Shown: positions 1-34,066 of the stretch, piece by piece
Numbering within the stretch: position 1 is the stretch's first letter
Layout of the letters: each line of letters starts with the position of its first letter
DNA from: Verrucomicrobiia bacterium
Lineage (GTDB): Bacteria > Verrucomicrobiota > Verrucomicrobiia > Limisphaerales > JAYPXF01
Assembly (NCBI GenBank): GCA_016779125.1
Contig: JADHOF010000007.1
Span: forward strand, 1-34,066
DNA: 34,066 nt
Reading direction: 5' to 3'
The notes under the pieces: generated by a model
Seen by the model: only the letters and a program-made list of their open reading frames with translations
What the model was told of the DNA's origin: nothing
Database searches by the model: none
Program-made: the position numbers and the translations under genes

Positions 1-25
1 GCCGAACCACCGAATCTGAAACGAA

Positions 26-32
26 AGGAAAG
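26..32 (+). promoter_or_regulatory. Ribosome binding site of gspG
   Basis: The purine-rich AGGAAAG lies just upstream of the ATG at 36, with its AGGA core six bases from the start codon. It fixes the gspG start. It is one of the few clear Shine-Dalgarno sequences in the window, because most downstream genes of the operon start by ATGA overlap instead. Confidence 0.6.
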
Positions 33-35
33 AAC

Positions 36-473
36 ATGAAACTCGTATCCAACCCGAACCACCGCCGCCGCCAGGGCTTTACGCTCGTGGAATTGTTGCT
101 CGTCCTCGTCATTCTCGGCGCGCTCGCCGCGATCGTCGTTCCGAAATTCTCAGGTCGCTCCGAGCAGGCCAAACTCGTGTCGGCGCAGACGCAGATCTCC
201 GGTTTTGAAACCGCGTTGAACTCCTTCGAGGTCGACAACGGATTTTATCCGCAATCGAAGGACGGCCTTGGCGCTCTCGTCGCCGCGCCGAGCAATGCGC
301 AGAACTGGCGCGGGCCTTACATGAAGGATGTGCCTCTGGATCCGTGGGGCGCGGCCTACGTTTACGAGAACCCCGGCAAGATGAACGCCTCCGGTTTCGA
401 TATCTACTCCATGGGGCCCGACGGACGTGCCGCCACGGAGGACGACATCACGAACTGGAGCCGAACAAACTAG
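36..473 (+). CDS. gspG: Type II secretion major pseudopilin GspG
   Basis: GspG is the major pseudopilin of the T2SS. It is processed and N-methylated by a prepilin peptidase and polymerises into the short periplasmic pseudopilus that drives substrates through the secretin. The 145-residue product has a short basic leader, the cleavage motif G/FTLVE with Glu at +5, and one hydrophobic helix. It then shows the family's soluble signature: YPQSKDGLGAL, WRGPYMKDVPLDPWG, FDIYSMGPDG and a C-terminal acidic stretch (ATEDDITNW) matching the calcium-binding loop. Length and motifs fit canonical GspG, so this is not a type IV pilin. It is the first gene seen of a T2SS operon and has a good ribosome binding site. 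The GspE and GspF genes that often precede gspG are not in the window. Confidence 0.96.
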   Translation: MKLVSNPNHRRRQGFTLVELLLVLVILGALAAIVVPKFSGRSEQAKLVSAQTQISGFETALNSFEVDNGFYPQSKDGLGALVAAPSNAQNWRGPYMKDVPLDPWGAAYVYENPGKMNASGFDIYSMGPDGRAATEDDITNWSRTN

Positions 474-489
474 GATTCGCCCGGTCACA

Positions 490-1035
490 ATGAAGCCCGA
501 CCCGCAAATGCCCGCACGACGCGGTCGAGTCTCCCTCGACGCGACTCGTTGGCGTCGGGCACCGGGCTTCACGCTGATCGAGCTGATTCTGGTCATGGGC
601 GTTCTGGCGACACTGGCGGCGGTGATCGTGCCCAGCCTGTCGAGCTTCGTGAAAGGGCGCGATATTTCGCAGGAAGGCCTTCGCTTTGTGGCGCTCACCC
701 ACTTCGCCCGGAACGAGGCGATCTCCACGGGGATTGCCCAGACTCTCTGGGTGGATCCGCGTGGGAACGCGTACGGTCTGCGCGAGGCTCCCGGATTCCG
801 CCAGAACACCAACGCCGCGCGAAGTTATCCCTTGAACGCGAAGCTTGAGTTCCAGCTTGATCCAAACGCCGGCCAGGCCTTTGGCGAGTTTGCGATTCGT
901 TTCCTGCCGGATGGAGAGATTGAGGAGGGCAGTTTGACGAATCTCGCGATCGAGCGGCCGAATGACGAGCGCCTTTGGATTGCGCTTTCAACGAACGGGT
1001 TCAACTACGAAATCGCCGGCAATGAACGTCTGTAA
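490..1035 (+). CDS. gspH: Type II secretion minor pseudopilin GspH-like
   Basis: This is a minor pseudopilin, probably the GspH/FimT type that links the tip complex to the GspG shaft. The product is about 181 residues. A basic leader of roughly 30 residues is followed by the cleavage motif PG/FTLIELILV with Glu at +5 and one hydrophobic helix. A beta-rich C-terminal part follows, including the stretch IRFLPDGE that resembles the conserved F.pdG motif of GspH. The ATG at 490 is preferred because it lies 16 nt after gspG. An in-frame ATG at 427 would overlap gspG, and one at 508 is also possible. The 3' end overlaps gspI by 14 nt. The H assignment rests on gene order and general features, so pseudopilin is certain but H is probable. 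Confidence 0.85.
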   Translation: MKPDPQMPARRGRVSLDATRWRRAPGFTLIELILVMGVLATLAAVIVPSLSSFVKGRDISQEGLRFVALTHFARNEAISTGIAQTLWVDPRGNAYGLREAPGFRQNTNAARSYPLNAKLEFQLDPNAGQAFGEFAIRFLPDGEIEEGSLTNLAIERPNDERLWIALSTNGFNYEIAGNERL

Positions 1036-1429
1036 GACAACACGCCGCCGGGCCGGATTCACCTTCGCCGAGATCCTCGCGGCGATGTTGTTCCTTGGTC
1101 TGGTGATCCCCGTCGCGATGCAGGCGGTGCGAATCGCGAGTGACGCGGGGACGATGGCCAGCCGTCGCTCGATCGCGACCCGGCTTGGGGACGCCAGGCT
1201 GACCGAGCTGGCGATCACGGACGAGTGGCGGACAGGCACGCAGGCGGGGCAGTTTGACCAGCCTTATCAGGACTATCGCTGGGAGATCCGATCCGAGAAC
1301 TGGACCGAGCTTGGCATGATGCAGCTCTCGATGGTGGTGACTTTCAAGGTGCGGCAGCGGGATGCCCGGGTGATTTTGACCACCCTTGTGCCGGAGACGC
1401 AAACAACCGGCGCGGGGCAGACGCCATGA
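1022..1429 (+). CDS. gspI: Type II secretion minor pseudopilin GspI-like
   Basis: This is a minor pseudopilin of 135 residues, the usual size for GspI, which nucleates the pseudopilus tip complex with GspJ and GspK. The leader KTTRRRAG is followed by FTFAEILAAM, giving Glu at +5 after Gly cleavage, and by a hydrophobic helix. The remainder (ATRLGDARLTELAI, then IRSENW and a VVTFKVRQ strand) resembles the GspI fold. The ATG at 1022 lies inside the end of gspH with a 14-nt overlap in another frame. The end overlaps gspJ by ATGA. The position between H and J supports the letter assignment. Confidence 0.88.
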   Translation: MNVCKTTRRRAGFTFAEILAAMLFLGLVIPVAMQAVRIASDAGTMASRRSIATRLGDARLTELAITDEWRTGTQAGQFDQPYQDYRWEIRSENWTELGMMQLSMVVTFKVRQRDARVILTTLVPETQTTGAGQTP

Positions 1430-2178
1430 AGCTGCGCCGCCAAACATCCGATCGTGCGGGGTTCTCCCTGCTGGAGCTGATTGTGGCGTCGTTCATGTTT
1501 GCCATCGTCATGGCTGCGGTCGCGACGGCGTTTTTTGGCGCGCACAAGTTGAGGGCGACCAACGAGGCCGATCTCGCGGGCGTTCATGGCATTCGCCGCG
1601 CGATTGAATACATGAAGCGCGATTTTCGGTCCGGCACGGTTCCGGCGACGAATGACACGACTCAGATTGTCACGGGCGACACCACGGGCACCGAGACGAA
1701 CGTCTTCACTTTCTCAGGTGCCATGATGACGACCGCGAGCACGTCGGGCGGAGCGATCGGCTCCACGGCTCTCGAATTTTGCACGGCGACCGGACTTCGA
1801 CTCGCCGACGAGCCATGGGGGGACATTCAGAGGGTGACCTATTACCTGCGGTCCCCGCTGAGTGCTCAAGCCGATGTCGGCAACGAACTGGTGCGCGGCG
1901 TCTCGCGCAACCTATCGCCGGGGCTGGAATCGGATTATGGGGAGATGGTCTTGTTGAGCGGCGTGTCGCAGCTGGTTTTTGAATTTTGGACCGGCACGGA
2001 GTGGGTCGATTACTGGGATTCGACAACCTTTGATCCGGCCGCGCCCTTGGCGGTTCGCGCGACGCTGATCATGGCGACGACGAACAATCTTCCGCCGCCG
2101 GCCTATCAGGTCGCCGTACCGTTTTCGGTCGAAGCCCGCACCAATCTGGTTCAGTCCGCCACGGGAGGCGCCACATGA
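1426..2178 (+). CDS. gspJ: Type II secretion minor pseudopilin GspJ-like
   Basis: This is a minor pseudopilin of 250 residues, in the size range of GspJ, a tip-complex component. The cleavage motif is G/FSLLELIVA with Glu at +5, followed by a hydrophobic helix and the typical GspJ segment IRRAIEYMKRDFRS. The rest is beta-rich, with a conserved-looking LVFEFWTGTEWVDYWDS stretch near residue 185. It is rich in Thr, Ala and Gly in the middle (residues 65-105). It starts by a 4-nt ATGA overlap with gspI and ends by a 4-nt ATGA overlap with gspK. Confidence 0.88.
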   Translation: MKLRRQTSDRAGFSLLELIVASFMFAIVMAAVATAFFGAHKLRATNEADLAGVHGIRRAIEYMKRDFRSGTVPATNDTTQIVTGDTTGTETNVFTFSGAMMTTASTSGGAIGSTALEFCTATGLRLADEPWGDIQRVTYYLRSPLSAQADVGNELVRGVSRNLSPGLESDYGEMVLLSGVSQLVFEFWTGTEWVDYWDSTTFDPAAPLAVRATLIMATTNNLPPPAYQVAVPFSVEARTNLVQSATGGAT

Positions 2179-3518
2179 GGGTTTCGATCTCCAATGCGCG
2201 CGGCTCGGCGCTTGTCCTCGTGCTGTGGGTCTCGTTCGGGCTGGTCAGTCTTGCGATCTATTTTGGTCACGGCATGTCGATGGAATTGAAGGCGGCGTCC
2301 AATTCCGAGGCGGGCGTTCAGGCTGAACAGGCGATCGAAGGCGCGGTCCGCTATGTGAAGTACCTGCTGGCCAATCTCCCGTCGCAGGGGCGCCTGCCCG
2401 AGCCGGATCTTTATGTCACGGAAGCGGCCGAGGTGGGGGAGGCTTTTTTTTGGATCACCGGGCGTGACCCGGCCGCAGTCGATATGACCCGTCCCTATTT
2501 CGAACTGATCGACGAGTCTGGAAAACTGAACCTGAACACCGCGCTGTACACGAATCTCATGGAGCTGCCCTTCATGACGGTCGAGCTGGCGGATGCGATC
2601 ATTGATTGGCGGGATGCGGACGACGAGCCGCGAAGCTCCGGTGCTGAGAGCGACGTTTACCTGCGATACAATCCGCCGATGTACGCGAAAAACGCGCCTT
2701 TCGAGTCGATTGAGGAACTGCGGATGCTCAACGGTGCCACCGAGGAACTCCTCTACGGCGAGGACGCGAACGGGAACGGGATCCTCGATCCGAACGAGGA
2801 TGACGGCGACGCCTCGCCGCCGAGTGACAATGCCGACGGGCGGCTTGATTTCGGCATTATGGAATATGTCACGGTGTGGAGTCGCGAGGGCAACCTGCAG
2901 ACAAACGGGGAACCGAGGCTGATCCTGCCCGCGTTGGCGGGGACGCAGGGATCGCAGGCCGCATTGACGGCCATTCAGGGATGGTTCACGACGAATCTGA
3001 CAGAAGACCGCTTCAACACTCTGCGCCCGGCCTTGACCCAGGCGACCAATTTGGTGGACCTCTACATCCGCTCCGGCAACACCTTGGATGAATTCGCCGA
3101 ATATGACGACGTGCTCACCATGAGCACCAACGCGATCGAGGGGCTGGTGAACGTGAACACCGCCTCGGCAGCGGTCTTGAACACCTTGCCCGGGGTGGAG
3201 GTGAACGACGCGGAGTCGCTCGTTGCCTATCGCGACACGAACCCGTCGGCATTGCGCAGCGTGGCGTGGATCACCGAGGTGTTGGGGCAGGACGTGGCCC
3301 GCCGCTTGGGGGGGCTGATCACCGACAAAGGCTTTCAATACATGGCCGATATCTCGGCGGTCGGTCGTGGCGGTCGGGGGTATCGTCGCAGCCGGATGGT
3401 GTTCGACATCAGCGAGGATCATCCCAAGATCGTGCATCGCCGGGATGACAGCCGATCTGGATGGGCTCTGGGTGTGGAAACGCGCGAGGCGCTGCTGGCG
3501 CTTCGCGGGCAACAATGA
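2175..3518 (+). CDS. gspK: Type II secretion minor pseudopilin GspK-like
   Basis: GspK caps the pseudopilus tip and is the one pseudopilin that normally lacks the +5 glutamate. Here the N-terminus is ARG/SALVLVLWVSFGLV, which matches that pattern. At 447 residues it is somewhat longer than many GspK proteins. The region around residues 115-150 (LIDESGKLNLNTA, then AIIDWRDADDEPR) is the family signature. Two helix-hairpin-helix-like SAM segments are visible, one near residues 175-190 (PFESIEELRMLNG) and one near 320-360 (VNVNTASAAVLNTLPGV). Between them lies an EF-hand-like acidic loop (DANGNGILDPNED). The gene is coupled to gspJ and gspL by ATGA overlaps. Confidence 0.93.
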   Translation: MRVSISNARGSALVLVLWVSFGLVSLAIYFGHGMSMELKAASNSEAGVQAEQAIEGAVRYVKYLLANLPSQGRLPEPDLYVTEAAEVGEAFFWITGRDPAAVDMTRPYFELIDESGKLNLNTALYTNLMELPFMTVELADAIIDWRDADDEPRSSGAESDVYLRYNPPMYAKNAPFESIEELRMLNGATEELLYGEDANGNGILDPNEDDGDASPPSDNADGRLDFGIMEYVTVWSREGNLQTNGEPRLILPALAGTQGSQAALTAIQGWFTTNLTEDRFNTLRPALTQATNLVDLYIRSGNTLDEFAEYDDVLTMSTNAIEGLVNVNTASAAVLNTLPGVEVNDAESLVAYRDTNPSALRSVAWITEVLGQDVARRLGGLITDKGFQYMADISAVGRGGRGYRRSRMVFDISEDHPKIVHRRDDSRSGWALGVETREALLALRGQQ

Positions 3519-4936
3519 TGAAGCGCGGAAAACAAACCAATTCGATTCTGGGCCTGACACTGGACGGACGACGTCTGGAGGGAGCTTTGCTGAAGCGCGG
3601 GCGGGACGGTTCCAGGGTGCATGCCGTCGCTTCGACGGAACTCGGCATCGAGCCTTTGGAGGGCGAGCCGGAGCTTGTCGCGGGTGAGATCGGGGACCGT
3701 CTCGCCGCGAACGATCTCAAGGAGAAGCATTGCATCGTCGGCCTGCCGCTTGATTGGTTGCTTACCTCCATGATCCGGCTGCCGGACATGCCGGAGGAAC
3801 ACATGGACGGATTTATCCGCCTACAGGCGGAGAAGAGCTTTCCGCTCTCGCTCAGCGATTTGTGTCTGAGCGTTTCGCGTTTCGATGTTGGCGCGGGAGA
3901 ACGGCACGCCCTGCTTACCGCCGTTCCCCGCCGGCGTGTTCTGGATTTGGAGTCGAGGCTGCAGCTGGCGGGGCTGAAGCCCTTGAGTTTTTCGCTGGGC
4001 GTTGTCGCCTTGCAGGAAGCGTTGGGCGCGCCGGGTCTTTCAATTTTCGTGTCCACCGAGCAGGTGTCGATTGTCGTTTCGACGGCCGCCGGTCCTGTCT
4101 GTATCCGATCCTTGCCGGATGCCTGGTGCGGGGATGCTCAGGTTCGCCGGATCGATGCCCGGATAGTCGGGCGGGAGTTGCGGATCACGCTGGGTCAGCT
4201 GCCTGACGAGGTCCGCGCCGGTCTGACGAAGGTTCGGCTGCTTGGCTCACCGGGATTGCTGGCCAATCTGGAAAGCGATCTGAAGCCCCGGGTCGAAGCT
4301 TTGGGGTTGGTCTTTGAGGCGATGCCGGAGCAGTCCGTGAACGGTGTTCCTTTGACGATGCCATTCAGCGGCGTGGTCCCTGCGGCGGCCGCATTGGCTG
4401 CCCGATATTTGGAGAATCCAAAGGCGACCCTTGAGTTCCTGCCTCCAAAGGTGAATCGGTGGCAGGTGCTGGCCACGCGTCTGGCTTCGCGCAAGTCAGG
4501 CATACTGGGAGCGATCGCCGGAGTGATCCTCGTCACCACCCTGATCGCGTTTTTCTGGCAGGGTAGGCAGCTCTCCAATCTGGAATCCGAATGGAACGGC
4601 ATGAAAAAGCAGGTGGCCGAATTGGAGGATCTGCAGAGCCGCATTCGAAAGTTCAGGCCATGGTACGATGAAACGCAGCCGACCCTTCGGATGATGCGGG
4701 CGATCAGCCGGTCTTTTCCAGCCAACGGAGACATCACGGCGAAAAGCCTCGAAGTCCGACCGGGGGGCAAGATCACGATCGCGGGTTCCGCCCGGCACAA
4801 CAAGGCGTTGCTGGATCTTTCGGAACGTTTATCGAAGGTGGAAGGAGTGTTTGACGTGAAACTGGAAAATTTGAGAGGCGTTGGCCCGATACAGTTCAGC
4901 ATTGTCTGCCGATGGCAGCCGGGAGGTGCCCAATGA
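3515..4936 (+). CDS. gspL: Type II secretion inner-membrane protein GspL-like (PilM-PilN type fusion)
   Basis: GspL joins the cytoplasmic ATPase GspE to the inner-membrane platform. The 473-residue product has a cytoplasmic actin-like region of about 325 residues. It starts SILGLTLDGRRLEGALLKRG and includes an IVGLPLDWLLTSMIRLPDMP strand-loop, as in PilM/GspL. One transmembrane segment lies near residues 330-348 (ILGAIAGVILVTTLIAFFW). A short coiled coil (QLSNLESEWNGMKKQVAELE) follows, then a periplasmic ferredoxin-like C-terminus (GDITAKSLEV, KITIAGSA, VEGVFDVKLENL) like PilN. The ATG at 3515 gives an ATGA overlap with gspK; the next codon, at 3518, is also ATG. The end overlaps the next gene by ATGA. 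Confidence 0.88.
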   Translation: MMKRGKQTNSILGLTLDGRRLEGALLKRGRDGSRVHAVASTELGIEPLEGEPELVAGEIGDRLAANDLKEKHCIVGLPLDWLLTSMIRLPDMPEEHMDGFIRLQAEKSFPLSLSDLCLSVSRFDVGAGERHALLTAVPRRRVLDLESRLQLAGLKPLSFSLGVVALQEALGAPGLSIFVSTEQVSIVVSTAAGPVCIRSLPDAWCGDAQVRRIDARIVGRELRITLGQLPDEVRAGLTKVRLLGSPGLLANLESDLKPRVEALGLVFEAMPEQSVNGVPLTMPFSGVVPAAAALAARYLENPKATLEFLPPKVNRWQVLATRLASRKSGILGAIAGVILVTTLIAFFWQGRQLSNLESEWNGMKKQVAELEDLQSRIRKFRPWYDETQPTLRMMRAISRSFPANGDITAKSLEVRPGGKITIAGSARHNKALLDLSERLSKVEGVFDVKLENLRGVGPIQFSIVCRWQPGGAQ

Positions 4937-5460
4937 ACCGGGAGAAACTGCTGATGACGGTGGCCGGCTCGGTGTTTGGTCTGTTGATGCTCGACAAGGT
5001 GCTCCTGGGGCCGCTGGTCGATTCGTGGAAGGATCGGGCAAAAAAAATCTCCTACCTGACCCAGGACGTCACGAAGGGACGCCAGCTCGTGGCCCGGGAC
5101 TCCGCGATACGGGATCGCTGGCAAGAGATGCGCGAACGGGCCTTGCCCGCGAGCCGGTCCGAATCGGAGTCGGCCCTGCTCACCCGGCTGGATGACTGGA
5201 GTCGTGCGGCCAAACTGAAGCCTTCGCAGATGCTCCCTGCTTGGCGCGCGGAAGACGACCACGTGAAGCTGAACTGCCGAATCGAAGCGACCGGGGACAT
5301 TGAGGCTGTAATGCGCTTCGTCTACGATCTGGACGGTGAGAAACTGGCCGTGAAGGTGGAGTCATTTGACCTTTCGAGTCAGGACAAACAAGGGCGGAAT
5401 CTGGTGCTGGACATGACGCTCAGCGGACTGGAACTGCCCCGGGAGGAAGGAAAACGATGA
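4933..5460 (+). CDS. gspM: Type II secretion inner-membrane protein GspM/PilO-like
   Basis: This is a bitopic membrane protein of 175 residues. It has a short cytoplasmic N-terminus, one transmembrane segment at about residues 8-26 (MTVAGSVFGLLMLDKVLLG) and a predicted coiled coil around residues 30-70. It ends in a ferredoxin-like periplasmic domain (VKLNCRIEATGDIEAVMRFV, then LAVKVESFDLSS). That architecture and its place right after gspL fit GspM/PilO, which dimerises with GspL in the inner membrane. Primary sequence is weakly conserved in this family, so the assignment leans on topology and gene order. The start codon at 4933 overlaps the gspL stop by ATGA, and the end overlaps the next start the same way. 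Confidence 0.78.
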   Translation: MNREKLLMTVAGSVFGLLMLDKVLLGPLVDSWKDRAKKISYLTQDVTKGRQLVARDSAIRDRWQEMRERALPASRSESESALLTRLDDWSRAAKLKPSQMLPAWRAEDDHVKLNCRIEATGDIEAVMRFVYDLDGEKLAVKVESFDLSSQDKQGRNLVLDMTLSGLELPREEGKR

Positions 5461-6047
5461 CCGAGTCGATCAAGGTGATGGCTTTCGGATGTTTGGGTGC
5501 GCTTTTGTTGACCGGCGCGGGCACTTCCGCTTCCGGGGCCGACAAGGCGTCCGGTCCCGCCCGTGACGAGTTCAAGGACATCGTGGTTTACAACATATTT
5601 GATCCGGACCGAGGGCCCCGGCCGGAACCGAAACCAAAGGCCCCGGTCAAACAGGATCCGCCGCCGCCCAAGGTGGAGCGCTTGACGCTTACCGGGGTCC
5701 TGAAGTCGGATCACGGTGCCTACGGATTTTTTGACGGCACCGATCGTGATTTTCAGAAAGTCGGCAAACCCGGCGATCAGGTCGGCGTTTTCAAGGTAAT
5801 CAAGATCGGGATCGACTCCGCTGACCTCGGCGCAGGCACGAATCATTTTGTTCTCAGAATCGGCGGTGAACTCAGCAGAACCGGTGAAGAACCGTGGAAG
5901 GTGAGTGGCACGACCTCGTTTTCCGGCAGCGGGGCCGCGCCGGCCTCGGCATCTGCCTCCTCCGCCGGAGCCAGTGATCCTGCGGATGAGGAACGTCGGA
6001 AGAAGCTGCTGGAATTGCTCAAAAAGAAACGCGAATCAGGAAAATGA
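5457..6047 (+). CDS. GspC/PilP-like periplasmic homology-region protein
   Basis: The 196-residue product carries the hallmark of the GspC homology-region/PilP domain, the motif VVYNIFDPDRGP near residues 43-54. A small beta-barrel follows (VERLTLTGVLKSDHGAYGFF, then FQKVGKPGDQVGVFKVIKI) at about residues 75-120. This domain bridges the inner-membrane platform to the N0 domain of the secretin. The N-terminus (residues 5-28) looks like a cleavable signal peptide rather than the long-lived membrane anchor of classical GspC, and no lipobox Cys is placed as in PilP. The C-terminus has a Ser/Ala-rich linker and a strongly basic helix (ERRKKLLELLKKKRE). Its place just before the secretin genes and after GspM agrees with the role. 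It is coupled on both sides by ATGA. Confidence 0.75.
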   Translation: MTESIKVMAFGCLGALLLTGAGTSASGADKASGPARDEFKDIVVYNIFDPDRGPRPEPKPKAPVKQDPPPPKVERLTLTGVLKSDHGAYGFFDGTDRDFQKVGKPGDQVGVFKVIKIGIDSADLGAGTNHFVLRIGGELSRTGEEPWKVSGTTSFSGSGAAPASASASSAGASDPADEERRKKLLELLKKKRESGK

Positions 6048-6871
6048 AAACGACAACCCTTACACTACTTGGTGCCATCCTGCTCGGGACCGGCTCGCTC
6101 GGGGCGCAGACTGCGCCCGCCCCGAAACCGGTCGCTCCGGCTGCGAGCACACCTCCTCCGGCAGCCGGGAAGATCACGCTCAACTTCAAGGCGACGCCCC
6201 TCTCCACCGTGTTGGAATACCTCAGCAAGGAGGCGGGCTACGCCGTGGTGATCGACGCAAAGATTGAGGGAACGATCGACGCGATCAGCGCCCAGCCTTT
6301 GACCCATGATGAGGCGTTTGACGTTATCAACTCGATTCTCGCCACCAAGGGTTACACTGCAATTCGCAACGGGCGGATTCTCACGATCGTGAATGTCAGC
6401 GACGCGAAGAAAAGGATGATCCCCGTGAAGCAGGGGGCTGATCCCGACAAGATTCCGTCCAATGACGAGATCGTCACACAGATCATGCCGATTCGTTACG
6501 CCAACGCTCAGCAGTTGATCGCCAATCTGCAACCCCTGCTTGACGAGACCTCCACGATCAGCGCGAACGAGGCGAGCAACGCCCTGATTCTCACCGGCAC
6601 GCAGTCCAACATCCGTCGCATGGCGCAGATCATCAAGGCGCTCGACACCAGCATCTCAGGCATCACGGCGATGCGCGTGTATCCGATGCAGAACGCGCAG
6701 GCGACCGACGTCGCCAACATCATCAATCAGGTCGTCGGCGGCCAGAGCAGCAACAACAGCGGGCGGGGAAACACCAGTTCCCGGGGTGGAGGCAGTAGCG
6801 GGGGCAGTGGACCGAGCCCGGCGGATATCATGAGCCGAATCCGAAGTCGGATGAGCGGAGGTGGACGATGA
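6044..6871 (+). CDS. Secretin part 1: N0-N1 and first half of N2 (split GspD)
   Basis: This is the first of three consecutive genes that together cover one GspD-type outer-membrane secretin. The 275-residue product has a signal peptide ending GSLGAQ (cleavage near residue 22) and a Pro/Ala-rich linker. An N0 domain follows at about 45-125 (KITLNFKATPLSTVLEYLSK, ending RILTIVNV). N1 lies at about 145-205 (IMPIRYANAQQLIANLQPLL, then NALILTGTQSNIRRMAQIIK). It then starts a further N-domain (MRVYPMQNAQATDVANIINQ). That domain stops in a Gly/Ser-rich tail, and its second half is missing here but is found in the next gene. The start overlaps the GspC-like gene by ATGA. The stop codon is genuine, and the next protein has its own signal peptide, so this is a split gene rather than an obvious frameshift. 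Confidence 0.85.
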   Translation: MKTTTLTLLGAILLGTGSLGAQTAPAPKPVAPAASTPPPAAGKITLNFKATPLSTVLEYLSKEAGYAVVIDAKIEGTIDAISAQPLTHDEAFDVINSILATKGYTAIRNGRILTIVNVSDAKKRMIPVKQGADPDKIPSNDEIVTQIMPIRYANAQQLIANLQPLLDETSTISANEASNALILTGTQSNIRRMAQIIKALDTSISGITAMRVYPMQNAQATDVANIINQVVGGQSSNNSGRGNTSSRGGGSSGGSGPSPADIMSRIRSRMSGGGR

Positions 6872-6909
6872 AAGACGTGGCTGCCGGCAAAATCTCAAAT
6901 GAGGACTTC

Positions 6910-7758
6910 ATGAAGACACCTATTTCAAAAATGAGCAGGATGCTGATACTGGCGATTGGTTTGGCCGTTGTCGGATCGGCCGAGGCGCAGTTTCCCGGTT
7001 TTGGTGGGGCACCCGGAGGAGGCTCGCCCGGTGGTCGAACCCGCACCGGAGGAAGCAGCTCGGGAGGGAGTGGTTCAAGCGCCGCGTTGCAGGCGCAGTC
7101 GCGCGTGTTGGCGGTCGCTGACGAGCGTTCCAACTCGGTCATCATCATCGCGCCGGAAGACCAATTGCCGATGATCGAGGAGTTGATGAAGGAACTGGAC
7201 ACCAACGTTGACGACGTGACCGAGGTGAAGGTCTTCAAACTCGTCAATGCCGACCCGACGGAAATGGCTGAGCAATTGAATCAATTGTTCGGCAGCAGCA
7301 CGCAGGGAAATTCCCAGCAGAACCAGTCCAGCTTTGGTCCCGGTTTTGTTTTTGGCCGTCTTGGCGGCGGGGCTCCGCAGGGGAACAACAGCAACTCGCG
7401 CGGACTTCGAAGCGATCAGAAGGTGGTGTCCGTGCCCGACGCCCGCACGGCGTCGCTGATCGTCAGCGCGCCGCGTCAGATGATGCCTTCGATCGAGCAG
7501 ATGGTGAAGCAGCTCGACTCCAGCACGGCCAAGCGACAGAACGTGTTTGTCTATTCGCTGGAATACGCGGATGTGAACAACGTGGCGACCGTACTACGCG
7601 GGATGTTCGACGAGAATCAACGCAACCTCAGCTCGCAGCAGTCGCAGGAGTCCGCCTTGGAGCAACGACGCGGCACTTTCGGTTCCGCTGGAGCCTCCAG
7701 CGGCACGATCGGCGCCACTGCGGGCGGGGGTGGTGGTGGGGCCATCGGACGTCGTTGA
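6910..7758 (+). CDS. Secretin part 2: second half of N2, N3, first half of a further N-domain
   Basis: This is the middle piece of the split secretin, about 282 residues. The ATG at 6910 is preferred because GAGGA lies at 6901-6905 and the product then begins with a standard signal peptide ending GSAEAQ. An in-frame ATG at 6868 that overlaps the previous stop is the alternative. The mature protein starts with a Gly-rich stretch and then the second half of an N-domain (RVLAVADERSNSVIIIAPED). A complete N-domain follows (VKVFKLVNADPTEMAEQLNQ, Gly/Asn/Gln-rich loop, VVSVPDARTASLIVSAP). Last comes the first half of another (NVFVYSLEYADVNNVATVLR), ending in Gln/Ser/Gly-rich sequence and GRR. No pore-forming secretin domain is present. 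Confidence 0.83.
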   Translation: MKTPISKMSRMLILAIGLAVVGSAEAQFPGFGGAPGGGSPGGRTRTGGSSSGGSGSSAALQAQSRVLAVADERSNSVIIIAPEDQLPMIEELMKELDTNVDDVTEVKVFKLVNADPTEMAEQLNQLFGSSTQGNSQQNQSSFGPGFVFGRLGGGAPQGNNSNSRGLRSDQKVVSVPDARTASLIVSAPRQMMPSIEQMVKQLDSSTAKRQNVFVYSLEYADVNNVATVLRGMFDENQRNLSSQQSQESALEQRRGTFGSAGASSGTIGATAGGGGGGAIGRR

Positions 7759-7780
7759 GTGATCGAAACCAAGAATTGTC

Positions 7781-8959
7781 ATGAGATATATCAAACATTC
7801 TCCACGTCTGTTGTTCGTCATCGTTTCTCTGCTGGCGTCGCAGGCATTGGTCTTGGCGCAGTTTCGTCCTGGTGGTGGATTCGGCGGAGGAACCGGCGGT
7901 GGGCGTGGCACGACTTCCAGCCAAGGCACCCGGACCTACACGGGCAATGGCCAGATTGGTCAGGCGTTGATCATGCCGGACCCCGAAACCCGCCGGATCA
8001 TTGTGATCGCGGACGATGATACTGCGGCGCATATCAGCCAGGTCATCACCAACCTCGACCAGCCGAAGCCGCAGGTGTTGATCAAGGTCGTGTTTGTTGA
8101 GGTCACGCACAACACGGGGTCCGATATCGGCACCACGATCAACCGCCTCCAGGCCGAACCCTCCAATTCGTCGGCCGTGAGTTCGTTGACCACCGCGCTC
8201 GGAGCCGCGGGCACCCTCTCCACGGGCGGCACCTGGGGGCTCGTCGCGGGGGATTTGGACGTCGCGTTGAGGGCGGTTGCGGAGAACGGCAAGACGGAGG
8301 TGCTCTCCCGTCCGTCGATCCTGACGCGCAACAATCAGGAAGCCGTCATCACGGTCGGTCAGGAGGTGCCATTTGTGACGAACAGCCAGATCAACCAGCA
8401 GGGCAACACGATCAACACGGTCACCTATGAGGACGTCGGCATCATCTTGCGGGTGACGCCGTACATCACGCAGGGCGATTTGGTTGAAATGATTGTCGCG
8501 CCGGAGATCTCCTCCATCAGTTCGACATTGGTGACGATCAATCAAGGCGTGCAGCTTCAGGCCATCGACAAGCGCGCTGCGGAGACGGTGGTGGTGACCA
8601 AGCATGGGCAGACCATTGTCATCGGCGGACTGATGCAGACCCGCAAACAGGAGACGCGGCGCAAGGTGCCGGTGCTGGGCGACATTCCCCTGATCGGCTT
8701 CGCCTTCCGGCGCAAGGAGATGCAGGATGTCAAAACCGAGCTGTTGATCTTCCTGACCCCTTACGTCATTCAACGCCCGGAGCAGGTTGCGGACGTCACG
8801 GCGGACGAGGCCTCGAAGTCTTCCTTCGGCAAGGGCACGTTCACGGAGGACCAGATCGAGACCTTCATGGAGACCATTCCCGTGGAGGCCAAGGATTCTT
8901 CCTCCGCGAGTGCGAGCAAGAAGCCGTTTTTGCCGATCAACATCCCGTTGGACTATTGA
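7781..8959 (+). CDS. Secretin part 3: half N-domain plus C-terminal secretin pore domain
   Basis: This is the pore-forming piece of the split GspD-type secretin, 392 residues. The signal peptide ends QALVLAQ and is followed by a Gly-rich stretch (RPGGGFGGGTGGGRG). The second half of an N-domain comes next (ALIMPDPETRRIIVIADDDT, ISQVITNLDQPKPQV). The secretin domain runs from about residue 100 (VLIKVVFVEVTHN). It shows the classic segments VLSRPSILTRNNQEAVITVG, VTYEDVGIILRVTPYI, ETVVVTKHGQTIVIGGLM, KVPVLGDIPLIGFAFR and TELLIFLTPYVI. A charged Ser-rich C-terminal tail may act as the pilotin-binding S-domain, though no pilotin is visible. It lies 22 nt after part 2 and ends the operon; 71 nt separate it from the response regulator. 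Confidence 0.92.
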   Translation: MRYIKHSPRLLFVIVSLLASQALVLAQFRPGGGFGGGTGGGRGTTSSQGTRTYTGNGQIGQALIMPDPETRRIIVIADDDTAAHISQVITNLDQPKPQVLIKVVFVEVTHNTGSDIGTTINRLQAEPSNSSAVSSLTTALGAAGTLSTGGTWGLVAGDLDVALRAVAENGKTEVLSRPSILTRNNQEAVITVGQEVPFVTNSQINQQGNTINTVTYEDVGIILRVTPYITQGDLVEMIVAPEISSISSTLVTINQGVQLQAIDKRAAETVVVTKHGQTIVIGGLMQTRKQETRRKVPVLGDIPLIGFAFRRKEMQDVKTELLIFLTPYVIQRPEQVADVTADEASKSSFGKGTFTEDQIETFMETIPVEAKDSSSASASKKPFLPINIPLDY

Positions 8960-8964
8960 TTCGA

Positions 8965-8987
8965 TCTCGCGTGTTTCCGTCTCGCGT
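8965..8987 (+). repeat. Direct repeat TCTCGCGT x2 upstream of the response regulator
   Basis: The octamer TCTCGCGT occurs at 8965-8972 and again at 8980-8987, 15 bp apart, in the 71-bp gap before the OmpR-type regulator. OmpR-family proteins bind direct repeats, usually about 11 bp apart, so this could be an autoregulatory site. The spacing is not typical and the link is inferred. Confidence 0.35.
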
Positions 8988-8990
8988 CAT

Positions 8991-9015
8991 GTTGACGTAA
9001 TCTGCCGGCGTCAAC
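8991..9015. promoter_or_regulatory. Inverted repeat GTTGACG...CGTCAAC before the response regulator
   Basis: Two perfect 7-bp arms (8991-8997 and 9009-9015) flank an 11-nt loop, ending 15 nt before the start of the regulator gene. No T-tract follows, so it is not a good intrinsic terminator. It could be an operator or could affect translation initiation. Confidence 0.35.
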
Positions 9016-9030
9016 TGTGGAGCATCGGTC

Positions 9031-9711
9031 ATGCGGGTATTACTGGTTGAAGATTCGGAGCGGTTGCGACGATCCCTGACGACGGCGCTGAAGTCGTCCG
9101 GTTACGCGGTAGACGGGGCCGGGGACGGTGAGGAAGGGTTGTGGCTGGCGCGGGCACATGATTATGACGTGTTGGTGCTGGATATCATGCTCCCGGGGCT
9201 CGATGGACTGAGCCTGCTTGCCTCGCTGCGAAAAGAGGGCAACGAAACTCCGGTCTTGTTCCTGACCGCGCGCGACGCCGTCGAGGACCGCGTCGCTGGA
9301 TTGAGGCAGGGTGCTGATGACTACCTGGTCAAGCCCTTTGCCTTGGAGGAACTGCTGGCGCGTGTGGAAACGTTGACCCGACGCCGCTACCAGAAACGCA
9401 CGTCGATGGTAAGGGTCGGCGATCTGGAATTGAATTCTTCCGCGAAGACCGTTTCCCGCGCGGGGAATGGGATTCAGCTGGCCGCGCGGGAGTTTGCCCT
9501 GCTCGAGTACCTGATGTTGAGATCCGGGCAGGTGGTCTCGCGTACGGAGATCGAGGAGCATATCTATGACGATCTGGTGTCGCCGATGAGCAATGTTGTC
9601 GATTCCGCCATCTGCGCGTTGAGGAAACAGATTGCGGTCGGTTCGGATTCGCGGCCTTTGATTCACACCCGTCGGGGCCAGGGTTATGTGTTGGAGGATC
9701 GCGCGACGTGA
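9031..9711 (+). CDS. OmpR/PhoB-family response regulator
   Basis: This is the DNA-binding regulator of a two-component system, 226 residues. The receiver domain occupies residues 1-115, with acidic pocket E7-D8, phospho-acceptor D51 in VLVLDIMLPG, switch T79 in LFLTARD and K101 in YLVKPFA. The winged-helix effector domain (about 130-223) shows LAAREFALLEYLMLRSGQVV and VDSAICALRKQI, ending in the wing motif IHTRRGQGYVLE. All catalytic residues are present. Sequence style is closest to the QseB/PmrA/CusR subgroup. The end overlaps the kinase start by GTGA, so the pair is co-translated. The gene begins 71 nt after the secretin. Whether it controls the T2SS operon cannot be told from sequence. 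Confidence 0.95.
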   Translation: MRVLLVEDSERLRRSLTTALKSSGYAVDGAGDGEEGLWLARAHDYDVLVLDIMLPGLDGLSLLASLRKEGNETPVLFLTARDAVEDRVAGLRQGADDYLVKPFALEELLARVETLTRRRYQKRTSMVRVGDLELNSSAKTVSRAGNGIQLAAREFALLEYLMLRSGQVVSRTEIEEHIYDDLVSPMSNVVDSAICALRKQIAVGSDSRPLIHTRRGQGYVLEDRAT

Positions 9712-11243
9712 AAAGCATTCGGACCCGTCTGCTGCTATGGTTGCTTCCCGGGATGGGGTTGCTTTGGGGAGCGGCGGGAGTGGTCTTGTTTCAGGCGGTA
9801 AAGCGTGGGTTGGAGCTGCAGATAGACTCTGACTTGCGAAATCTTGTGGGTCCGGCCCGGTTTATCGCCCGAGCCCATTCGCTTGGCATTCCGCAGCAAC
9901 AGTTTCGAGGGTCGGATCTCGCAGGCTTCAACGATCCGGATGGCCGGGTTTATTTCGCTGCATGGAGGAGCGCCGAAGACACCCCCGTTCGTTCGAAGAG
10001 TTTGGGCGATCGAACTCTTCCTCGCCCCAAGCGCTTCGCGTCGCAGGGGGTGTTTCGGGATTACGAACTCGCGAACGGGGAATGGGTGCGGACCCTGTCC
10101 GTCCGCTCCCAGAATCCGCCCCCGGGAAGGCCGGTCGGTCCGCGCGGGGGCGGTGGTCCGCCGGGGCGGGATGAGTTTTCGCGAATGGAAACGCGGGAGC
10201 CGGGTCGCGGCGGGCCACCCCCTGAGGACGGCCGCCCCCGAGCTTGGCCGCTTCGGCCGGGACGCGAAGGTGGTGCGGAGGGCGGCCCCGGACACGAGTC
10301 TGTCGATCTCGTGTTGGCGAAGAGTCGGAGGCGGATCGATGAGACGTTGCAGTTGGTGCTTGGCGGGATCGGGTTTACCGGGATTGTCGCCGCGCTCGCG
10401 TCGATGCTGCTTGTCCGGCTCGCGCTGGAGTCGGGACTTCGGCCCTTGCGGAATTTGGGGGATCAGACGGCCGGAATTGATACGGGAGCATTGGATCATC
10501 GATTTGCAACCGATATCTTGCCGGTTGAATTGAGGCCGATCGGCGTTCGCCTCAACGATCTATTGGCCCGCCTGCAGCAGGGCTTTGAACGGGAGCGGCG
10601 CTTTGGGGCCGATCTCGCCCATGAATTACGGACACCGGTGGCGGAACTGCGGTCAATGGCGGAGGTCGCGATGAAATGGCCGGAACAGACGACGCCGGAA
10701 AACTATCAGGACCTGCTCGCCATCTCGGAACGGATGCAGGGCACGATCGAAAACCTGCTGCGGCTTGCGCGGCTCGAAAACCGGGCGTCCGTCCGGAGGG
10801 ATGAAACGGTTCGCCTGTCCGAGTTCTTGTCGGAATGCTGGAAGCCATTTTCCGAACGCGCGGCTGGGCGGGGATTGCGGGTCCGTTTTTCGGTTTCCCC
10901 TGAAATCTCCCTCGCGACCGATCCGAATCTCCTGCGGACAATTGCCTCGAATCTTCTCTCCAACGCCGCCGAATATGCCGAGGCTGATTCGGAAGTGACG
11001 GTTGAGTCCGCGGGTTCCGGGCCGGTGCTGTCCGTTTGCAATGCGGCTCCGCATCTTTCGGACGACGATATTCCGCACCTTTTCGAACGCCTGTGGCGAT
11101 TGGATCGCTCCAGGACCAGCGGCAGCCATTGCGGATTGGGGCTGGCGTTGGCCAAAGCCTGCGCGGAGGCGCTGGACATGCGGCTGACGGCGGAACTGAA
11201 GGACGGGCGTTTGAAGATCTCTCTGACACGCCTGGCTCAGTGA
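9708..11243 (+). CDS. Sensor histidine kinase (CusS/QseC-like) with Gly/Pro-rich sensor region
   Basis: This is the membrane histidine kinase partner of the preceding regulator, 511 residues. It starts with GTG at 9708, overlapping the regulator stop. The first transmembrane helix is at about residues 8-28 and the second at about 215-240, with a HAMP-like linker to about 290. The phospho-acceptor is H305 in DLAHELRTPVAELR. The N-box is SNLLSNAAEYAE. The nucleotide-binding lid region reads VCNAAPHLSDDDIPHLFERL and then GLGLALAKACAEAL; Asn in place of the usual DxGxG Asp resembles the CusS-type subgroup. Between the membrane helices, residues 136-200 are an odd run rich in Gly, Pro and Arg (for example PVGPRGGGGPPGRDE). 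The signal sensed is unknown. Confidence 0.92.
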   Translation: MKSIRTRLLLWLLPGMGLLWGAAGVVLFQAVKRGLELQIDSDLRNLVGPARFIARAHSLGIPQQQFRGSDLAGFNDPDGRVYFAAWRSAEDTPVRSKSLGDRTLPRPKRFASQGVFRDYELANGEWVRTLSVRSQNPPPGRPVGPRGGGGPPGRDEFSRMETREPGRGGPPPEDGRPRAWPLRPGREGGAEGGPGHESVDLVLAKSRRRIDETLQLVLGGIGFTGIVAALASMLLVRLALESGLRPLRNLGDQTAGIDTGALDHRFATDILPVELRPIGVRLNDLLARLQQGFERERRFGADLAHELRTPVAELRSMAEVAMKWPEQTTPENYQDLLAISERMQGTIENLLRLARLENRASVRRDETVRLSEFLSECWKPFSERAAGRGLRVRFSVSPEISLATDPNLLRTIASNLLSNAAEYAEADSEVTVESAGSGPVLSVCNAAPHLSDDDIPHLFERLWRLDRSRTSGSHCGLGLALAKACAEALDMRLTAELKDGRLKISLTRLAQ

Positions 11244-11245
11244 TT

Positions 11246-11276
11246 GCCGCCGGAAAAACCTTGCGGCCACGGCGGC
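11246..11276. repeat. Inverted repeat GCCGCCG/CGGCGGC after the kinase gene
   Basis: Perfect 7-bp arms at 11246-11252 and 11270-11276 enclose a 17-nt spacer in the 55-nt gap between the kinase and the oxidoreductase gene. The structure is GC-rich but no T-run follows, so a role as terminator is weak. Confidence 0.3.
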
Positions 11277-11298
11277 GGCTCGAATACTCGCCGCTCGC

Positions 11299-12459
11299 AT
11301 GAGCAAGGTTCGAATCGGCATCATCGGCATGGGCAACATTGGTCGCTTCCATGCCGCCTATCTTCAACAAGGCAAGGTGGCCCGCGGCGTATTGGCGGCG
11401 GTCTGCAGCACCTCACCCCACAAACTGAAGGAGTTCGCGGACGCGGGCGTGAAGGTTTTTGGGGACGGGATGGAGCTGATCCGATCCGGCGAAATCGATG
11501 CGGTGATCGTGGCGACGCCCCATTACCAGCACACCAGCCTGGGCGTTGCGGCGATTGAGGCCGGTGTCCACCTCATGGTTGAAAAGCCGATTTCGGCGCA
11601 CAAGGCGGACGCGGAAAAATTGATCGCCGCCGCAGAGGCTCGGCCCGAGGTCAAGTTTGGTGCGATGTTTCAGCTTCGTGCCGAGCCCCGCTACAAGAAG
11701 ATCCGGCAGCTTCTCGACAACGGCGATCTCGGCGAGATCGTGCGGATGAACTGGCTCGTCACGGACTGGTTTCGGAGCGACGCCTATTACTCCAGCAGCG
11801 CGTGGCGGGCGACGTGGAAAGGCGAGGGCGGCGGAGTACTCATCAATCAGTGCCTGCATCAGCTGGACGTCCTGCAATGGCTTCTCGGAATGCCATCGAA
11901 AGTCCGGGGCTTTTGCCAGCTGGGTCGTTTTCACAACATTGAGACGGAGGACAATGTCACGGTCTATCTCGAATGGCCGAATCGGGCGACCGGTGTTTTT
12001 ATCAGCTCGACCGGGGAGTTGCCCGGTACGAATCGTTTCGAAATCGCGGGCACGAAAGGCAAACTCGTGCTGGAAAACGACGAACTGACCGTCTATCGGA
12101 ACGAGGTCCCCGCCGACGAATGGAACCGGACGTCCAAGATCGGGTTCGCGAAACCGGATGTGTGGACCATCAAGATTCCTTTTGGCAACGCGGACAGCCC
12201 GCACGCGCAATTCATGAACAGCTTCGTGGACGCGATTCTGGATGGCGGCGACGTGATCTGCCCCGGCGCGGGCGGACTCGGCTCCATCGAGCTGGCGAAC
12301 GCGATGCTCTTCTCCTCGCTGAGCGGAGAAACCATCGAAATGCCGATGGACGGCGCCGCCTACGAGACCCGATTGAACAGCCTGATCGAGGCCTCCACGT
12401 TTGAGAAAAAAGTCGTGGAAGTGTCCACCGAGGATTTCACCAAATCATTCAACCGATAG
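11299..12459 (+). CDS. Gfo/Idh/MocA-family NAD(P)-dependent oxidoreductase
   Basis: This is a 386-residue cytoplasmic dehydrogenase of the glucose-fructose oxidoreductase/inositol dehydrogenase superfamily. The Rossmann dinucleotide motif is G10-x-G12-x-x-G15 in IIGMGNIGRFHAA. The family signature E95-K96-P97 is in VEKPISAHKADAEKL, and the Lys is the usual catalytic residue. A catalytic-region segment reads GGGVLINQCLHQLDVLQWLL, containing the His/Asp pair common in the family. The C-terminal part is the alpha/beta substrate domain. There is no signal peptide. It sits 16 nt upstream of a sugar isomerase/epimerase gene on the same strand, a very common pairing in sugar or inositol catabolism. 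The substrate cannot be predicted. Confidence 0.94.
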   Translation: MSKVRIGIIGMGNIGRFHAAYLQQGKVARGVLAAVCSTSPHKLKEFADAGVKVFGDGMELIRSGEIDAVIVATPHYQHTSLGVAAIEAGVHLMVEKPISAHKADAEKLIAAAEARPEVKFGAMFQLRAEPRYKKIRQLLDNGDLGEIVRMNWLVTDWFRSDAYYSSSAWRATWKGEGGGVLINQCLHQLDVLQWLLGMPSKVRGFCQLGRFHNIETEDNVTVYLEWPNRATGVFISSTGELPGTNRFEIAGTKGKLVLENDELTVYRNEVPADEWNRTSKIGFAKPDVWTIKIPFGNADSPHAQFMNSFVDAILDGGDVICPGAGGLGSIELANAMLFSSLSGETIEMPMDGAAYETRLNSLIEASTFEKKVVEVSTEDFTKSFNR

Positions 12460-12475
12460 AAACAGAACGAGACTT

Positions 12476-13354
12476 ATGGAACTGATGGGAATTGGAGACG
12501 AGGCCGGCGGCAAATTGGAAACGCAGATTCGCGCAACCAAGGAACTGGGCTGGAAAAGCATTGAAATGCGGGGTGTCGAGGTCGAGGGCTTCGCCAAGGC
12601 GAACCTGCACGAGATTCCGGACGCGGCTTTCGACATCGTCGAGGCGAAGCTCAAGGAAAACGGCGTTGGCGTCTACGCGTTCGGGTCCACCATCATGAAC
12701 TGGCAGAAAACGGTGGAGACACCGTTCGATGTGACATTGGGCGAGGTCAAGCGGGCGATTCCGCGCATGAAACGCCTGGGCACCCAGTTCGTGCGCGTGA
12801 TGAGCTTCAAGCCGGGCGAGGATGAGGATTCCATTCCGGCTCTGGTTTTCGAGCGGGTGAAGGAGGTAACGGACCTGTTTCTGGCCGAAGGGCTCCAACC
12901 CGTTCACGAGAACTGCATGAACTATGGCGGCATGAGCTGGCGGCACGCGGAGGAACTGCTGGAGAAGGTGCCGGGCCTGAAATGGGTGTTCGACACGGCC
13001 AATCCAATCTTCAACGCCGATCGCTCTGGAGCGAAGCCGTGGGGGCGGCAGGATCCTTGGGAGTTTTGGCAACACATGAAGCCTCACACCGCGCACATCC
13101 ACATCAAGGATTGCACGTGGAACGACTCGAAGAACGACGCGGATTACAACTTTCCCGGCGAAGGGCAGGGACGGGTGGAGGATATTCTCAAAGATGCGTT
13201 CGCTTCGGGTTACGACGCGGGAATCTCGATCGAACCGCACATGGTTGTTGTCTTTCACGACACCGGCTCCGCCGCCTCGGAAGAGGATACCTATCAGAAT
13301 TACGTCGAATACGGCCGCCGACTCGAGAGTTTGGTGCGAAGCGCCAAAGCTTGA
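12476..13354 (+). CDS. Sugar phosphate isomerase/epimerase (xylose isomerase-like TIM barrel)
   Basis: The 292-residue product belongs to the AP endonuclease 2/xylose isomerase-like TIM-barrel superfamily. The usual metal-binding residues are visible at the ends of strands: Glu in PVHENCMNYGG, Asp in KWVFDTANP, His in AHIHIKDCTW and Glu in ISIEPHM. The ATG at 12476 is chosen because it follows the oxidoreductase stop by 16 nt; a longer frame beginning at 12401 would overlap that gene. No signal peptide is seen, so it is cytoplasmic. Together with the preceding Gfo/Idh/MocA enzyme it probably forms a two-step sugar or polyol conversion. The substrate is unknown. Confidence 0.93.
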   Translation: MELMGIGDEAGGKLETQIRATKELGWKSIEMRGVEVEGFAKANLHEIPDAAFDIVEAKLKENGVGVYAFGSTIMNWQKTVETPFDVTLGEVKRAIPRMKRLGTQFVRVMSFKPGEDEDSIPALVFERVKEVTDLFLAEGLQPVHENCMNYGGMSWRHAEELLEKVPGLKWVFDTANPIFNADRSGAKPWGRQDPWEFWQHMKPHTAHIHIKDCTWNDSKNDADYNFPGEGQGRVEDILKDAFASGYDAGISIEPHMVVVFHDTGSAASEEDTYQNYVEYGRRLESLVRSAKA

Positions 13355-13556
13355 TTAGGGTGCGTTCACATAAGCTCACGTTTTCTGATTTGCGGTGGAT
13401 CGAATTGCGTTTTTCGTGCTTGAGCCTCGTCGCAGGCCTTAATCTGGGGTGATTTTGATTTCTTGTTACGTATGCGGCCTACCGGAAATTGAGGTTGCTG
13501 AGATTTCTGTTCGATTAGATGTTTTAATGATTAGAAATTCGGGAATGCTCTGGCTG

Positions 13557-13571
13557 CCGTTACTGTAACGG
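13557..13571. promoter_or_regulatory. Perfect palindrome CCGTTACTGTAACGG (possible activator site)
   Basis: The 15-mer has 7-bp arms around a single central base. Its centre lies about 90 bp upstream of the -12 element of the putative sigma-54 promoter, where enhancer-binding proteins normally bind. The arms are too close to form a hairpin, so a dimeric protein site is more likely than a terminator. Confidence 0.45.
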
Positions 13572-13641
13572 GATAGTTGGCGTATTTGGGGAGTATATGG
13601 GTGAATGAGGATGAGAAAGGAATCGTTTTCAAAATTGACAA

Positions 13642-13657
13642 TGGCATCACGGCTGCT
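13642..13657 (+). promoter_or_regulatory. Candidate sigma-54 (-24/-12) promoter for the pilins
   Basis: The sequence TGGCATCACGGCTGCT places GG at 13643-13644 and GC at 13655-13656, with the required 10 bases between them. It matches the TGGCA and TGC parts of the consensus (TGGCACG-N4-TTGCW). Transcription would start near 13668 and give a leader of about 93 nt before the pilin ATG. Pilin genes are sigma-54 controlled in several proteobacteria; here it is inference. Confidence 0.42.
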
Positions 13658-13707
13658 AATTTCCCGTCGACCGGCAGTGAAAGGCAATCTGCGGACAAGA
13701 CAGTAAT

Positions 13708-13713
13708 TATAAT
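13708..13713 (+). promoter_or_regulatory. Possible -10 element TATAAT upstream of pilin 1
   Basis: A perfect TATAAT occurs 47 nt before the pilin ATG. No good -35 lies 16-18 bp upstream, so as a housekeeping promoter it is incomplete. It is an alternative to the sigma-54 element. Confidence 0.3.
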
Positions 13714-13760
13714 AAACCCGCCTTTCATGACGTCCGCGCCGGACCAAAGAAAGTAGCACT

Positions 13761-14117
13761 ATGAAAATCAGCAAGAACAACAAAGGGGCCTTCACGCTCG
13801 TGGAAATCATGATCGTTGTCGCCATCATCGGCCTGCTCGCCGCCATCGCGATTCCGAACTTCGTGAAAGCCCGTGCGACCGCTCAGAAGAACTCCTGCAT
13901 CGCCAATCTGAAGCAGATTGACGGTGCCGTGCAGCAGTGGGCTCTGGAAAACAAGAAGGTCGCCTCTGATACCTACCTGCTGACCGACGCCACGCTCTTG
14001 GCGTACATGAAGGGCAGCCGTCTCCCCGAGTGTCCTTCCAGCGGCACCTACGGTCCGGGCGCGAGCGTTTCCGCTTCACCCACCTGCACCAAGAGTGCGG
14101 ACGGTCATACGCTCTAG
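13761..14117 (+). CDS. Type IV pilin-like prepilin protein (paralogue 1)
   Basis: This is a 118-residue prepilin. The short leader MKISKNNKGA precedes FTLVEIMIVVAIIGLLAAIA, so the residue before the cleavage site is Ala instead of the usual Gly, with Glu at +5. The hydrophobic helix is followed by IPNFVKARATAQKNSCIANL and QIDGAVQQWALENKK, a pattern widespread in Verrucomicrobiota/Lentisphaerota pilin-like proteins. The C-terminal region has two more cysteines (in LPECPSS and TCTKS) that could form a disulfide, and the protein ends GHTL. It is closely related to the next gene. It could be a major pilin or a pseudopilin; no pilus assembly gene lies beside it. An intrinsic terminator follows. 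Confidence 0.92.
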   Translation: MKISKNNKGAFTLVEIMIVVAIIGLLAAIAIPNFVKARATAQKNSCIANLKQIDGAVQQWALENKKVASDTYLLTDATLLAYMKGSRLPECPSSGTYGPGASVSASPTCTKSADGHTL

Positions 14118-14146
14118 GCCGCAGATTGGTTTAGTTTGATTGCATG

Positions 14147-14175
14147 GGCCCGGGGCGGATAGCCTCGGGCCTTTT
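14147..14175 (+). terminator. Intrinsic terminator between the two pilin genes
   Basis: A 9-bp GC-rich stem (14147-14155 with 14163-14171, one G-T wobble) closes a 7-nt loop and is followed at once by TTTT. It should end most transcripts from pilin 1 and let a minority read into pilin 2. Confidence 0.82.
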
Positions 14176-14206
14176 CCGTGAACAAGGTAGGAAACAGGGA
14201 AATCGG

Positions 14207-14563
14207 ATGACGAGTAAACGGTTAAACAAAACTGGATTCACGCTTGTCGAGGTCATGATCGTGGTGGCGATCATCGGGATCATCGCGGCTGTCTCGATTC
14301 CCAACTACATGAAGGCGCGCGACACCTCGCAGAAGAACACCTGCATCAACAATCTGCGCACGATTGATCGCCTCACCCAGCAGTGGGCCTTTGAGAACAA
14401 CAAGGTTTCCACGGACACGTATTCCCTGACGGACCCCAGTTTGTTGGCCCACTTCAAGGGGTCGACGCTGCCCATTTGTCCCGGCGACGGAGTTTACACC
14501 CCGGGGGGCACGCTTTCCGACGAGCCGACCTGTAGCAAGTCGTCTCTCGGGCACACGCTCTAG
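14207..14563 (+). CDS. Type IV pilin-like prepilin protein (paralogue 2)
   Basis: This is a second prepilin of exactly the same length (118 residues) as the preceding one. The leader MTSKRLNKTG has the standard Gly before FTLVEVMIVVAIIGIIAAVS. The mature part aligns with paralogue 1 without gaps, including KARDTSQKNTCINNL, QQWAFENNKVSTDTY and the ending GHTL, with all three cysteines kept. The ATG at 14207 is preferred over an in-frame one at 14144, because the longer version would begin inside the terminator hairpin and AGGGA lies shortly upstream of 14207. The stop codon overlaps the stop of the convergent dnaG gene (CTAG). Tandem duplication followed by divergence is the simplest origin. 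Confidence 0.92.
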   Translation: MTSKRLNKTGFTLVEVMIVVAIIGIIAAVSIPNYMKARDTSQKNTCINNLRTIDRLTQQWAFENNKVSTDTYSLTDPSLLAHFKGSTLPICPGDGVYTPGGTLSDEPTCSKSSLGHTL

Positions 14564-16401
14564 CTTCTGTCGCGGATCTCTCGATCCGGCTTTTTTCCCG
14601 CGCGCTTCTTGAGTTCGAGGTATTGCGCCAGATATTTTGCCCGGTCTTCTTCCGCCGTGGCCGGGTGTTTGATTCGAATCGGCAGTGTTCGATACAGATA
14701 GCCATCCCTCAGGCTGTCGAGTATCTGACGATACTGTTCCGCCATTTTGGGAATGGGCCGCTGTTCAGTGACCGATTTCGCGATAAGAGACTTTTCGGAG
14801 GCGTGCTCAAAACGGTCGAACATGGGCGTCTTGCCATCCCAGGACCCGGATGAGCGGGCCTCCATGTGGGTGGAGATGATGTGCTGGATTGTCGGGGATT
14901 CGAGCCATTCCAAGTTGGTCTCGTCCAAACATCCGTCGTCGGTGGCCGCCAATTGGAAGAAGAGTTTCAACAGCCAGTCTTCCTGCTTTGAAATCGTTTC
15001 TTCGGGTTCGTTTGGCTCACTTTCCTCGTCTGGAAACGTTTCGGGCCCCCGATTTCTTTCGTTTCTTTCCGCGCGAGGTTGCTGGCGGCGTTGGCGGTCC
15101 AGCTTCGAGAATTCGGTGGACACCGCTTGAGCGGAGACTCCGAATTGGGCGGAGAGTTTTCGAACCCAGGTGTCGCGAAGTACAGCGTCCCCTGCGATTC
15201 CAAGGCGGGCGTGCATCTCCTCGAGAATCGCCCTGCGGCCCCGGTCGCTGGTCGGATCATTGGTGCTGTTGAGCCTTTGGAGGAGAAAGGCGAAATATTC
15301 CGGGGCTTCTCCGATGATGGATTGAAAACGTTCCGTGCCGAATTCGCGGATGAAACTGTCCGGATCGTGGGGCTGCGGCACCTGGACGACCCGAACGGAA
15401 AGCCCGGCTGGGGCGAGCACTTCGATGGCTTTGACGGCGGCCTGCTGGCCGGCGTTGTCCGAGTCAAAACACAAAACCACCTCGTTGGCGTAGCGTTTGA
15501 GGATGCGCGCGTGGTCGGGAGTGAGGGCGGTGCCTTGAGGTGCGACGACGTTTTCGACTCCGGCGATATGGCATCGGATCAGATCCAACTGCCCCTCGCA
15601 AACGATGGAAAAGCCGGCGTCGGCGATCGGGCGCCTGGCCTTGTCCAGCCCGTACATGACGCGTCCTTTTGTGAAGAGCGGCGTTTCGGGTGAGTTCACA
15701 TATTTGGCCGTCTTCGCCTCCGGATCGAGAATGCGGCCGCTGAAGGCGATGACGCGTCCTTGCTCGTCCATGATCGGGAACATCAGGCGTCCGCGGAATC
15801 GGTCGTAGCAGCCATCCCCCTGATCCCGCTCAATGACCAGACCGGAACTCACCATCAGGTCGATCGGATAGTCGCGGCCTCGGGCCCAGTTTACGGTGTC
15901 CTCCCATTCGTCGGGCGCACACCCGAGGCGAAATCGCTCGATCGCCTCATCCGGGACTCCGCGTTGCGCGAGGTAGTCCCGGGCGTTGGCTCCACCGGCC
16001 TCGTTCCTGAGCACCCCTTGCCACCTTCGAGCGATCTGTTCATGGATTTCAAAAAGGGTTTCCTTGAGATGACGCCTCTTGCCCGCCTCGGGATCGTCTG
16101 AGAATTCCAAAGGAATATGAGCCCGTTCCGCCAGACGACGAAGCGCCTCGATGAAGGTGATATTCTCGTACTGTTGGACGAAGTTGAAAACGTCTCCCCC
16201 GGCGTGGCAGCCGAAGCAGTAGTAAGACTCGCGGGCGGGATTGACGTTGAAGCTGGGGGATTTCTCGCGGTGAAAGGGACAGAGAGCCACGAAATTCGCG
16301 CCGGCCTTCTTCATTGGGCCCACGTAGGCACCGATCACCTCGACGATGGGGCTGGCTGCCCGGATCTGCTCCTTGGTGTCTTCGCTGATAATCGCGGCCA
16401 T
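14560..16401 (-). CDS. dnaG: DNA primase DnaG
   Basis: This primase makes RNA primers at the replication fork and works with the DnaB helicase. The 613-residue product has the N-terminal zinc-binding domain with C41, H44, C62 and C65 (LCPFHREKSPSF, YYCFGCHAGGD). The RNA-polymerase core holds the Toprim segments VCEGQLDLIRCH (Glu) and VVLCFDSDNAGQQAA (Asp-x-Asp). A less conserved, charged helicase-interaction region makes up the C-terminus. The start at 16401 gives the standard DnaG beginning MAAIISEDTKEQIRAASPIV; the open frame continues upstream but overlaps the neighbouring gene. It lies 38 nt downstream of the CvpA-like gene on the same strand, not in an rpsU-dnaG-rpoD operon. It ends in CTAG, shared with pilin 2. 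Confidence 0.97.
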   Translation of the reverse strand: MAAIISEDTKEQIRAASPIVEVIGAYVGPMKKAGANFVALCPFHREKSPSFNVNPARESYYCFGCHAGGDVFNFVQQYENITFIEALRRLAERAHIPLEFSDDPEAGKRRHLKETLFEIHEQIARRWQGVLRNEAGGANARDYLAQRGVPDEAIERFRLGCAPDEWEDTVNWARGRDYPIDLMVSSGLVIERDQGDGCYDRFRGRLMFPIMDEQGRVIAFSGRILDPEAKTAKYVNSPETPLFTKGRVMYGLDKARRPIADAGFSIVCEGQLDLIRCHIAGVENVVAPQGTALTPDHARILKRYANEVVLCFDSDNAGQQAAVKAIEVLAPAGLSVRVVQVPQPHDPDSFIREFGTERFQSIIGEAPEYFAFLLQRLNSTNDPTSDRGRRAILEEMHARLGIAGDAVLRDTWVRKLSAQFGVSAQAVSTEFSKLDRQRRQQPRAERNERNRGPETFPDEESEPNEPEETISKQEDWLLKLFFQLAATDDGCLDETNLEWLESPTIQHIISTHMEARSSGSWDGKTPMFDRFEHASEKSLIAKSVTEQRPIPKMAEQYRQILDSLRDGYLYRTLPIRIKHPATAEEDRAKYLAQYLELKKRAGKKPDREIRDRS

Positions 16402-16439
16402 GGCCTGAAATTGATCTGAGGCGAGGCGGAGCCCCGGAC

Positions 16440-17069
16440 TCAGCGCCGCGCGGGAGCCGGGGAAGCGGTGATCATCGCCCAACCAAACCAAGCCCGCAGG
16501 TAGGGGCCGACGAAGGAAGTTTGAAACACAGCGCCGTTGATCATTCCGACAGTCGGAAAGAGGGCCGAGCCGAGTTCCTTGATCTGGGATTCCCGTTGGG
16601 CGCGAATCTGTTCGACAGTGTAGATGCGGCCGTTTAGCAGGGAGAGGACGGTGAGGAGAATGCAGAACGATTTTAGCGCCCCGGCGGCGATTCCGAGTGG
16701 GGTTTCCGTTTTGCCGAACCAGTCGGAGTCTCGAAGCTGGGCGTGACCTTTCCCTTTCAGGAACGCGAATACGCCCCAGATGACAACAATCCAGATCGTT
16801 GTCCCGATCATGTGGCTCCAATAGGAGGAGAGTTTCAGTATCAGCATCAGGAAGCTGCCCAAGAGGTCTCCCATGGTGCCGCCGGCCAGTCCGATCAGGA
16901 TCCATTGGCCGAGAGGAACGTGTTCGCCGGACAGCCCGTTCGCTTTGCCGCGATAGCCTCCGTAGATGACCGAGGCCAAAAAGACGGCGTCAAACCAGTT
17001 GAGCGGCAGACCGGCTACGGCCAGGAACTGGATCGGAACGGGGGTAAGTTGGAGCAAGGCTGTCAGCAT
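16440..17069 (-). CDS. CvpA-family integral membrane protein
   Basis: This is a 209-residue membrane protein with about four transmembrane segments. The N-terminal part has the CvpA pattern NWFDAVFLASVIYGGYRGKA with its conserved Asp and spaced glycines, and then GLAGGTMGDLLGS and a GAALK-like segment (GIAAGALKSFCILLTVLS). CvpA proteins are poorly understood; in enterobacteria they are linked to colicin V production and bile or envelope stress tolerance. The ATG at 17069 is preferred; a TTG at 17090 is an alternative. The gene is immediately upstream of dnaG and probably co-transcribed with it, with the TPR protein gene further upstream. Confidence 0.72.
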   Translation of the reverse strand: MLTALLQLTPVPIQFLAVAGLPLNWFDAVFLASVIYGGYRGKANGLSGEHVPLGQWILIGLAGGTMGDLLGSFLMLILKLSSYWSHMIGTTIWIVVIWGVFAFLKGKGHAQLRDSDWFGKTETPLGIAAGALKSFCILLTVLSLLNGRIYTVEQIRAQRESQIKELGSALFPTVGMINGAVFQTSFVGPYLRAWFGWAMITASPAPARR

Positions 17070-17136
17070 TCGTTGTCTCGAAACTAGCAATCGACCCCGG
17101 AAACAAAAGGGTGAATTGGTCGCCGCGCGGTCTTGA

Positions 17137-18861
17137 TCAGTGCGATTTCAACCAGTAACGGATTGCCGTCCCCTGAGAATGGGCCGGATTGAGTTGAAGT
17201 ACGGCTTCGTAGTGATCCCGGGCCTTGGGCAACAGGCCGAGGTTCTTGTCGTAAAGCGTGGCGAGCAGGAGATGTGCCCGGACGTCCGACGGATCTTGTT
17301 GAAGCAGTTTTTCCAATTCGATCGCGGCGTCCCGGTGATAGTCCTTCGCGCTCAAAAGCAGGGCGAAGTTGTAGCGGGTTGCGGCGGACTGCGGCTGTAG
17401 CGCCAAGGCGGTTTCGTAGGCGACCGCTGAGCGGAGGAAGTCCTTTGCCTCCGCGGCGGCCAGTCCGAGATTGTGGTAGGCCTCGAAGTAGGCACCGTCC
17501 CAATGAATGGCTCGCTGGTAGGCCGCGATGGCGTCCGAGTAGCGACCCAGGCGTTGCAGGCGCCGTCCGTCGTCGAAAAAGGGCTTGGCCTTGTGCCGGA
17601 ATCCCGGGGAGGGAGCAGGCGGGTTGTAATAGGCGTAGTTGAGACCGCCGTAGCCGGGGATGATCTGCTCACGCGAGGTGTCCGGAGGTGAGGGCGGGGG
17701 TGGAGGTGTGGATCGGGTCGATTGTCCCAGCGCCATGGCAACTTTTTCTGCGAGCGCGATGGGTGTGGAATTTGAAGATTCCAGCGAGGGGCTCTGGGCC
17801 GGCGGGGGCGTCGTCGTCACGGTTACTGTCGATGGAGCAGGGACGGTCGGGCTGGACGCCCGGATTTTGGACGGGGGAGCAACGACGGGTTTGGGCGGTG
17901 GCACGGATTCTTGGGGAGGTGGACGGGTCACAGCTTTCGCGACCACAACCGGCGGCTTCGGTGCTTCTGCTTGAGGCGTCGGGGGTGACGGGATCTTCGT
18001 GCGGGTGATGGGGGCGGATTCCTCTCGCGTGACGGTTGCCGGTGCTTGCGTTTTCGCTTCTTTGGGAGGGATTGGAGGCGGAACCGGAAGGGTCGGGCGG
18101 GGATTCAGCTCGAGATCCAACTGGCGCTCCAGCCGGCTGATTGCGTCTCCGAACAAGGGTTCGGAGGAAAGGTCCAGGTATTCGCGGTATTTCTCCAATG
18201 CGTACGGGCGCGGATCGTTCGTGTCCCGAGGAAGATAGAAATGTGCAATCAGCGCGGCATTGTAAACGGCGGGCGGGTAATCGACCTGGTACCGCAAGGC
18301 CTCGCGAAACGCGTTGAAGGCGGCCATGTGATTGCGCCGGTAAAGCTCGATGACGCCGATGGAATTCCAGACCACCGGCTGGGCCGCGTCCAATCGCAGC
18401 GCGGTTTCAAAGCTTTCATGCGCGGCGTCCCATTTTCGCGAACGCCATTCAGCCAGTCCGCGCCGGACCCATCCGCCGGGGCGGGAGGGTTCCAGCTCGG
18501 TGTATGCGGCGAATTCCACGGCGGCCATCTCCGCCTGATTGATCTCCAGCAGAAGGGAGCCAAGGTTGAATCGGGCGGGAGCGAGATCGTAGTTTAGCTT
18601 GAGGGCCTGACGGTAGGATTGAACGGCCGGGTTGTATTCCCGAGCCCAGTGATAGGCCAAACCGAGGTGATTCCATGCTTGCGGGTTGTCGGGAAGCAGG
18701 GACGTGGCCTCGCGAAGGGATTCGATCGCTCCCGCGTAACGGCCTTCCGCAATCATCCGCTCACCTCGCAGGAGGGCGGCCGGGCCCGGCGGGTCGCAGG
18801 CCTGCCATGTCAGCGCGAGGAGCGTGACGATGAACAGACTGCCTTTTTTAATGGCTCGCAT
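17137..18861 (-). CDS. Exported tetratricopeptide repeat protein with Pro-rich linker
   Basis: The 574-residue product has an N-terminal hydrophobic export signal followed by Cys (LLALTWQACDPPG). This could be a lipoprotein site, but the box is not canonical. TPR units occupy about residues 35-230 (for example AWNHLGLAYHWAREYNPAVQ and VWNSIGVIELYRRNHMAAFN). Residues 254-424 form a Pro/Thr/Ser/Val-rich linker with many PPP runs. A second block of TPRs fills about 430-574 (AYHNLGLAAAEAKDFLRSAV and similar). TPRs mediate protein-protein contacts, and the partner is unknown. The ATG at 18861 is chosen because it begins a short basic n-region; 18879 is also in frame. It faces the DUF362 gene divergently with a very short spacer. 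Confidence 0.85.
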   Translation of the reverse strand: MRAIKKGSLFIVTLLALTWQACDPPGPAALLRGERMIAEGRYAGAIESLREATSLLPDNPQAWNHLGLAYHWAREYNPAVQSYRQALKLNYDLAPARFNLGSLLLEINQAEMAAVEFAAYTELEPSRPGGWVRRGLAEWRSRKWDAAHESFETALRLDAAQPVVWNSIGVIELYRRNHMAAFNAFREALRYQVDYPPAVYNAALIAHFYLPRDTNDPRPYALEKYREYLDLSSEPLFGDAISRLERQLDLELNPRPTLPVPPPIPPKEAKTQAPATVTREESAPITRTKIPSPPTPQAEAPKPPVVVAKAVTRPPPQESVPPPKPVVAPPSKIRASSPTVPAPSTVTVTTTPPPAQSPSLESSNSTPIALAEKVAMALGQSTRSTPPPPPSPPDTSREQIIPGYGGLNYAYYNPPAPSPGFRHKAKPFFDDGRRLQRLGRYSDAIAAYQRAIHWDGAYFEAYHNLGLAAAEAKDFLRSAVAYETALALQPQSAATRYNFALLLSAKDYHRDAAIELEKLLQQDPSDVRAHLLLATLYDKNLGLLPKARDHYEAVLQLNPAHSQGTAIRYWLKSH

Positions 18862-18891
18862 CCGGGTTGCTGGTACCATTCGTCGCCAGTA

Positions 18892-19956
18892 GTGTCAAGA
18901 AACCCCCCTAAATTGAGCGTGTTTACATCGATTTTGCTCGCGACCGGCGTTTTGGCGGCAGCCGAGCCGGCACCCATGATGAGCGCCAAGGAAGCGCCGG
19001 TTTCGCGTGCTCGCGTCGTTATAACGGAAGATGCGGAGGCGACGTCGGCCTTCGTTCCACAGGCGGCGGCGGTGGGGCGTTTGTTCCGGTCGGGACTTCG
19101 GCATTGGACCGGGAAAGATTCCGATCGCGCGGCGTGGTTGAGGTTGATCAAACCTTCCGACGTCGTGGGTATCAAGGTTCACAGTGCTCCGGGGGAGATT
19201 ATCGGCACCCGACCGTTGTTGGTGGCCGCGATCGTTGAAAGTCTGATCAACGCCGGTTTCAAGCCGGACCAGATCGTCGTCTGGGACAAGTTTCGAAGTC
19301 ACCTGCGGCTGGCCGGTTTCTTCGAGCTTCAGCAGAAATACGGTGTTCGCGTGGAGGGCTCCTCTGAATTCGGCTGGGACGAATCGGCCCACTATGAAAA
19401 CTCGCTGGTGGGCAAGCCGGTTTGGGGAGACTTGGAATTTGGGCGCAGCGGCGGCGAGATTGGGAGGAAATCCTACTATTCCCGCCTCGTGACGCGGGAA
19501 ATCAAGCGGCACATCGTGGTGGTGCCGCTGCTCAATCACAACGTGGCCGGTGTCGCGGGCGGACTGATGAGCCTCGCGCTTGGAAGTGTGGACAATTCCA
19601 TTCGTTTTGAAACCAGGCCGGCAGCAATGGCGGAGGCGGTGCCGGAGATCTTCGGCAGGCCGGAGATTTTCGATCATTTGGCGTTAGTGGTGGTGGACGC
19701 CCTGCTTTGCCAATATCAGGGGGAGGAAAACAGTCGGCTGCACTACTCGAAGTCGTTGAACCAGCTTCGATTCTCCAACGATCCGGTCGCGCTGGACGTG
19801 CTCTCGCTGCACGAGTTGGAAGCGCAGCGTGAAGCGGCCGGACTGCCCGCCCGGATCTTTCCCCGGGATCTCTACCGCAACGCGGAGTTGCTTCAACTCG
19901 GGGTCGCGGATCCGCGGCGATTGCTGGTGGAACGGGCGCCTTTTGCTGCGCCTTGA
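18892..19956 (+). CDS. DUF362-family exported protein
   Basis: The roughly 354-residue product carries the DUF362 signature: VVGIKVHSAPGEIIGTRPLL, ESLINAGFKPDQIVVWDK and later VVPLLNHNVAGVAGGLMSLA. The biochemical role of the family is unknown. No ferredoxin-type cysteine cluster, seen in some family members, is present. The start is uncertain because there is no ATG near a sensible N-terminus. GTG at 18892 gives a plausible signal peptide with an Arg and a Lys before the hydrophobic core (FTSILLATGVLAAAE). TTG at 18913, GTG at 18919 and ATG at 18976 are alternatives. The gene is divergent from the TPR gene and converges on the giant gene with one base between the two stop codons. Confidence 0.8.
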   Translation: MSRNPPKLSVFTSILLATGVLAAAEPAPMMSAKEAPVSRARVVITEDAEATSAFVPQAAAVGRLFRSGLRHWTGKDSDRAAWLRLIKPSDVVGIKVHSAPGEIIGTRPLLVAAIVESLINAGFKPDQIVVWDKFRSHLRLAGFFELQQKYGVRVEGSSEFGWDESAHYENSLVGKPVWGDLEFGRSGGEIGRKSYYSRLVTREIKRHIVVVPLLNHNVAGVAGGLMSLALGSVDNSIRFETRPAAMAEAVPEIFGRPEIFDHLALVVVDALLCQYQGEENSRLHYSKSLNQLRFSNDPVALDVLSLHELEAQREAAGLPARIFPRDLYRNAELLQLGVADPRRLLVERAPFAAP

Positions 19957-19957
19957 A

Positions 19958-22900
19958 TCAAGGGCGTCGGAGGCGGAAGAACTGAAGGTTGGTCGATACG
20001 GTGTTCGTAAGGTAGAAGCGGTCTCCGACCAAGACGGGGGTTCCGATTGAGCTTTGCCAATTGGTGCCGCGAAGCGCCTCGCCATTCTTTTCCAACAGGA
20101 AACCCGGCCAGAAACCCGGCCATGATAGGACGAGTTCGTTGTTTCCATTCACCTGAACGGTGATGTTTGGAGGCGACACCAGACGGGTCACGAACGCGTT
20201 GTCCTGCCCTGTGCTGGTGGTGGAATTGCCGCCGGCCACCAGCGTGCCCCGGAAGCTGCCGGTGAACACCCCGTTGCCGAGTGCGTCAACGGCGATGCCG
20301 CGACCGCTTTCCCCGCCGATGTCGTCCCCGCCGGCCTGCTGCATGAATTCGACCGTGCCGTCGCGCCGCAGGCGCAGCGCGAAAATGTCGCTTGTGTCCG
20401 CGATGCTGACACTGCTCTGCGTGCCGAAGGTGGAATTCCCCTGATAGGATCCGGTGATGTAAATATTGCCCATCGGATCAATGGCCACGTCGTCGGCGCT
20501 GTCGCTGGACGCTCCTCCGAATCCCTGCGCCCAATGCAGACCTCCGGCACTGTTGAAACTGGCCGCGTAGGCGTCCGGCAAAAGCCCGCCTGTGCTGCGA
20601 AGAACGAGTCCTCCAAAATCGTTTGTCCGGCTGAATTGGCCGACCGCCACCAGACCGTCGGGGCCGGTGGCCAAACCGCGAACATCGTCCTGCCCGGCGG
20701 TTCCAATCTGCTTTATCCAGACGAAGCTGCCATCGGCGAGGTATTTCGCGATGAAACCGTCTTGGAAACCGCGATTGGACAGGTTCGTATTCGCCACGGC
20801 GAAAGTGAGGCTGTTGAATCGTCCGCCGAGATACACGCCGCCGGAGGGATCGGTTGCCACGGCGACGGCCGCGTCCTGATTCGCCGCGTTGCCGCCACCG
20901 GATTTGCGAGCCCAGACGGGGTTGCCGGCGAGGTCGTAGCGGGCCAGAAGGACGCTGCCCGTGGAGGTCAGCGGGATTCCGGCAAAAGTCGTGATGAACG
21001 ACTGGCCGGCGACATACAGGTTTGTGCCGCCCAGCGCGATGCTATAGCCGTAGTCAGAATTGGCGACAACACCCTCGGATCGCAGCCAGATCGGCGTGCC
21101 CGCGTTGTTGAATCGTCCCACAAACAGATCCGCGAAGGAGGCTGCGTCCTGGTTGGTCAGATTCTGTCCGCCGAAACTGGCGACGCCTTCGAATGAACCC
21201 GTGATGAAGAGGTCCCCGTTCGTGGTGACCACGATGTCGCTCGCGGAATCGTAGCCGGGTCCGCCGAAGCGTTTCGCCCAATCGACCCCCCCGTCGGGTG
21301 AGAAACGGACCAGGAAGATGTCGTCACGTCCGGCGCTGACCAGTGTGTTGGTGCCGAAGGTGGCCGTTCCCTGAAAGGTGCCGACCGAGTAGACGGCTCC
21401 GGTTCCATCGACGCCGACCGCGTTGCCGCTATCCGCGCCGGCTCCGCCCAGGTTGCCAACCCACGGGAGCAACGCGCGTTCGAGCACGATCTCAACCCGG
21501 GCCAGTCGGCTGGTTGCCACGCCGAAGGCGTTGGAAAGTGCAACGGCGTAGAGGCCCACGTTCGCCTGCTGCAGGTTTGTGACGGAGAGCGTCGTGCCGG
21601 TTTCACCCGGCAGCGGGATTCCGTTTTGCATCCATTGATAGGTTATCGTCGGGCTGCCGATCGCGGCGACGGTCATGTCGAAGCGCCGGCCGATCGTCTG
21701 GAATTGGTTTTGTGGCTGGAGGGTGATGATGGGAGGCGAATCGACCGCCAGAGTGACCGGAGGATTTGTCGCCGAACCGAGGGCGTTCGTGACGATCACC
21801 GTGTACTGGCCGGCGTTTGTGAATTGCACGGCCGGGAAATGCAGATTCGCGGCGACAGCCGAGGGGATGATCTGCCCGTTGAACAGCCAGATGTAGTCGA
21901 ACGGCGGTTTGCCGGAAACGGAAACATCGAGATTAACCGTTTCGCCCACGCGAACCCGCAGGCCGGGAGTGATCGTGAAATTCGTGATCACAGGGGGGGT
22001 GGCGACGGAGAGATTGACCAGTCGACTGAAAATGGTCGCGTGCGCGTTTGCCACGATCACCTCGTAGTTGCCCGTGTTTGTGGCGACGACGTTCGTGAGG
22101 GAGAGCTGCGGGCCGGTCTGATTTGCAAGAGGCAGGCCGTTGTGACGCCACTGGTAAAAGAGCGGTCGCTCGCCTCCCGCGAGGATTTCGAAAGACGCGG
22201 TCGCCCCTTTGTCCACCACGATATCGTTGGGTTGAAGGAAGACAAACGGGGTGGTGGACGACAGCACGGTCACCTGGGCGACACGCGACGTCACCGATCC
22301 GAGGATGTTGGTCACGATGACCTGATAGTCTGCGGAATCGGCCGAGGAAAGGGCGGGGAGAGAAAGGGTCGGGCCGTTGGCACCGGTGATCGCAGAGCCA
22401 TTCTTGTACCACTGGTAGGAGAAGGGGCGCGTGCCCAGGACATCCACTCCGAGTTGCTTGGTGTCCCCAAGTTTGGCGACGACGTCGCCCGGTTGCGACG
22501 CGATGGAGGGTGCGCCGGAACCGGATCCGGTGACAGTCCCGAACGCCCCCGAGTAAATCACGTTCGTGTTGATGGTGGGGATCGCGTTGCTGAGGCTGTT
22601 GATAATCGCGAAATTGCCGCTGGCTCCGTCAATTTGAAGAACGTGCCAATACCCCCCGTTTCCGACTGTCGGAGGAGTGATTGTCCCGACCAATCCCTTG
22701 TGGTTATAGACCTCCACTTTCGCCCCGTTGACGGGGAAGGTACCGACGCCGGCGGTTACGAATGTTGAGAAATCGTGAATCCAATAGCTGTATATGCCCG
22801 GAAGCACATTTGTGATGGTGATCGTTTCAGGGCCGAAACCAAATGTCGCATCGACGTCAAGACTCGCGAACGGATACGCCACCAGACTGCCGCGATTCGT

Positions 22901-25366
22901 ATAGGCGATTTCTTGCGACGCGTTTGCGCCGAAAGGCGGGACATTCAGGTGTGAGTCCATGATGAACGGCGTTGGCCCCCAAGACATCACGAGTCGGACC
23001 GTATTGGAGTCCGTGATGCTGGGAGACAGCGTGAAATTATTGGTGAAAGGACCCGGCCCCGTCGCGATCAAGCTGTTGGTAAGCGGGAAGAAACCCGGAC
23101 CTGACGCCACGATGAGATTGGTGCCGATTTGGGCGTCGATGAGCGTGAAAATGCCGTTGGCGTCCGTGGTTGCGATTTCGTTCTTCAGGCTCACAGTCAG
23201 GCCCGCAATGGCGGAACCGTCGAAAGCGCTGATGGCCTTGCCTGTGATTGTGGCTGTGGTTTTGCCCGCGAGACTGCACGACTGCAATCGGGCGAGTCCC
23301 GCCCGACTTTTTCCGTTTACGGTGGAAAAGGCACCCCCGATGAAAGGGTAGTCCGAAACGTTCATGGCAATCGCATGCACAGGGCCGTCCGCGCCGCCGA
23401 GTTGCCCGAAGAGGTAGAGGCTGGGGATGCTTTGCTCCGTGATGTTGTTCGTGGACACCGGGAAGTTGGTGGAAAGGATGGAGACGGAGCTGAAGCCGGG
23501 AGACACGTTGGTGGAGAGGACGACGAAGGTCAGGTTGCTGTTGTAGCCGAAGTAGACGTTCGTGTCGGGCGGGAAGTTGGTGGTGAATACCGTGCTCACG
23601 TTCGTTGTGATCACGGAGTTGGTGGTGACCAATTCGCTCGTGATCAGTAGCGCGCTGGTGTCCACGAAACCTTTCGGGTTGAGTTTCGCGATCCGGTTTC
23701 GCGCCTTGCCATCGACCTGGGTGAATTCCCCGACGATCACCAGGGAGCCGTCCGCGCAGCTGGTCAAGGAGTTCACCTTGCCGTTGGCTCCGGAGTTGAC
23801 GCTGTTGGAGCTGAAGGTCGTGTCCAACGAGCCGTTGGTGTTGATGCGGGCCATGTTTCGCCGCCCGTTGGAACCTGTGAGGCTGAAGCTGCCGACGGCG
23901 ACGACTTTTCCGTCCGGTTGCACAAGGACTTCCTCGACCACGGCGGCGGACTCGAAGGGTGTGATGTAGCCGGCGTCCAGAGATCCGTCCGAGTTGATTC
24001 GCACGAGCCCCGCGCGGGGAACGGTGTTGTAGGAGGTGAAAGCGCCCGCAGCCAGAATCTGGCCATTTGGCAGGATCTTGAGGTCATTGACGGGGCCGTT
24101 GAATCCGCTGCCGGGCGCAAAGGAGGAATCGATTTTGCCGTTTTGAAGCAAACGGGCGATTCGTGCGCGGGAGGTTTCCCCAACTGTGGTGAACAGCCCG
24201 CCAATCACGATTCCACCGTCGCTCTGCAGAGCCACTGCCCGGACCTCGTTGTTGGCCCCTCGTCCGGGAGTGAAGGTCGGGTCGGGTTCGCCATTGGCGA
24301 GGATTCTCGCGATTCCGGGGAGGAAGATCTCATTGTATGCTTCGAAGGCTCCGCCGAGCAGGATGCGGTTGTCCGACTGCACTTCGAAGTCGTTGACCCG
24401 GGACGACGCTCCAAAGCCGTGGAAAAAGTTGGTGTCCAACGAACCATCCGCGTTGATGCGGGCAAAGTTGGCGGTGGCGATGCCCCGGTAGGACGAGAAC
24501 GAACCGCCCACGAGAAGCTTGCCCGAATCGAGGGGGGCGATCTTGTTTATCACCACGGGATTGACGCCAATGTTGGCGAAACCGGTTCCGGGATCGAGCC
24601 GGGTATCGACGTTGCCGGGCAGGACGGAATCGACCGTGACCGGAGTGCCTCCGATGCCGTTGGTGGAGATGCTGCTGACGGGATTGATGAAGGTGTTCGT
24701 GCCCGGTGGTTGTTGCGGAAGACTGAGATCGGCCACACTTACATTATCGATAAAAGCGACGCGATCGAAGGGATCATCGCTGCTTCGAAAAGTGAGGGTG
24801 ACGCTGCCGCTGGAGACGTTGGAAAAGGTCAGGGTGTAAGGGAGCCATTCGAGCGTGTTCTTGAGGTTGCTGATATTCAAGTTGCGCACTTGTGACCCGA
24901 GCAGGATCTGAATGGACGCGTCACCGCTGCCCGTGGTGGTGGTGGCCGTGGCCGCCAGGAAGCTAACTTGGATGGGGCCAGTCCCGGTGATGTTGATATT
25001 CTGACTGATTGCGGAACGGCCGACTCCGGAAGCGAGATTGATCGCCTGATTTCCCGCGAGAGCGGATCCTGTGATGCCGAGTGTGGTCAGGGGGCTCGAT
25101 TTGGAAGGATTCACCAGTTCGACAGTGCCCTCAGTCACCGTCCAGCCGGTGATGCCCACCTGCGAATTGGCCGACACGGTGTTCTGATTGAGCGGGAGTC
25201 CGACGACGGGGGATTCGAAGCTTGGCTCGATGATGGTCTGCGCGCCGGCAGGGATCAAAAAGCCGGTGCCGACGGCACCGGCGAGAACCCAGGTAAGGAG
25301 GTTGTGTCTGGCGGCTCTTGTGGTCTTGAGACAAGTCTCCCGGAAATTCATTTGAGATCGGTTCAT
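19958..25366 (-). CDS. Giant exported repeat protein: delta-60 repeats, Ig-like domains, SBBP-like repeats
   Basis: The 1802-residue product is exported through a signal peptide ending LIPAGAQ (about residue 43). A DUF642/choice-of-anchor-like jelly roll fills about 44-215 (IIEPSFESPVVG to FIDNVSVADL). Seven delta-60-type repeats follow (about 250-570 and 659-696; consensus near QSDGGIVIGGLFT...RIARLLQNGKID). Between repeats six and seven sits a Thr/Asn/Ser-rich insertion. A carboxypeptidase-regulatory-like domain is at about 703-766, and a further beta domain (RLVMSWGPTPFIMDSHLNVP) runs to about 945. Four Ig-like domains fill 950-1300 (for example FSYQWYKNGSAITGANGPTL). Seven SBBP-like repeats fill 1300-1725 (DPMGNIYITGSYQGNSTFG). 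The C-terminal module starts LVLSWPGFWPGFLLEKNGE and ends QFFRLRRP. It is probably a cell-surface or secreted adhesin-like or binding protein; no enzymatic domain is recognised. ATG at 25351 is an alternative start. Confidence 0.9.
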   Translation of the reverse strand: MNRSQMNFRETCLKTTRAARHNLLTWVLAGAVGTGFLIPAGAQTIIEPSFESPVVGLPLNQNTVSANSQVGITGWTVTEGTVELVNPSKSSPLTTLGITGSALAGNQAINLASGVGRSAISQNINITGTGPIQVSFLAATATTTTGSGDASIQILLGSQVRNLNISNLKNTLEWLPYTLTFSNVSSGSVTLTFRSSDDPFDRVAFIDNVSVADLSLPQQPPGTNTFINPVSSISTNGIGGTPVTVDSVLPGNVDTRLDPGTGFANIGVNPVVINKIAPLDSGKLLVGGSFSSYRGIATANFARINADGSLDTNFFHGFGASSRVNDFEVQSDNRILLGGAFEAYNEIFLPGIARILANGEPDPTFTPGRGANNEVRAVALQSDGGIVIGGLFTTVGETSRARIARLLQNGKIDSSFAPGSGFNGPVNDLKILPNGQILAAGAFTSYNTVPRAGLVRINSDGSLDAGYITPFESAAVVEEVLVQPDGKVVAVGSFSLTGSNGRRNMARINTNGSLDTTFSSNSVNSGANGKVNSLTSCADGSLVIVGEFTQVDGKARNRIAKLNPKGFVDTSALLITSELVTTNSVITTNVSTVFTTNFPPDTNVYFGYNSNLTFVVLSTNVSPGFSSVSILSTNFPVSTNNITEQSIPSLYLFGQLGGADGPVHAIAMNVSDYPFIGGAFSTVNGKSRAGLARLQSCSLAGKTTATITGKAISAFDGSAIAGLTVSLKNEIATTDANGIFTLIDAQIGTNLIVASGPGFFPLTNSLIATGPGPFTNNFTLSPSITDSNTVRLVMSWGPTPFIMDSHLNVPPFGANASQEIAYTNRGSLVAYPFASLDVDATFGFGPETITITNVLPGIYSYWIHDFSTFVTAGVGTFPVNGAKVEVYNHKGLVGTITPPTVGNGGYWHVLQIDGASGNFAIINSLSNAIPTINTNVIYSGAFGTVTGSGSGAPSIASQPGDVVAKLGDTKQLGVDVLGTRPFSYQWYKNGSAITGANGPTLSLPALSSADSADYQVIVTNILGSVTSRVAQVTVLSSTTPFVFLQPNDIVVDKGATASFEILAGGERPLFYQWRHNGLPLANQTGPQLSLTNVVATNTGNYEVIVANAHATIFSRLVNLSVATPPVITNFTITPGLRVRVGETVNLDVSVSGKPPFDYIWLFNGQIIPSAVAANLHFPAVQFTNAGQYTVIVTNALGSATNPPVTLAVDSPPIITLQPQNQFQTIGRRFDMTVAAIGSPTITYQWMQNGIPLPGETGTTLSVTNLQQANVGLYAVALSNAFGVATSRLARVEIVLERALLPWVGNLGGAGADSGNAVGVDGTGAVYSVGTFQGTATFGTNTLVSAGRDDIFLVRFSPDGGVDWAKRFGGPGYDSASDIVVTTNGDLFITGSFEGVASFGGQNLTNQDAASFADLFVGRFNNAGTPIWLRSEGVVANSDYGYSIALGGTNLYVAGQSFITTFAGIPLTSTGSVLLARYDLAGNPVWARKSGGGNAANQDAAVAVATDPSGGVYLGGRFNSLTFAVANTNLSNRGFQDGFIAKYLADGSFVWIKQIGTAGQDDVRGLATGPDGLVAVGQFSRTNDFGGLVLRSTGGLLPDAYAASFNSAGGLHWAQGFGGASSDSADDVAIDPMGNIYITGSYQGNSTFGTQSSVSIADTSDIFALRLRRDGTVEFMQQAGGDDIGGESGRGIAVDALGNGVFTGSFRGTLVAGGNSTTSTGQDNAFVTRLVSPPNITVQVNGNNELVLSWPGFWPGFLLEKNGEALRGTNWQSSIGTPVLVGDRFYLTNTVSTNLQFFRLRRP

Positions 25367-25558
25367 CGCGCTTAAAACTTTCTACCGTGGCAAACGCTGT
25401 CTGATAGCCGACGGGTGGTCCAAAATCAAGCCAACACGGGACTGGCTCGCCGGCTTGAAAGGGGCAATACGGGCTCGATTGCGCGAATGAAAGGCCTTTT
25501 GGGGCGTTTGGGGGAAAGAATGATGGCGGGTTACCCGCTCCACGGGGGTTTTTCCGTA

Positions 25559-26314
25559 TCAGTTTTCCGTGGAGTTAAGCGACCAGTCGTAGTCCGTGTA
25601 GTGAATTTCGAAGCTTTTCGTCACCTTTGTGGCGGTTTCCTTCGGCAGGAAGGCTCGAAGATAGTCCGTCACAGAGCCGGATTCTCCTTCGAAGTCTTCG
25701 GCAAACCATTTGAAAATGGGCGACAGGTAGATCCGGCGGTTCGGCAGATCGATCCGGTTCTTCGTCGCATTGCCGAGAAATCGGCGTCCCTGGTCTTGGA
25801 GTTGGTTGACGAGGTTCTGTGCAATGTAGGCCTCGGATCGCAGGGGAGGGCAGCCTTTCGCGGCGCAAACGAGGGCGAAATGGATCTCGGGCAGTTTGTA
25901 GTTTGCGCGGAGAAGGCCGTGCTCCAGATGGTTCAGGGAAACCGTTTTTCCAAACAGCGGGATGAATTCCTTGCGCCACGCGGCACCGGGCAGCCAGCCG
26001 ATTCGTTTGATGCTCGTGATCGGATGGTTTTCCAGAATCAGGCTGATTGTGCGGGCGTTGTACAGATTGATCAGGTAGGCGACCTGCTGGTCCCGCGTCC
26101 ATGAGCCAAATTCTTGACTTGTGACTGCCGCCAATTCCCCTTCGTAGCGATTCAGCTCATCAGGGCTCACTTTCAAGGCCCGATAATCGACGCGCCCTTG
26201 TCTCACGTGAGTCTTGAGGATTGTCGTGAACCCTGAGTGGGAGTGGTCGAATGCTCCCGCGATACCGGGCAAGAGAGCCATCGCGAGGAGAAGCGTTGTC
26301 TGGAGGGCGCGCAT
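25559..26314 (-). CDS. DUF547-domain exported protein
   Basis: The 251-residue product begins with a signal peptide (ALQTTLLLAMALLPGIAGAF) and then has the DUF547 pattern: GRVDYRALKVSPDELNRYEG, VAYLINLYNARTISLILEN, LNHLEHGLLRANY and the strongly conserved HFALVCAAKGCPPLRSEAY, followed by YLSPIFKWFAEDF. The conserved Cys-x5-Cys of the family is present. The function of DUF547 is not established, though it has been compared with transglutaminase/papain-like folds. The start at 26314 is chosen for the signal peptide; the open frame continues upstream through the tRNA gene, which is impossible for a real N-terminus. It lies 56 nt downstream of tRNA-Pro on the same strand. Confidence 0.88.
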   Translation of the reverse strand: MRALQTTLLLAMALLPGIAGAFDHSHSGFTTILKTHVRQGRVDYRALKVSPDELNRYEGELAAVTSQEFGSWTRDQQVAYLINLYNARTISLILENHPITSIKRIGWLPGAAWRKEFIPLFGKTVSLNHLEHGLLRANYKLPEIHFALVCAAKGCPPLRSEAYIAQNLVNQLQDQGRRFLGNATKNRIDLPNRRIYLSPIFKWFAEDFEGESGSVTDYLRAFLPKETATKVTKSFEIHYTDYDWSLNSTEN

Positions 26315-26370
26315 CTGGGATCTGAGCCGTGGAGTCTGGAGAAATTCCAAACGAAGTGGCGTGGGGAAAA

Positions 26371-26447
26371 TGGTCGGAGCGACAGGATTCGAACCTGCGG
26401 CATCCAGCTCCCAAAGCTGGCGCTCTACCAAGCTGAGCTACGCTCCG
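26371..26447 (-). tRNA. tRNA-Pro (anticodon UGG)
   Basis: Read on the minus strand this is a complete cloverleaf of 77 nt including an encoded CCA. The acceptor stem is CGGAGCG/CGCTCCG, the D arm GCTC...GAGC, the anticodon stem CCAGC/GCTGG with loop TTTGGGA, and the T arm GCAGG TTCGAAT CCTGT. The discriminator base is A. The anticodon TGG (plus positions 26411-26413) reads CCN proline codons. It stands between the sulfatase gene and the DUF547 gene on the same strand. No integrase or repeated att-like tRNA end was seen in the window. Confidence 0.97.
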
Positions 26448-26508
26448 TGCCGAAGGCCGCGTAGTAAGCCACGTTTTTCGGCGCAGACAATGCTTAAAAC
26501 GAAAAGGG

Positions 26509-26529
26509 CTGGAAATTTTGAAATTCCAG
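26509..26529 (-). terminator. Weak intrinsic terminator after the sulfatase gene
   Basis: On the minus strand the hairpin CTGGAA...TTCCAG (6-bp perfect stem, with two further A-T pairs after one mismatch) is followed by CCCTTTTCGTTTT. It lies 27 nt beyond the sulfatase stop and before the tRNA gene. It would separate the two transcripts, but the stem is AT-rich and the T-tract is interrupted. Confidence 0.42.
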
Positions 26530-26555
26530 ATGTCCGAGATTCACCCGGTTGAGGA

Positions 26556-27998
26556 TCATCGGGCCAGTCTGACGGGGCCGGGGTGATTGATTTGCCGGGC
26601 TCCCTTGGACGCGCCGGGCATCTCTCCGGGTTTGAAAGCCTTCTTGTTCAGGGCGGGTTTGCCGGGGGGCGCGTCGCGGTGCGGGGAGGGATTTTCGGGA
26701 ATCGAGTCGCCTGTCTGTTCGGTCCACGTATCAAGCAGGCGTCGAAGTTGTTTCAGCGCGTTGGCGGCGACCGGGCTTGAGGCGAGGTCGTGCAGTTGCT
26801 CGGGATCGTCCGTGACGTGGTAAAGTTCCTCGGACGGGCAGGGATCGCGGAAGATGTTCGCCTGGGCGGCGGTCAGGTCCCCACCCGCGGCCTTTCGGTC
26901 CCAAAGATCTTCGCCCGCCCCGCCCTTGTAGGCTTCGACGCAGAGGTTCTGTTGATCGGGGAAATTGTTTCTGATGTAGAGCCAGTCACCGTGTCTGACC
27001 ATGCGTTCGTGGTTTTTATAGACGTGCCAATTGTGCTCCGCGAAGGCGACGTCGCGGGTGACGGCTGTCGGATTGCGCAGGACCGGCGCGAAGCTGACAC
27101 CTTGAATGGCGGGTGAGGCTTTGACTCCGGCGAGTTCAAGGACGGTCGCCGAAAGGTCGATCGAGCTGACGATGGAATCCGTCACGCCGGGTTTCACCGC
27201 CGCCGGGTGATGGACGATGAAGGGCGTCTTGATGCCGCTGTCGTAGAGGCGGGTCTTGCAGCGCGGCAGCGGACGGCCGTTGTCCGCCATCACGACGATC
27301 ACGGTGTTGGCGAGTTCACCCTGCCGTCGCAGTTCTGCGGTGACCTTGCCGATAAAGTAATCAAAGCGGCTGACCTCGTGGTAGTAGCCGGTCAGGTCTT
27401 CGCGGGTGCGGTCGCCGTCGATGAAGTAGGGCGGCACCACGACCTCGCCGGGACTGTATTTCGGAGCGTCGTCGTTGAACTGCCAGTCGCGATGGGCATC
27501 GGTGCTGGCGAACCAGCAGAAAAACGGCTGATCCTTGGGGCGTTCGGCCAGCAGTTTCACCCAGTCCTCCTCTCTGCCCGGCCCTTTGCCGCCGGAGATC
27601 TTGGAGAAGGCGGGATCGGCGTTCTTGCCCATGTGATGCTTGCCGGAAAGCACCGTGTGATAGCCGGAGTCGCGGAGCAGTTTCGGGAAGAGCGGCTGCC
27701 CGGCGGGGAGTTGGGTGTGGAGTTCCGGAGCGCCGGTGTTGTGGGGATAACGGCCCGTGATGAGGCTGCACCGGCTGGGGCTGCAACTGCTGATCGTCAG
27801 GTAGGCCTGGTTGAAGCGCATTCCGTTCTTCGCGAGCGCGTCGATGTTCGGGGTCTGGATCGTGGGATGCCCGTAGCAGCCAAGGTCGTTCCAGGAAATG
27901 TCATCCGCGAGGAAGAGGACGAAGTTGGGGCGTTTGGCGGCGTGGGAAATTGCCGGGGACAAGGCAAAGGCCACGAGCAGGGAAAAGAAAACACGCAT
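26556..27998 (-). CDS. Exported sulfatase (type I, formylglycine-dependent)
   Basis: The 480-residue product hydrolyses sulfate esters, probably on sulfated polysaccharides, in the periplasm or outside the cell. The signal peptide ends PAISHAA. The N-terminal metal-site residues are D32-D33 in FVLFLADDISWNDLG. The catalytic C72 lies in the motif C-S-P-S-R (SSCSPSRCSLITGRYP) and must be converted to formylglycine by a maturation enzyme not seen here. Further active-site segments are LSGKHHMGKNADP and VVMADNGRPLPR. The start at 27998 removes 12 residues from the longest frame to give a standard signal peptide. Many Verrucomicrobiota carry numerous such enzymes. The neighbouring genes do not suggest a dedicated polysaccharide locus. 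Confidence 0.95.
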   Translation of the reverse strand: MRVFFSLLVAFALSPAISHAAKRPNFVLFLADDISWNDLGCYGHPTIQTPNIDALAKNGMRFNQAYLTISSCSPSRCSLITGRYPHNTGAPELHTQLPAGQPLFPKLLRDSGYHTVLSGKHHMGKNADPAFSKISGGKGPGREEDWVKLLAERPKDQPFFCWFASTDAHRDWQFNDDAPKYSPGEVVVPPYFIDGDRTREDLTGYYHEVSRFDYFIGKVTAELRRQGELANTVIVVMADNGRPLPRCKTRLYDSGIKTPFIVHHPAAVKPGVTDSIVSSIDLSATVLELAGVKASPAIQGVSFAPVLRNPTAVTRDVAFAEHNWHVYKNHERMVRHGDWLYIRNNFPDQQNLCVEAYKGGAGEDLWDRKAAGGDLTAAQANIFRDPCPSEELYHVTDDPEQLHDLASSPVAANALKQLRRLLDTWTEQTGDSIPENPSPHRDAPPGKPALNKKAFKPGEMPGASKGARQINHPGPVRLAR

Positions 27999-28100
27999 GC
28001 CGGCAGCATGAAGGCTCTCGTGGAAAACGGTCAATCGCGTTGGCTCGACTCATCCCGTGGTAGAAGCGAGGCATCGAGGCATCGGCGGCGGGGATTCGGG

Positions 28101-28129
28101 TTGACCCGGGAGCGTTCCCGGCGGAATAA
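28101..28129 (+). promoter_or_regulatory. Possible promoter with dyad before the zinc-ribbon gene
   Basis: TTGACC at 28101-28106 lies 17 bp before GAATAA at 28124-28129. Between and overlapping them is a perfect 6-bp dyad CCGGGA-GCGT-TCCCGG at 28106-28121. The -10 match is poor, and the start of transcription would fall almost on the ATG at 28139. Treat it as a candidate only. Confidence 0.25.
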
Positions 28130-28138
28130 GGCGCCGGT

Positions 28139-28387
28139 ATGTCCGGCTTCAAAATAATCCTCCTGGTCTGCACCGTGGCGGCCTCTTTGTTTCGCTTGAA
28201 GCAGTGGCGTGACGGGCGGAAGGCGAGCCCTGAAGGAAAGGTCGACGCCGGATCGGGACCACGATGCCCCTTTTGCCAGGCAGAGGCGGAGCCCGGATTT
28301 CTCGAATGTTGGAAGTGCGGGAAGAAGTTCATCGAGATCGAGGCGGAGGTGGATTCGAAGTCGGACCCCGACGCGAAGGAGCCCTGA
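28139..28387 (+). CDS. Small membrane protein with a zinc-ribbon motif
   Basis: The 82-residue product is predicted to have one N-terminal membrane helix (FKIILLVCTVAASLF, residues 4-18). A short basic linker and a CxxC-x(12)-CxxC zinc ribbon (CPFCQAEAEPGFLECWKCGK) follow, and the tail is acidic. Basic residues straight after the helix suggest the ribbon is on the cytoplasmic side. I do not recognise a named family beyond the generic zinc ribbon. Coding potential is supported by the intact paired cysteines, the ATG and the absence of a better gene in the region. It is divergent from the sulfatase, with a 140-nt shared upstream region. Confidence 0.65.
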   Translation: MSGFKIILLVCTVAASLFRLKQWRDGRKASPEGKVDAGSGPRCPFCQAEAEPGFLECWKCGKKFIEIEAEVDSKSDPDAKEP

Positions 28388-28492
28388 GCCCCAAGTGACG
28401 GCGTGGCCACCGCTGCCGACGCTGTATTATCGGTGCCGAAAATCTCCCCCCCCCCGCCTCGTGATGGCTGCCGGGCGCAAACCTGGTGCGAG

Positions 28493-29554
28493 TCAATTCG
28501 ACGAAGCAACGAGGGTTTCAAGGATCGCGCCGCGTTGTTCCTTGGATCTTTTGCCGAGGCGTTTTACGGCGGCATGAAATTTCGGAAAGTCGCCGTGGTG
28601 CTGATCAAGAAGCGCGAGGAATGACGGGACGAGGTCGTGGTAGGTGGAGACGGTGTTGAGGCGGGCGTTGTTGACGGGTTTGGTGGTCCAGCTGGCGAAG
28701 GCTTTCGGGGTCTGCCAGCGTTCGCGGAGCTCGTTGATCTGTTGTTGAAGCGCGGTGATTTCGGCCGCCTTCAGCTGGCGCATGTCTTCCGGAGGCAAGG
28801 TTTGTTGGTAGAGGGCCTTGAGGCGGGCGCGCGTGGTTTTCACGATCTGTGTGAATTCCTCGCGGCGGGTTTGTTTCGCGTCCCAGCGGGCCAGGGCGTC
28901 GGGATCGTTCTTTCCTCGCAGCCAAAGGCGGACGCCGGCGATCTCGACGGCGGTGGCGTAGGCTTCGTTGAACTTGGTGTCGTCGGCCACGTAAACGAGC
29001 TGATGGGTGAGTTCGTGGAAGACGAGGGCGACGATCTCCTCATCCGCGTCGTCGATCCACGTGTTGAGTACGGGATCGCGGAACCAGCCGAGCGTGGAGT
29101 AGGCGTCGACGCCGCCGACGTAGACGTCCAGCCCTTCGGCTTGTAGAGACTTGGCGTAGGTGATGGCTTCGTTTTTGCCGAAGAACCCCCGGTAACTTTG
29201 GCGGCCGATCAAGGGATACCACCACCGTTTGGGTTCGAGGGAGAACTCTGGCGCCGCGAAGACATTGTAGACCACGGCGTCGCGCTCGAGATCGGCATAG
29301 CGGGTGTAATGACGCCCGGGTTTGAGGCCCAGATGAGCGGCTGCGAATTGGCGCGCCTCCTCGACCAGATGGAGCCGGCGCCGAAGTTCGTCGTCGGTGT
29401 TGTCCGCCTGGATGATTTTTTCGGAAGGTCTCTGACGGGAGACGACGTCCCAGTGTCCCCGCGCCGCCTGCCCGTAGTACGAGATCGTTTCGCATCCGGC
29501 GGAGAGCAGAAGCGTCAAGGCCAGCGCGGCCTTTGGTAACAGGCGTTTCATCAT
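28493..29554 (-). CDS. Putative lipoprotein aminopeptidase (COG4324-type)
   Basis: The 353-residue product has a lipoprotein signal peptide (LALTLLLSAGC, Cys at residue 21), so it is probably anchored to a membrane facing the periplasm. It matches the predicted aminopeptidase family through the start ISYYGQAARGHWDVVSRQRP, the middle PLIGRQSYRGFF and the metal motif H180-E-L-T-H184 in ALVFHELTHQLVYV. The downstream Glu in FNEAYATAVEIAG could be the third zinc ligand. The rest is helical. Members are annotated as aminopeptidases from sequence, with little biochemistry. The ORF opens with two consecutive ATG codons (29554 and 29551). It converges on the small zinc-ribbon gene; a run of ten C (28446-28455) lies in the 105-nt gap. 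Confidence 0.85.
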   Translation of the reverse strand: MMKRLLPKAALALTLLLSAGCETISYYGQAARGHWDVVSRQRPSEKIIQADNTDDELRRRLHLVEEARQFAAAHLGLKPGRHYTRYADLERDAVVYNVFAAPEFSLEPKRWWYPLIGRQSYRGFFGKNEAITYAKSLQAEGLDVYVGGVDAYSTLGWFRDPVLNTWIDDADEEIVALVFHELTHQLVYVADDTKFNEAYATAVEIAGVRLWLRGKNDPDALARWDAKQTRREEFTQIVKTTRARLKALYQQTLPPEDMRQLKAAEITALQQQINELRERWQTPKAFASWTTKPVNNARLNTVSTYHDLVPSFLALLDQHHGDFPKFHAAVKRLGKRSKEQRGAILETLVASSN

Positions 29555-29611
29555 GAAAAAGCGGCGGCCGAATCGGAATCGGCGCGCCGCTTGAGCCCGG
29601 GGGCGACCCGT

Positions 29612-30442
29612 CTACCTGGTGCTCTTCCTGACGAAGTCGATCGCCTGCTTGACGAAGGGCTGCGGGTCGGCTGCAAAAGTGCGGTTGTCCGTTTCGATGG
29701 CCATCACGCCGTCCCAGTTTGACTCACGCAGGACCTTGAAAAGGCCGGTGTAATTCGCGTCGCCGGTGCCGATATCGACGTCCAGGATGACTTCCTTGCC
29801 GCCTTCGACCTTTTCCACCTTCTTGTCCTTGAGGTGCAGGTCGTAGACGCGGCCCTTGTATTCGGTGAAGGCCGTGGCGACGTCGAAGCCTGCGCCGCTG
29901 ATGTGGCCGATGTCGATGCAGACGCCGATGCGCGAGTCGCGGTCGCGGATGACGTTCCAGACCTTTTCAGGCGTGCCGTAGGTGGAGTCGTGGCCGTGGT
30001 TGTGGATGGCGAGCTTGATGTCGAATTCCTTCACCAGCTCTTCGAGGTTGTCCCAGGCCTCCATCTTCTTGGGCTCCACGATGATGAGCTTGATGCCCAT
30101 GTATTTGGCGAATTCGAAGAGCTTGCGATTCTCGTCCTTGTCGCCGTTGGCCCCGTTGACGCCGAAGGTGTAGCAGGTGAGGCCGTTCTCCTCGAGGATG
30201 GCCTTCTTCTTTAGATTCTCCTCCTTGGGTGCTGTGGGGTTGATGTGTTTGCCGATCAGCTGGAGGTGCTTGATCTTGTTGTGTTTCGCGAAGGTGATGA
30301 CCTGTTCGAAGGTCATGTTGCGGCAGGTCCAGGATTGAAGGCCGACGTTGGCCTTCCATTTCTTGGCGGCGAGGGCGTCGGCGTCGGCCGCAAACAGGGC
30401 GGCAGCGCAAGCGAGAAGGGTGAGAATGCGTTTGAATTTCAT
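29612..30442 (-). CDS. Exported sugar phosphate isomerase/epimerase-like TIM-barrel protein
   Basis: The 276-residue product belongs to the xylose isomerase-like TIM-barrel superfamily. It begins with a signal peptide (MKFKRILTLLACAAALFAAD, cleavage near ADALAA), so it acts outside the cytoplasm. Metal-site residues are visible: Glu in LIIVEPKK, His in AIHNHGHDSTYG, Asp in GVCIDIGHISG, His in VYDLHLKD and Glu in VMAIETDN. The start at 30442 is chosen for the signal peptide; the longest frame starts at 30577 without one. Exported members of this fold are frequent in Planctomycetota and Verrucomicrobiota. The substrate is unknown. It is divergent from the NUC1 gene across a 225-nt gap. Confidence 0.9.
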   Translation of the reverse strand: MKFKRILTLLACAAALFAADADALAAKKWKANVGLQSWTCRNMTFEQVITFAKHNKIKHLQLIGKHINPTAPKEENLKKKAILEENGLTCYTFGVNGANGDKDENRKLFEFAKYMGIKLIIVEPKKMEAWDNLEELVKEFDIKLAIHNHGHDSTYGTPEKVWNVIRDRDSRIGVCIDIGHISGAGFDVATAFTEYKGRVYDLHLKDKKVEKVEGGKEVILDVDIGTGDANYTGLFKVLRESNWDGVMAIETDNRTFAADPQPFVKQAIDFVRKSTR

Positions 30443-30600
30443 GGAGATAGGAAAGCGGGATTGAATGGAAGGCGGGGCGTGCTGAACAGCCAAAAGTGAG
30501 GGCGTCGGACAGGATGTGGATCTGCGCAAGCGGGCCTGTGCGACGTGGTTTCGCGGGACCCGGACGGGAAGTGTCATCCGCTGGATCGAATTCGATTTCC

Positions 30601-30618
30601 GTGATCGTTGTGATCGTT
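30601..30618. repeat. Tandem 9-mer GTGATCGTT x2
   Basis: Two perfect adjacent copies of GTGATCGTT lie in the 225-nt gap between the divergent isomerase-like and NUC1 genes, about 50 nt before the NUC1 start. They could be a regulator site or chance. Nothing else clear is seen in the gap. Confidence 0.4.
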
Positions 30619-30667
30619 TTGCATTTCTATCCGGTGAGGGATTCGGTACCGGTGTGCGCGCTAAAAC

Positions 30668-31681
30668 ATGGCGCGTAAACGAAAGCTAACTTCCCCACAT
30701 CCTTCCGGTCCGGCCTTTCCGGTGATGGAGTTGGTCGCACTGGCGAAATGGCTGATGCTCACGCGTTGGGGGCGCGGGGCCGTGGTGGGGGCGAATGTGT
30801 TCATTCTTCTCTGCGTCGGCGGCTGGTATCTGGCGCAACCGGTGCCTCGCAAGGCGGAGATCCGGCTGTTGGTGGGGAACTATCTCGACAAGGAGAAAAA
30901 GGTCCGGCTGCCCGAGCTGGCCTGGGATCTTTGGCAGTACTATTACGGCGATCAGTTTGTCGCCTCCGAATTCAAGGGCGGAAACGAGTTTGTCTACGGC
31001 GGGCTGCCGGATGCCTCGCGTCTGTCCACGAAAGTGACCGTTCTCAAGAACAGCGGATACGTGGTGGGCTATTCCGACGCGCTCAAGAATCCGCTCTGGG
31101 CCGCCTACCGGCTCTTTGATCAGAAGAAGTCCTCGCCACCGGGGGATCGACCGGAAAACTTTCAGACAGACCGGCGGACCTTCGCGAAGGTGAGTTCTTC
31201 GGATTACACCGGTAGCGGATACGATCGCGGCCATCTCGCGCCGAACTACGGCATCGCGCTGTGTTACGGGCGCGAGGCGCAGGAGGAGACGTTTCGAATG
31301 TCGAACATCATTCCCCAACGGCACGGATTGAACGCCGGACCGTGGAAGGATTTGGAGATGCGGGCGGCGGTCAATTATCCGGCCCGCTACCAGGAGATCT
31401 GGGTGATCGCCGGGCCGGTATTCGGAGAGGATCCCAAGAGGACGGAAGGCGGGATTCCCATTCCGGAACACTGCTACAAGATTCTGATCGACGAGACGTC
31501 CGGCAAGATCCGGCTGCAGGCCTTTCTGATGCCGCAGGATGTTTCACCCGGTGCCGGACCGAAACGATTTCTGACCAGCGTGGACGAGATCGAGAAGCGG
31601 ACGGGCCTGGATTTCTTCACGGCCTTGGAAGACCCGACGGAGGAGGCGCTGGAGGCGCAGGTGCCGGGCGACATTTGGTAG
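30668..31681 (+). CDS. Membrane-anchored DNA/RNA non-specific endonuclease (NUC1 family)
   Basis: The 337-residue product is a beta-beta-alpha-metal nuclease of the NUC1/Serratia nuclease family, which cuts DNA and RNA with Mg2+. The catalytic motif D-R-G-H is in YDRGHLAPNYGIA, with H189 as the general base. The metal-binding Asn and following segment are in MSNIIPQRHGLNAGPWKDLE, and the core strand is EIWVIAGPVFG. A single membrane helix (about residues 37-56, AVVGANVFILLCVGGWYLA) follows a basic N-terminus, so the enzyme is probably tethered to the inner membrane and faces the periplasm. No immunity or inhibitor gene is adjacent. It may serve nucleic-acid scavenging. ATG at 30725 is a possible alternative start. 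Confidence 0.95.
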   Translation: MARKRKLTSPHPSGPAFPVMELVALAKWLMLTRWGRGAVVGANVFILLCVGGWYLAQPVPRKAEIRLLVGNYLDKEKKVRLPELAWDLWQYYYGDQFVASEFKGGNEFVYGGLPDASRLSTKVTVLKNSGYVVGYSDALKNPLWAAYRLFDQKKSSPPGDRPENFQTDRRTFAKVSSSDYTGSGYDRGHLAPNYGIALCYGREAQEETFRMSNIIPQRHGLNAGPWKDLEMRAAVNYPARYQEIWVIAGPVFGEDPKRTEGGIPIPEHCYKILIDETSGKIRLQAFLMPQDVSPGAGPKRFLTSVDEIEKRTGLDFFTALEDPTEEALEAQVPGDIW

Positions 31682-31690
31682 GCGGGTCCG

Positions 31691-32356
31691 CTATTTTTTC
31701 CGCAATCCCATCGCCAGTCCGGTCGCGGCCGCGCCGCTGGAGGGGATGCTTCCGGTGAGGAAGGCTTTGAAGGACGCGAACTGTGCGCCGAAGTTTGAGA
31801 TCACGCCGCCGACCTGGCCTTCGATGATCGTCCAGTGGATTTCTATCCAACCGAAATACGCCAACATTGTGAGGGTGAGGAAATAGAAACCAACAATCAC
31901 GGTCGCCAAACGGACAAAGGCGCGGATGGCGAACCCGATGGCGAAGCCCATGAACATTCCGAAACCGCCTTTCACAAACAGTGTCGAAAACTCGCGCGAT
32001 CCGATTTCGGGATCGTCTGAATCTGATGCCGGGGCGGACTCCCGGGCTTCGGGGAAGCTGTTTGTGAGGCCCGGGAGGGGGAGGGTGATTCCACCGCTTT
32101 CCGCGAAGCTGTTCATCATTCCACCAACCTGACGGGAAACCGGGGGAGTGTTCGCGACGGATTGGCGCGACGTGGCGATCTGGCGCGCGGGCGGCTTGTC
32201 CGATGTGAGCGCCAGAATGCCTCCGGCGACCATCATCCCGACCGACAGCAGGAGGACGAGCCATTTGCCCCGGGTGAATTGGTATTCGCCGAGACCGAAT
32301 TCGTTTCGCGATTCGGGATCGGATGTTGGTGTTGATGGGTTCTCGTCCGTTGCCAC
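31691..32356 (-). CDS. FUN14-domain membrane protein
   Basis: The product is about 221 residues with GTG at 32356 as the best start (VATDENPSTPTSDPESRNEF). An open frame extends upstream into the quinoprotein gene but lacks a better start. A first membrane helix (GKWLVLLLSVGMMVAGGILA) is near residues 32-51, followed by a Ser/Pro-rich linker. The C-terminal 95 residues match FUN14: GGFGMFMGFAIGFAIRAFVR, FYFLTLTMLAYFGWIEIHW and a final segment with SFKAFLTGSIPSSGAAATGL. In eukaryotes FUNDC1 is a mitophagy receptor; bacterial members are uncharacterised. It lies 74 nt downstream of the quinoprotein gene on the same strand and converges on the NUC1 gene with a 9-nt gap. Confidence 0.72.
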   Translation of the reverse strand: MATDENPSTPTSDPESRNEFGLGEYQFTRGKWLVLLLSVGMMVAGGILALTSDKPPARQIATSRQSVANTPPVSRQVGGMMNSFAESGGITLPLPGLTNSFPEARESAPASDSDDPEIGSREFSTLFVKGGFGMFMGFAIGFAIRAFVRLATVIVGFYFLTLTMLAYFGWIEIHWTIIEGQVGGVISNFGAQFASFKAFLTGSIPSSGAAATGLAMGLRKK

Positions 32357-32430
32357 GGCGTGGCAGTAACCCGGATCGATTCGGGGCTCAAGCGGAATGG
32401 GCGACCGGCCCCGCTCGATCCCGGTGTCGT

Positions 32431-34066
32431 CTACTTTTTCGGCAGAGCGAAGGCGACGAGGCTGCCGCCTCTGGGGCGTCCCGATTTGCCGCCGCCTGCG
32501 GAGATGACCACGAACTGGCGGCCATCGACCATGTAGGTGCTGGGCGTGGCGTTGCCTCCGAAGGGGAGCTTGGCTTGCCAAAGGATCTGGCCGTTGTCCT
32601 TGTCAAAGACGCGGAAGGTTTCGTCCGCCGTCGCCCCGATGAAGATGAGTCCTCCGGCGGTCACCACGGGCCCCCCGTAGTTCTCCGTGCCGGTCGGGGG
32701 AATTCCCCGCGCGGTGAGTTCGGGATATTCGCCCAGCACGACCTTCCACTTGATTTCGCCGGTGTTCAGATCGACGGCGTTGAGGGTGCCCCAAGGCGGC
32801 TTGATGGCCGGATAGCCTTCCTTGTCCAGCCAACGGCGGAATCCTCCGAAGGCGTAGTCGGGAGGAGCGGCTTCCTTTTGGGCTTTTGGGGAGGCGGCTC
32901 CGGGCTCCGGGCGTGATGCCGACGGCGTGTCCTCGTTCAGCACGTAGTTGAGAATGGCCGCGCGTTTGGCTTCGGGCATGGTCGAATAGCCGGGCATGCG
33001 GCCGCCGCCCTGGCGTGTGATCAGTTCGATCTCGGCGCGGGTCTTGCGCTGGGCGATGCCGGTCAGGGGCGGGAACTGCATCGCGGCGTTGCCCTTGCGG
33101 TCCAGACCATGGCAGGCACCGCAGTAGATCAAGTAGTCGCGCTCGCCGGGATTCAGCGGGGTGCCGTCCGCGTGCCGGGTCTCCACCATTTGCAGGAGCC
33201 ATGGCATCTCGTTGATGTTGACGTAGTAAATGCCGTCCGGATCGGCCGCCCCGCCGCCCCATTCCATGCCGCCGTCGTAGCCGGGAAACATGACGGTTTC
33301 ATCCAGGCTTGGCGCGGGGAAGGGACCGAAATTGGGCGAGGCCTTGATTCGGTCCAAAGTGAGTTGATGGGTTTCAGGTGAGATGTTTGAAGCGTCGGCC
33401 TCGGTATATTTTTGCCGCATCAAGGGAGCGGGTTTTGTCGGGAAGGGCTGGGTGGGCCACGCCTGTTCGCCGCGAAGCGTCGATTGTTGCACGGGACGTT
33501 CCTCGACGGGCCAGAGGGGTTCGCCGGTCACGCGGTTGAAGACGAAGAGCAGTCCGTGTTTCGTGCCCTGCGCGACGGCGTCGATCTTTCTGCCCTTGTG
33601 CGTGACGGTCAGCAGGACGGGCGGGCAGGGCAGGTCCTTGTCCAGGAGATCATGGTGCACGATCTGGAAATGCCAGATGCGTTCACCTGTGGCGGCGTTG
33701 AGGGCGAGCACGCAGTTGGCGAACAGGTTCTGACCGTGACGTCTTCCACCGTAGAAATCGGGTTCCGCCGTCTTGGTGGCGACATAGACAATGCCACGTT
33801 GTTCATCCAGGGATTGTCCGCACCAGGGCATGAGGCCCGTGGCGGTCTTGTAGGAGTCCTCAGGCCAGGTGTCGTGTCCCACTTCACCGGGTCGGGGAAT
33901 CAAATGGAAGATCCAGCGCCGCTCGCCTGTGCGGACATCGAAGGCGCGCACGGAGCCTTGTCCCCCGACGCCGCCGACGATCAACAGGTCCTTGTAGACG
34001 ACTCCCGGAGTGTTCAATCCGGAGCCGAGATTGATCGCTCCGTCCTCGCCGAAACTGCGGATCACT
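32431..34066 (-). CDS. PQQ-type quinoprotein dehydrogenase with inserted cytochrome c domain (partial)
   Basis: This is a pyrroloquinoline-quinone beta-propeller dehydrogenase of the membrane glucose dehydrogenase-like group, truncated at the right edge of the window; its N-terminus and signal peptide lie beyond. At least 544 residues are seen. Propeller segments include VRAFDVRTGERRWIFHLIPR, CVLALNAATGERIWHFQIVH and LNAVDLNTGEIKWKVVLGEY, each with the W-motif typical of PQQ propellers. A c-type haem motif CGACH (33109-33123) with a probable Met ligand in GGRMPGYSTM lies between propeller blades, followed by an Ala/Pro-rich linker. The enzyme would oxidise a sugar or alcohol in the periplasm and pass electrons through its own haem. 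The substrate is unknown. Confidence 0.93.
   Translation of the reverse strand, partial: VIRSFGEDGAINLGSGLNTPGVVYKDLLIVGGVGGQGSVRAFDVRTGERRWIFHLIPRPGEVGHDTWPEDSYKTATGLMPWCGQSLDEQRGIVYVATKTAEPDFYGGRRHGQNLFANCVLALNAATGERIWHFQIVHHDLLDKDLPCPPVLLTVTHKGRKIDAVAQGTKHGLLFVFNRVTGEPLWPVEERPVQQSTLRGEQAWPTQPFPTKPAPLMRQKYTEADASNISPETHQLTLDRIKASPNFGPFPAPSLDETVMFPGYDGGMEWGGGAADPDGIYYVNINEMPWLLQMVETRHADGTPLNPGERDYLIYCGACHGLDRKGNAAMQFPPLTGIAQRKTRAEIELITRQGGGRMPGYSTMPEAKRAAILNYVLNEDTPSASRPEPGAASPKAQKEAAPPDYAFGGFRRWLDKEGYPAIKPPWGTLNAVDLNTGEIKWKVVLGEYPELTARGIPPTGTENYGGPVVTAGGLIFIGATADETFRVFDKDNGQILWQAKLPFGGNATPSTYMVDGRQFVVISAGGGKSGRPRGGSLVAFALPKK

Follow-up and report, generated by a model that had tools for sequence, protein, structure and literature searches.

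A GspD secretin gene split into three separately exported pieces within its N-domains in Verrucomicrobiota

A bacterial secretin is described as a homo-oligomer, built of a single kind of chain. In the window, the 34,066-nucleotide stretch of DNA analysed here, the secretin GspD of a type II secretion system (T2SS) is instead encoded by three tandem open reading frames (ORFs) on the + strand, of 275, 296 and 392 aa, that overlap or abut. Each of the three products (D1, D2 and D3) carries its own export signal. The gene is split within N-domains, so that the pieces end in exactly complementary half-domains, and the arrangement is conserved and sits in an operon. Read together with predicted structures, the sequences make it likely that the three chains form one hetero-oligomeric channel by half-domain complementation, with the breaks placed in a long loop. 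The chains would assemble in trans, in roughly equal stoichiometry, and function as one channel.

The window is a whole contig of a 3.83 Mb MAG, 81% complete, whose nearest named relative is a Verrucomicrobiales MAG. The T2SS operon starts at the window's left edge, and D1, D2 and D3 occupy the place expected for gspD. The order of the operon's genes is conserved in relatives. GspE is found 8-9 kb upstream in three of these (G001, G073 and G414), which in the window is beyond the contig edge; the T2SS assignment rests on the G to M genes of the window, pseudopilins included, together with this upstream GspE. The protein encoded directly before D1 is presumably GspC, an identity taken from its conserved position, as Pfam gives no meaningful match, and it is the probable partner of the N0 domain of D1. 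The features are as follows, with a slash marking the cleavage site and RBM HMM denoting a profile of the ring-building domain.

36..5460, + strand: remainder of the T2SS operon, GspG, H, I, J, K, L-like and M (Pfam/NCBIfam; order same in relatives)
5457..6047, + strand: exported GspC-like protein, directly upstream of D1 (position conserved in nearly all loci)
6044..6871, + strand: gspD1, N0-N1-N2a with a Gly/Ser tail, 275 aa (ORF; Pfam N0 46-112, Secretin_N 145-202)
6044..6106, + strand: D1 signal peptide, ending SLGA/Q (direct reading; heuristic on relatives)
6179..6379, + strand: N0 domain of D1 (PF21305, 3.5e-14)
6467..6652, + strand: N1, intact, loop insert absent (RBM HMM 1-62, 87.8 bits)
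6662..6745, + strand: N2a, first half (beta-alpha) of ring domain N2 (RBM HMM positions 2-28)
6746..6868, + strand: Gly/Ser-rich C-terminal tail of D1, break 1 (sequence)
6868..7758, + strand: gspD2, N2b-N3-N4a, 296 aa (ORF; Pfam/NCBIfam matches)
6868..6987, + strand: D2 signal peptide, from 6868 or 6910, ending SAEA/Q (direct reading; relatives)
7108..7206, + strand: N2b, second half (beta-beta-alpha) of N2 (RBM HMM 30-62, 28.3 bits)
7213..7524, + strand: N3, intact ring domain (RBM HMM 1-62, 72 bits)
7306..7428, + strand: Gly/Asn/Gln loop within N3 (41-residue insert between HMM positions 29 and 30)
7549..7620, + strand: N4a, first half of the last ring domain (RBM HMM 6-29)
7621..7755, + strand: low-complexity C-terminal tail of D2, break 2 (sequence)
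7781..8959, + strand: gspD3, N4b-secretin barrel, exported, 392 aa (PF00263, 2.5e-49; TIGR02517 279-600)
7781..7858, + strand: D3 signal peptide, ending LVLA/Q (direct reading; heuristic on homologues)
7961..8062, + strand: N4b, second half of the last ring domain (RBM HMM 28-61)
8273..8773, + strand: secretin outer-membrane barrel domain (PF00263 1-169)

The original prediction of a GspD distributed over three exported proteins, each with a signal peptide of its own, is borne out by the ORFs, the Pfam/NCBIfam matches and direct reading alike. D1 holds the GspD-type N0, a Secretin_N domain and a half; D2 holds a half, a Secretin_N domain and a half; D3 holds a half and the secretin barrel, which matches the full PF00263 profile. 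All three match the GspD family model TIGR02517 (D1 1-190, D2 190-333, D3 279-600). The cut-off of this model is 351 bits; the best single protein scores 239, below it, and the joined pieces score 372, above it. Since no single piece reaches the family cut-off, GspD may be missed or labelled truncated in these phyla. The three pieces share 59-80% identity with their counterparts in a congeneric genome.

The breaks were placed with a home-made HMM of the ring-building domain (62 positions), trained on unsplit N1 and N3 domains. In N2, D1 covers positions 2-28 and D2 positions 30-62; in N4, D2 covers 6-29 and D3 28-61. The intact N3 of D2 carries its 41-residue Gly/Asn/Gln insert at 29/30, the point that matches both breaks. 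From this mapping, both breaks share one structural location: the loop that joins the first helix to the second strand. The training domains themselves carry inserts at 29/30, which favours placement of the break there by the aligner, an effect to which the separate half matches are less subject, and profile alignment to solved GspDs likewise opens at the N2 and N4 break points. The tail of D1 aligns with a Gly-rich loop, of median length 50 residues, that relatives with an unsplit N2 have in this domain. The label N4 is used here for the last N-domain, which stands where classical GspD has N3, the window protein having one extra ring-building domain. Three such domains, the classical number, are present in 14/86 loci and four in the others, and the break is always in the last. 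The HMM mapping and the 86/86 loci thus uphold the claim that the breaks lie within N-domains, in a variable Gly-rich loop that the intact N3 retains at the equivalent point. The description of the first half as helix-rich was right about a mid-domain break and loose in its wording, as the order is beta-alpha in the first half and beta-beta-alpha in the second. The N3 domain of pIV, the secretin of phage f1, has a disordered loop that is directed into the pore (PMC8563730).

The chain ends created by the breaks, tails and heads alike, consist of 57-59% Gly+Ser+Asn+Gln. The ATG of D2 overlaps the stop codon of D1, and there is a second possible D2 start at 6910. By a rule that asks for a basic start, a hydrophobic core and small residues at -3 and -1, a signal peptide is present in 87/90 D3 homologues, the other three looking similar by eye, and in 5/5 full-length D2 homologues. 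A comparably hydrophobic stretch is found in 2% of intact N2 loops, 0% of intact N3 loops and 100% of split last domains.

D3 was searched for in 293 genomes of the same order (E <= 1e-58) and in a draw from the rest of the phylum. Close relatives occur in 171/293 of the former, most of them in open frames of about 370-500 aa, and in 7 more genomes of the latter; relatives are also found in Omnitrophota and Sumerlaeota. The neighbourhoods of about 95 loci were read. No unsplit, single-gene homologue is present among the 92 that could be classified, a few of which are duplicates. With the breaks common to the relatives as well, two of the three conditions under which the original prediction would fall do not hold. 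Genomes G032 and G008 have long single open frames, of 765 and 942 aa, that resemble unsplit genes, but these overlap gene 1 in another frame and were rejected. Across the 86 non-redundant loci, from Verrucomicrobiota, Omnitrophota and Sumerlaeota, the last N-domain is broken at HMM position 29/30 in 86/86, which exceeds chance.

This uniformity bears on the possibility that one continuous gspD has been cut up by assembly or sequencing error, or is a pseudogene in decay. The genome is an incomplete MAG, as noted, and frameshift-like overlapping frames do occur in two relatives (G141 and G233). However, identical breaks recur in 86 loci, new signal peptides stand at the junctions and the pieces remain 59-80% identical to those of the congener. 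Sequencing error is excluded because two of the split loci sit in single-contig genomes, and the chance that error or decay accounts for the split is negligible.

The break in N2 is rarer than that in the last N-domain. It falls at 29/30 in all six three-gene loci, namely the window, one locus of the same genus (G001), one of the same family (G002), G029, and G005 with G063. Two other candidate three-gene loci (L093 and L133) have breaks elsewhere and overlapping frames; they are probable frameshifts and were set aside. On a tree of 86 concatenated proteins, the three-gene state needs three changes, forced by supported branches, which is read here as three independent origins, all in the same N2 loop. 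Because the last domain is broken at 29/30 in 86/86 loci, the break before the barrel is common to the whole clade of T2SSs and old, and the N2 break is a later fission. The split is not peculiar to this genome: a wide clade shares the D3 break, and of the two breaks only that in N2 is recent. A tree of secretin domains puts the split ones on one side of a branch and the unsplit secretins of the same genomes on the other, with weak support (58/70).

A full-length GspD might also be made by stop codon readthrough or frameshifting. In 25 loci two of the genes are in-frame, with a single stop between open frames, as readthrough would need. In most other loci, the window included, the genes are in different frames, and a signal peptide would end up mid-way in the fusion; readthrough was rejected on the number of gene pairs in different frames, and we see next to no chance for either process.

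The in-frame neighbours among the relatives were used for AlphaFold2, read through the stop as one tandem chain; the output assessed was secondary structure with pLDDT. In the D1+D2 tandem of a congeneric locus (L047), N2a is predicted as a strand at 170-176 and a helix at 182-194, and N2b as strands at 291-295 and 300-306 and a helix at 310-320. The pLDDT is mostly about 90 in the N2 halves and mostly around or <50 in the stretch between them. In a two-gene pair from a single-contig genome (L086), N4a is predicted at 393-398 and 404-415 and N4b at 512-516, 521-526 and 528-541, with pLDDT about 90 in the halves and mostly <50 in between. Foldseek matched XcpQ N0-N1-N2 structures, which are ~210 residues long, over ~317 columns with ~100 gap columns. 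Alignment of both N2 halves with the linker as the gap would give this pattern; full GspDs were also matched. The halves are exactly complementary in the HMM mapping, as originally proposed, and their predicted secondary structure is confident on both sides. This lends support to complementation in the predicted fold and falls short of proof, as AlphaFold2 given a tandem may simply recall the fold.

Complementary halves could still be used in another way. The pieces might assemble with the halves swapped onto a neighbouring protomer, or stay as separate stacked rings, which we consider unlikely. Ring symmetry (15-mers in classical GspD) permits pairing within or between protomers, and a domain swap would look identical in sequence. 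For N4a against N4b, mean-field DCA showed no covariation signal (AUC 0.37-0.45), on ~26-35 effective sequences and with held-out intact-domain controls that were also weak. Separate rings, on the other hand, fit poorly with half-domains that are split exactly at the loop and keep the hydrophobic profile of intact domains (split N4 versus intact N2, r = 0.78; versus intact N3, r = 0.76).

It is also conceivable that D3 alone is the pore and that D1 and D2 act outside the channel, for instance as adaptors, substrate receptors or soluble rings in the periplasm. The mitochondrial GspD is a truncated pore that works in vitro (PMC8134430), and the rhizobial rhcC1 is expressed apart and suspected of another function (PMC3973906). 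In the present case, however, the genes lie together in the operon at the gspD place, and every complete locus has retained N0 together with both half-domains, whereas orphan half-domains at chain ends would need no lasting complementarity. A pore of D3 alone is accordingly improbable.

In the hetero-oligomeric channel proposed here, each piece would pass Sec by its own signal peptide, which is then cleaved. The pieces would meet in the periplasm, and the barrel protein would insert in the outer membrane. Ring domain N2 would be formed by the D1 tail and the D2 head, and N4 by the D2 tail and the D3 head, the beta-alpha part from one chain being completed by the beta-beta-alpha part from the next. 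The N0 domain on D1 would meet the GspC-like protein encoded just upstream. Both breaks lie in the long Gly/Ser/Asn loop that links the first helix to the second strand and tolerates insertions, and the free Gly-rich ends would be placed where classical secretins have lumenal loops. The composite picture of a three-chain channel with two-chain N2 and N4 rings, lumenal Gly/Ser ends, a pre-barrel split that is ancestral across phyla and three convergent fissions is on the whole likely. If it is true, it would show that a channel of megadalton size can be held together by half-domain complementation. The split might allow assembly in stages, loosen the gate or have no particular effect, and the gate of separable parts suggested in the original prediction is a conjecture. 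Repeated breakage at one loop makes the role of that loop testable.

Classical GspDs (PulD, XcpQ, EpsD and E. coli GspD) share with the split form the N0, the ring-building N-domains, the barrel, the T2SS operon and, in N2 and N3, loops at matching points. In the classical form a single chain carries one signal peptide and three ring-building domains, where two or three polypeptides and usually four domains are found here. No report of a split bacterial GspD was found in the literature searched, with most subscription papers outside its reach. The original prediction knew of no secretin of such build, but split secretins are on record. The type III (T3SS) secretin of rhizobia, RhcC1/RhcC2 with RhcC3 in B. 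elkanii, is described as split in two or three genes, and so is that of some P. syringae, HrcIIC1/C2 (PMC3574062, PMC3973906). The rhizobial genes lie apart, and in pNGR234a, the one case checked, the break separates whole domains: NolW has a complete Secretin_N before it ends, and RhcC2 begins with its own pil_N and BON domains. The window breaks, in contrast, are intradomain and in a T2SS operon. Gene fission has also produced the TadB/TadC inner-membrane platform, a type IV filament component (PMC6668835), but there it separated two whole domains of a membrane protein.

The mitochondrial T2SS has a split secretin, too. Its GspD is divided among several proteins, GspD, GspDL and GspDN1-3 (PMC8134430, PMC10128026), of which GspDN2 corresponds to the C-terminal and GspDN3 to the N-terminal half of a Secretin_N domain (PMC8134430). 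N-domains on separate polypeptides, some of them half-domains, are common to both systems. The mitochondrial system is eukaryotic, N0 was not found in it and its secretin domain is truncated, whereas the system described here is bacterial, with adjacent genes, N0 and all halves kept, and bacterial signal peptides. We assume that the two splits are independent, which would make this one a bacterial parallel to the fragmentation of mitochondrial GspD. The bacterial split GspD is a widespread variant, for which the mitochondrial one is a close conceptual precedent.

The unsplit secretins that stand closest to the split GspDs, by both sequence and tree among those tried, are a group of giant proteins. 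Their secretin domain is C-terminal and is 37–41% identical to D3, the third piece of the split GspD, and upstream of it lie many N-domain matches in tandem (at least 12 in the G001 protein). The giant secretins are about 3600–4100 residues long, and each is encoded in one open frame. They were found at the following loci:

Genome G003, contig C16 (locus L071): giant secretin
Genome G001, contig C79, 85075-95550: giant secretin
Genomes G002, G008, G028, G031 and G032: further giant secretins

The two gspD open frames are separated by about 770 bases rather than adjacent in two of the relatives' loci, L069 (genome G039) and L118 (G082). The gap is large enough for one more gene.

Several other genes accompany the split gspD in the window:

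5457-6047: GspC-like protein that carries a signal peptide
9031-11243: response regulator plus histidine kinase, immediately 3' of the secretin genes
19958-25366, minus strand: 1802-residue protein that has a choice-of-anchor C domain as well as delta-60 and SBBP repeats

The GspC-like gene keeps its position immediately 5' of gspD1 in nearly all loci, and its product has no meaningful match in Pfam. The 1802-residue repeat protein is perhaps exported.

In accounts of the split rhizobial T3SS secretin, RhcC2 of plasmid pNGR234a is the C-terminal half:

L141, 41673-43097: rhcC2 (y4xJ)
L141, 41094-41660: neighboring gene, CpaD-like

RhcC2 has its own pil_N and BON domains, both complete. Because of these complete domains and the CpaD-like neighbor, it looks less like one half of a split gene and more like a secretin of the Tad type (CpaC) that the T3SS recruited.
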